Program-made: the position numbers and the translations under genes
Notes under the pieces: generated by a model
What the model saw: only the letters and a program-made list of their open reading frames with translations
Databases searched by the model: none
What the model was told of the DNA's origin: nothing
Shown: positions 1 through 43,679 of the stretch, in pieces
How positions within the stretch are numbered: position 1 is the stretch's first letter
Layout: each line of letters opens with the position of its first letter
Assembly (NCBI GenBank): GCA_945609985.1
Contig: CALYZQ010000009.1
Coordinates: forward strand, 1-43,679
Origin: an uncultured Lachnospiraceae bacterium
GTDB lineage: Bacteria; Bacillota; Clostridia; Lachnospirales; Lachnospiraceae
Direction: 5' to 3'
DNA length: 43,679 bases

Positions 1-560
1 CAGGATTTCTTCCTTGTTTGGAATCAAGATTGCGGACTTGTTTCGCAATTACCTAATTGTTGATATTTCTCTTCCCTTAGTTGATTGCTCATTCCATTGT
101 TTCTGTTCGTCAGTTCACGCAGTTTATTTCTCATTTTCTGTACGGACTCTTGGTGTACCCTAAGTCGGCATTTCCCTTTGTATTTGTAAAAGGAATAACC
201 CAGGTACTTTACTTCGCCGATGTGAGCTACTTCTGTTTTCTTTCTGTTCACTTTGAGGAATAGCTTTCCCTCTATGAATGGAAGGATATTTTCCAAGGTT
301 CTTTCTGCACTCTTTCTGCTTTTGCAGAAAATCATGCAATCGTCTGCATAGCGGACAAATCTGTGTCCCCTGCCTTCTAATTCCTTGTCTAACTCATTCA
401 GCATGATGTTACTGAGCAATGGACTTAGTGGTCCTCCCTGGGGCATTCCGATTTCTGTGCGTTCAAACAATCCGTTTGCTATTACTCCGGCTTTCAGATA
501 TTTGTGTATCAGCGAAATCACTCTGCCATCTTTGATGGTTTTTGACAGTACCTCTAGCCT
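1..560 (-). pseudogene. ltrA: Group II intron reverse transcriptase/maturase remnant
   Basis: This is a piece of the LtrA-type protein of a bacterial class C group II intron. The palm is clear: a PQGGPLSPLL block, then YADDCMIF with the catalytic YADD, then the LGYSFY block and the start of the thumb. The protein is broken twice. Upstream, the frame runs directly from ribozyme-like sequence into the TIKDGRVIS block, so the fingers and first RT blocks (roughly the first 170 residues of an intact protein) are missing. Downstream, near 24-65, the reading jumps from the thumb (EEKYQQL) to bases that encode pieces resembling the far C-terminal NLxxLGIP block in shifted frames, so most of the maturase X domain is gone. 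An open frame from a GTG at 521 to 24 remains but cannot be a working RT. The element continues past the left window edge. Confidence 0.85.
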
Positions 561-561
561 G

Positions 562-713
562 ATGTGATTTCTGTTCGTCAGATCAGAGATTTGCCTCCAC
601 TTTCCTTCAGATTCCGTCTCACGGCGGACACCCTTGGTCTTGGCTGTATCCTTCCCACTACTAGGGCGGATTAGGAACTTTCACCCGTTAGAAACGTGCG
701 CCGCTAGGCGCAC
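562..713 (-). other. Group II intron 5' ribozyme region (class C type)
   Basis: On the minus strand the sequence begins GTGCGCC at 713, followed by a short hairpin (GCGCC/GGCGC region), GGTGAAAGTTCC, GGGAAGGATAC, and a CGCCGTGAGACGGAAT hairpin. These are features of the 5' end and domain I of bacterial group II introns. The 5' end lies just past the T-run of a terminator, which is the known insertion preference of class C introns. The family assignment rests on these motifs and on the RT remnant downstream; the exact 5' splice site could be off by one or two bases. Confidence 0.75.
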
Positions 714-715
714 GC

Positions 716-792
716 AAAAAAGGAGCGGTCAAACAACCACTCCAATTATGGTTAGTTTATTATGCTGTTAGCATAAACTCATTAACCGCCCC
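716..792 (-). terminator. Terminator of the surface-modification operon
   Basis: On the minus strand an outer stem pairs GGGGCGGT (792-785) with ACCGCTCC (729-722), with one G-U pair, and is followed by a six-T run (721-716). An inner hairpin sits in the loop (AGTTTATGC paired with GCATAATAAACT). It lies just after the radical SAM gene that ends at 798. The group II intron begins three bases beyond the T-run. Confidence 0.85.
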
Positions 793-797
793 TCTTT

Positions 798-1943
798 TTA
801 CTCTTCAATAACCCAATCACCAAGTACGCTGGGATTACCTATCATTCCCCATGGAATTTCAACAGGTTCTGTACAGTATGCACACCGTTCAAATGGTATC
901 AACAAACGAGCCTTTAGTTTCTCGGTACTCAAGTTATTATCATATAAATCTATTGCTCCATCCTCCGGTAATTCTTTGCCAAAATATTCATTAAAATATT
1001 TGGTTGTAAATGGCAAAAAGCAAGCTGCAACTTTACCATCATATAAGTTATTGCAATGTGCCTGATAACAAGAATAGAAAATATTCTTATCCTTTTTCAC
1101 CAACGTTTGTTTCTTTGTAAAAGTTGTTATCAGTGAAGAAAAACCATAACTCACTTGCTTCTCATCTAAGAATGCTGAGATTTCATCTTTCTTATGTTCC
1201 AGTGGCGGGTACCAAGAAATATTGAAGCCTACATTTGCAGTTCTCATCGCATTAAACAAGGTTTCCTTTTGCGTCTTAATGGCCAGTCCATTTGTAACAA
1301 CATAAATCGTTGCCAAGGGAAATATCTCTCTTGTCAATAGAATGTATTTCTCAAGTTCCTTATTCAATAGAGGCTCTCCTCCCAGAATACGAATAATCCC
1401 TATATCTTGAATATATTCTTTTAGTTTCTTTAGGTCCTGTTCAACCTTTTCATATACAGGAAAGCATTCCATTGCAACCAAACCGGAATAATGTTCACAG
1501 GCACGGCAATTCAAATTACATTGATCTGCAACATGAAATTCCAAATACGGCAAATACTTTTTCTCCAAATACGGTATAATAAAGTCAGCCAGCCACTCCT
1601 CTTTGGGTCCGGAACACTTTTCCAACCTCTCGGCGTAATAAATGTCATTTATGCTTACTCCCATCTTAATGAGATCCGTCACCAAACTTAACTGTTCAAA
1701 AGTATCCATAATAGGAATAATCAATCCTGCAATCATATTCTTTTTATACAGTTTCACAAACTGCTTAGAAGTTATTGTAATTGCATCTGTATCAGTTTCT
1801 TTTGCTTCTGCCTCTTCTCCCACAAATGCAACCACATCAAATGCTTCTGCATTCGCCCTGGTTAATAACGCATTATAGTATTTTTCAATTACCATCTTAG
1901 TAACCAAACTGACATTCATGGTTCCGTATATTGCCACATTCAT
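798..1943 (-). CDS. Radical SAM protein with N-terminal Rossmann-like domain
   Basis: 381 residues. Residues 1-120 look like a Rossmann-type alpha/beta domain (MNVAIYGTMN start). The radical SAM core follows, with Cys142, Cys146 and Cys149 (CNLNCRAC) expected to ligate the [4Fe-4S] cluster and GGEP near residue 195 for SAM binding. More cysteines occur near the end (CYQAHC, CAYC), so an auxiliary cluster is possible, though the spacing is not a clear SPASM motif. The ATG at 1943 is preceded by GGAGGTG at good distance. It follows the acyltransferase/DUF4422 gene by 28 bases and is the last gene before the terminator. Its place among glycosyltransferases suggests it modifies a sugar or another surface component. 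The substrate is unknown. Confidence 0.8.
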   Translation of the reverse strand: MNVAIYGTMNVSLVTKMVIEKYYNALLTRANAEAFDVVAFVGEEAEAKETDTDAITITSKQFVKLYKKNMIAGLIIPIMDTFEQLSLVTDLIKMGVSINDIYYAERLEKCSGPKEEWLADFIIPYLEKKYLPYLEFHVADQCNLNCRACEHYSGLVAMECFPVYEKVEQDLKKLKEYIQDIGIIRILGGEPLLNKELEKYILLTREIFPLATIYVVTNGLAIKTQKETLFNAMRTANVGFNISWYPPLEHKKDEISAFLDEKQVSYGFSSLITTFTKKQTLVKKDKNIFYSCYQAHCNNLYDGKVAACFLPFTTKYFNEYFGKELPEDGAIDLYDNNLSTEKLKARLLIPFERCAYCTEPVEIPWGMIGNPSVLGDWVIEE

Positions 1944-1971
1944 CTATACACACCTCCATCGTTAACAAACG

Positions 1972-3738
1972 CTACCCTACTTGAATCATGGGAACTTCCA
2001 CATAAGTTTTCTTATTCGTTTCAATCCAAACATCAAGTAACAATTCCGAAAGATATCCGTATACTCTTGCCTGTTGTTGCGTATATCCCGTAATGTCAAT
2101 CAATGTCTCCAGCTTCCCTAACACTTCAAACAGCCACTCGCAATAAGCGTTATAGTTTTCCTCATTTGTTATCATCACATTACAATAATGACCGCTATTA
2201 CTGCTTAATCTTTTTTCCCACTGTTCGAAATATTCCGGATATTCTTCCATCAGCAATTTGCCTGTTATATCCAAATCCTTTGCCACGCCGGCGGTTGAAA
2301 TGTAACACTCCTTTGCAGAACAATCAAATTTAAACTTCTGCGGTAATATAAAGTCGCATTTATTTAACACTTTATCCACAAAATCACCATCCGGCAAAGT
2401 CCTCTGCTCTCCGATAACCAAATACCTTCTATAGTGACACAAGCCAATATATTTAACCTTCTCTATATTTTTATAATTTTTCCAAATCCAATACATTGCC
2501 GTTAATTCACAATAATTCTGATTTTTAAATGCAATATTATCTCCCGTATCATCCGATAATATCCCCATATCTATTTTTGTAAAAGGCTTCGCCACCTGTA
2601 TAGGCACATACTCTTCGTTTTTAACACATTCAAATGGTTTATGTCCCACAACAAACATTATAAATTTCTGTTTGATTTGCCGACAAACACTTTCTGTAAA
2701 CAACGGAACATCCACACCGGATAAACATTTTATACCATACTTATTTGCATATGATACTCTGCACATATTTTGTTCTGAACGATTTGTTATCAGGTAATCA
2801 ACTTCACTAATTATTCTTTCTTCATCCTCTTTTGATACTCCACATACATTCACCAAACACCTTTCTGGCAGATTGCCTTCTAAACAGGAACAAATCTCTT
2901 CCATTTGGCGAACCTCATTCTCTTCTTCTCCATTATAACATAATAAAAGTTCCGCCTCCCCTTGGCAAAATTCTTTGATATACGAAGTAATAACATTTGT
3001 GTATACCGGAAATGAATCATCAAAATCCATAAAATACAAAATAATCGGAGTCCCTTTTTCCGAAATACGTGGTAAATATTTCCCGCTTTTTCTATCTAAC
3101 AGGGTGATTTCATGCGCATATTTTTCAACAAAATCTTTTACCTCTCCCTGCATATCTTCTTTAGTGCTTATCAACTTATCACTATCCCAATACCACCATT
3201 CAATCTTACACAATTTATCAATAACATCCTGTGGAAAGCGATACTTAATTACTTTAGCGGGGTTGCCTCCTACTATTGCGTATGCCGGCACATCCTTTGT
3301 AACCACACTACCAGCTGCTATAACTGCCCCGTCATTAACAGTCACTCCACCCATAATTGTAACATCATTACCTATCCAACAGTCATTACCTATCAGTATT
3401 TGACCTTTTCTGGGGATTCTAGACATCATTTGACCCAAGCCCAGTCTACCAGTTTTATCGTTGGCAAATTCGGTAATAACACCTTGATAAACAGATTTAT
3501 AATCATGATTCATATCCAAAATCAATCTGATACGATTACCTATTGAAGAGTAACGCCCAACTTGAACATTAATCACATGTCTACCATCATCTAAATTAAT
3601 TGCAGACAATATTTCAATGTTACCACTATAGCTCCCCTTTCCATAACAAAGCAATTTAAAACTATTTTTTGTATCCTCACTCGTTAGCAATATACATCCA
3701 TCATGTTCGGTCATCGGTATTGAAACTTCTGTTAACAT
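1972..3738 (-). CDS. Acyltransferase (hexapeptide repeat) fused to DUF4422 domain
   Basis: 588 residues with at least two modules. The N-terminal 200 residues end in a left-handed beta-helix of hexapeptide repeats ([16 protein letters not shown] and [16 protein letters not shown]), typical of CatB/Xat-type O-acetyltransferases. A middle stretch (about 230-350) resembles a nucleotide-binding half of a glycosyltransferase. The C-terminal 235 residues are a DUF4422 domain, with [13 protein letters not shown] and [11 protein letters not shown], a family linked to capsule and surface glycan synthesis. The start at 3738 has AGGAGG eight bases upstream. It is co-transcribed with the radical SAM gene and diverges from the glycosyltransferase pair at 3852. 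A role in adding and acylating sugars on flagellin or a surface polymer is inference. Confidence 0.8.
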
Positions 3739-3791
3739 CGCACATTCCTCCTAATGTAAATTCCTATTCTTTACCTAATTCTTTCGGACAC

Positions 3792-3820
3792 TTGATACTT
3801 TTCATCAAATTTAATATAAT
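3792..3820 (+). promoter_or_regulatory. Sigma-A promoter for the glycosyltransferase pair
   Basis: TTGATA (3792-3797), a 17-base spacer, and TATAAT (3815-3820), about 31 bases before the start codon at 3852, which has AAAGGAG at good distance. Confidence 0.8.
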
Positions 3821-3851
3821 AAGATTATATCAATAAAAGGAGCAAATTGCA

Positions 3852-6011
3852 ATGAACACTACTCCATCTGATTCCCAATTATTATACTGTATTTTTTCTG
3901 AAGAGCAGGAGTTTTGCTTACCTAACGCTTCTCCATTATGTAATAAGGTTATTACATTACAGCTGGATGCCGATAATCACAATTCTACACTTAAGTACAA
4001 AGATAATACAGGCATAACTTTGGACAATTTTGCTAACTACGGAACTGTATCCGGCCTTTATTGGTTGTGGAAAAATACTGATTCTCCCTATATAGGCTTT
4101 AGTTTAGCAAACACCGTTTTAGATATTACCGGTGAAGAATTAGAAGATTTTATACAATCTTCTTCTGACATCTATATTCTTAAGCCTCAAGCTTGCAATT
4201 GTCCTTTACAGGAAAATTACAGAAGTCTTTACTACGGCTATGATTTCCGCATGTTACTTTCCATATTAAAGAAATACAATCCTGCTTATTATACCTATGC
4301 CAAAGAAAAATGGCTTGCAGAGAATTATTTTTTCGATCCCACATGCATTATAAAGAAAGAGCTTCTGCACCGATTCTGTACATGGCTCTTTCCCATTTTG
4401 GAATATTGTCACAGGCATATACCACAAAAGCACTCAAAACACCAGAATCGTTTTTTAGAGCATTTGTCGTACTATTTATTTATGTTATACATAAAATATC
4501 ACGAGGATAAGCTGACTGTTAAGCATGCAGAGAAAACTATTGCACTCGAACCAATATCACCAGCACCGGCTCCTTCTCTTACTTTTGATAGTTTAACGGG
4601 ATATATACAATATCTTTTGAATGAAGGTAATGTTGAAGCCGCATTTAAACACTTAAGTGAGAACAAAGAATTAAACGAAGCCCAATCGCTTTTCCCAATT
4701 TTCGAACAGTATAATCGGGAGCGACGTTATTACAAAACGACCCTGTTTGAAAAAACTCACTGCCTGAACAAATTATTAACTGAATCACAACAAATACCTA
4801 AAAGCAAAAAACGCACCCCAACGGTACTGATTTTTGAGTGGAACTCTATCACTCACAAAGAGTCCATTACCGCTTTTGAAGCACTTGGTTTCGAATGTCA
4901 CACCTACAAAACTCCATACAACAGTTGGACTTATGATGAAGATTTTTTAGATCAGGTCAACCGGCATCTAGACTTAAACTCTTTTGACATGGTCTTTTCC
5001 GTGAATTACTTTGCCATGGTAGCCGAGGCATGCTACACACACGAAACCCCTTACATTGCCTGGTGTTATGATTCTCCTACCTATATCGGCGACTTAAGAT
5101 ATTTAAAGTATCCTACGAATCACGTATTTCTATTTGACAGTATAGAAACCGATGAATATATCTCAAGGGGTTGTACAAATGTACACTATATGCCTCTAGC
5201 CGTCAATGTCGAACGTCTTGATAATATTGTATGTACTCCAGAGGATATTGCGAAATATCAGGCCTCCATTTCCTTTGTCGGTGCACTATACGATACCAAA
5301 CTCACTCAAGCAGTTAACTATTTGACAGATTACCAGAAAGCTTACTTAAACGCCTTAGTTGACAACCAGCTTAATCTTTACGGCTATGATTTATTTGCAA
5401 ACATTCTCAGCAATAATTTTATGGAATGGCTTTCTCAACCCGATTTCAATAAAGCAGTGCAAAGCGAATGGGAAAAGAACAAACTAAGTTCGGATACTCC
5501 CTCTACCGGCAGCTTAAGCATTCTGTTGAACAAAATGGTCACCAATCGTGAACGTTTATTATTAATTACTATGCTATCCAAGCATTGGGACTTCAAGCTA
5601 TACTCAACCGGTACCAACGAGGTATTCAACAATGTAATTCAATGCGGAACCGTAGAATACTATCAGGAAATGCCAAAGGTATTTCGTAACAGCCGCATTA
5701 ACTTGAATGTGACATTCCGTTCTATCAGAACAGGCATTCCCCAACGTTGTCTGGACATCATGGGAAGCCACGGTCTGTTGTTAACAAACTATCAAAAGGA
5801 CTTTGAAGAACATTTTAAGGACCAGGAGAACCTCTTGATTTATCACTCCATAGAAGAAGCTTACGATAAGGTGAAGTTCTACCTTGATCATGAAACGGAG
5901 CGAAAACGCATTGAGGATAACGGATATGAAACTGTTCGCAAACACTTTAATTATCCCGAGGTATTAAAGAAAATACTTCACATCTCCAACCTAGATAAAC
6001 TACTAAAATAA
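3852..6011 (+). CDS. Degenerate DUF4422 domain fused to CgeB-like glycosyltransferase
   Basis: 719 residues. The first 230 residues follow the DUF4422 pattern: the block YGTVSGLYWLWKN matches the DUF4422 [13 protein letters not shown], then YIGF, and later a LxxFCTWLFPIL helix and a C-terminal RFLEHLSYYLFMLYI. The signature CHYRR is replaced by SLANT, so this copy is probably not catalytic in the usual way. Residues 325-715 form a CgeB/DUF3880-type glycosyltransferase with FEWNSITHKESI, a Rossmann half ending in YIAWCYDSP, and a C-terminal half with the EMPKVFRNSRINLN and IPQRCLDIMGSHG blocks typical of the Glycos_transf_1_2 group. It starts an operon with the gene at 6021. The acceptor is unknown; the flagellin encoded next door is the leading candidate. 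Confidence 0.8.
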   Translation: MNTTPSDSQLLYCIFSEEQEFCLPNASPLCNKVITLQLDADNHNSTLKYKDNTGITLDNFANYGTVSGLYWLWKNTDSPYIGFSLANTVLDITGEELEDFIQSSSDIYILKPQACNCPLQENYRSLYYGYDFRMLLSILKKYNPAYYTYAKEKWLAENYFFDPTCIIKKELLHRFCTWLFPILEYCHRHIPQKHSKHQNRFLEHLSYYLFMLYIKYHEDKLTVKHAEKTIALEPISPAPAPSLTFDSLTGYIQYLLNEGNVEAAFKHLSENKELNEAQSLFPIFEQYNRERRYYKTTLFEKTHCLNKLLTESQQIPKSKKRTPTVLIFEWNSITHKESITAFEALGFECHTYKTPYNSWTYDEDFLDQVNRHLDLNSFDMVFSVNYFAMVAEACYTHETPYIAWCYDSPTYIGDLRYLKYPTNHVFLFDSIETDEYISRGCTNVHYMPLAVNVERLDNIVCTPEDIAKYQASISFVGALYDTKLTQAVNYLTDYQKAYLNALVDNQLNLYGYDLFANILSNNFMEWLSQPDFNKAVQSEWEKNKLSSDTPSTGSLSILLNKMVTNRERLLLITMLSKHWDFKLYSTGTNEVFNNVIQCGTVEYYQEMPKVFRNSRINLNVTFRSIRTGIPQRCLDIMGSHGLLLTNYQKDFEEHFKDQENLLIYHSIEEAYDKVKFYLDHETERKRIEDNGYETVRKHFNYPEVLKKILHISNLDKLLK

Positions 6012-6020
6012 GGAGTTCTT

Positions 6021-7169
6021 ATGCAGATACTATATATAAAGTCCAATTCCATATTGTCACGGGAAATTGAGCAGGCATTCAAGCTTTCCGGGTGCACTCT
6101 TATATATCAGGATGCACCCAACGAAAATGGCATGAATTCAACCGATTATTTAAGCAAACTACTGACAATGGTAAAAGAAACTGACCCCGCATTTGTTTTT
6201 TCCATAGATTTTTCTCCCTTTATCTCACTGGCATGCGGAGCCATGGGTATTCCTTATGTTGCCTGGCTGGTAAAGGGATATGATGCCGATTATTATTCCT
6301 CCGCTATTTGTAATGAATGGAACTACATCTTTGCTATGGATTCTGCATTATGTCAGGAATTGCGAGATGCCGGTGTACCAAACTGCTTTTTCCTGCCACT
6401 GGCTGCCACTGTCTATTCAGAAGAAAGTAGCACTGAATATAAAGCGGATGTATCTTTGATTGGCAGTATTTTGGAACGAAGTGATTTGCCCCCAAATCCA
6501 CTCTCCCCGGAAAGTGCTCTCAAGGATGCCACAAAGGGTTATCTGGAAGGTTGCATTGCCTGTCAACACCAGTTTCATGGCATGCCCTCCATGGCCGATA
6601 ATTTACCCGGGTATATCTGGAACGATTTGGTAAATGCCTTTCCTCCCAATTTGGAAAACACTATCCTAACCGCGCAACAATTTTATGACTACAACTATTT
6701 TAATCCACTGATTACTTATGCTGATAGGGATGTTCATCTAAATGCATACAAAAACGAAGCCCGCTATCAGAGAATTCACCTGTATAGCGCTCAGACAACC
6801 TATTCTTCCGAAAACATTGTAAACTATGGATGGGCAGACTATTACAGAGATATTCCTCAAATTGCAAGGCAAAGCATTTTAAATTTGGTCATCACACACC
6901 GTAATTACAAAGCCGGAATCTCCCCGATTGCCTGGGCCATTATGGGTGCCAAAGGATTTATGCTGACCAATCATCAGGCTGATTATGGAATTCTTTCTCC
7001 TGCATCACCAATCATCTATCATAATCCCAGAGAGATGTTAAGCAAGTCAGCATACTATTACCACCATGAGGATGAGCGAATTGCCATTACGGAAGAATTG
7101 TATCAGGAAGTTTCTAAGAATCATACATATTATACACGCATTCAGGAAATGTTTGCTATACTGTCTTAA
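6021..7169 (+). CDS. CgeB-like glycosyltransferase
   Basis: 382 residues, homologous to the C-terminal two-thirds of the preceding protein. An N-terminal Rossmann half (LYIKSNS start, then IPYVAWLVKGYDADYY) is followed by a C-terminal half with IPQIARQSILNL, GISPIAWAIMGAKG and LTNHQADY, matching the neighbour's blocks. An insert of about 70 residues (around 155-225) separates the halves. It starts nine bases after the upstream stop with GGAG in the gap, so it is in the same transcript. The shared terminator with the convergent flagellin gene and the family's use in spore-coat and flagellar glycosylation suggest flagellin glycosylation. That role is inferred, not shown. Confidence 0.75.
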   Translation: MQILYIKSNSILSREIEQAFKLSGCTLIYQDAPNENGMNSTDYLSKLLTMVKETDPAFVFSIDFSPFISLACGAMGIPYVAWLVKGYDADYYSSAICNEWNYIFAMDSALCQELRDAGVPNCFFLPLAATVYSEESSTEYKADVSLIGSILERSDLPPNPLSPESALKDATKGYLEGCIACQHQFHGMPSMADNLPGYIWNDLVNAFPPNLENTILTAQQFYDYNYFNPLITYADRDVHLNAYKNEARYQRIHLYSAQTTYSSENIVNYGWADYYRDIPQIARQSILNLVITHRNYKAGISPIAWAIMGAKGFMLTNHQADYGILSPASPIIYHNPREMLSKSAYYYHHEDERIAITEELYQEVSKNHTYYTRIQEMFAILS

Positions 7170-7183
7170 TCAAAATAAAAACA

Positions 7184-7208
7184 GGGTCTCCAATCGGAGA
7201 CCCCATTT
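7184..7208. terminator. Bidirectional terminator between glycosyltransferase and flagellin
   Basis: GGGTCTCC, loop AATC, GGAGACCC (7184-7203), with A-rich sequence on the left and five Ts on the right, so it can serve both convergent genes. Confidence 0.9.
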
Positions 7209-7240
7209 TTATTACAGTCAATTCTTCACAAGATTCAGAA

Positions 7241-8530
7241 TTAGCCGAGTAAGGATAATACACCCTGATTAGCCTGGTTAGCCTGAGCCAACATTGCCTG
7301 TCCTGCCTGAGCAAGGATATTGTTGTTGGAGTATCTAACCATCTCAGTAGCCATATCGGTATCACGAATCTGGCTCTCTGCAGCGGTGGTATTCTCAACT
7401 ACGTTGTCTAAGTTGTTGATGGTATGCTCAAGTCTGTTCTGAACTGCACCGAGTGCGGAACGCTGAGTAGATACCTGCTGGATAGCTGCTGCAATCGTAT
7501 CAATTGCTGCAGTTGCCTTAGTATCGTCATCACCATCTACACGAAGACCGTTCACCTTAAGACCACGTGCACTCATCATCTGAATATCTACTTCAATCTT
7601 ATTGTCTAAAGTAGAATCTGCACCAACATGAAGGCTGAAGTTCAGGTTAGAGTTCAAATCTGCAAATGCGGTAAACTCAAGATTTTCACCTTCAATAGAT
7701 ACTGCCTTAGCATCTTCTGCAGTTGCTTCCTTAATCGCATTAAGGAAGTCTTCCTTGTTGTTAAATACCTTATTGCTGTCATCATCACCCAAGAAACCAT
7801 CAGATACATTAGCTGTAGTATCTTTCTTCAATTCCTCATCAGTTGCGCCATCATACAAATGATAAGTAACGCTGTCAATAGTAACTTTGTAACCAGCCTC
7901 TCTCGCTGCTGTTACAGCTGCTACGCTTGCCTTACTGGGGCTACTAGCTGTTGAAGCTACAGATGCCTGACTAGCCTGTAAAGTTACAGCTGCAGAAGCT
8001 GCCGCTGTCATAGACATGGTTGCAATACCATCTTCATCAAAATTCTGAGAAGCGATACCCAAACCGGTTGCTGCAGTGGTATAGCTTAATGTAGCAGGCT
8101 TGCCGTCAGAACCGGTACCCTTAAGCAGATAAGATTCGTTGAACTTAGTGGTTGTAGCTACACGGTCAATCTCAGTTACTAACTGATCAATTTCGTTCTG
8201 GATGTAGCTTCTGTCGTCTTCGGAATTGGTTCCGTTAGCTGACTTAACTGCAAGCTCGTTCATTCTCTGAAGCATATCCTGAACTTCGTTCAGAGCACCT
8301 TCTGCAGTCTGTACTGCGGAGATACCATCTTCTGCGTTCAGGGAAGCCTGTGTCAAACCACGAATCTGTTTTCTCATCTTCTCACTGATGGAGAGACCAG
8401 CTGCATCATCTGCTGCACGGTTGATCTTGTAACCGGATGATAACTTCTCTGTTGACTTAGCCTGAGTTGCTGTGGTTAATCCTAACATTCTGTTAGAGTT
8501 CATTGCTGTAAGATTGTGCTGTACTACCAT
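7241..8530 (-). CDS. fliC: Flagellin
   Basis: 429 residues. It is the filament subunit, exported by the flagellar type III system without a cleaved signal. The conserved N-terminal D0/D1 (about 1-140) starts MVVQHNLTAMNSNRMLG and contains RINRAADDAAGLSIS-type sequence (here KINRAADDAAG). The conserved C-terminal D1/D0 (about 345-429) contains RDTDMATEMVRYS and ends QANQGVLSLLG. The central variable part is alanine- and serine-rich, with many potential O-glycosylation residues. It is monocistronic, between a sigma-28 promoter and a bidirectional terminator. The SD is AAGGAGG, nine bases before ATG, and overlaps a possible CsrA site. The usual Bacillus gene name is hag. Confidence 0.97.
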   Translation of the reverse strand: MVVQHNLTAMNSNRMLGLTTATQAKSTEKLSSGYKINRAADDAAGLSISEKMRKQIRGLTQASLNAEDGISAVQTAEGALNEVQDMLQRMNELAVKSANGTNSEDDRSYIQNEIDQLVTEIDRVATTTKFNESYLLKGTGSDGKPATLSYTTAATGLGIASQNFDEDGIATMSMTAAASAAVTLQASQASVASTASSPSKASVAAVTAAREAGYKVTIDSVTYHLYDGATDEELKKDTTANVSDGFLGDDDSNKVFNNKEDFLNAIKEATAEDAKAVSIEGENLEFTAFADLNSNLNFSLHVGADSTLDNKIEVDIQMMSARGLKVNGLRVDGDDDTKATAAIDTIAAAIQQVSTQRSALGAVQNRLEHTINNLDNVVENTTAAESQIRDTDMATEMVRYSNNNILAQAGQAMLAQANQANQGVLSLLG

Positions 8531-8690
8531 AATATTTTCCTCCTTGAATTTACGGGCGCTTCCTTGCGCCGCGGTGATAGGTTAATCCGTTCCAATGTGA
8601 TTCGCACTTATCACATCTTCCCGGATAGTTGCCGGTCTACTCAATGTGCGTATTGAGTAGTTTCCTGTAAAAGCTAGTTGCTTTTCTTGA
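8531..8690 (-). promoter_or_regulatory. Structured flagellin 5' leader with candidate CsrA sites
   Basis: This transcribed leader of about 160 bases holds three clear hairpins. One has a 9-bp stem at 8637-8645/8652-8660. One has a 7-bp stem at 8595-8601/8610-8616. The third has GGCGC/GCGCC at 8555-8559/8566-8570 around a six-base loop that reads AAGGAA on the transcript. A GGA in a hairpin loop is the classic CsrA target, and a second GGA lies in the SD (CAAGGAGG, 8539-8546). A third, ACAGGA, lies near 8663. In Bacillus subtilis CsrA represses hag at two such sites. Structure is seen; control by CsrA is inference. Confidence 0.6.
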
Positions 8691-8695
8691 TAAGT

Positions 8696-8722
8696 ATATC
8701 GGAGAGATTTGGGATTACTTTA
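8696..8722 (-). promoter_or_regulatory. Sigma-28 (SigD/FliA) promoter of flagellin
   Basis: On the minus strand TAAA (8722-8719), a 15-base spacer, and TCCGATAT (8703-8696). This matches the TAAA-N15-GCCGATAT consensus of motility sigma factors and explains late flagellar expression. Confidence 0.9.
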
Positions 8723-8763
8723 GGGGTATTTTAAAAATTTTTAAAATATTTTTTCACCTATTT

Positions 8764-9699
8764 TTATACCCCGTATTTCTCATACATTTTCCGCAGAAAC
8801 GCTGCGTCCGTAGATAGTTTCGGAACTTGGTCAGATAAATTATCCGCGTGCATTTTGTTAATTAAGGTAAGTAGTCGCTGTTCTCCCTGTTGTATTCCCT
8901 GTTGTATTCCCTGTTCTCTTCCCTTAGTTTCCCCGTATTCAGCACCTTCCTCAAACGCCTCTTCGCGCAATATCTTTTTTACAGCTTCTTCGTCATATTC
9001 AAATATACTCATCGATATTACCTCCGCTTTGTTTGCCAGAAGAAAGTCTGACAGAATACCTTGCCTGATGCACTTGTCTACTGCACTTGATACCGCAGAT
9101 TCCAAATCCTTCTCTTCTGCTTCCTTTCGCACGCAGTCTACATACTGCATGTATTCTTCCAATACTTTGCACTGTTCTTTTATTTCATTGTTATAGCCCA
9201 CATTAATGTTCAAAACCTCAACCTGCAGCTCCAGCTGTGGTTCACCCAGCTTATTCTGATAGGCATTGGACAACCTTAGCACTTGCCGCTCAGGCTGCTT
9301 CTCTGTTCCGTTATAAAAAACCACAAACTTAGGTGTAGGAATTTCCACCAATTTGCTCTTATACAACTTCTTCATATCAATTAGTTTTTCATATTCTTTT
9401 GATATGTACTGTAGGAACCGCAAGGGCATATTGGGGTTAACTGTTGACTGGTGCTCATACAAGTGCAACTGTAGGTCTATCAGAAATGCCAAATCGTTTT
9501 TCACATTCATGTAGATGGCATTTTCCAATGTTACAATTTCAAGTTCAGCGGCATCTGTATAATAACTGCCATTTACGGCATTGTACAGGCTAAGCAACCT
9601 CTCCTTGTCCTCAAACAGCATCCTAAACACCGTATCCTTATACTTGCGCTCCGCCCGCACTGTTTCATCTTGTTTCCTTACATCATTATCTGTTTTCAT
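8764..9699 (-). CDS. Rpn-type recombination-promoting nuclease / PD-(D/E)XK transposase-like protein
   Basis: 311 residues. The core (about 20-230) follows the Lachnospiraceae Rpn/PD-(D/E)XK nuclease pattern: KYKDTVFRMLF, then NDLAFLIDLQLHLYEHQST, NPNMPLRFLQYI and PKFVVFYNG. Proteins of this family stimulate recombination and are often near mobile DNA. The C-terminal part has short repeats (GIQQGIQQGEQ) encoded by three 12-bp tandem units at 8885-8920, which may vary in number by slippage. The start at 9699 has GGAGGAAGC upstream. It stands alone between flagellin and the MATE gene, with a perfect inverted repeat just upstream. Activity is inferred from family membership. Confidence 0.85.
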   Translation of the reverse strand: MKTDNDVRKQDETVRAERKYKDTVFRMLFEDKERLLSLYNAVNGSYYTDAAELEIVTLENAIYMNVKNDLAFLIDLQLHLYEHQSTVNPNMPLRFLQYISKEYEKLIDMKKLYKSKLVEIPTPKFVVFYNGTEKQPERQVLRLSNAYQNKLGEPQLELQVEVLNINVGYNNEIKEQCKVLEEYMQYVDCVRKEAEEKDLESAVSSAVDKCIRQGILSDFLLANKAEVISMSIFEYDEEAVKKILREEAFEEGAEYGETKGREQGIQQGIQQGEQRLLTLINKMHADNLSDQVPKLSTDAAFLRKMYEKYGV

Positions 9700-9929
9700 G
9701 CTTCCTCCTTCTCATAGGATTCCGCACGAAAACAATAAATCCTGTCATCCTCCGGAATCCTATGCTTGTGTGATTAATGGGTATTCGCATAGATTTCCAT
9801 GAAGTCTGACAGGATTACTCCCAAAGAATTGGCATATGCCAAATGATAATCAAAGAATATATGCTTAAGAAAAGCATATCACTTTGTTTTCTGTTTGGCA
9901 AGTTTTATTTTTCGATATTTTGATAATTC
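9700..9929. repeat. Intergenic region with nested inverted repeats
   Basis: This gap holds several perfect inverted repeats. A 12-bp pair CATAGGATTCCG/CGGAATCCTATG is at 9713-9724 and 9753-9764, immediately upstream of the Rpn-type gene. A 10-bp pair AATCCTGTCA/TGACAGGATT is at 9738-9747 and 9807-9816. A 14-bp palindrome TTGGCATATGCCAA is at 9829-9842. An 8-bp hairpin ATATGCTT/AAGCATAT is at 9859-9866 and 9872-9879, possibly a weak terminator for the MATE gene. No gene is seen. Confidence 0.6.
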
Positions 9930-11324
9930 TTACTCTTCCGTCTTCACAATATTCTGAATCCACGTACCTTTCTTCAACAGCACAAATCCGATGGCACATT
10001 TTATCAAATCCATAAGCTGGCAGGCCAGATACAAATACACTACCGATATTCCCGTAAAACGACTGAGGATATATGCCAGCGGGATTACCAGACACCACAT
10101 AAATACGCTGTCAAACAGGAAGGTAACAATGGTCTTTCCGCCGGAGCGCAAAGTAAAGTATGCCGCATGGGCAAAAGCAAATATGGGCATGCAGCCGGCG
10201 CAGATACGGATAAAGATCGTTGCAAGGTCTTTTACCTCCTGCGTACAATTGTAAAGCATGGGGAACAGAGGGGCCAGCACCATCATAACCGCGCCTATTG
10301 CAAAGCAAGACAACACAGAGAACGCAATGAGCTTGGTATCCGTATCCTTAGCTTCCTCCAGTTTACCGGCGCCCAGCTGTTGTCCCACAATAATGGCTAT
10401 CGCACTTCCCATGGCTATAAACGCTACGTTAAACAGGTTGGAAATCGTGGAGGAAATATTGAGTCCCGCCACTGCATCCAGACCACGCGTGGAGTAACAC
10501 TGCATCAGTGTCGCCATACCCACGGACCACATAATCTCGTTAATCATAAGTGGAGTACCCTTTATAAGCATCTTACAGGCAAGGTCGCCCGGAATGCGAA
10601 GTTCTTTATATGCTCCCTTGATAAAGGGCATTCTTTCGCAATGAGTGTGAGTCCATATAACCACTACTGCTGCCTGCACATATCTCGAAATAACTGTTGC
10701 AATCGCCGCACCGGTTACGCCCAATTCGGGAAAGCCAAAATTACCGAATATCAACAAATAATTTAAAAACAAATTCAAAAACACTGCCAAAATACCGGCT
10801 TTCATGGGCAGCATGGTCTCACCGCACTCGCGCAGGGTACTGGAGTATATCTGTTCCACAGCAAAGGGCAACAGTCCAAACAGCATTACAAGCAAATATT
10901 CCTTACCATACTTAAGAGCCGCCTCCAAAGCCTGCACATTCTCCTCACCATGCAGATACATCAGAATCAGATTTTCTCCAAAGAAGAACAACACTAATAT
11001 TCCTGCCAGCAATATAGTAGCACAGATGTAAAGTTTAAAGCGGAAGGTATGGCGCAATCCCTTTTGATCATTACAACCGTAAAACTGCGCACTAAAAATA
11101 CCCGGTCCCGCAATAGCACCGAAGATTGCCAGATTGAATACAAACAAAAGCTGATTGACAATGGCTACGCCGGACATCTGCTCCGTGCCCACACGTCCAA
11201 TCATAATATTGTCCAAAAGTCCCACAAAATTGGTAATACCGTTCTGAATCATCATAGGCACCGCTACTCCCAGTGCCAATTTATAAAATGCTTTATCGCC
11301 GATTAATTTCTTCCAAATTCTCAT
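9930..11324 (-). CDS. MATE family efflux transporter
   Basis: 464 residues, with about 12 hydrophobic segments arranged as two bundles. The N-terminus has PMMIQNGITNFVGLLDNIMIG, close to the MATE pattern, followed by SGVAIVNQLLFV. The family exports drugs or metabolites using Na+ or H+ gradients. An ATG at 11333 would place the AGGA of the SD directly against the start codon; the ATG at 11324 leaves it about ten bases away and gives the usual MRIWKKLIG start, so I chose 11324. It lies 31 bases after the NrdG2-like gene and is probably co-transcribed. The substrate cannot be told from sequence. Confidence 0.9.
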   Translation of the reverse strand: MRIWKKLIGDKAFYKLALGVAVPMMIQNGITNFVGLLDNIMIGRVGTEQMSGVAIVNQLLFVFNLAIFGAIAGPGIFSAQFYGCNDQKGLRHTFRFKLYICATILLAGILVLFFFGENLILMYLHGEENVQALEAALKYGKEYLLVMLFGLLPFAVEQIYSSTLRECGETMLPMKAGILAVFLNLFLNYLLIFGNFGFPELGVTGAAIATVISRYVQAAVVVIWTHTHCERMPFIKGAYKELRIPGDLACKMLIKGTPLMINEIMWSVGMATLMQCYSTRGLDAVAGLNISSTISNLFNVAFIAMGSAIAIIVGQQLGAGKLEEAKDTDTKLIAFSVLSCFAIGAVMMVLAPLFPMLYNCTQEVKDLATIFIRICAGCMPIFAFAHAAYFTLRSGGKTIVTFLFDSVFMWCLVIPLAYILSRFTGISVVYLYLACQLMDLIKCAIGFVLLKKGTWIQNIVKTEE

Positions 11325-11355
11325 GTTTATCATTCCTCATCTCTTGCATGATATC

Positions 11356-12051
11356 CTACTCTACTCCCCGCAGTACCACCTTGTCAATGTATTTTCTTGC
11401 AAGAAGCGCCATGCTCTCCAGATCCGCCTTCGAAAAGGCATCATACCCCTGCACGATTACATTATCGTTCTCACGGTACTGCTGCAGATAGTAAGCTCTG
11501 CTACCTGCAAGGAACTGCCCGATTTCTTCAAATTCTTCTATGCTATGTATGCCCTTCACTACAGTCGTGCGGAATTCGTAAGGAACTTTATCACCCTTCA
11601 AAATTCCCACGCTTTCCTCTATCCGGGAAATGTCAAGGCCCTCTACGCCTGCTGCCACAGCATAGTTTTCCTTCGAAGCCTTGATATCCATGGCAACATA
11701 ATCAAGGAGCCCCTCCTGCATTAAATTCCACAATACCTGAGGACGATAGCCGTTAGTATCCAGTTTCACCAGATATCCCATATCCTTTACTTTACAGATA
11801 AAATTCCGCAAATCCTTCTGAAGGGTAGGTTCCCCTCCGGTGATGCAGACACCCTCAAGGATTCCCTTGCGCTTCTTCAGATAAGAAAGCACCTCTTCCT
11901 CTTCTATACGCTCCTCCGGATTAGGGCTCAGCACCAGACCTCCATTGTGGCAAAACGGACAACGGAAATTGCAGCCTCCTGTGAATACAGTGGCTGCCAC
12001 ATGCTCCGGATAATCTAATAAAGTTGTTTTGTTAAACCCATATATCTGCAT
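11356..12051 (-). CDS. NrdG2-type anaerobic ribonucleotide reductase activating protein (radical SAM)
   Basis: 231 residues. The radical SAM motif CNFRCPFCHN is at about 28-37, followed by ITGGEPTLQ. The N-terminal IYGFNKTTLLDYPEHVAATVFTGGC-type block (here through FTGGC) fits the NrdG2 subgroup of glycyl-radical activases, which install the glycyl radical on anaerobic class III ribonucleotide reductase. The ATG at 12051 has GAGGAAAAGCG upstream. A longer frame reaching 12225 exists, but its extra 58 residues are Cys/Pro-rich, translate part of the palindromic element, and lack an SD. No nrdD lies in the window, so the partner protein is not seen. Confidence 0.8.
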   Translation of the reverse strand: MQIYGFNKTTLLDYPEHVAATVFTGGCNFRCPFCHNGGLVLSPNPEERIEEEEVLSYLKKRKGILEGVCITGGEPTLQKDLRNFICKVKDMGYLVKLDTNGYRPQVLWNLMQEGLLDYVAMDIKASKENYAVAAGVEGLDISRIEESVGILKGDKVPYEFRTTVVKGIHSIEEFEEIGQFLAGSRAYYLQQYRENDNVIVQGYDAFSKADLESMALLARKYIDKVVLRGVE

Positions 12052-12140
12052 CGCTTTTCCTCTTGTATGCCCTGCGACTATATCGCATTTATTCTGTATA
12101 TAGCATAGCCGTAAAGCGGGGATTTTGCAAGTCCTCGTCG

Positions 12141-12366
12141 GATTTTGTGAGGCCGGGTAGATATGGGCGCAGGGAAGAGGATGATATACCATGGCACAAG
12201 CAGCGCATTCTGAGCACGCCGGCACTTAGCGAGGTATAAGGCGCAAGTATTGCGACTTCGAGCTTAGTACCGCTGCGTTGCGAAGCATAGCGGAAGCGTG
12301 CCTGCGGTTGCCATGGTATGTCTGACTGCTTCCCTGCGCCCATATCTACCCCTGTCTCACAAAATC
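12141..12366. repeat. Long palindromic element 1 (about 226 bp)
   Basis: Two arms of about 60 bp are nearly perfect inverted copies: both begin GATTTTGTGAG, then share GGGTAGATATGGGCGCAGGG and ATACCATGGCA. The interior (12222-12301) carries GCACTTAGCGAGGT, CGCAAGTATTGCG, CGAGCTTAGTAC and AGCGGAAGCGTGC, which recur with almost the same spacing in the element at 43038-43209. The right arm ends eight bases from the permease stop codon, so it may terminate the sugar transporter operon. No protein is encoded. It accounts for the whole intergenic gap. Confidence 0.8.
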
Positions 12367-12373
12367 TGCCACA

Positions 12374-13210
12374 TCATCCCTTCACAGCCCCTGCGACCAC
12401 ACCTTCGATAATATACTTCTGGCATGCAAGATAAAACACAATGATAGGGATAACAGACAGTACCAACAGTGCCATCATGGCGCCCATGTCCTTGGAACCG
12501 TAGGAGCCAATCAGGTATTGCACTGCAACCGGAATGGTTTTGTAGGGAGTGCTCAATCCTATAATCAGATAAGGCAGTAAATAGTCGTTCCAAATCCACA
12601 TGGCGTTTAGGATTGCCACCGTGATAGCCGTGGGCTTTAACACCGGCATTACCACCCTGAAAAAGGTCTGCAAGGGGTTACAGCCGTCTATCATGGCAGC
12701 CTCCTCTATTTCCAGAGGGATACTCTTGACAAAGCCACAGAACATAAATACCGCAAGTCCGGCTCCGAAGCCAAGATACAGAAGTACCAGTCCGGGAGGA
12801 TTGTTAAGGCGGCTTATATTCGCCAGCTTTGACATCGTAAACATCACCATCTGAAAGGGCACTATCATGGAGAACACAAACAGATAGTAGAGCAGACTTG
12901 TGTACCAGCTTTTTACCCTCGTCAGATAGTAGGCTGTCATGGAAGTAAACAAAAGAATTGCCAGTACGGAAAAGACGGTGATAAAAGCTGACCATCCAAA
13001 CGCTGAGAAAAAGCCTGTTTTTTCGATACCGTTTATATAGTTGGTAAGTCCTGCAAAGGTGGTTTCATCCGGCAGGGAAAAGGGCTCATTGCTGATATAA
13101 AACTTTCCCTTAAAGGAATTGATTACCACAAAGAAAATGGGAGTCAAAAACGCCACCACCAATATACACAATACCAAGAACAGTATGCCGTTTACAAATC
13201 TTCTTTTCAT
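12374..13210 (-). CDS. Sugar ABC transporter permease (MsmG/MalG type)
   Basis: 278 residues, six membrane segments. The cytoplasmic EAA loop is clear (EEAAMIDGCNPLQTFFRVVMP) and contacts the ATPase. Six segments and a C-terminus in AGAVKG are typical for MalG-like permeases of the CUT1 family. An upstream TTG at 13237 is in frame, but the ATG at 13210 gives the usual MKRRF start and has AAGGA about 11 bases upstream. It follows the MsmF-like permease by about 30 bases. Together they form the membrane channel of the maltodextrin-type importer. Confidence 0.92.
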   Translation of the reverse strand: MKRRFVNGILFLVLCILVVAFLTPIFFVVINSFKGKFYISNEPFSLPDETTFAGLTNYINGIEKTGFFSAFGWSAFITVFSVLAILLFTSMTAYYLTRVKSWYTSLLYYLFVFSMIVPFQMVMFTMSKLANISRLNNPPGLVLLYLGFGAGLAVFMFCGFVKSIPLEIEEAAMIDGCNPLQTFFRVVMPVLKPTAITVAILNAMWIWNDYLLPYLIIGLSTPYKTIPVAVQYLIGSYGSKDMGAMMALLVLSVIPIIVFYLACQKYIIEGVVAGAVKG

Positions 13211-13240
13211 TCTCCGTCTTTTCCTTCCTGTTTCCAAAAA

Positions 13241-14083
13241 TTATGCTTCTACCTCGCGCCGTCTGGTCGCAGCCAGCTGTGTCAGGGCTATTATCGCCAC
13301 TATGATAAAGAACAAAACAGCCTTTGCCTGTCCCACGCCCTCGTAGCCGCTGCGTCCGTAGAAGGTATTGTAAATATCCAGTGCCAGCATAGCGGTGCGC
13401 TTTCCGGGAGCGCCTGCCGTCAGCGCCAGATTCTGGTCAAAGAGCTTAAAGCTGTTTGATACCGTTAAAAACAGGCAGATAGTGATTGACGGCATTACGA
13501 GAGGAAGCTTCACACGAATAAGGGTCTGCCATCCGTTTGCTCCGTCAATCTGCGCTGCCTCCAGCACATCTGAGGGCACATTCTGAAGGCCTGCTATATA
13601 AATAATCATCATATAACCTATCATCTGCCAGTTCATGATGAGCACAAGTCCCCAAAAGCCGTATGCTGCATTTGCCACCAATGTGGTTTCATACTGTAAG
13701 AGCACCGCATTGATAATCTGCTGCCAGATATAACCCAGCACAATACCACCTATCAGATTGGGCATAAAAAACACGGTACGAAACAGATTGGTTCCCTTGA
13801 TTTTGCGGGTCAGCGCCAGTGCCAGCAAAAAGGCGAATACGTTGATGGTCAAAATGGAGAGCACAGAAAACCTCACCGTAAACCATAATGCATTTAAGAA
13901 ATCACTATCCCCGAAAATCCTGACATAATTCTGAAATCCGATAAACTGCGCATCCGTGATGGTTTTAAACTTACAAAAGGAAAGATAAATACCCATCACA
14001 AACGGTACAATAAAGGCAAATGCAAAGGCTATCAGAGTAGGGGCTACAAACACCAAAAAATATCTTTTTAAGGTTTTCTCCAT
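13241..14083 (-). CDS. Sugar ABC transporter permease (MsmF/MalF type)
   Basis: 280 residues with six membrane segments; the EAA loop reads EAAQIDGANGWQTLIRVKLP. Its start ATG shares one base with the stop of the binding-protein gene (TAATG at 14085-14081), so translation is probably coupled. It is the partner of the following permease in a CUT1 importer. It lacks the long periplasmic loop of Escherichia coli MalF, as usual in Firmicutes. Confidence 0.92.
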   Translation of the reverse strand: MEKTLKRYFLVFVAPTLIAFAFAFIVPFVMGIYLSFCKFKTITDAQFIGFQNYVRIFGDSDFLNALWFTVRFSVLSILTINVFAFLLALALTRKIKGTNLFRTVFFMPNLIGGIVLGYIWQQIINAVLLQYETTLVANAAYGFWGLVLIMNWQMIGYMMIIYIAGLQNVPSDVLEAAQIDGANGWQTLIRVKLPLVMPSITICLFLTVSNSFKLFDQNLALTAGAPGKRTAMLALDIYNTFYGRSGYEGVGQAKAVLFFIIVAIIALTQLAATRRREVEA

Positions 14084-15489
14084 TACTGAACCGCCGCCTT
14101 TTCAGCCGCCCAGTCATCTACCACCTGCTTCGTCACATCCTCCCAATCTTTGCTTCCGGCAGCATACTCTAAAAGTGCTGCACCGAAATTATCCTTGAAG
14201 CGGATGCTGGGGAAGGAAGTAAAATACCAGGGAATGACCTCGGTGTCCTCATCCTCCATATCATCCAGCACTTCTCTGGCAAGAGGATCGTTAGGCTTCT
14301 CCTCATCTGCAAAGGTATTAAAAGGCGCAATCATACCCAAATCATTGACAACCGCTCTCTTTCCTGTAGGAGAGGAAAACAGCCATTCCACAAAGGCGAT
14401 GGATGCCTCCTGATCTTCCTTGGAAGCCTTGGAATTGATGCAGAAATAGTTCTCTGTACCCACACACAGGCCCTGATTTTCTTCACCCTCAACACCGGTG
14501 TAAATGGGTAAAAATCCTACGTCGTCTTCTTTTACGGTATTTCCTTCAATTCCTGCAATCTGACTCCAAGCCCAGTTACCGTTCTGTACCATTGCCACCT
14601 GTCCCAACGCGAACTCAGCCATGGAATCATCCACAGACTTATTACCTAAAAGACCGGGCTTTGTGATGGAATTGTTGAGGTACAAGTCAAAGATATTTTT
14701 GAAATTCTTTGCATAGGTGAATTCCAAAGCATCGGTATCAGTGATGCCCTTGTCCGTATATTCATAGTACACGGGAATGTTTGCCAGATGAGTCTGCCAT
14801 CTCCAGTCCTCGCCCGGTGTCAGAGAAGTGGACGCAAATACGCCCTTGATACCAAGCTTGTCCTTCTTTGCCTGCATATCCTCCACTACTGATTTCAGGG
14901 TAGCAAAGTTCTTGATATCATCCATGTCTGCAACCTTTGCTCCGTCCATCTCAAAATACTTATCCATAATGGCTTCGTTATAAATGATGCCGTATCCCTC
15001 TACTACATAGGGAATTGCATACACGCCGCCATCCTCTCCGGTAATGGCAAGATCTTTATCGAGAAGCCAGCTGTAAAGCTTGGTATCCTTCAAATCCGCA
15101 CAGTAATCCTTCCAGCTTTCATAGCCGATGGGGCCGTTTACCTGAAACAGGGTGGGTGCCTCCGCATTGGCAATCTCAGACATCAAGGTCTGCTCATAGG
15201 TATTGCTTGCAGCCGTTACCACCTTTACCGGCACACCGGTCTCCTGGGTATACTGTGCCGCCAAATCCTGCCAAACACGGTCTGATTCGGGCTTGAAGCT
15301 TAAATAGTAAACTCTGCCCTTCTGCTGTGATGCGCCCTGATTGCCGCCACTATCTGACTGGCTCTGGCTCTCCTGATTTGAAGTTTCATTGCTGTTTTGT
15401 GTGCCGGAATTGTCACCCTTGCTACAGCCTGTCAAAATGCCCACGGTCATGGCAAGGCACAAAAGCACACTCAAAATTCTCTTTTTCAT
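14083..15489 (-). CDS. Sugar-binding lipoprotein of ABC importer
   Basis: 468 residues. A lipoprotein signal (MKKRILSVLLCLAMTVG, lipobox LTGC with Cys22) is followed by a serine/glutamine-rich linker and a family 1 solute-binding fold typical of CUT1 importers. It is anchored outside the membrane and delivers the sugar to the two permeases encoded next. The start has AAAGGAAAG upstream. The gene lies 28 bases after glycogen phosphorylase, which suggests the ligand is a maltodextrin or another alpha-glucan; the ligand is inferred from this context only. Confidence 0.92.
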   Translation of the reverse strand: MKKRILSVLLCLAMTVGILTGCSKGDNSGTQNSNETSNQESQSQSDSGGNQGASQQKGRVYYLSFKPESDRVWQDLAAQYTQETGVPVKVVTAASNTYEQTLMSEIANAEAPTLFQVNGPIGYESWKDYCADLKDTKLYSWLLDKDLAITGEDGGVYAIPYVVEGYGIIYNEAIMDKYFEMDGAKVADMDDIKNFATLKSVVEDMQAKKDKLGIKGVFASTSLTPGEDWRWQTHLANIPVYYEYTDKGITDTDALEFTYAKNFKNIFDLYLNNSITKPGLLGNKSVDDSMAEFALGQVAMVQNGNWAWSQIAGIEGNTVKEDDVGFLPIYTGVEGEENQGLCVGTENYFCINSKASKEDQEASIAFVEWLFSSPTGKRAVVNDLGMIAPFNTFADEEKPNDPLAREVLDDMEDEDTEVIPWYFTSFPSIRFKDNFGAALLEYAAGSKDWEDVTKQVVDDWAAEKAAVQ

Positions 15490-15517
15490 GTTTTCTTTCC
15501 TTTCTGAAATCTGCTCT

Positions 15518-17788
15518 TTATTTTAATTTCCAGATATCTGCGTTATATTCCGCTATGGTTCTGTCCGAAGAAAAATAACCTGCTTTTGCAATATTAGTAA
15601 GCATCATGCGTCTCCATTTATCCTTGTTCTCATAGTCCGCAAATGCCTGCTCCTTCACCCTCACATAATCCACAAAATCAAGGAGTGTCATAAACCAGTC
15701 CTTGTTCAAAAGCTCCTGATACAGCCTCTCCAGATGTTCTCTCTTCCCGATGGAGAGCATCTTCTCCCCCACAATAAAGTCCACCGCTCGCTTGATGATG
15801 AAAGAATTGTCATAATACTGCTTGGGGATATAATCCTTACTTGCATAATGGTTGATAACAGCCTGGCTGTCCTCACCGAAGATATAGATATTGTCATCCC
15901 CCACAAGCTCCCTGATTTCCACATTCGCGCCATCCCTTGTTCCGATGGTCACAGCTCCGTTTAGCATAAACTTCATGTTACCGGTGCCGGACGCCTCCTT
16001 GGATGCCAGCGAAATCTGCTCCGACAAATCGCAGGCAGGTATCAGTTTCTCCGCATAGGTCACATTATAGTTTTCCACCATCACCACCTTCATATACGGG
16101 TTTACCTCCTCATCTTCATTGATGAGCTTGGAAAGTACCAGTATCAGGTGAATGATATCCTTGGCAATCACATAGGCAGGAGCTGCCTTGGCACCAAAGA
16201 TGAATACAAGGGGTGTCTTAGGCTTATTGCCACCCTTGATTTCCAGATATTTGTGAATGATATAGAGGGCATTCATCTGCTGACGCTTATACTCATGAAG
16301 TCTCTTAATCTGGATATCATAAATGGCTTCCGTTGGAATGGTAATTCCTTCCTTCTTCCTAATATACGCTGCCAGCTGGTTCTTTTTGGTCTGCTTGATA
16401 CCGGCAAGTCTTGCAAGCACCGCCGGGTCCTCTTTTTTGTCCAAAAGCCTTAGCAGCTCATCCTCATCCTGCCTGAACTTAGGGCCAATGGTTTCTGTGA
16501 GAAAATCCGTCAGTTCCCTGTTACAGGATAGTAACCATCGTCGGAAGGTAATGCCGTTTGTCTTGTTATTGAACTTCTCCGGATACAGATTATAAAAGTG
16601 TTTAAGTTCACTGTGCTTCAATATCTCCGTATGAATGGCAGCCACACCGTTTACAGAAAAACCATAATGGATATCCAGATGTGCCATGTGCACCCTGTCA
16701 TCCTTGTCAATAATCTGTACCTTTGCATCGGAATACTTCTCCCGCACCTTTTTGTCCAGGACTCGGATAATAGGAATCAGCTGTGGTGTCACTCTCTCAA
16801 GATACTTCAGAGGCCATTTTTCAAGAGCCTCCGCCAGAATGGTATGATTGGTATAGGCACAGGTCTTTTCCACCACATCAATGGCTTCCTCCAGGGAAAA
16901 ACCTTCTTCCAAGGTCAGCAAGCGTATTAACTCGGGAATCACCATAGTGGGATGAGTATCGTTAATCTGCACCACAGCATGCTCATGCAGCTTGTGCAAA
17001 CTATAACCCTTCTCCTTCATTTCCTTCAGTATCAGCCTTGCGCCGCAGCTCACCAGAAAATACTCCTGATAGATGCGAAGCAGATTCCCCGCCTCATCGG
17101 AATCGTCCGGATACAAAAACAGGGTCAGGTTCTTTTCCACTGCACTCTTGTCGAAGGTGATGCCCTCCTTCACAAACTCCTCATCCACCGACGCGATATC
17201 AAAGAGATGCAGCTTGTTCAAACCGTTCTTATATCCTATGACACTTATGTCATAAAGCACTGCCTTAACCTTTTTATCTCCCATGGAAATCTCAAAGGTA
17301 GTATCCGTCTTTGTAAGCCAGCCATCTTTCTCCTGCCATTCATTCTTTTCCTGAGTTTGCAGATTGTCCTGAAACACCTGCTTAAACAGACCGAAGTGAT
17401 AATTCAGTCCGATACCGTCTCCGGGCAGCCCCAGCGTGGCAATGGAATCCAAAAAGCATGCCGCCAAACGACCCAGACCTCCGTTTCCCAAAGAAGGCTC
17501 CGGCTCATACTCTTCTATTTCTGCCAGACACTTTCCGTTCTCCTCAAGCAAATCCCTGATTTCTTTGTAGATACCCAGATTAATCAGGTTATTGATAAGC
17601 AGCTTGCCAATTAGAAATTCCATGGAGATATAGTAAACTTTCTTTTTACCCTCGATGACGGGTGTCTGTGACATTCTGTCCCTGCAAAGCGTAAGCAGAC
17701 CATGATAAAGCTGCTCACCGGTACAGGTGGCAATCGTTTCCCCATAGGTCTGACATATAATTTCCTGTAATTGCTGCTTGGGATTCAT
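15518..17788 (-). CDS. glgP: Glycogen/starch/maltodextrin phosphorylase
   Basis: 756 residues, typical length for GT35 phosphorylases. It cleaves alpha-1,4-glucans with phosphate to glucose-1-phosphate, using pyridoxal phosphate. The PLP lysine is Lys606 in [14 protein letters not shown]. The N-terminal [21 protein letters not shown] and the loop [11 protein letters not shown] are also standard. The start at 17788 has GGAGGAGCAGG upstream. It is the first gene of an operon with the importer, so imported oligosaccharides can be split directly by phosphorolysis. The gene product could equally act on stored glycogen. Confidence 0.96.
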
Positions 17789-17849
17789 CCTGCTCCTCCA
17801 TTCTGAAGTTATTCATTTTCTAGGGGTATTTTTTACGGATTTCATGCAG

Positions 17850-17877
17850 ATTATACATATAAGGTTGCAAAATCAAA
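17850..17877 (-). promoter_or_regulatory. Candidate promoter of the glgP operon
   Basis: On the minus strand TTTGAT (17877-17872), a 16-base spacer, and TATAAT (17855-17850). It interleaves with the plus-strand promoter at 17865-17893. Confidence 0.6.
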
Positions 17878-17893
17878 GTTGTGTCTTTATAAT
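17865..17893 (+). promoter_or_regulatory. Candidate sigma-A promoter of tadA
   Basis: TTGCAA (17865-17870), a 17-base spacer, and TATAAT (17888-17893). Transcription from near 17900 would place the whole palindromic element 2 in a tadA leader of about 297 bases. Confidence 0.65.
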
Positions 17894-17928
17894 GATTTTA
17901 GTTAAATATGATAATTACAGTTGGTGCA

Positions 17929-18145
17929 GAGGTGAGACAGGGTGTTTGTGTTCTTGGTGGAGGATGGTTGCATTTTCAAGCATCGTGCTTTATAAACCAG
18001 GGAAAATCGCTCATGGATGAGCGATTTAGGCACGCCGGTGCATGGACGCATCCTGCGCGCCGTCCCGGAAGATATAAATGTTTTGCCGCAATGCTTAGAA
18101 AATACCCATCCGGAAACAGAATCACCAAACACCCTGTCCCGCCTC
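17929..18145. repeat. Long palindromic element 2 (about 217 bp)
   Basis: The ends match as inverted copies in 18 of 20 positions (GAGGTGAGACAGGGTGTTTG at 17929-17948 and its partner at 18126-18145). Inner parts continue to pair with gaps: GGATGG, then TTTC-AAGCAT, then TTTATA. The centre has a perfect hairpin AAATCGCTCAT/ATGAGCGATTT (18004-18027). Its interior differs from elements 1 and 3, sharing only GCACGCCGG with element 1. No coding sequence is seen in the 408-base gap between glgP and tadA apart from this element and the two promoters. Confidence 0.7.
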
Positions 18146-18196
18146 TAAACCAACCCAGGTTCTCTTTTTCCCAAAATCATAATAAAGGACAACACC

Positions 18197-18709
18197 ATGG
18201 CAGTTTTTACAAATATTCAGGAAAAATACATGAAGGAAGCCTTGAAGCAGGCAAAGAATGCATACGCCTTGGGCGAGGTGCCTATCGGATGTGTGATTGT
18301 GCATGAAGGAAAGATTATCGGTCGCGGCTACAACCGACGCAATACGGACAAGAATACGCTCTCTCATGCGGAGATTACCGCCATTCGCAAGGCCAGCAAA
18401 GTTATCGGCGACTGGCGTTTGGAGGAATGTACTCTCTATGTGACTCTGGAGCCCTGTCAGATGTGTGCAGGCGCCATTGTACAGGCCAGAATCCCTGAGG
18501 TGGTCATGGGCTGCATGAATCCCAAGGCAGGCTGCGCCGGTTCCATTTTAAACATATTAGAAATGCCCCAGTTTAACCATCAGGTGACGGTCAACCGGGG
18601 CATCTTGGAGGCAGAATGTTCTGAAATGCTAAAAACGTTCTTTGTGGAACTCAGAGAACGGAATAAACTGGAAAAGCTCGAAAAGCTAAAAGCTGATTCC
18701 TGTCAATAA
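18197..18709 (+). CDS. tadA: tRNA-specific adenosine deaminase
   Basis: 170 residues. It converts A34 to inosine in the wobble position of tRNA-Arg(ACG). The cytidine deaminase-fold zinc site is complete: His57 and catalytic Glu59 (HAE), and Cys87 and Cys90 (PCQMC). The length is standard, and an AAAGGAC SD precedes the ATG at 18197. The 3' end overlaps the convergent permease gene by 24 bases. It has a candidate promoter about 300 bases upstream with a long palindrome between. Confidence 0.96.
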   Translation: MAVFTNIQEKYMKEALKQAKNAYALGEVPIGCVIVHEGKIIGRGYNRRNTDKNTLSHAEITAIRKASKVIGDWRLEECTLYVTLEPCQMCAGAIVQARIPEVVMGCMNPKAGCAGSILNILEMPQFNHQVTVNRGILEAECSEMLKTFFVELRERNKLEKLEKLKADSCQ

Positions 18710-20671
18710 TATAAACAATATCATAATTCCCGAGCATACCGCAATGGTATTGATTCGGTTCTTGCAGAAGTTACTGATAGTCATCACTCCGCATCCCACC
18801 AGGAAGGTCAGAAACCCTCTGCCGATATACATAAACGTCAGGTATGTACCGATAGAAATATCCAGCAGAAAATGCCGCATGGAATTAATACTTTGCACTG
18901 CCGCATTCAAATTCATATATCCAAATACTTCCCCTATCTGCACAAATTGAATAATATGAATGGCTGTACTCATAACAAAAGCCATAATCGCAATAATCAG
19001 CACCTTATTCACAATCAGCTTCTTCCTGCCTTTATACAGGGTGTGAAGATACATCTTCATATGGGTGGTGCTCTCGTTTGCGATAATTCCCGAGAAAATA
19101 CCAATCATACCGATAAAGATGTACAGATGATTGCGTGTAGTGGTACTCTTGTCATGGTCAAGCAAGAGATAATAACTGTGTGTATCTATGATTTGAATGG
19201 TCTTACCTGTCCTCTTTGTGTATTCAAGACCATTTTCTACTTTTTCATACACGATATTAAGTCCCACCATCTCCTTCTCATGCTCTGCCAATTTCGCCTG
19301 CGTTTCTCCAATCTGCTTATCCACATACTGGGTAGTTCTGCCCTCCATGAGATATTTTTCTCTGGTTGCATAATATTTCTCCAAATTCTTTCTGCAGCCT
19401 TCCATCCACTTCAGAATTTTGTCGCGGGTAGCTGTAACCTCCTGCATCTTTGCCTCATTAATGTCCCCCCCAAAATCCTCGTACCAGTGCATCTCATAGG
19501 GATTTCTGGTATCCACATAGAAGGAATCCGTAGATGCGGAATAGGCCAGATAAAATACAATCAGACCAATCCAGATACCCTTTTGGGAAAGCAATACCTT
19601 TCTGCACTCCCAGAAGAAATTTGGCCATATGGACTTCTTTTTACTGAATGCTGCTATCAGCTTATCAATTTTTCTAAGGAAGGCAGGTGTCGACATGGGA
19701 TACCATTTGCGATTCTTAATAATAGTAACGACAGTAAATATCACAGCCAGCCCTACTACCAATACCGTGGCGGCAAGCCTGCTGTCCACAGCCTGTTCAA
19801 ACAAATTCAGATTATAATACCTTCCGTAATCCGTTCTGGCAAAAACATATGTGTACAGATTCATATACTTGAAAGCACACATTCTGTCCGTAGGCATAAT
19901 CAGTATGTACAGCAGATATTCCGCCACCAGCGTAAGTCCGAAAACAATAATGCTCAAGCTGGAAGAAATCAATGTTGTCAGCATATAAAAGAATACACAC
20001 AACAGAAATACGCCCACAAGCTTAGCAACAAGCTGTGTAAATAAATACTCCCCTATGGTAACTCTGCTCACATATTCCGAAAACTCCGAAATGGACTGTA
20101 TGGACCTGTCAAATCCCACATCTGCCTTTGACACCGTAATCATTAATAAGCTTCCGTACAACAAGGCATCGGACACCACCAGCCCCACAAACAAAATTAC
20201 CATTCTTTGCATCGCCAGTACAGCACGCCCTCTCGTGGTACTTCTCACCAGAAGATGCAGCCCCTTCTTGCGTTCCTGCAAAAAGCATAGAACAATGTAA
20301 ATTCCCGAAATCAGAAATAAAAAATCTACCAACGTAAATCGGAAAAAGCTCATAATCTCCTGATTATCGCCCTCGGTCAAGGTGATACCCTTCAACACCT
20401 CATAGTCCGCCTGTGTTTTTTTCAGATTTCTGTACACATAGGAATCCTCGTCCATAAATATGGATACCGAAAGCATGTCTGACGCATTCACAATCGTTTC
20501 ATCAATATGCTGATGATAGGTGTCTATATACTCCTTGTAGGTATCGCTCTCCATGGTGCTCGCCTTGTGTTCATTGTTCTGATACCCAAAGAACACAATA
20601 TTCACGCACATAAGCAATACCATTAGAAAAACTGTTTTTTTACTAATGAATATTCTCTTCGCTTCCCTCAT
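18686..20671 (-). CDS. ABC-2 type exporter permease, double unit
   Basis: 661 residues built as two similar halves, each with a first membrane helix, a soluble outer loop (about 30-105 and 370-490), and a group of about five helices. Each half has a short cytoplasmic motif after its second helix: RSTTRGR (143-149) in the first and a YKGRKK stretch in the second. The first half continues with VAEYLLY (249-255), NLYTY (271-275) and YYNLNLF (285-291), features of ABC-2 permeases common in Clostridia. It overlaps the ATPase gene by 29 bases and is the last gene of the lipoprotein operon. It should export, or extract from the membrane, an unknown substrate. The first half resembles the membrane part of the histidine kinase encoded at 28030-29859. 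Confidence 0.8.
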   Translation of the reverse strand: MREAKRIFISKKTVFLMVLLMCVNIVFFGYQNNEHKASTMESDTYKEYIDTYHQHIDETIVNASDMLSVSIFMDEDSYVYRNLKKTQADYEVLKGITLTEGDNQEIMSFFRFTLVDFLFLISGIYIVLCFLQERKKGLHLLVRSTTRGRAVLAMQRMVILFVGLVVSDALLYGSLLMITVSKADVGFDRSIQSISEFSEYVSRVTIGEYLFTQLVAKLVGVFLLCVFFYMLTTLISSSLSIIVFGLTLVAEYLLYILIMPTDRMCAFKYMNLYTYVFARTDYGRYYNLNLFEQAVDSRLAATVLVVGLAVIFTVVTIIKNRKWYPMSTPAFLRKIDKLIAAFSKKKSIWPNFFWECRKVLLSQKGIWIGLIVFYLAYSASTDSFYVDTRNPYEMHWYEDFGGDINEAKMQEVTATRDKILKWMEGCRKNLEKYYATREKYLMEGRTTQYVDKQIGETQAKLAEHEKEMVGLNIVYEKVENGLEYTKRTGKTIQIIDTHSYYLLLDHDKSTTTRNHLYIFIGMIGIFSGIIANESTTHMKMYLHTLYKGRKKLIVNKVLIIAIMAFVMSTAIHIIQFVQIGEVFGYMNLNAAVQSINSMRHFLLDISIGTYLTFMYIGRGFLTFLVGCGVMTISNFCKNRINTIAVCSGIMILFILLTGISF

Positions 20672-21440
20672 GCTTCTGCTCCCCGTATGCTTCCGAATGT
20701 TCTGTGTAGTACAGGTAAATATCCTCCAGTGTCATGTTGTCTGTTTCCACATCTCCCCTCCGGGCAAGCTCTCTCTTCACCTGCTCAATCAGCTGCTGCG
20801 GTGCTTCAAAGTGGCGCAGCTTACCCCGGCTTAAAAGCAATACCTTCTTTGCAATGCTCTCGATGTCTCCAAGCACATGAGTGGAAAGAATTACCGTACG
20901 ATTCTCACCCAACGACGCAATATAATTGCGCAACCGGATTCTCTCCGCGGGGTCAAGACCAGCAGTGGGTTCATCCAGGATGAGGATCTCAGGGTCATCC
21001 AGCATAGCTGCTGCCAGAAGCACTCTCTGCTTCATACCTCCCGAGAAGGAACCCAGCTTGTGATGAGCATCCTTGGACAGATTCACTACGCTCAAGAATT
21101 CTTCTGTCTGTTTTTTACAGCGGGCCGATTTCATCCCCTTTAAGGAACCGATGTAATGCAAAAAGTCCCTTGCCGTGAAATCATCATACATCCCCTGCAT
21201 CTGAGGCGTATACCCAATCTTTTTGCGATAGGCGCTGCCCATGGTGAGAATATCCTTGCCGTTATATAAAATACTTCCCTCTGTCCTTTTAATATTGTCT
21301 GTAATCAGATTCAGCATAGTGGATTTTCCTGCACCATTGGGACCCAGCAAACCGTAGATACCGGTTTCAAAGCTTGCATTCAGGTGATCCAGCGCCGTGA
21401 AATCACCATATTTTTTAGTCAGGTTTTTAAGTTCTAACAT
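20643..21440 (-). CDS. ABC transporter ATP-binding protein (ABC-2 exporter)
   Basis: 265 residues. Walker A GPNGAGKST (33-41), signature SGGMKQR (133-139), Walker B ILILDEPTAGLDP (152-164), and the switch His in STHVLGD. The YGLLGPNG and DIESIAKKVLLL blocks are typical of ATPases that drive ABC-2 exporters. The ATG follows directly on the TAA of the last lipoprotein gene (TAAATG), with no gap. It overlaps the permease gene, so all seven genes from 27927 to 18686 are almost certainly one transcript. Confidence 0.95.
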   Translation of the reverse strand: MLELKNLTKKYGDFTALDHLNASFETGIYGLLGPNGAGKSTMLNLITDNIKRTEGSILYNGKDILTMGSAYRKKIGYTPQMQGMYDDFTARDFLHYIGSLKGMKSARCKKQTEEFLSVVNLSKDAHHKLGSFSGGMKQRVLLAAAMLDDPEILILDEPTAGLDPAERIRLRNYIASLGENRTVILSTHVLGDIESIAKKVLLLSRGKLRHFEAPQQLIEQVKRELARRGDVETDNMTLEDIYLYYTEHSEAYGEQKHEGSEENIH

Positions 21441-22742
21441 TTATTCAAACTCCTTTACACTTGTAATGTGAATATCAATGGGATAGCACTCCTTAAAATT
21501 GGCATTTCCGGCTATAAAGTCTGCTTTACTGCACTCATACACCATAACAGAAGTTTGCATATAGACCATGTCATCTACAAAATGCAGGACGAAATACTCA
21601 TTATAACCTAAATATTTCTTTGGGCTGATTTTGACATCATTGACATAATTCCCTTCACCGTCCAGAATCGTTACTTCGACATAGTCAATTAATTTCTGTG
21701 TAGCATAACTTTCATGCTCGTAAATGTGGGTACTATAATCAAAATTAAAACCCTCCGGAACATACACGTATTCACCATCACAAAGCACATCACTCAAAGA
21801 ATAGCCAACTGACATTACACTCTTTGGACCATTTTCTGTTTCCAGAGTTTCCCAGAATCCCCGCCATGGCTCGGTATCGACCTGTGTGCTTTCTCCGGTA
21901 TCCCGTTTCCAAATATGTACTTCTCCCGCTCCCCTGATATAGTAAATGGTATTTTCATCATAGATAGCATAGTTTCCCTTGAAACCCTGTTTCAGCTCTA
22001 CTTTCTCCACAGAACCGTCTGCATAGCTGTATCGGTAAAGCTCCTTTTTATACTTCTGTGCCGAAACATAATACATATAGTCTCCATAACCACAGAATTT
22101 ACCGTTTTGTATTTTTAAATCCCCTTCCTTCTCTCCCAGATAAGTAACTTCACCTGTCTCCATATCATAGATAGCCGTTCCACTGATTCCAACCGACATG
22201 TTATCGGAATTCATAAGTACATACGGCAGAAATGCTTTGTTCCTATGTATGGTCATATTTTTAGTTATGATGGGACTCCTTCCCGGCATCAGACTTACAT
22301 TATCTATGGAGAAATAGGTTACCACCTCACTTAGGGAGGAACCATCCAAAGTTGCCTTCAAAAGCTTATATTCATAAGCAGTTTCTGTTTCTTCCACGAC
22401 ACTGATATACAGATTGCCGCTGTACATCGCTGTATCCATCACCTTATATTTATCCGATGTCGCTACACAAAACTCATCTCCCTCATGCCTGCACTCCGGC
22501 TTGTTACAAAGATACATATTTTTACCGTTTTTTACATCATAATAGTGCAGACTTAATTCATTAAAAGCACTCTGATTATAGTAAAAGCCTTTCTCTGTTT
22601 TCATGATGGGATTCATCAGGTAGCTTCTGCTATTCGCCTTAACAAAGTCCTCCGACACAAGCTTCTCTTCCCCACAGCCTGTAAAACATAAGCTCAGGCA
22701 AAGCAGAATACCTGCCATCCATCGTTTACTCAACCCTCTCAC
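21441..22742 (-). CDS. Paralogous lipoprotein 5 with C-x4-C-x-H-x5-C motif
   Basis: 433 residues, the fifth and last of the tandem set. GTG start with AAAGGAGG upstream; the start codon overlaps the preceding stop (GTGA). A lipoprotein signal ends in FTGC (Cys23). The conserved signature has Cys79, Cys84, His86 and Cys92 (LCNKPECRHEGDEFC). The rest is a run of beta-strand pairs with repeated YY or MYY, D-G-S and D-x-x-T-G turns, best read as a six- to seven-bladed beta-propeller on the outer face of the membrane. No catalytic motif is seen. Function unknown. Confidence 0.8.
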   Translation of the reverse strand: MRGLSKRWMAGILLCLSLCFTGCGEEKLVSEDFVKANSRSYLMNPIMKTEKGFYYNQSAFNELSLHYYDVKNGKNMYLCNKPECRHEGDEFCVATSDKYKVMDTAMYSGNLYISVVEETETAYEYKLLKATLDGSSLSEVVTYFSIDNVSLMPGRSPIITKNMTIHRNKAFLPYVLMNSDNMSVGISGTAIYDMETGEVTYLGEKEGDLKIQNGKFCGYGDYMYYVSAQKYKKELYRYSYADGSVEKVELKQGFKGNYAIYDENTIYYIRGAGEVHIWKRDTGESTQVDTEPWRGFWETLETENGPKSVMSVGYSLSDVLCDGEYVYVPEGFNFDYSTHIYEHESYATQKLIDYVEVTILDGEGNYVNDVKISPKKYLGYNEYFVLHFVDDMVYMQTSVMVYECSKADFIAGNANFKECYPIDIHITSVKEFE

Positions 22743-24058
22743 TGCTCCTCCTTTACACTGTGAATACCAATATCCAGAGGATACACTTCTTTGAAGCTGG
22801 CATTACCCGCAATAAAATCTTCTTTGCTACACTCATACACCATAAACGGTGTCTGCATATACACTGCATCCTCCAAAATATGAAGAGTAAAGCATTCGCT
22901 ATATCCCAGTAAATCCTCTGAGCTCACCTCCACATGATTTACATAATTGCCATCACAATCCAGCATGGTGACCTCAATATAATTTTTCTTTTCAGGCCCC
23001 TCATCATCGAAATGTGTAGGATCATACCCCTCAAACCGGGGAGCATTAAAGCCATTATTACTAAAGCCTTCCGGAATATACACATATTCACCGTCACTTA
23101 GAATACTATACAAATTCGTAAAATCCAGTACGATTGGCTGCATTCCTTCCGTAGTCATTATCTCAAAATTATATCCATTCCACTCCTTGGTATTAATACG
23201 CGTATTTTCCTTAGTTTCATGGTTATACTTAAAGAGCTCCTTTTGCGCCCTTATATAAAAAATTGTGTTCTCATCATAAAGGGCATACTCTCCTTTAAAG
23301 TTATTCTCTAAGTCCATCATCTCCACGGAGCCATCCGCATAGCTGTAACGGTATAGCTTGGTTTTAAATTTCTGGGCCGTAGCGAAATACATATAATCTC
23401 CACACCCCATAAAATTGAGGTCCTGTTCCTTAAGTCCTCTGTCCTTCTCTCCCAGATAAGTAAGCTCCCCTGTCGCCAAATCATAGATTGCCGTTCCGTT
23501 CATTCCAATCTCTGAATTGTTCCGGTTTCTCAGCTCGTAGGGAAGAAATACCTTATTGCGGTGAATTGTCAAAACCGGATACATCTTCCAATTACAAAAA
23601 GGCATTACATCCACACTATCCGCTTCAAAATAAGTCACAACCTCGCTTAAACTGCTTCCGTCCAAGGACGCTTTCAGTAACTTGTATTTGTAGGCGGTTT
23701 CCGTCTCTTCCACCGCCGCCACATACAAACTGCCACTGTACATTACAGTCTCCATTGCATAATATTTATCAGAAGTTGCCGCACAAAATTCATCCCCCTC
23801 ATGACGACATTCCGGCTTATTACACAAATACATGCTCTTACCATTTGCAGAATCATAATAATAGAGGCTCAGCTTCTCCATACCACCCTGACTATAATAA
23901 AATCCCTTGTCCGTCTTCATAATGGAATTCACTTCTATATTCCTGCTGTTTCCTCTTTGGAAGTCCTCCGACACAAGTTCTTCTTCCCCACAGCCTGTAA
24001 AACACATGGTTAGGCAAAGCAGAATAACTGCTATCACCCGTCTTCTTATTCCCTTCAC
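22739..24058 (-). CDS. Paralogous lipoprotein 4 with C-x4-C-x-H-x5-C motif
   Basis: 439 residues. GTG start overlapping the upstream TGA by four bases, with AAGGAG before it. Lipobox FTGC (Cys23), then the signature Cys79, Cys84, His86, Cys92. Its C-terminal half differs most in the loop around 300-345 (a PRFEGYDPTHFDDEGPEK stretch), the region where the five paralogs diverge. The conserved end VYECSKEDFIAGNASFKE is shared with the other copies. Predicted outer-surface beta-propeller of unknown ligand. Confidence 0.8.
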   Translation of the reverse strand: MKGIRRRVIAVILLCLTMCFTGCGEEELVSEDFQRGNSRNIEVNSIMKTDKGFYYSQGGMEKLSLYYYDSANGKSMYLCNKPECRHEGDEFCAATSDKYYAMETVMYSGSLYVAAVEETETAYKYKLLKASLDGSSLSEVVTYFEADSVDVMPFCNWKMYPVLTIHRNKVFLPYELRNRNNSEIGMNGTAIYDLATGELTYLGEKDRGLKEQDLNFMGCGDYMYFATAQKFKTKLYRYSYADGSVEMMDLENNFKGEYALYDENTIFYIRAQKELFKYNHETKENTRINTKEWNGYNFEIMTTEGMQPIVLDFTNLYSILSDGEYVYIPEGFSNNGFNAPRFEGYDPTHFDDEGPEKKNYIEVTMLDCDGNYVNHVEVSSEDLLGYSECFTLHILEDAVYMQTPFMVYECSKEDFIAGNASFKEVYPLDIGIHSVKEEQ

Positions 24059-25374
24059 TGCGCCTTCTCCTTCCTGCTGACAATATCAATATCCAGAGGA
24101 TATGCCTCCTTAAAGTTAGCATTTCCTGCTATGAAGTCTGCCTTGCTACATTCGTACACCATAACCGAGGTCTGCATATAAACCGCATCCTCCGTAAAAT
24201 GCAGGGTAAAGTATTCGTTATAGCCCAGAAGGTCCTTGGAGCTTACTCTGACCTCGTTTACATAATTGCCCTCGCTGTCCAAAATAGTTACTTCGATGTA
24301 GTCTTTCGTAATCTCCACACGTTCACCGGTTGCCTCAGAATCATAGTAAATGATGTACAAGGGATACGAATAACTGTCAAGAGAAAAATTCTCCGGAATA
24401 TACACATACTCACCATCGCTCAATATACTTTCAATGCGTGCATGTGTGTGCATCGCAATTCCCCCACCCTTTTCTTCCGGAATCTCAAGCATATATCCGT
24501 TCCATTCATCCGTTTTTACGGCTATATTTTCCTTTGTATCAAGCTTACGTATGAATAAATCTCCCTGACCTCTCACGTAAAAAATGGTATTGTCGTCATA
24601 GATAGCATATTTTCCCTTGAAGTTTCTTTCCAGTGCCACCTTCTCCACAGAACCGTCAGTGTAGCAGTAGCGGTAAAGCTCCGTTTTGTACTTCTGAGAA
24701 GTAACAAAATACATATATTCACCACAACCCATAAAATTGTTATCCCATCCTGCAAAAGCTTTATCTCCCAGATAGGTTACCTCACCCGTATCCATGTCAT
24801 AGATTGCCGTTCCGCAAATTCCAACTTCACTATTCACATCGTTGGTAAGTCTGTATGGTAAAAATGCCTTATTACGATGGATTGCCATCGCTCTGGACAT
24901 GTCACCATAAAGAATAGGATGAATGTCCACATTGTCAATCTCAAAATACGTCACTACTTCACTTAATGACGCTCCATCCAAGGATGCTCTAAGCAGCTTA
25001 TATACATAGGATGTCTCTGTCTCCTCTAATACATTGATATATATACTATCACCATACATAACAGCTCCCATGGTTCTATATTTATCAGATGTAGCTGCAC
25101 AAAATTCATTTCCATCATGACGACATTCCGGCTTATTGCAGAGAAACATATTTTTACCATTTTTCGAGTCATAATAATGTAGGCTTAATTCCTTAAAGGC
25201 ACCTTGACCGTAGTAAAAACCCTTATCTGTTTTCATAATGGGATTGACAAAAAAATTCCCGTAATTACCCCGCTCAAAATCCTCCGAGATAATTTTCTCC
25301 TCCCCGCAGCCCGCACATGAAAGGAGCAATGTTGCCGCAATAATACCAAATATGGCTCTCCCTAATCCTCTCAC
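24055..25374 (-). CDS. Paralogous lipoprotein 3 with C-x4-C-x-H-x5-C motif
   Basis: 439 residues. GTG start just after the upstream TAG (four bases between the two genes). Its signal peptide (IIAATLLLSCAGC) is almost identical to that of copy 2, which suggests a recent duplication or gene conversion. Signature Cys79, Cys84, His86, Cys92. Copies 3 and 5 share the same end VYECSKADFIAGNANFKE. Predicted lipid-anchored beta-propeller; ligand unknown. Confidence 0.8.
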   Translation of the reverse strand: MRGLGRAIFGIIAATLLLSCAGCGEEKIISEDFERGNYGNFFVNPIMKTDKGFYYGQGAFKELSLHYYDSKNGKNMFLCNKPECRHDGNEFCAATSDKYRTMGAVMYGDSIYINVLEETETSYVYKLLRASLDGASLSEVVTYFEIDNVDIHPILYGDMSRAMAIHRNKAFLPYRLTNDVNSEVGICGTAIYDMDTGEVTYLGDKAFAGWDNNFMGCGEYMYFVTSQKYKTELYRYCYTDGSVEKVALERNFKGKYAIYDDNTIFYVRGQGDLFIRKLDTKENIAVKTDEWNGYMLEIPEEKGGGIAMHTHARIESILSDGEYVYIPENFSLDSYSYPLYIIYYDSEATGERVEITKDYIEVTILDSEGNYVNEVRVSSKDLLGYNEYFTLHFTEDAVYMQTSVMVYECSKADFIAGNANFKEAYPLDIDIVSRKEKAQ

Positions 25375-25378
25375 TACT

Positions 25379-26638
25379 CTACCCCCCTATACTTAGCAAC
25401 CGGATGTCAATAGGATATACCTCTTTGAACTCAGGCTCCCCTGCCACAAAGTCCTCTCTGGTACATTCGTACATCATCTTTGGTGTCTGCATATAAATGG
25501 TTTCTCCGCAGAAATGCAGAAGAAAGCACTCGCGATAACCCAGCACATCCTTGGGGCTAAACCGAATTTCATTTACCAGGTTTCCTTCTCCATCCAAGAT
25601 ACTAATCTCCATAAAATCCAGATCACTTCCGTCTTCCATGCCTCCTATCCAAACAGAAGTAGTGGAAAAGCTTTTCAGAAATCCATTTTCTCCAATATAC
25701 AGGTATTTACCGTCACTAACCAAATCGCAAAATCCGCTTCGGGACGAACTGTTTTCTCCCGTCCTTATACCGTACCATTCCTCAACACTAACACTCGTAT
25801 TTTCTCCTGTTTTGGGATTATGAATGAACAGTTCAGAATTACCTCTCATAAAATAAATGGTATCGTCATCATAGATTGCATAATCACCTGTAAAATTGCG
25901 TTCCAACAAAAGCTCTTCCACGCTTCCGTCCGCATAGCTGTACCTGCACAGCCTCTTCTTATACTTTTCAGCGGTAACGAAATACATATAATCTCCATAA
26001 CCGCAAAAATTCGTTTTCTCCACCTTCAAGTCGCCTTCTTTATCGCCCAGATAGGTGACCTCTCCTGTCTCTAAGTCATAGATTGCCACTCCGTTATATC
26101 CAATCTGCTGATTATTGACATTTTTTACGACATACGGCAAAAATGCTTTATTCCTGTGAATTATCATGGGATTTGTATCCGGATTTATTTCTACCTTATT
26201 GACAGTCAGATAGGTTACCACTTCCTCCAACGAGCTTCCATCCAAGGATGCCCGGAGTAATTTGTACTCATAGGCACTATCTGTAGGCTCTATCACATTG
26301 ATATAAAGGCAGTTACTATAAAGGATAGTATCGAATACCATGTATTTTTCGGAAGTTGCCACGCAGAATTCATCACCCTCATGTCTGCACTCCGGCTTAT
26401 TGCACAGATACATGTTTTTGCCGTTTGCCGCGTCATAATAATGCAAGCTTAGCCAGCCATAGTCTCCTTGACTGTAATAGAACCCTGTATCTGTCTTCAT
26501 GACAGCATTTGCATACTTATGATGGCTGTTCCCCCTCTGATACTCCTCTGATATCAGCTTCTGCTCGCCACAGCCCGCACATGAAAGAAGTAATGTTGCC
26601 GCAATAATACCTGCAACGGCTCTCCCCTGTCTTCTCAT
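25379..26638 (-). CDS. Paralogous lipoprotein 2 with C-x4-C-x-H-x5-C motif
   Basis: 419 residues from the ATG at 26638, which overlaps the upstream TGA (ATGA) and has GGGAGG upstream. A longer frame from 26668 exists, but the ATG at 26638 puts the lipid Cys at 23 and the signature at Cys79/84/His86/Cys92, exactly as in copies 3-5, which supports it. Lipobox CAGC. The loop near 290-330 is shorter than in copies 3-5. The end reads MMYECTREDFVAGEPEFKE, shared in type with copy 1, so copies 1 and 2 form one subgroup and 3-5 another. Confidence 0.8.
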   Translation of the reverse strand: MRRQGRAVAGIIAATLLLSCAGCGEQKLISEEYQRGNSHHKYANAVMKTDTGFYYSQGDYGWLSLHYYDAANGKNMYLCNKPECRHEGDEFCVATSEKYMVFDTILYSNCLYINVIEPTDSAYEYKLLRASLDGSSLEEVVTYLTVNKVEINPDTNPMIIHRNKAFLPYVVKNVNNQQIGYNGVAIYDLETGEVTYLGDKEGDLKVEKTNFCGYGDYMYFVTAEKYKKRLCRYSYADGSVEELLLERNFTGDYAIYDDDTIYFMRGNSELFIHNPKTGENTSVSVEEWYGIRTGENSSSRSGFCDLVSDGKYLYIGENGFLKSFSTTSVWIGGMEDGSDLDFMEISILDGEGNLVNEIRFSPKDVLGYRECFLLHFCGETIYMQTPKMMYECTREDFVAGEPEFKEVYPIDIRLLSIGG

Positions 26639-27927
26639 TCTTCTACCTCCCTCATACTCGGCATCCAAATATCAATAGGATATACCTCCTCAAACTCGGG
26701 ATTTCCAGCCACAAAATCCTCCCTGGTACACTGATACATCATTTTCGGTGTCTGCATATAAATGATGTCTCCGCAGAAATGAAAACTGAAATAGTCACTA
26801 TATCCCAAGATTTCTTCCGTATTAAAGGCAAAAGAATTTACATGCTCGCCTTCCTTATCCAGCACATTAATCTCTACATATTTCAAACGCCCCTCTTCAT
26901 CGGGAATCCCGCCTATCCTAAACGGAATGGGAGAAAAACTGCTTATGGCTTTGTTCTCTGAAAGATAAAGATATTTGCCGTCACTTATCATATCCATAAT
27001 GCCCGTATCCGTCCAGCCCTTTCCTTCCCCAAGAGAAATTCCGTACCATCCCTGTCCTTTTATATCAATACTACGGTTTTCTTTTGTTTTCGGATTATAA
27101 ATATAAAGTTCTGCATTTCCTCTTTCGTAAAAAATTGCCTCTTCATCATAGATAGTGTATTTTCCCTTAAAATTACGTTCCAAAGGAAGCTCTTCCACAC
27201 TTCCGTCCGCATAGCTGTATCTGCACAGTCTCTTCTTATATTTTTCCGCATTGACATAATACATATAATCTCCGTAACCATAAAAGCTGTGCTGTGTGAT
27301 ATTTATATCTCCCTCTTTTTCACCCAAATAGGAAAGTTCCCCTGTTTCCAAATCATAGATTGCCGTGCCATTAAATCCCACCTGGTCATTATCCGAATTT
27401 CCCGCACTGTACCCGAGAAAAGCCTTATTTCTGTGAATGACCAAATCTTTAGTACTCACACCAATTCCCACATTGTTAATGCTGAGATACGTCACTACTT
27501 CACTCAAAGAGCTTCCATCCAAGGCTGCTTTCAAAAGCTTAAATTCATAGGAAGTCTCTGTCTCCTCTATCACATTGATATACAGTGCATTGCTGTAAAG
27601 CGTTGTTCCGGCTACGCTGTACTTATCAGAGGTCGCCGCACAAAATTCGTTTCCGTCATGCCTACACTCAGGTTTATTGCAAAGATACATGCTCTTAGCA
27701 TTTTTTTCATCATAATAATGTAAACTTAATCCTCTGAATCCGTTCTGACTATAATAATATCCCGTGTCTGTCTTCATCACGCCATTAGCTAACCCGTGCT
27801 GACTGTTTCCTATCTGATAGTCCTGTGAGATAATTTTCTCTTCCCCGCAGCCGGCAAGCCCCATCATCATGCACACTGCCAGCAATATCCCCCATATTTT
27901 CTTTGTTCTTCTTATTGTACCTTTCAC
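26635..27927 (-). CDS. Paralogous lipoprotein 1 with C-x4-C-x-H-x5-C motif (first gene of operon)
   Basis: 430 residues from the GTG at 27927, chosen because GAGGAGG lies nine bases upstream and because the other copies begin VKG or VRG in the same way. The ATG at 27948 is in frame but has no SD. Lipobox LAGC (Cys27); signature Cys82, Cys87, His89, Cys95. It is the first gene after the candidate LytTR-controlled promoter. Like the rest, it has a propeller-like series of strands and an MMYQCTREDFVAGNPEFEE end. Function unknown; position makes it the best-expressed member. Confidence 0.8.
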   Translation of the reverse strand: MKGTIRRTKKIWGILLAVCMMMGLAGCGEEKIISQDYQIGNSQHGLANGVMKTDTGYYYSQNGFRGLSLHYYDEKNAKSMYLCNKPECRHDGNEFCAATSDKYSVAGTTLYSNALYINVIEETETSYEFKLLKAALDGSSLSEVVTYLSINNVGIGVSTKDLVIHRNKAFLGYSAGNSDNDQVGFNGTAIYDLETGELSYLGEKEGDINITQHSFYGYGDYMYYVNAEKYKKRLCRYSYADGSVEELPLERNFKGKYTIYDEEAIFYERGNAELYIYNPKTKENRSIDIKGQGWYGISLGEGKGWTDTGIMDMISDGKYLYLSENKAISSFSPIPFRIGGIPDEEGRLKYVEINVLDKEGEHVNSFAFNTEEILGYSDYFSFHFCGDIIYMQTPKMMYQCTREDFVAGNPEFEEVYPIDIWMPSMREVEE

Positions 27928-27959
27928 GCTTCCGCCCTCCTCTTCCATTGTATATTCAA

Positions 27960-27988
27960 ATTATAATAATGCCAAAAATAAAAAACAA
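27960..27988 (-). promoter_or_regulatory. Promoter of the lipoprotein/ABC operon
   Basis: On the minus strand TTGTTT (27988-27983), a 17-base spacer, and TATAAT (27965-27960). The -35 is weak and lies in the T-run of the preceding terminator, so an activator is probably needed. The candidate activator repeat is just upstream. Confidence 0.65.
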
Positions 27989-28015
27989 CCGCTCCGGAAG
28001 AAGTGGTTGTTTTTT
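27981..28015 (-). terminator. Terminator after the histidine kinase gene
   Basis: The minus strand reads AACAACC, a partly paired CT/AG step, and GGTTGTTTTTT around an eight-base loop. It separates the regulator operon from the lipoprotein operon. The A-rich left side would also let it work on the plus strand. Confidence 0.8.
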
Positions 28016-28028
28016 ATGCAGAAGTGGT
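27999..28028 (-). promoter_or_regulatory. Direct repeat, candidate LytTR response-regulator site
   Basis: ACCACTTCT occurs twice on the minus strand (28028-28020 and 28007-27999), separated by 12 bases, so the period is 21 bp, two helical turns. Paired 9-bp direct repeats of this spacing just upstream of a weak -35 are the usual target of LytTR activators such as AgrA, ComE and BlpR. One copy overlaps the terminator stem. Binding by the regulator at 29856-30560 is inference. Confidence 0.55.
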
Positions 28029-28029
28029 A

Positions 28030-29859
28030 CTATATGTCATTTATTAGGATTTCTACTCGGAATATGTTGTTGTCCGTACTAATCTGCATGTTACCCATAT
28101 ACTTTTTACAAAGTCTCTGAATGGATGCAAGTCCGATTCCGTGATACTTTTCATCCGTCTTTGTAGTAATAAATTTACCGTCCGCCTCCCTGCGCTCCCC
28201 CTGATAGGGATTCTCACAGGCAATGTAAAGCATGTCATTTTTGTTTTGAATGGACAGACGAATTGTTCTTTGCTCTTCCGGCAAATCCCGCAGTGCCTCC
28301 AATCCATTGTCCAAAAGATTGCCCAGGATACCGCACAAATCGAATTCCGGAATTTTGGTGTTTTTCAGAGAACATCCCACTGTGTATTCTATGGGAACTC
28401 TCTGTTCCTTTGCCTGTCCTGTCTTTTTAAACAGGAACATATCCACAACCTTGGAACCTGTCTTGACCGGCATCATACTATCCCGCAGACGCTCCGTCAG
28501 TTCTCTGATATATTTGTCCGTGCCCTCTCTGTCGCCGCATTCATTCAGGGCTTTGATTGCCATCAGATGATTATGGAAATCATGGAACAGCCTGCGGCTT
28601 TCCTGATAGCGCAGATCTATTTCACTGTAAAAATCCTGCATCATTTTATTCTGCGCATTTTTCTCCAACCCCTTTAAGCGGAATCTCACCACAACAAAGG
28701 AGCCAATCAAAAGTGATCCAAAAATCAATAAAAACACATTCATTCTATCCACTGCATTATTAGCAATGTTGAGATTCAGATACCTGTTAAAAAATCTATC
28801 AAAGGTAAGTGCCGAAAAAATATTGATTTCACGGAACAGCACCAAAATAGGATTCTCTCCGCTGTAACGGCTTGCCACAAATTCTGCCAGCACAAACAAA
28901 CCTGCCGCACTGCATAACAGCTTGTTTTTCTCTTTGGATATGCAACAAATAATAATGTAAAACAAAAGTATCCAGAAAAGAAGCTTCATCAACAGCCATA
29001 TAATGATAAATGCTCCGATAGTCACAAGATAATGGCAATACACAAAGCTATCCAAGGCCTGCAACGGAAGGGTCAGCTTAGGCAGCTTCAGAAAATAGGA
29101 TGCCAGACCCAGATTTACTACGTAGATACAAAAAACACCTGCTGCCAGCAGCATGCTACAGCCTACGATAATCCCTTTTCCCTTTGTGGTGGAACCAAAC
29201 TCATAATTTTTATAAAGGGAGTAAAATAAGATGCTGACACACACTACCATTACCAGCGCGATAATGTCCGACACATGGTCGTGCAACACCTCATTCAGAC
29301 CGTAATCCAATAAAAGCGGCGGTGCAATAATCTCCAATCCGTAATAGTCACGCTTACACTTGGCAATGTTATTTATCACCCATTTATCTCCTGTCAGCGC
29401 ACCGATACCCTCAGACAAAACATCCGTACCGGTCTCCAGATTTTCTATATACTCCGAGTAAGTCAGGGCATATATAATCCGCTCACGGATACTGCCGTAA
29501 TGCGATATGTCATCCTTGTTTATCTGAAATTTGGCAGTCAAATCCTCGTAGGCCTCAGCCTTTGCCTGTTCTTCTTCCGAAACCTTACGCTTGGTCTTTT
29601 TGGGCTCAAAGCTTAATACATTGATTACATGGTCTACATGCGCAAGGGCCTCTTCCAGATTCTCCGGAAGAGATTTAATCAATTGCTGCTGTCTCCTCAA
29701 ATCCGAAAGCTTAATGGAATGTGTAACACCCCACACATCCACGCTCTGCACATACTCCGCTTCACAGTTTGTGGTGTAAAACAGTGCACCGCTCAAAGGA
29801 AGTAACAGGAAAAACAATATGAAAATAACTGACAAAATCAGGCTTTTTCTTTTGTTCAT
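28030..29859 (-). CDS. GHKL sensor histidine kinase with ABC-2 permease-like membrane domain
   Basis: 609 residues. Membrane helix at 5-28, an outer domain of about 160 residues (30-190), then about six helices to 392, a linker, and a GHKL kinase. The phospho-acceptor is His426 (RRLFHDFHNHL), the N box is GNLLDN (513-518), and the G box GIGL is near 574; this is the AgrC/LytTR-partner type. The membrane part is unusual. It contains STTKGK (223-228), LAEF (324-327), INIFS (345-349) and YLNLN (360-364), in the same order and nearly the same spacing as STTRGR, VAEY, NLYTY and YYNLNLF of the permease at 18686. I read it as a sensor derived from an ABC-2 exporter unit. It overlaps the response regulator gene by four bases (ATGA). 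Confidence 0.85.
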   Translation of the reverse strand: MNKRKSLILSVIFILFFLLLPLSGALFYTTNCEAEYVQSVDVWGVTHSIKLSDLRRQQQLIKSLPENLEEALAHVDHVINVLSFEPKKTKRKVSEEEQAKAEAYEDLTAKFQINKDDISHYGSIRERIIYALTYSEYIENLETGTDVLSEGIGALTGDKWVINNIAKCKRDYYGLEIIAPPLLLDYGLNEVLHDHVSDIIALVMVVCVSILFYSLYKNYEFGSTTKGKGIIVGCSMLLAAGVFCIYVVNLGLASYFLKLPKLTLPLQALDSFVYCHYLVTIGAFIIIWLLMKLLFWILLFYIIICCISKEKNKLLCSAAGLFVLAEFVASRYSGENPILVLFREINIFSALTFDRFFNRYLNLNIANNAVDRMNVFLLIFGSLLIGSFVVVRFRLKGLEKNAQNKMMQDFYSEIDLRYQESRRLFHDFHNHLMAIKALNECGDREGTDKYIRELTERLRDSMMPVKTGSKVVDMFLFKKTGQAKEQRVPIEYTVGCSLKNTKIPEFDLCGILGNLLDNGLEALRDLPEEQRTIRLSIQNKNDMLYIACENPYQGERREADGKFITTKTDEKYHGIGLASIQRLCKKYMGNMQISTDNNIFRVEILINDI

Positions 29860-30560
29860 AGCTTAGAAAGTCTGCTCATAATGGCAGACATAACATCCTT
29901 TCTGTTTCTGCGGCTTACAGGCAAAGACCTGTCGTCATCCAAAATCACTGTATCCTTCTCCACTCTGCGGATGTGGTCCACATTGACAAACAATGCATGA
30001 TATGCCTCCACAAAGAGCCACTTTGGCAGCTTGTCCGCAAAATGCTGTATGGATTCTGCATCCGTGTATTCAGCGCTTCCCGTAACAATTTTGGTATTGC
30101 GGTTATCGGCTTCCACCCAGTAAATATTTTTTATGGGAATAACCTGCATCCCGCCCTTATCTTTTATTGTTACATTGTTACTGTCATAGCACTCCGTCAG
30201 AAAACGCTCCAATACTCTCGGAAGCTTCTCCATAAAATTTCTCTTGTAGATAAAGGAAAAAGCATTCACATCATAGCCGTCAAGCGCCCGGTTTTCCATG
30301 CTGGTGATAAAGACCACCGGCAGGTTGGGGTACTTGCTTCTGACCGTATGTATTACATCCACGCCGTCCATATCTCCCAGCTGGATATCCATAAAAAGAA
30401 GGTCCGGCTGAAGGTTACCGTCCATAACCTCCAGCAAATCCTTACCGCAGGAGTAAAAATTGATTTTGCACTCCCGCTCCTTTTCTTCCATAAAAGTTTT
30501 TACCGCTGCTCCCAGCGTACCTGCGAAAGCACTTTCGTCCTCGCATATTCCGATTAACAT
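29856..30560 (-). CDS. LytTR-family response regulator
   Basis: 234 residues. Receiver domain with Asp58 (LLFMDIQ) as phosphate acceptor, acidic pair in ICEDE, Thr/Ser in FITSMEN, and a C-terminal LytTR DNA-binding domain (130-234; IYWVEADNRNT, FVEAYHALFVNVDHIRRVE, LPVSRRNRKDV). The ATG at 30560 has GGAGAAG upstream; a longer frame to 30641 lacks an SD and overlaps the previous gene. It is paired with the GHKL kinase. The direct repeat at 27999-28028 is its most likely target. Confidence 0.93.
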   Translation of the reverse strand: MLIGICEDESAFAGTLGAAVKTFMEEKERECKINFYSCGKDLLEVMDGNLQPDLLFMDIQLGDMDGVDVIHTVRSKYPNLPVVFITSMENRALDGYDVNAFSFIYKRNFMEKLPRVLERFLTECYDSNNVTIKDKGGMQVIPIKNIYWVEADNRNTKIVTGSAEYTDAESIQHFADKLPKWLFVEAYHALFVNVDHIRRVEKDTVILDDDRSLPVSRRNRKDVMSAIMSRLSKL

Positions 30561-30573
30561 AGTATCTTCTCCG

Positions 30574-31074
30574 TTATTCTCCGATGTAGGTAGGTGCATT
30601 CTTGGGGCTCTTACCCTTGATGACATTATGATAGTAAGCATAGGTCATCGGTGTATCTGCTTTCAAAACATCAGCATCCGTCACCTTGCCCAGGAATACT
30701 GTATGTGTGGAGGTCTCCATCTTATCAATCACCTCACACACCACATAAGCACAGGCATCCGCTATCACAGGCAAATAACCCTTTAATACCTGCTCCACAC
30801 CATCAAACTTATTACAGTCCCTGCCGCTTCTGAAACCGAAGCCGCCGATGATGGAAGGGTCCGTTTTCTCTCCCAGAATAGAGATGGCAAACTTGCCATT
30901 CTCCTGAATACACTGATTGGTGTAGTTGTCATGATTGATACTTACGGCAATGGTAGCAGGCTCGGAAGTAATCTGCATGGCACTGTTTGCCGTACAGCCT
31001 GTAGGTCTGCCATTATCCCAGGTGCTCACCACATATACACCGTAGGAAAGTTGATGAAATGCACTTTTATTCAT
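30574..31074 (-). CDS. Flavin reductase-like FMN-binding protein
   Basis: 166 residues, a split-barrel FMN-binding fold of the flavin reductase family (YGVYVVSTWDNGRPTGCTANS, then FAISILGEKTD and GRDCNKFDG). It resembles the flavoprotein part of high-molecular-weight rubredoxins but has no rubredoxin tail. Proteins of this type pass electrons to flavin, rubredoxin or oxygen in anaerobes. It lies 13 bases before the response regulator and two bases after the YczE-like gene, in one transcript, which may tie the two-component system to redox conditions. That link is speculation. Confidence 0.85.
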   Translation of the reverse strand: MNKSAFHQLSYGVYVVSTWDNGRPTGCTANSAMQITSEPATIAVSINHDNYTNQCIQENGKFAISILGEKTDPSIIGGFGFRSGRDCNKFDGVEQVLKGYLPVIADACAYVVCEVIDKMETSTHTVFLGKVTDADVLKADTPMTYAYYHNVIKGKSPKNAPTYIGE

Positions 31075-31076
31075 AG

Positions 31077-31712
31077 TTATTCCTCCTTTTTTACCAGCTT
31101 ACTGCTGAAATGCTTATCAAAGAAATGGATAAAAGGTCCCAGACCAAAGGCTGAAACCAGAGTACCCAGACCCACAAGGCCTCCTGTCAAAAAACTGACT
31201 AGCGCCGCGATACCATCATCAAAAATTCTGTGCCAGAAATAGGGTATCTTCGGCAGATATTTCTGCGTAATCAGAGAAAGGCTGTCATAGGGTGCCACAC
31301 CCACATCCGAGGTCTGATATAAGGATAACCCAAAACTGCAGATAATAACCCCCACAAATACCACAATCACCTGCAACCACAATACCTGCGGTGCTCCTAA
31401 AAGTGCAAACAGCACATTATAGAAAAAGGTGACAATATAACCCAAAAGGCAGGCATTTACAAGGGTTCCGATTCCAATCAGCTCTCTTCCGAAAAACCAT
31501 TGGATTACAAACACACACAGATTAAACAGCACCTGAAAATGTGCATACTCCAGTCCCACACACTCTGACAGGGACAGATTCATGGCTGTAAAAGGGTCAT
31601 TTCCAAGACCGGACAGCTTAAAAATTCCTATGCCCAGACCTATGAATATATTACCTATTACGGTCATCAATACCCTTTTTGCGCCCACTTTCCTGAAATA
31701 ATTCTTTAGCAT
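31077..31712 (-). CDS. YczE/YitT-like integral membrane protein
   Basis: 211 residues with about five membrane segments. The N-terminal GNIFIGLGIGIFKLSGLGNDPF pattern (seen as GIGIFKLSGLGNDPF) and the later TSDVGVAPYDSL repeat the internal duplication typical of the YczE/YitT/YyaS group, whose transport or sensory function is unknown. The ATG at 31712 has GGTGGAG at good distance; a GTG at 31727 lies in the SD region itself. It follows the MutS-like gene by one base. Confidence 0.8.
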   Translation of the reverse strand: MLKNYFRKVGAKRVLMTVIGNIFIGLGIGIFKLSGLGNDPFTAMNLSLSECVGLEYAHFQVLFNLCVFVIQWFFGRELIGIGTLVNACLLGYIVTFFYNVLFALLGAPQVLWLQVIVVFVGVIICSFGLSLYQTSDVGVAPYDSLSLITQKYLPKIPYFWHRIFDDGIAALVSFLTGGLVGLGTLVSAFGLGPFIHFFDKHFSSKLVKKEE

Positions 31713-31713
31713 T

Positions 31714-33336
31714 TTAATTATCTCCACCGATTACTTTATCGTACAAATCCAGTCCGAAGCTGGTAAGCTCCGGCTCTCCTTCAATCATTTTGTAGGTTCT
31801 GGTACCGTCTTCCATTCTCTCCGCACACAAAAATGCCGCATCAGCTCTCTGCTCCCCGTATACTCTCTTGGCAAAGGACAGAAGATGGGTTACCGTAAAC
31901 ACCTTTACTCCCACTTCTCCCAGAGCCTTAATAATGTCATAGGAGATGACAGAGCCCTCTTCCTCCGTGGTCGTAGCAAAGGATTCATTTAACAGCACCA
32001 AAGAATCCTTACCCAGATTGTTTACAATCCTATTAATTCTGCCAAGCTCCTCATCCAGTCGTCCGCTGTTCATGGCAGTATCCTCTCGTCTTACAAAATG
32101 AGTAAAGAAATTAGGGAAAAGACTGCTCTCATAGTGCTTTGCTGCAACGAACAAACCACTCTGCATCATAATCTGTGCAACACCGATACTTCTTAGGAAG
32201 GTGGATTTACCGCCCTGATTTGCACCGGTAACAATTAAAAGCATTTTATCCGCTATGTCACCGTCATTACCCACCGGTGCCTTTCTGTTGCAAAGACCCA
32301 TGGAAAGCTCCATCAGATTTTCGAATCTCATGCGCTCCTTTGTGCAGACTGTGGGATAACAGGTATTCACCTTAATCTGCTGGCATCTGATATACAGGTT
32401 ACTACAGCCTGCATAAAAGGCACTCTGTACCAATAATGCCTCAAAGAAGTCACGGCAATTTCTGGAAAATCCCTGGAGATAGCTGAAAATATAAATTGCA
32501 ATTTCATTTTCCAGCTCTGACAATTCCCGTGCGGAGTCTTCATCCTTCGCAATAATCATCGGTTCAGAAGAAAAGGTTACGGACAGCTTTTCAAAAACGT
32601 TCAGTGTAGACTTTCTCTTTTGCATCAGCTTTTCCTGGGTACTTACGGAATCCAGCTTTAAATCAGAGAACTTAAAACCTGTCCCAACAGCACCTTCCAG
32701 TACAATATTGGATCTCGGAATTCTCTTTAAGAACCGGATATCCTCCTCTGACTCCTCATCATCACAAAAGAAACGCAGGTCATCCAATACTTTCCGTATC
32801 TTCTTCTCCCATTCGTCAGAGTATTCCGTTTCCAACCGCTCGCAAAAACTTCTAAGCCCTCTTGAATTAAAATCCGGCTTATACCTTCTGCTTAACAGCT
32901 TTATCTCTGTAAGTGATTTCAAAAAGATATGTAACAGCTTAATCTCGGAAATCAGCTGTCTTTGGTTATCCATAAAATTTCCCTTTTCACGCTCATCTTT
33001 GCCGTGCTTTTTCCAAGCTGCAATCAATCTCCTCGCAGCGGCATACAGCTTCTCCGTATAATCAGGATTTGACAGAAAATCCTTGAGCACAGCCTGTCTG
33101 TATTTTAATTCTTCCTCCGTACGCAGAGGTGTCATCATCACCTTGCGCATAGCCTTGTGAATTTCATTGTCAATATCAATGGTCTGCCTCACAGCTCTGT
33201 TTCGTGCCTGCTGATTGATTGCAGCGTTTTCAAACAAATGGTTCAATCCTAAATCGTTTACAATGCTCTCTGTATCATGATAAGGCTTGCCCCCGCCGAG
33301 TTCACTGTTTTCATATAATAAATTAACGCTTAACAT
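31714..33336 (-). CDS. MutS-like ATPase, copy B
   Basis: 540 residues. The C-terminal part is a MutS domain V ATPase: Walker A GANQGGKST (371-379), a Walker B region SLVLLNESFATT in which Asn-Glu replaces the usual Asp-Glu, and a His in TVTHLLSFA. The N-terminal 350 residues are helical like the MutS core and clamp but lack the mismatch-recognition domain with its Phe-x-Glu motif. So it is not a canonical mismatch-repair MutS. Its start overlaps the stop of copy A by seven bases (ATGTTAA). A heterodimer of the two copies is likely. Confidence 0.8.
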   Translation of the reverse strand: MLSVNLLYENSELGGGKPYHDTESIVNDLGLNHLFENAAINQQARNRAVRQTIDIDNEIHKAMRKVMMTPLRTEEELKYRQAVLKDFLSNPDYTEKLYAAARRLIAAWKKHGKDEREKGNFMDNQRQLISEIKLLHIFLKSLTEIKLLSRRYKPDFNSRGLRSFCERLETEYSDEWEKKIRKVLDDLRFFCDDEESEEDIRFLKRIPRSNIVLEGAVGTGFKFSDLKLDSVSTQEKLMQKRKSTLNVFEKLSVTFSSEPMIIAKDEDSARELSELENEIAIYIFSYLQGFSRNCRDFFEALLVQSAFYAGCSNLYIRCQQIKVNTCYPTVCTKERMRFENLMELSMGLCNRKAPVGNDGDIADKMLLIVTGANQGGKSTFLRSIGVAQIMMQSGLFVAAKHYESSLFPNFFTHFVRREDTAMNSGRLDEELGRINRIVNNLGKDSLVLLNESFATTTEEEGSVISYDIIKALGEVGVKVFTVTHLLSFAKRVYGEQRADAAFLCAERMEDGTRTYKMIEGEPELTSFGLDLYDKVIGGDN

Positions 33337-34898
33337 GATGCATTACCCCCTTCCATCCAAGCCGGATTCTTAAGTCTCTCATGCAGGTCATCGTAAGACA
33401 ACTGATATTTGTTTACAATGTCCTCCGCATAACCGTCCAGCTCTGCCGCATTGCGAATGACACGGTAGGTACGTCTGTGGGCTGCCGTTCCATCAAGCAT
33501 GGCTGCCAGTCTCACTACTCCTTCGCAGGCATTCCCAAGCTCTCTTAGATGAGTAACATATACTCCCTTACATTCACTCCCCGTAAAATGCTCCAGCACT
33601 CTGGCACCCATAATACAACCATCGTAATGAGCAGCCGTAGTAAACAGCTCATTGATGATTACAAAAGCATTCCTGCAATTCTGCTTCATAATGGGTGACA
33701 GACGGTTTAACTCCTCCATCAGCTTGCCCTGACCGCTCTCCATACTCTCCTCCACAGAGAAATGGGTGAGCAAATCCGTAAAATAATGAACATTCGCAGT
33801 AACTGCATTTACATCCAGACCCATTTTTGTAAAATACACCAGCTGACCCACACTTCTGGCAAAGGTGGTTTTACCGCCCTGATTGGGACCGTTTACCACA
33901 AAAAACTGCTCTCCCTCTGCGTAAGTAAAATCATTGCTTACTACCTCTTTGTCCTGCAGGTAGTTTACACAGGCAAGAGCAAGGTCATAAACACCGCATG
34001 CCTCCATGGGCTTTTCCTCTTCGCAGGTAGGACTTGCAAATACAAAGCCCTGTCTTATGCACTTCGCTTGAAAACGATAATATGACAAATAGAACTGCAC
34101 CTCTTCCTCCAAGCGAAGCAGCTCTTCCTTTTTATAATTTGTATAGCCTGCCGCAAAGGAAACAATCTCCTTTAAGAGCATTGGATATTTTCCAAAGTAT
34201 GCCATCAGAAGAGCTTTTTCCATGTTTCCTAAAATCTGACTTCCTAAATATGGCGAATGCATGTGATCATTTTTAGCAACATTGTACTGACCAAAATTAT
34301 CTTTCAGGAAGTCTTCGTATTTTTTCTGTGTGACACCCTCTTTTATCACAAGACGATTGCCCTGGATGATGAGTGTATAGCGGAATGATTTTATTTTATC
34401 CCAGATAGTATATACACCCTCCTGCATTTTTGCGTAAGCTTCCTCTTTCTGTAGGGCGTCCAAATACTCATACAGATTTCTAAGACCTTCCGAACAAATT
34501 GTATTCTGCGACAGCGCATTACCTAATACCTCATAAAGTTCTCTGACTGCCATGCAATAATAATAGATTGCTTCAGTCCGCCACATACAGCCCTGTATCT
34601 CATTGTCTTTTGCCACATGCATCCGCTCCATGTGATTGGAATGACGCATGTTCTCAGAAAACTTTTGCTGACTTTCAAAAATCTCCGGCTGCTTGATGTC
34701 CCGATAAATCTCTCTGCGGTAGTTCATACTTTCCCTGTCAGGAAATTGATAGTACATCGGTGCTATGTTGTAGTCCATTGACTCCTCCTGAATCAGCTTC
34801 AGAATCTGGTCAATGTTTAAATCCAGGAAATAGGCAGGTGCCCTGTCAGGCCACTTATCCTGCACCTTTTCCGGTTCCAAAATACTGATAAAATTCAT
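33330..34898 (-). CDS. MutS-like ATPase, copy A
   Basis: 522 residues from the ATG at 34898 (GGGAGGG upstream; a longer frame to 34931 has no SD). Walker A GPNQGGKTT (337-345), Walker B AFVIINELFTT, and THLRELG. Like copy B it has Asn-Glu in the Walker B site and lacks a mismatch-recognition domain. The helical N-terminal part differs from copy B. It heads a six-gene operon that ends with the two-component system. Related paired MutS-domain proteins of unknown function exist in Lachnospiraceae; their role could be in DNA or RNA remodelling. Confidence 0.8.
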   Translation of the reverse strand: MNFISILEPEKVQDKWPDRAPAYFLDLNIDQILKLIQEESMDYNIAPMYYQFPDRESMNYRREIYRDIKQPEIFESQQKFSENMRHSNHMERMHVAKDNEIQGCMWRTEAIYYYCMAVRELYEVLGNALSQNTICSEGLRNLYEYLDALQKEEAYAKMQEGVYTIWDKIKSFRYTLIIQGNRLVIKEGVTQKKYEDFLKDNFGQYNVAKNDHMHSPYLGSQILGNMEKALLMAYFGKYPMLLKEIVSFAAGYTNYKKEELLRLEEEVQFYLSYYRFQAKCIRQGFVFASPTCEEEKPMEACGVYDLALACVNYLQDKEVVSNDFTYAEGEQFFVVNGPNQGGKTTFARSVGQLVYFTKMGLDVNAVTANVHYFTDLLTHFSVEESMESGQGKLMEELNRLSPIMKQNCRNAFVIINELFTTAAHYDGCIMGARVLEHFTGSECKGVYVTHLRELGNACEGVVRLAAMLDGTAAHRRTYRVIRNAAELDGYAEDIVNKYQLSYDDLHERLKNPAWMEGGNASC

Positions 34899-34931
34899 GG
34901 TGTAACCCTCCCTTTTTGCCCTCTGCACCAT

Positions 34932-34940
34932 ATTTTAGCA
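34932..34940 (-). promoter_or_regulatory. Extended -10 promoter of the MutS/two-component operon
   Basis: TGCTAAAAT on the minus strand (34940-34932), an extended -10 element, 34 bases before the start codon. No good -35 is seen. Confidence 0.5.
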
Positions 34941-35053
34941 TAATCTACAATGGATTGCTATGTAAATAATGCTTTGTTTTCGCACAGGGTTGCCCTCACC
35001 TTTCTGCAATGTCTTTTTTCTGCGGCAAACATTCCTTCGATGACAAAATTTCC

Positions 35054-35082
35054 TTGACAAAGCCCCCCGGAAACGCTACACT
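35054..35082 (+). promoter_or_regulatory. Sigma-A promoter of the SRP RNA
   Basis: TTGACA (35054-35059), a 17-base spacer, and TACACT (35077-35082). The expected start is at 35089, exactly where the terminal stem of the RNA begins. Confidence 0.85.
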
Positions 35083-35088
35083 ATAAAA

Positions 35089-35254
35089 GCCGTACATTGT
35101 CCGGAAGCATGGCTACAATGTTGAAATTCGGTCTTACGCAATGGGAATCTGCGAACCGTGTCAGGTTGGGAACAAAGCAGCACTAAGCAGAACCTCTCAT
35201 GTGCCGTAAGGGTGCCGGGTGGAGTTGTAGTCCTGCCCGGCATGTACGGTCTTT
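35089..35254 (+). ncRNA. ffs: Signal recognition particle RNA, small type
   Basis: The Ffh-binding domain is unmistakable: ACGCAATGGGAATC, GTGTCAGG, a GGAA tetraloop, AGCAGCACTAAG and CTCTCATGTGCCG. The ends pair (GCCGTACAT with ATGTACGGT). At about 165 bases it lacks the Alu domain of the 270-base Bacillus form. No terminator follows; the PflX-like gene begins about 30 bases on, so the RNA is probably released by processing from a longer transcript. Confidence 0.93.
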
Positions 35255-35283
35255 GTATATACGGATTGATGATAGGAATGAAA

Positions 35284-36255
35284 ATGGAACAAACACCAAA
35301 AACCCAAAACCAAACTTTATACAATGCACCCAAGCTCTATTCTGACAAGTGGCTGACGCAGCTTATGTCCGACTGTACTCTTTGTCCCCATAACTGTCAC
35401 GCAGACCGCACGCTTGGAAACAGCGGCTACTGCGGCAGCTCTGACCGCCTTTTCGCAGCAAGAGCTGCGCTGCACTTCTGGGAAGAGCCCTGCATCAGCG
35501 GAACCAATGGCTCCGGCACTGTTTTTTTCTCCGGCTGTAATCTGCGTTGCATTTTCTGCCAGAATCACAATATTGCCCTGGGCGTAACCGGCAAAGAAAT
35601 TTTCCTGACACATCTGTCAGAAATTTTCCTTGAGTTACAGGAAAAGGGAGCCCACAATATCAATCTGGTCACTCCCTCTCACTATATTCCACAAATATGT
35701 ATTGCACTCGATAAGGCCAAGCTACAGGGCCTGTCCATTCCCGTTGTATACAATACGGGTAGCTATGAAAAGCCGGAATCCCTTCGCTATTTGGAAGGGC
35801 TGGTAGATATTTACCTGCCGGACTTAAAATATATTTCAAGCCAGTTAAGTCAGGCTTATTCTCACGCGCCTGACTATTTCACTGTAGCCTCCAAGGCCAT
35901 TGAAGAAATGTACCGTCAGGTAGGCAAGCCTGTCTTTGACAACCGGACCGGACTGATGCAGAAGGGTATTATTGTAAGACACCTGCTGCTTCCCGGCCAG
36001 ACCAGAGATTCCAAGAAAATTTTACGATATCTGTATGAGACTTACAAAAATGACATTTATGTCAGTATCATGAATCAGTATACTCCCATGCCGCATATGG
36101 CAGAGGATGAACGCTTAAACCGTCCCGTGTCTAACGAGGAATATGAACGGATTTTACATTTTGCCGAAATGCTCGGGATTGAGAATGGTTTTATCCAGGA
36201 GGGTGAGACCGCCAAAGAAAGTTTTATTCCTCCCTTTGATTATGAAGGATTATAG
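35284..36255 (+). CDS. PflX-like radical SAM protein
   Basis: 323 residues. The N-terminal Cys-rich motif DCTLCPHNC with GYCG and the radical SAM motif SGCNLRCIFCQN place it in the PflX group (COG1313), homologs of pyruvate formate-lyase activase with unknown substrate. The ATG at 35284 has AGGA six bases upstream. A longer frame back to 35158 would translate the SRP RNA and is not real. The 3' end overlaps the convergent gene by six bases. Confidence 0.88.
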   Translation: MEQTPKTQNQTLYNAPKLYSDKWLTQLMSDCTLCPHNCHADRTLGNSGYCGSSDRLFAARAALHFWEEPCISGTNGSGTVFFSGCNLRCIFCQNHNIALGVTGKEIFLTHLSEIFLELQEKGAHNINLVTPSHYIPQICIALDKAKLQGLSIPVVYNTGSYEKPESLRYLEGLVDIYLPDLKYISSQLSQAYSHAPDYFTVASKAIEEMYRQVGKPVFDNRTGLMQKGIIVRHLLLPGQTRDSKKILRYLYETYKNDIYVSIMNQYTPMPHMAEDERLNRPVSNEEYERILHFAEMLGIENGFIQEGETAKESFIPPFDYEGL

Positions 36256-37173
36256 CTCCACCCGCATCATGTAATAACCGTAATCTCCTGTCCTTACCGG
36301 TTCCTTGGCGCACTCAAAACTTTCAAATCCAAAGAGTACTGCCACTTCTTTTTCCCTATCATAATAATTTCCGGGGACTCCTATGTAGTATACCGGCTGT
36401 CCCTTTTGCTCCATCCTGCACAAAATCAAGTGCCTGTAATTATAATACCCGTGCAAAAGGAAACTATTATTCGCCATCCGGTAATATTTTATCGGTAATA
36501 TTACAAAATCCTCAGGCCCGATGGTCAAATACTCTCTTTCATCTTTAAACGGTGCTATATGGGGATATATTTTCCAAAGTTGCATCCATTTATTCTCAGA
36601 AAGCCCTGCGGAGGCAAAATTCGGCATGGAATTGTCAGATTCGGGCCGAGGCTCTTCCTGACGCGACTCCTCTTCGATTATCTCCTCAAGTTGTACTTCC
36701 TCAGATTGCACTTCTTCCATACACACTTCCTCAGGCTGTGTTTCCACAATTGTTTCCCCGGCAGGCTCTTCTTTCAGCTGCACCTCATTCGCCGGTGTTT
36801 CTTCCCAATGCATTTCCTTAGGCATGTTCTCCTTTATCACTCCGTAAATTTCCCGGCCCGCCGCAATAGGTATCCTGATTCCCAGAAGCTTCTCATACTG
36901 TACTCCCGTTCTCGCCAGATTGCCACATTCCAACCCATAAAGGCATAAAACTCCCCTTCCTCCATCCAGGGTAATTTCCTGCAACAGCACGTCCCCTTCT
37001 CCGGTAACCAGAAACGTTTCTCTTGAAAAGCTATCCGTCGCATGCATTCCGCTTATCTGAATCTGCAGGTCACACCTTCCGTTTCTTGTCTGAAGTTTCA
37101 AAAAACCCGCTCCTTTTACCCTCTCTCCCTCTTCCAGATAATCCAAATACTTTATATGTCTCTCAAACTGCAT
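36250..37173 (-). CDS. Conserved Lachnospiraceae protein of unknown function with Glu-rich linker
   Basis: 307 residues. An N-terminal beta-rich domain (1-110: ERHIKYLDYLEEGERVKGAGFLKL onward, seen as short strands) is joined by a Glu/Pro-rich linker (about 120-185, with several EEVQ/EEVQLEE repeats) to a C-terminal domain with KWMQLWKIYPHIAPF and EYLTIGPEDFVILP. It resembles a Lachnospiraceae-specific family of unknown function; I do not recognise an enzyme. No signal peptide or membrane segment. Its SD (GGGGG) lies inside the 3' arm of the upstream terminator. Confidence 0.75.
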   Translation of the reverse strand: MQFERHIKYLDYLEEGERVKGAGFLKLQTRNGRCDLQIQISGMHATDSFSRETFLVTGEGDVLLQEITLDGGRGVLCLYGLECGNLARTGVQYEKLLGIRIPIAAGREIYGVIKENMPKEMHWEETPANEVQLKEEPAGETIVETQPEEVCMEEVQSEEVQLEEIIEEESRQEEPRPESDNSMPNFASAGLSENKWMQLWKIYPHIAPFKDEREYLTIGPEDFVILPIKYYRMANNSFLLHGYYNYRHLILCRMEQKGQPVYYIGVPGNYYDREKEVAVLFGFESFECAKEPVRTGDYGYYMMRVEL

Positions 37174-37181
37174 AAAAAAAT

Positions 37182-37223
37182 CCCCCTGAACAAGTTTGGC
37201 TTACACCAAATATATTCAAGGGG
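37182..37223 (-). terminator. Terminator after the PucR-like gene, overlapping the next SD
   Basis: On the minus strand CCCCTTGAATATATTTGG (37223-37206) pairs with CCAAACTTGTTCAGGGG (37199-37183) around TGTAAG, followed by seven Ts (37180-37174). The GGGGG of the 3' arm is the only SD for the gene starting at 37173, and the T-run ends at its start codon. Confidence 0.85.
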
Positions 37224-37229
37224 TTGTCC

Positions 37230-38318
37230 TTAATATTCCACAGAATCCAAATATTTCATGTAATTTACTACCATCAGGGCAATTTTAAAGGTAAGCGCAT
37301 CATCAAAGCTGCGCAAATCAAGTCCGGTACTCTTCTGTATCTTTTCGATACGGTATACCAGCGTATTACGGTGCACAAACAGCTGTCTGGAGGTCTCTGA
37401 TACATTTAAATTATTCTCAAAGAACTTATTCAGTGTATTTAATGTCTCCTCATCTAAATCAGTAGGTACATTGTCACCGAATATCTCATCAATGAAAATC
37501 TTACAAAGATTAATAGGGAGCTGATAAATCAGTCTGCCGATTCCGAGGGTACTATAGGCAGCCACATTCTTCTCAACATAGAAAATTTTACCTACATCAA
37601 GGGCCATTTTTGCTTCCTTGTAGGATTTGGATACATCCTTAAGCTCCTGCACCACGGTACCATACGCCACACGCACATTTGCCATGGCTTCTGCATTCAG
37701 CATGTCTACAATGGTCTGCGCCACCTTTTCCAGATTCTCTGCGGAGCTGTCACCGTCCAAAGCCTTAATCAGTATCACACTACTCTCATCCACGGAAGTA
37801 ATGTAATCACCAGCCTGATTGGAAAACATGCCCTTAAGTAGTTCCGTAACAATGCTATCCTTTTCCATATGGGTCTCAATCAAATAGACAACCCTGGGAA
37901 CCGTAGCCTCAATGTGAAGCTTCTTGGCTCTGTTATAAATATCCACCAAAAGAAGGTTGTCTAACAGCAGATTCTGGAAAAAATTATTGCGGTCAAAACG
38001 CTCTTTATAGGCGATTGCCAAGTTATGAATCTGGCATACAGCAATCTTGCCTACCATATACGCATCGTCACCCAGTCCTCTGGCTACCAACACGTAAAGG
38101 AGCTCTCCTTCATCCGAAATCTTCAACAGATGATGCGCACCGATTACCTGACTATCTGCCGGAGAATGGGCAAAAGTTATTATTAATTCACCTGTAATAT
38201 CACATGTATCCATGGTAGAAGCAACCACTACACCGGTCAAATCGTATACGCACAAATCCACCTTGGTAATTGCTCTGAGTTCATCCAGACTGGTCTGTAT
38301 TATCTGATTTGAAATCAT
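37230..38318 (-). CDS. PucR/CdaR-family transcriptional regulator
   Basis: 362 residues. The N-terminal third resembles the sugar-diacid recognition domain of CdaR (ELRAITKVDLCVYDLTGVVVAST). The middle is a GGDEF-like alpha/beta domain, as in PucR proteins. The C-terminal helix-turn-helix (ETLNTLNKFFENNLNVSETSRQLFVHRNTLVYRI, read as several blocks) is the PucR HTH_30 pattern. GGAGGCG precedes the ATG. It follows the ugpC gene by about 110 bases and has its own promoter. Control of sugar use is plausible but not shown. Confidence 0.88.
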   Translation of the reverse strand: MISNQIIQTSLDELRAITKVDLCVYDLTGVVVASTMDTCDITGELIITFAHSPADSQVIGAHHLLKISDEGELLYVLVARGLGDDAYMVGKIAVCQIHNLAIAYKERFDRNNFFQNLLLDNLLLVDIYNRAKKLHIEATVPRVVYLIETHMEKDSIVTELLKGMFSNQAGDYITSVDESSVILIKALDGDSSAENLEKVAQTIVDMLNAEAMANVRVAYGTVVQELKDVSKSYKEAKMALDVGKIFYVEKNVAAYSTLGIGRLIYQLPINLCKIFIDEIFGDNVPTDLDEETLNTLNKFFENNLNVSETSRQLFVHRNTLVYRIEKIQKSTGLDLRSFDDALTFKIALMVVNYMKYLDSVEY

Positions 38319-38361
38319 TTACTTACGCCTCCATATTGCGACTGCTACTTTTACACAACAT

Positions 38362-38390
38362 ATTTTAACAAAAAACTCGATACAAAACAA
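38362..38390 (-). promoter_or_regulatory. Promoter of the PucR-like regulator gene
   Basis: TTGTTT (38390-38385), 17-base spacer, TAAAAT (38367-38362). The -35 is built from the T-run of the ugpC terminator, the same layout as at 27960-27988. Confidence 0.65.
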
Positions 38391-38413
38391 GGGGTACTGT
38401 CTCCAGTACCCCT
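38390..38413 (-). terminator. Terminator of ugpC
   Basis: A perfect 9-bp stem AGGGGTACT/AGTACCCCT with a six-base loop, followed on the minus strand by TTGTTTTG. Confidence 0.85.
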
Positions 38414-38427
38414 CGAATAAGCTCTTA

Positions 38428-39540
38428 TTAGTTGGTAATAATCTGCTCGGTTTCCTTGTCGAATACGTGAATCTTCTCAACATCGAAAGCAAACTTAACA
38501 GTATCGCCAGGTCTTGCAGTTGTACGAGGATCTACTCTTGCAGTCATAGGGAATACATCCAGATCGAAGTACAAGTAAACTTCTGCACCAAGCAACTCGT
38601 ATACCTTGATAGTAGACTCAAATACGCTGTTAGGAGAGTTCTCGATGAACACCTCGGAATCATAAATATCTTCAGGACGAATACCGAAGATAACTTCCTT
38701 CTCGTCATAACCGCCATCGATAAGCTTCTTGGACTTAGCAGGAGGAAGAGGAATGCTCTTGCCTGCGATCTCAAGGCTTGCAACGTCTCCGTTAACCTTA
38801 ACAGTAGCATTTAAGAAGTTCATCTGAGGTGAACCCATGAATCCTGCTACGAACAGGTTCTGAGGCTTGTCATACAGATTCTGAGGGGTATCAACCTGCT
38901 GGATAACACCATCCTTCATAACTACGATTCTGGTACCAAGGGTCATAGCCTCTGTCTGGTCATGTGTAACGTAGATGATGGTAGTTCCCAGTTTCTGATG
39001 TAACTTAGCGATCTCGATACGCATCTGTACACGCAACTTAGCATCCAAGTTAGAAAGAGGCTCATCCATAAGGAATACCTTAGGATTACGAACGATAGCA
39101 CGACCCATAGCAACACGCTGTCTCTGACCACCGGAAAGAGCCTTGGGCTTACGATCAAGGAGGGGAGTTAAGTCAAGAATCTTAGCTGCTTCCTTAACCA
39201 TCTTATCGATCTGATCCTTGGGAACCTTTCTTAATTTCAAACCAAATGCCATATTGTCATATACGGACATATGAGGATACAAAGCGTAGTTCTGGAATAC
39301 CATTGCGATATCTCTATCCTTAGGCTCAACGTCATTAACTACTCTGTCTCCAATCTTCAACTCACCACCGGAAATATCCTCCAAACCAGCGATCATACGA
39401 AGAGTTGTGGTCTTACCGCAACCTGAAGGTCCTACGAAGATGATGAACTCCTTGTCCTGAATCTCCAAGTTGAAGTCCTTAACAGCTTCAAATCCGTTAG
39501 GATAAATCTTGGTGATGTGTTTTAAAGATAAACTTGCCAT
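38428..39540 (-). CDS. ugpC: Sugar ABC transporter ATPase (UgpC/MsmK/MalK type)
   Basis: 370 residues. Walker A GPSGCGKTT (37-45), signature LSGGQRQR (about 134), Walker B VFLMDEPLSNLDAKLR, His in VTHDQTEAMTLG, then a C-terminal TOBE-type regulatory domain. The MDEPLSNLD and the length mark the CUT1 energizing subunit, which in Firmicutes often serves many sugar importers. It has no permease neighbours, while the glgP importer operon at 12374-17788 has no ATPase, so this is its most likely motor. The ATG at 39540 has AAAGGAG upstream. Confidence 0.93.
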   Translation of the reverse strand: MASLSLKHITKIYPNGFEAVKDFNLEIQDKEFIIFVGPSGCGKTTTLRMIAGLEDISGGELKIGDRVVNDVEPKDRDIAMVFQNYALYPHMSVYDNMAFGLKLRKVPKDQIDKMVKEAAKILDLTPLLDRKPKALSGGQRQRVAMGRAIVRNPKVFLMDEPLSNLDAKLRVQMRIEIAKLHQKLGTTIIYVTHDQTEAMTLGTRIVVMKDGVIQQVDTPQNLYDKPQNLFVAGFMGSPQMNFLNATVKVNGDVASLEIAGKSIPLPPAKSKKLIDGGYDEKEVIFGIRPEDIYDSEVFIENSPNSVFESTIKVYELLGAEVYLYFDLDVFPMTARVDPRTTARPGDTVKFAFDVEKIHVFDKETEQIITN

Positions 39541-39782
39541 GATAAAACTCCTTTCAAATAACCATTTCTTTTTCTTTTGATGGCTTTCGCCTCGCAAATC
39601 TTTTTATAGTATAACGAAAAACTCAAAAAACCGCTATGCCACTATTACACAAATATTTTAAATCTCATTGTAAAAATTGCTTATAATCTCGGCATTTTTT
39701 AGCCTAAGTTGACAGGTTGAATAATTTTTGTATATTTTCTTAGTCAAGTTATACAAAAAATGTAACCAGTTACAACTTTTTC
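39541..39782. other. Intergenic region upstream of ugpC
   Basis: This gap ends the metG operon and leads into ugpC. A short hairpin TGTAA/TTACA with six Ts on the minus strand (39774-39755) may be a weak terminator for the DUF624 gene. On the minus strand TATACT at about 39606-39611 is a possible -10 for ugpC without a clear -35. On the plus strand TTGACA (39709-39714), 16 bases, TATATT (39731-39736) looks like a promoter with no gene ahead. Confidence 0.4.
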
Positions 39783-40508
39783 TTAATCATTGTCATCACG
39801 GATGGACTGCAATGCAGGATCAAGTTCATCCTTAAAGATTCTTTCATCCTCTTCATCAGAATCCGTAGCAGGTTCTGCAGGTCCCATTTCCTCCATCACT
39901 CTGTCTTCCAGCTTCTTAAAGAACTTATTGTACAGCTTCGCATGCAAGTACGCCGGCAGCGCAAAACCCAAAAACAGTACAAGGGGAATTACCTGGGGTA
40001 CATACAAAACAAGGAAAATCGGTACCGCACTCAGGATAATATTCAAAATAGCTTTAGGCAGCTGCATAATGCTGACAAACAAAGCATTTTTGATGGTTCT
40101 CGGAACGGTATTTACAAACCTTGCAAGAACAGGATATACAAAACTGGAGGTCAACAGTGCCAAAATGGTAACGATGAAAATCAATACCTGAAGCACAATG
40201 TTTAAGCCTTCTTCTGAAGTATACATAATGAAGAAGTCATATCCCAATATAAAGAACACTACAAGCTGTATCAGCCAGATAACTGTTGCCTGCCCAAAGT
40301 TTTCCTTGAAGGATTTAAAAAAGCCTCTCACCAGATATGTTTCTTCGTTTCTGACCATCTTAAGACACATATAGTGCATGGCAGTGAAGGATGCTCCTGC
40401 CGTAACAATAGGAATACAACAGATAAATGTAAGAACGTTCAACAACATAATATCTGCTACTCTGCTAAGTGCCTGCATTAACGGGCTGTCCAAATTAAAT
40501 AATTTCAT
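39783..40508 (-). CDS. DUF624 (YesL-like) membrane protein
   Basis: 241 residues with about five membrane segments. The N-terminal MKLFNLDSPLMQALSRVADIM and the IPIVTAGASFTAMHY block are diagnostic of DUF624/YesL, a family often found near sugar ABC transporters and ROK or GH genes. The C-terminus is acidic (EEDERIFKDELDP). It lies 28 bases after the GNAT gene with AAGGAAAG before the ATG. Function unknown. Confidence 0.9.
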   Translation of the reverse strand: MKLFNLDSPLMQALSRVADIMLLNVLTFICCIPIVTAGASFTAMHYMCLKMVRNEETYLVRGFFKSFKENFGQATVIWLIQLVVFFILGYDFFIMYTSEEGLNIVLQVLIFIVTILALLTSSFVYPVLARFVNTVPRTIKNALFVSIMQLPKAILNIILSAVPIFLVLYVPQVIPLVLFLGFALPAYLHAKLYNKFFKKLEDRVMEEMGPAEPATDSDEEDERIFKDELDPALQSIRDDND

Positions 40509-40536
40509 ATCTCTTTCCTTTCTTGTGGTAAATCAG

Positions 40537-41034
40537 TTACAATGTTTTTTCCATAAGCGTAACGCGGATGCCGGAAAATTCCTCTTCCCCTCTTACGCTG
40601 CGAAAGCCAAGCCTGTGATAAAAATCAACTGCATAGGGTGCTGCCCTCAGTATCATCTTGCGCTGCCCCATCTCATTTCTTAAGTAATCGCAAAGCCCTG
40701 TTATAAGCGCTCTTCCCACTCCCTTTTTGTGAAACGCCTCCTCCACAAAAAGCAGTGACAGGTAATTTTTGTTCCTGAGGGAGCCCGCGCCGATAACGCG
40801 CTCTCCCGACACGGCTACCATCAACTGATATCTGCCCTGCAGAAACATTTGGTAAAGACCGTCATCCGAAATAAAATCGTAGAAATTACGGATGCCTTCT
40901 TCGGTGTAATCATTACCCTCAAACTTAAGAAAGGTCTCCCAAATCATCAGCATGGCAGGCTTCCATTCTTCTCTTTTTGCCCACCTTATCTCATAGGAAA
41001 ATGTTTCGTCCATATTACTAACAAATTTCTGCAC
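40537..41034 (-). CDS. GNAT family N-acetyltransferase
   Basis: 165 residues. The acetyl-CoA site is HKKGVGRALITGL, and DFYHRLGF forms the usual C-terminal strand pair. The GTG at 41034 overlaps the end of metG by 17 bases and has AAAAGGAG ten bases upstream; the ATG at 41013 lacks an SD, so I keep the GTG. The substrate is unknown. It is translated from the metG transcript. Confidence 0.88.
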   Translation of the reverse strand: MQKFVSNMDETFSYEIRWAKREEWKPAMLMIWETFLKFEGNDYTEEGIRNFYDFISDDGLYQMFLQGRYQLMVAVSGERVIGAGSLRNKNYLSLLFVEEAFHKKGVGRALITGLCDYLRNEMGQRKMILRAAPYAVDFYHRLGFRSVRGEEEFSGIRVTLMEKTL

Positions 41035-42994
41035 CTGCAGGCATCTCCTTTTCAGGTGTCATCAGTGCAAGATTGCCCTCTGCATCCTCTGCACACAAAA
41101 GCATACCCTCGGAAAGCACTCCTGCCAGGGTAGCAGGCTTTAAGTTTACAAGAACCATAACCTTCTTGCCCACCATTTCTTCAGGTGAATAATGTGCCTT
41201 GATGCCGGACACAATCTGGCGCACCCGGCTGCCCACGCGCACCTGACTGCAAAGAAGCTTCTTGGACTTGGGCACTGCTTCACAGGCGATAATCTCACCA
41301 ACCTGGAACTGCAGCTTTGCAAAGTCATCATAGGAAATCTCTTCCTTGGGCTCAATATCAATTACGTTTGCTTCCTCTACAGCTTCCTCAGCTGCCTTTA
41401 CGGATTCTATCATAGCCAGTCTCAGTGCCTCCTCTTTCTCTGCTACCTCTTTCATATCCAAACGTGCAAACAAAATCTCGGGCTGGTCGGTAACCTTATT
41501 GCCGCTCTCATAGAGTCCGAACTTCTCCACCTCGTCAAAGCCGCGAAGCTTTGTGTTCAGCTGTGCCACAATCTTTTCCGCGGTTGCCGGCATAAAGGGT
41601 TCAAGCAGGGATGCTCCGATTACAATACCCTCCACCAGATTGTATAAAACGGTGGAAAGGCGGTCTGCCTTTGCCTCATCCTTTGCAAGTACCCAGGGCT
41701 CCGTCTCATCAATATATTTATTGCAGCGCTTGAAGATGCCGAAAATCTCAGTTAAAGCATCTGCCACACGCAGGGTTGCCATTTTTTCTACTACCTTGGC
41801 ATAGGTGCCTGTAATGGTGCTCTTCAAATCATTGTCAAGGTCTGCATCCTCCGCACCCTTGTCAGCCACAACACCGCCAAAGTATTTGTTGCTCATGGAA
41901 ATGGTACGGTTTACCAGATTACCCAGAGTGTTTGCCAAGTCGGAATTGGAACGCTCTGCAATCAACTCCCAGGTAGCGTTACCGTCGTTTTCATAGGGCA
42001 TCTCGTGAAGCACATAATAACGCACTGCGTCAACGCCGAAGTAATCTACCAAATCGTCCGCATAGATAACATTTCCCTTGGACTTACTCATCTTGTCATT
42101 GTTCATAAGAAGCCAGGGATGACCGAATACCTGCTTGGGCAGTTCCTCGCCAAGAGCCATCAGGAAGATGGGCCAGTAAATGGTATGGAAGCGGATAATA
42201 TCCTTACCGATTAAGTGCAAATCAGCGGGCCAAAGCTTCTTGTACTGCTCTGTGCTGTTGCCCTCTGCATCATAGCCGATACCGGTGATATAATTGGTCA
42301 GTGCATCCAGCCATACATAAACCACGTGTCTGTCATCAAAATCCACGGGAATACCCCACTTAAAGGAGGTACGGGATACACACAAATCCTGAAGTCCGGG
42401 AAGCAGGAAGTTGTTCATCATCTCGTTCTTGCGGGATACAGGCTGAATAAACTCAGGATGCTCGTTGATATGCTTAATCAGCTTATCCGCATATTTGCTC
42501 ATACGGAAGAAGTAAGCCTCCTCCTTGGCAGGCTTTACATCTCTGCCGCAGTCGGGACACTTTCCATCCTTCAGCTGAGACTCAGTCCAGAAGGATTCGC
42601 AGGGCGTACAATACATTCCCTCGTATGCACCCTTGTAAATATCTCCCTGGTCATACAGACGCTTGAAAATCTTCTGCACCTGCTTCTCATGATAATCATC
42701 CGTGGTACGGATAAACTTATCATAGGAAATATTCAAAAGGTCACAAAGTCCTTGGATGGTTCCTGCCACCTTGTCCACGAACTCCTTAGGAGATACACCT
42801 GCATCCTGTGCCTTTAATTCAATCTTCTGTCCATGCTCGTCAGTACCGGTCTGGAAGAATACATCATAGCCCTCCTTGCGCTTAAAGCGGGCAATACTGT
42901 CTGCCAGAACGATTTCGTAATTGTTGCCTATATGGGGCTTGCCGGAGGTATAGGCAATTGCGGTTGTTAAATAATAGTTACCTTTGTTGGTCAT
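41018..42994 (-). CDS. metG: Methionyl-tRNA synthetase with C-terminal tRNA-binding domain
   Basis: 658 residues. HIGN (21-24) and KMSKS (about 305) are the class I catalytic motifs; Cys129, Cys132, Cys146 and Cys149 form the zinc knuckle. The last 110 residues are an EMAP/OB tRNA-binding domain (FQVGEIIACEAVPKSKKLL), which supports dimerisation and tRNA capture. Charging Met onto tRNA is required for translation start. It is under the T-box at 43232-43580, with a palindromic element between the T-box terminator and the start codon. Confidence 0.97.
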   Translation of the reverse strand: MTNKGNYYLTTAIAYTSGKPHIGNNYEIVLADSIARFKRKEGYDVFFQTGTDEHGQKIELKAQDAGVSPKEFVDKVAGTIQGLCDLLNISYDKFIRTTDDYHEKQVQKIFKRLYDQGDIYKGAYEGMYCTPCESFWTESQLKDGKCPDCGRDVKPAKEEAYFFRMSKYADKLIKHINEHPEFIQPVSRKNEMMNNFLLPGLQDLCVSRTSFKWGIPVDFDDRHVVYVWLDALTNYITGIGYDAEGNSTEQYKKLWPADLHLIGKDIIRFHTIYWPIFLMALGEELPKQVFGHPWLLMNNDKMSKSKGNVIYADDLVDYFGVDAVRYYVLHEMPYENDGNATWELIAERSNSDLANTLGNLVNRTISMSNKYFGGVVADKGAEDADLDNDLKSTITGTYAKVVEKMATLRVADALTEIFGIFKRCNKYIDETEPWVLAKDEAKADRLSTVLYNLVEGIVIGASLLEPFMPATAEKIVAQLNTKLRGFDEVEKFGLYESGNKVTDQPEILFARLDMKEVAEKEEALRLAMIESVKAAEEAVEEANVIDIEPKEEISYDDFAKLQFQVGEIIACEAVPKSKKLLCSQVRVGSRVRQIVSGIKAHYSPEEMVGKKVMVLVNLKPATLAGVLSEGMLLCAEDAEGNLALMTPEKEMPAGAEIC

Positions 42995-43037
42995 GTTTGA
43001 CTCCTTTCATGTGGAAAAGCGTTACCTTTTTTAAATT

Positions 43038-43209
43038 CCACGTGACTCAGAGATGCGCAAATACATTTTACACGCACGCTTTCGCTCCGGTTCGAACGTA
43101 ACAGTACTAAGCTCGAGTACGCAATTCTTGCGTACTGACCTCGCTAAGTGCTAACGTTCTCACAGGGCGTGAAAATGTATCAGGCAACCCTTCGTCACTT
43201 ACTCTGTGT
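43038..43209. repeat. Long palindromic element 3 in the metG leader
   Basis: Imperfect arms (ATACATTTTACACGC near 43061-43075 against GCGTGAAAATGTAT near 43168-43181, plus outer parts such as CTCAGAGAT and its partner). The interior, read on the minus strand, carries GCACTTAGCGAGGT (43151-43138), CGCAAGAATTGCG (43132-43120), CGAGCTTAGTAC (43115-43104) and AGCGAAAGCGTGC (43086-43074). The same four blocks occur in element 1 with spacers of 6, 4 and 18 bases against 5, 4 and 17 here. Confidence 0.75.
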
Positions 43210-43231
43210 CAGGCAAACAATTTTCCAATTT

Positions 43232-43580
43232 TAAAAATAAAATCAAAAATGCCTGCCCTCTTAATAAATAAGAAGACAGGCGTATACCCGTGTTACCACT
43301 TCTCTTTATCTGCATCTCGCGGTGCAGACCTTAGGGGGTCTTGGACCCCAACCGCTATAACAGGCGGAACCTGTCGCAGCCTTGCCGCTAACCGCTGGCT
43401 TTGTTATGCCGGGGACATGGGTTCGGTGCGCTGCTCGGAAGCCATCTTCCACTTTTCTTACTTCATTCCTCTCAGCTGTGTGAGGATATCTGCATCATCG
43501 CATGATGTCTGCCCCACCGGAATGTTCTCTGTAAAGCGCGGATAAAGTGTACTCTCTTCGTCACTGCTTTTATCATCTAA
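43232..43580 (-). promoter_or_regulatory. T-box riboswitch (methionine) of metG
   Basis: The T-box sequence GAAGTGGTAACACGG is at 43303-43289. The terminator GCCTGTCTTCT/AAGAGGGCAGGC (43281-43271, 43262-43251) is followed by a T-rich tract. Stem I starts with AGAGA and ends with a specifier loop AATGAAGTAAG, in which ATG (43466-43464) is the Met codon. Uncharged tRNA-Met is expected to stabilise the antiterminator and permit metG transcription. Confidence 0.93.
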
Positions 43581-43587
43581 ATGGTAG

Positions 43588-43615
43588 AGTATCATAGCGA
43601 AGTTTAGTTTGTCAA
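43588..43615 (-). promoter_or_regulatory. Promoter of the metG T-box transcript
   Basis: TTGACA (43615-43610), a 16-base spacer, GATACT (43593-43588), on the minus strand. Left of the window edge nothing else is seen in 43616-43679. Confidence 0.7.
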
Positions 43616-43679
43616 GTGCGATGTGGATAGAGTAAACTTACTGTCAGTTGGAGAATCGCAGAGAGTTCCTGCTCTAGAT

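Follow-up and report, generated by a model that had tools for sequence, protein, structure and literature searches.

A lipoprotein array, an ABC pump and a kinase with a permease-half sensor in a Lachnospiraceae locus

Why should five diverging copies of a lipoprotein gene be kept beside a single ABC exporter? The question is raised by a 43,679-nucleotide stretch of DNA from an uncultured Lachnospiraceae bacterium (contig CALYZQ010000009.1; hereafter the window), in which seven minus-strand genes, delimited from open reading frames and their translations, occupy positions 18686-27927. In gene order these encode lipoprotein 1 (430 amino acids, GTG start, 26635..27927), lipoprotein 2 (419 amino acids, ATG start, 25379..26638), lipoproteins 3 (24055..25374) and 4 (22739..24058), each of 439 amino acids, lipoprotein 5 (433 amino acids, 21441..22742), an ABC ATPase (265 amino acids, 20643..21440) and a permease (661 amino acids, 18686..20671). 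Lipoprotein starts were picked from the translations; the GTG of lipoprotein 1 is preceded by GGAGGGCGG. The lipoprotein genes are joined by 4-base overlaps and one 4-base gap, lipoprotein 5 meets the ATPase gene at a TAA/ATG junction, and the ATPase and permease genes overlap by 29 bases. The initial annotation had described this head-to-tail order of five lipoproteins, ATPase and permease, and the coordinates, the 4-base overlaps and the TAA/ATG junction are confirmed. All seven genes presumably share one transcript.

That description left out the key neighbours immediately 5' of the array, both on the minus strand: a GHKL histidine kinase of 609 amino acids (28030..29859; Pfam HATPase_c_5, 7.3e-27) and a LytTR response regulator (29856..30641; Response_reg 2.5e-14, LytTR 6.9e-14). 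The regulator coordinates are those of the longest open reading frame; its start possibly lies further in, several relatives having 234 residues. Judged by their domains, the two proteins are a GHKL/LytTR two-component system. Also missed were a conserved direct repeat (see below) and the nature of the kinase sensor.

The membrane and extracellular part of the kinase (approximately residues 129-390) shows homology to the permease's N-terminal half, with an hhalign E value of 6e-34 over 257 columns. Chance or composition as the source of this match is ruled out by the controls: reversed profiles gave E values of 0.01-0.04, 20 column shuffles 0.27-0.86, and four single sequences, taken from unrelated membrane proteins that the window encodes, 0.27-0.68. 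The sensor profile finds its own permease at 1e-21 and, conversely, the permease profile finds its own kinase at 4e-17. A search with the sensor as a single sequence retrieved a 797-residue protein (E = 2e-4), which is a permease of the same type (E = 7e-83) devoid of a kinase domain. Thus, by profile comparison (6.2e-34, with the above controls), this is a kinase whose sensor is homologous to a transporter, and the sensor that switches the system on appears to be built from half of the pump's own membrane part. In a Pfam scan of the kinase, the GHKL/HATPase domain and a weak SPOB_a hit are the only matches, and no SLC5, STAC or PAS domain is detected. In the structure model of the kinase (pLDDT 80.5), about 160 residues lie between helices 1 and 2, and the half homologous to the permease is predicted to form six helices. 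His426 is invariant. The peptide receptor kinase AgrC has the fold nearest to that of the kinase domain. Kinase-domain matches took up the fold searches with this model, and the sensor part was barely covered. Elsewhere in the same genome, a weak sensor match (G000:C54) lies inside an M23 peptidase frame and is probably a coiled-coil chance match.

The permease itself, initially proposed to have 12 helices, consists of two homologous halves (hhalign E = 2e-12) and is assigned to the ABC-2 type by remote homology. Its C-terminal half matches a relative, L146, at 2.5e-14 and its N-terminal half at 1e-5, L146 being recognised as ABC2_membrane_2 at 3.7e-8. Direct matches of the kinase sensor to such ABC-2-like half proteins are weak or absent (0.02 for L146, 0.015 for L143, and 1.5e-4 over 54 columns for L144); the link of the sensor to the ABC-2 type goes via the permease. 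A Pfam scan of the permease yielded no credible family match. Against the sequences of solved structures, the sensor and permease profiles gave chance-level matches only, mostly coiled coils. The ATPase is canonical (ABC_tran, 3.8e-31), with the Walker A motif GPNGAGKST, the signature SGGMKQR and the sequence DEPTAGLD.

Lipoproteins 2-5 share 52-61% identity with lipoprotein 1. A lipobox-like Cys is aligned in all five and kept in 92 of 93 relatives, and a CX4CXHX5C loop keeps its Cys and His residues in 93/93. Residues 71-100 are almost fixed, while residues 301-320 and 331-360 are the most variable. Lipoprotein 4 was modelled as a beta-propeller (pLDDT 87.9), and from this one copy all the lipoproteins are probably propellers. 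Pfam, at E values up to 1, gave two chance-level matches for the five, neither of them to PF16472 (DUF5050 propellers), and a sequence search of solved structures with the lipoprotein profile found nothing over chance level. All five copies present in the 2.48-Mb assembly (84% complete) are at this locus, and no further match was found in it.

The order regulator-kinase-lipoproteins-ATPase-permease recurs in other Lachnospiraceae and in Oscillospiraceae, many of them from ruminants. The comparison of copy number and partners that the initial annotation had proposed reveals one to nine lipoprotein copies and the full cassette in close relatives. In 250 genomes of the Lachnospiraceae family, a lipoprotein match was found in 24, of which 20 have a permease match within about 5 kb on the same contig (scoring covered the six best lipoprotein and the four best permease candidates of each genome, and positions were compared by eye). 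The finding named beforehand as refuting the initial reading, paralogs elsewhere that are unconnected with ABC-2 exporters or GHKL kinases, did not arise. The association with the kinase is narrower than that with the pump: in many of the related pump loci, the nearby kinase is an ordinary one or is absent. Since many related lipoprotein-ATPase-permease loci lack the permease-type kinase, it is not essential to the pump.

The lipoprotein repertoire turns over fast within a conserved frame. Between the window and its relative L036, identity is 100% for the regulator, 93% for the kinase, 96% for the ATPase, 82% for the permease and 89-96% for flanking genes; the best lipoprotein matches are at 62-78%. 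Similarly, L053 and L055 share a frame at 95-99% and three lipoproteins at 94-97%, the other four lipoproteins of L053 reaching at most 55%. Diversifying selection is without support, since dN/dS of the lipoproteins is below 0.5 in all computed pairs.

The spacer between the kinase gene and lipoprotein 1 contains a hairpin, its T-run and a promoter-like site. The direct repeat (27999..28028, minus strand) consists of two copies of ACCACTTCT with a 21-base step. Exactly this step is found 5' of the first lipoprotein gene in 21 of 22 kinase-bearing loci, and the strict form has one match in its own 2.48-Mb genome and none in the control. We infer that it is a candidate operator, bound by the LytTR regulator. 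The hairpin (27960..28010, minus strand; -11.4 kcal/mol) lies over the second repeat and, with its T-run, is probably the terminator of the kinase transcript. It is followed by TATAAT, 33 bases beyond the repeat; a -10-like hexamer occurs at 32-33 bases in 18/21 loci.

Several known systems share parts of this organisation. NatKR-natAB combines a GHKL kinase and a LytTR regulator with an adjacent ABC-2-type exporter. To our knowledge, NatK has neither a lipoprotein array nor a permease-like sensor, and we know of no lipoprotein array in Bce modules. In lantibiotic immunity by LanI and LanFEG (for instance NisI with NisFEG), a lipoprotein that binds the ligand is described as acting with an ABC exporter and a two-component system in one surface defence (PMC4828448). 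The present locus resembles them in bringing together a lipoprotein, an ABC unit and a two-component system. It differs in its one to nine diverging lipoproteins, in the permease-half sensor of its kinase, in LytTR regulation, in having one 661-residue two-half permease instead of two permease genes (E and G), and in its ATPase, which scores 157 bits against TIGR03740 (lantibiotic-protection ATPase subunit), under the cut-off of 310. No lantibiotic gene was detected among 30 open reading frames of the window scanned with Pfam. In the BceAB-BceRS peptide-detoxification modules, a transporter-associated kinase induces the genes of the transporter; BceS is reported to have no dedicated sensing domain and to be in contact with BceB, whose cycling it is proposed to sense (PMC10314905). 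The present kinase, in contrast, combines a permease-half sensor with a large extracellular domain, and no FtsX match is found with Pfam. Kinases with a transporter fold are represented by the SLC5/STAC proteins CbrA, CrbS and RpuS and by the ammonium-transporter kinase KsAmt5, and RpuS/R controls a symporter operon via an imperfect direct repeat (PMC9100948, PMC13022988, PMC8534201). Unlike in these, the sensor considered here corresponds to one half of an ABC exporter permease and is homologous to the permease of the adjacent operon. Neither a kinase carrying half of an ABC exporter nor such a lipoprotein array was found in titles and abstract openings, a scope outside which most subscription papers lay; within the literature searched, a variable lipoprotein set sharing one pump with a permease-half sensor was not found described.

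As to function, the best reading is still the initial proposal, in which the lipoproteins would act as substrate-specific adaptors or as immunity-like proteins for a single exporter. We tentatively favour, at somewhat short of even chances, an inducible module that clears or detoxifies ligands. Membrane-anchored lipoproteins would capture different extracellular ligands, most likely envelope-active compounds of competitors, such as peptides, and each copy would present the invariant CX4CXHX5C loop to shared partners. The ATPase and the two-half permease would then remove the captured ligand from the membrane surface or from within the membrane. Because its sensor corresponds to the N-terminal half of the permease, the kinase could recognise the same lipoprotein or ligand event, docking included, as the pump does. 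Once activated, it would phosphorylate the LytTR regulator, whose binding to the 21-base repeat would turn on the lipoprotein-ATPase-permease operon. A bolder version, possible but doubtful, assumes that the kinase dimer is a pump look-alike, with two permease halves and kinases replacing the ATPases, that competes with the exporter for ligand-loaded lipoproteins; the array would be a receptor repertoire open to expansion, in which each member could fire one common switch. If true, this would define a distinct class of bacterial surface sensing rather than a Bce or Lan variant. The locus would be an example of a pump giving rise to its own sensor, and of how extra surface-protein copies could widen the detection range of one switch. 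It also offers a testable operator candidate and a protein family with an invariant Cys/His loop.

Other explanations attach a different meaning to the same partners. The ABC complex may extract, release or position the lipoproteins themselves, in a LolCDE-like manner, with the kinase sensing lipoproteins that pile up in the membrane. The pairing would fit: a lipoprotein gene lies directly 5' of the ATPase gene in 19 of the 20 loci showing an ATPase, copies also follow the permease (L038, L059), and a lipoprotein-profile match in 6/8 permease regions from other families of the class indicates that the pairing is old. A kinase with a permease half would, moreover, naturally bind the same lipoproteins. 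We nevertheless consider this unlikely. Lacking any credible Pfam match, the permease matches none of the LolC, LolE and FtsX families, Gram-positive-type cells have no outer membrane to which lipoproteins might be sorted, and fast variation in copy number and sequence is left unexplained. Least probable of the readings weighed here is that the lipoproteins serve to capture peptides, pheromones or glycans for signalling or nutrient uptake, the ABC unit exporting or modulating something else. Two orphan loci of genome G018 (L044, L045) have a lipoprotein adjoining proteins with weak solute-binding matches, and the direct repeat is also present upstream of L045. A DUF5050 protein and a borderline HlyD-like match (L139) occur in related permease loci, and the structural neighbours of the lipoprotein model include BtuG, which binds vitamin B12 at the cell surface. 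However, the solute-binding arrangement is seen in one genome only, the likeness to BtuG is at the fold level only, and the permease resembles ABC-2 exporters, not importers.

The kinase/permease homology could also reflect shared ancestry only, the kinase having taken over an ABC-2-half membrane anchor long ago and now sensing something unrelated to the pump. In the tree, the kinase sensors are not nested within the cassette's own permease group; a single clean kinase/permease split was looked for and not found, because the long-branched permease L137 groups among the kinases. Shared residues are weakly concentrated outside the membrane (22/145 versus 10/133 columns; Fisher p = 0.06), which leaves a common extracellular partner unproven, and related pumps work without the kinase. 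The transporter domain of CbrA is reported not to be essential for signal perception (PMC9100948), so a transporter-like sensor need not sense. Against this, both proteins keep the extracellular residues Tyr134, the QS pair 267-268, Asn346, Tyr360 and Asn362, the linkage of the kinase to pump and lipoproteins is maintained, and the loci group in matching ways in the kinase and permease trees, as judged by eye. We regard shared ancestry alone as distinctly unlikely.

A role in anti-phage defence was considered and rejected, as padloc has no match for lipoprotein 4, the permease or the kinase. The ATPase matches padloc models named for defence ATPases (best mad3, 2e-31), which we read as generic ATPase similarity.

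Translation of the ORFs in the window bore out, on the reverse strand, the seven genes placed by the initial annotation at 18686..27927, namely five lipoprotein paralogs, an ABC ATPase and a permease. After start correction, the lipoproteins measure 430, 419, 439, 439 and 433 residues, the other four being 52-61% identical to the first. None of the five fits a family in Pfam or NCBIfam, and their own genome, 84% complete at 2.48 Mb over 133 contigs, contains matches to them only in the array itself. Their CX4CXHX5C loop (about residues 79-92) is invariant and poorly predicted; it is a possible metal site. The exporter ATPase has intact motifs and the 661-residue permease has no credible match in Pfam.

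Two regulatory genes precede the array, one for a GHKL kinase (28030-29859), the other for a LytTR regulator (29856-30641). As judged from profile comparisons, the sensor of this kinase, i.e. its membrane and extracellular part (about residues 129-390), is a homologue of the N-half of the permease. Profiles of 22 sensors and 19 permease N-halves align in hhalign over 257 columns with a probability of 99.9, an E value of 6.2e-34 and 19% identity. In the controls, E values are 0.01-0.04 for reversed profiles, 0.27-0.86 for 20 column-shuffled profiles and 0.27-0.68 for four unrelated membrane proteins from the window. The relationship is detected between the single sequences of the window kinase and permease (E 6e-7) and, in searches of the own genome, the sensor profile retrieves the permease (E 1e-21) and the permease profile the kinase (E 4e-17). 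A database search with a single sensor sequence returned 13 GHKL kinases, this one included, and one 797-residue protein (E 2e-4), which matches the permease profile (E 7e-83) and not the kinase-domain profile.

In the kinase model, about 160 residues outside the membrane separate the first helix from the next four, after which come a re-entrant stretch and a sixth helix that continues into the kinase. This predicted topology agrees with that of an ABC-2 half. The permease C-half matches a relative classed as ABC2_membrane_2 by Pfam. In genome G382 (locus L165), two neighbouring genes encode the permease N-half (415 aa) and C-half (355 aa) separately, next to an ATPase gene; therefore, the half used by the kinase occurs elsewhere as a free subunit. 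A quick tree places the kinase sensors apart from the cassette permeases; it shows no single clean kinase/permease split, and one permease (L137) groups among the sensors.

At E 1e-5 the sensor profile matches 37 of 250 family genomes, and at E 1e-10 it matches 17 of 341 class genomes; both counts include the own genome. Twenty family regions, three of them in genomes with no sensor match listed, and eight class regions were read. The 29 proteins there that match the sensor profile (20 family, 9 class) all match the permease profile as well, and all lack the kinase domain; the remaining sensor-matching genomes were judged solely by frame length. Ordinary kinases stand near related pumps from other genera in five of the family and three of the class regions (L128-L131, L133, L183, L184 and L187); none of these kinases matches the sensor profile, and the pump family therefore seems to have switched regulators.

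A hairpin with a T-run and a promoter-like site occupy the gap between kinase and array, so that the array is probably a separate transcription unit. Full-length kinases with the permease-like sensor occur in 22 loci (named-genome and genus loci, window included, three duplicates excluded). In 21 of these, a candidate operator, ACC[AG]CTTNT (TCC in one case) occurring twice at an exact 21-base step, lies ahead of the first lipoprotein, from the kinase stop onwards. L071 is the sole miss; the first repeat falls within the end of the kinase in L043 and 278 bases on in L072. The second repeat overlaps a hairpin in 20 of the 21 loci and a -10-like hexamer stands 32 or 33 bases beyond it in 18 of 21, counts which, like the 21 of 22, overstate the evidence, related loci not being independent. 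Binding to a pair of direct repeats spaced by about 21-22 bases is common among LytTR regulators. A stricter pattern has a single match in the own genome, and its reversed control none. Of 25 further loci, without a permease-type kinase, only L125 has the repeat, with a 20-base step. The repeat also recurs at L045 ahead of an operon with an orphan lipoprotein, at L074 ahead of a lipoprotein by a contig end, and at L038 ahead of a regulator gene.

A scan of named genomes yielded 26 loci, chiefly in Lachnospiraceae and Oscillospiraceae assemblies, a ruminant being named in 14 of the 26 titles; 13 of 101 genomes in a genus sample have a match. Among strong matches, the order regulator-kinase-lipoproteins-ATPase-permease is the rule, with 1 to 8 lipoproteins preceding the ATPase. 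The largest array, on a single contig (overlapping loci L054 and L059), has nine, eight before the ATPase and one after. Exceptions are L042, where lipoprotein, ATPase and permease stand without the kinase, L038, with 4 of 5 lipoprotein copies downstream of the permease, and L044 and L045, with orphan copies. The ATPase of L063 is not readable, the arrays of L043, L055 and L058 are gapped or fragmentary, and contig ends truncate several loci. Weak lipoprotein matches (under 70 bits) show a looser layout: a permease is nearby at L049, L050 and L075-L077, nearby on the opposite strand at L046, and was not seen in the loci read at L047 and L048.

In the family sample (E 1e-5), 24 of 250 genomes match the lipoprotein and 59 of 250 the permease. 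By eye, and with the best few candidates scored per genome, a lipoprotein and a permease match share a contig and are at most about 5 kb apart in 20 of the lipoprotein-positive genomes. The two are on different contigs in G107, G172 and G194, and G236 has no permease match among its scored candidates. In many distant family lipoproteins, the match is restricted to the N-terminal third with the Cys/His loop. Orphan lipoproteins (genome G018, loci L044 and L045) adjoin proteins of 754-781 residues whose solute-binding matches are weak and fall short of the Pfam cut-off. A 623-residue protein (L073, 3616-5487) matches the lipoprotein-family profile, differs in its N-terminus and has no match in Pfam; it adjoins a methionyl-tRNA synthetase gene, which the window also has (41018-42994).

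The simplest reading of the homology, the layout and the repeat, from which we infer docking, a ligand and export, is a dock model. Variable surface receptors, the lipoproteins, would use one common dock through which the pump would work, and the kinase would be a copy of the pump's dock. Its AgrC-like kinase domain and the LytTR regulator would suit peptide sensing, but the genes of the window's array are too closely spaced to fit one for a peptide between them, and the 30 window ORFs scanned with Pfam show no biosynthetic cluster. In Lan immunity a lipoprotein and an exporter act together (PMC4828448), Bce modules tie a kinase to its own transporter (PMC10314905), and a transporter domain forms part of SLC5/STAC and ammonium-transporter kinases (PMC9100948, PMC13022988, PMC8534201). 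The transporter domain of CbrA is described as not essential for perception (PMC9100948), which counts against a transporter-sensor analogy. As far as excerpts of these papers describe them, none of the Lan, Bce, SLC5/STAC and ammonium-transporter systems has both a permease-half kinase and a lipoprotein array, and no description of this combination was found in the literature searched; the bold case would be that it forms a distinct class.

Elsewhere in the window, a TwoAYGGAY RNA motif (17955-18118, forward strand; 75 bits, gathering 43) lies upstream of an ORF (18197-18709) read from its sequence as deaminase-like. At the contig edge (24-628, reverse strand), a fragment of a reverse transcriptase accompanies a match to Group II intron D1-D4. 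Two tandem MutS domain-V proteins (31714-34931, reverse strand), in which Pfam detects no other MutS domain, adjoin a 216-residue protein without a family.
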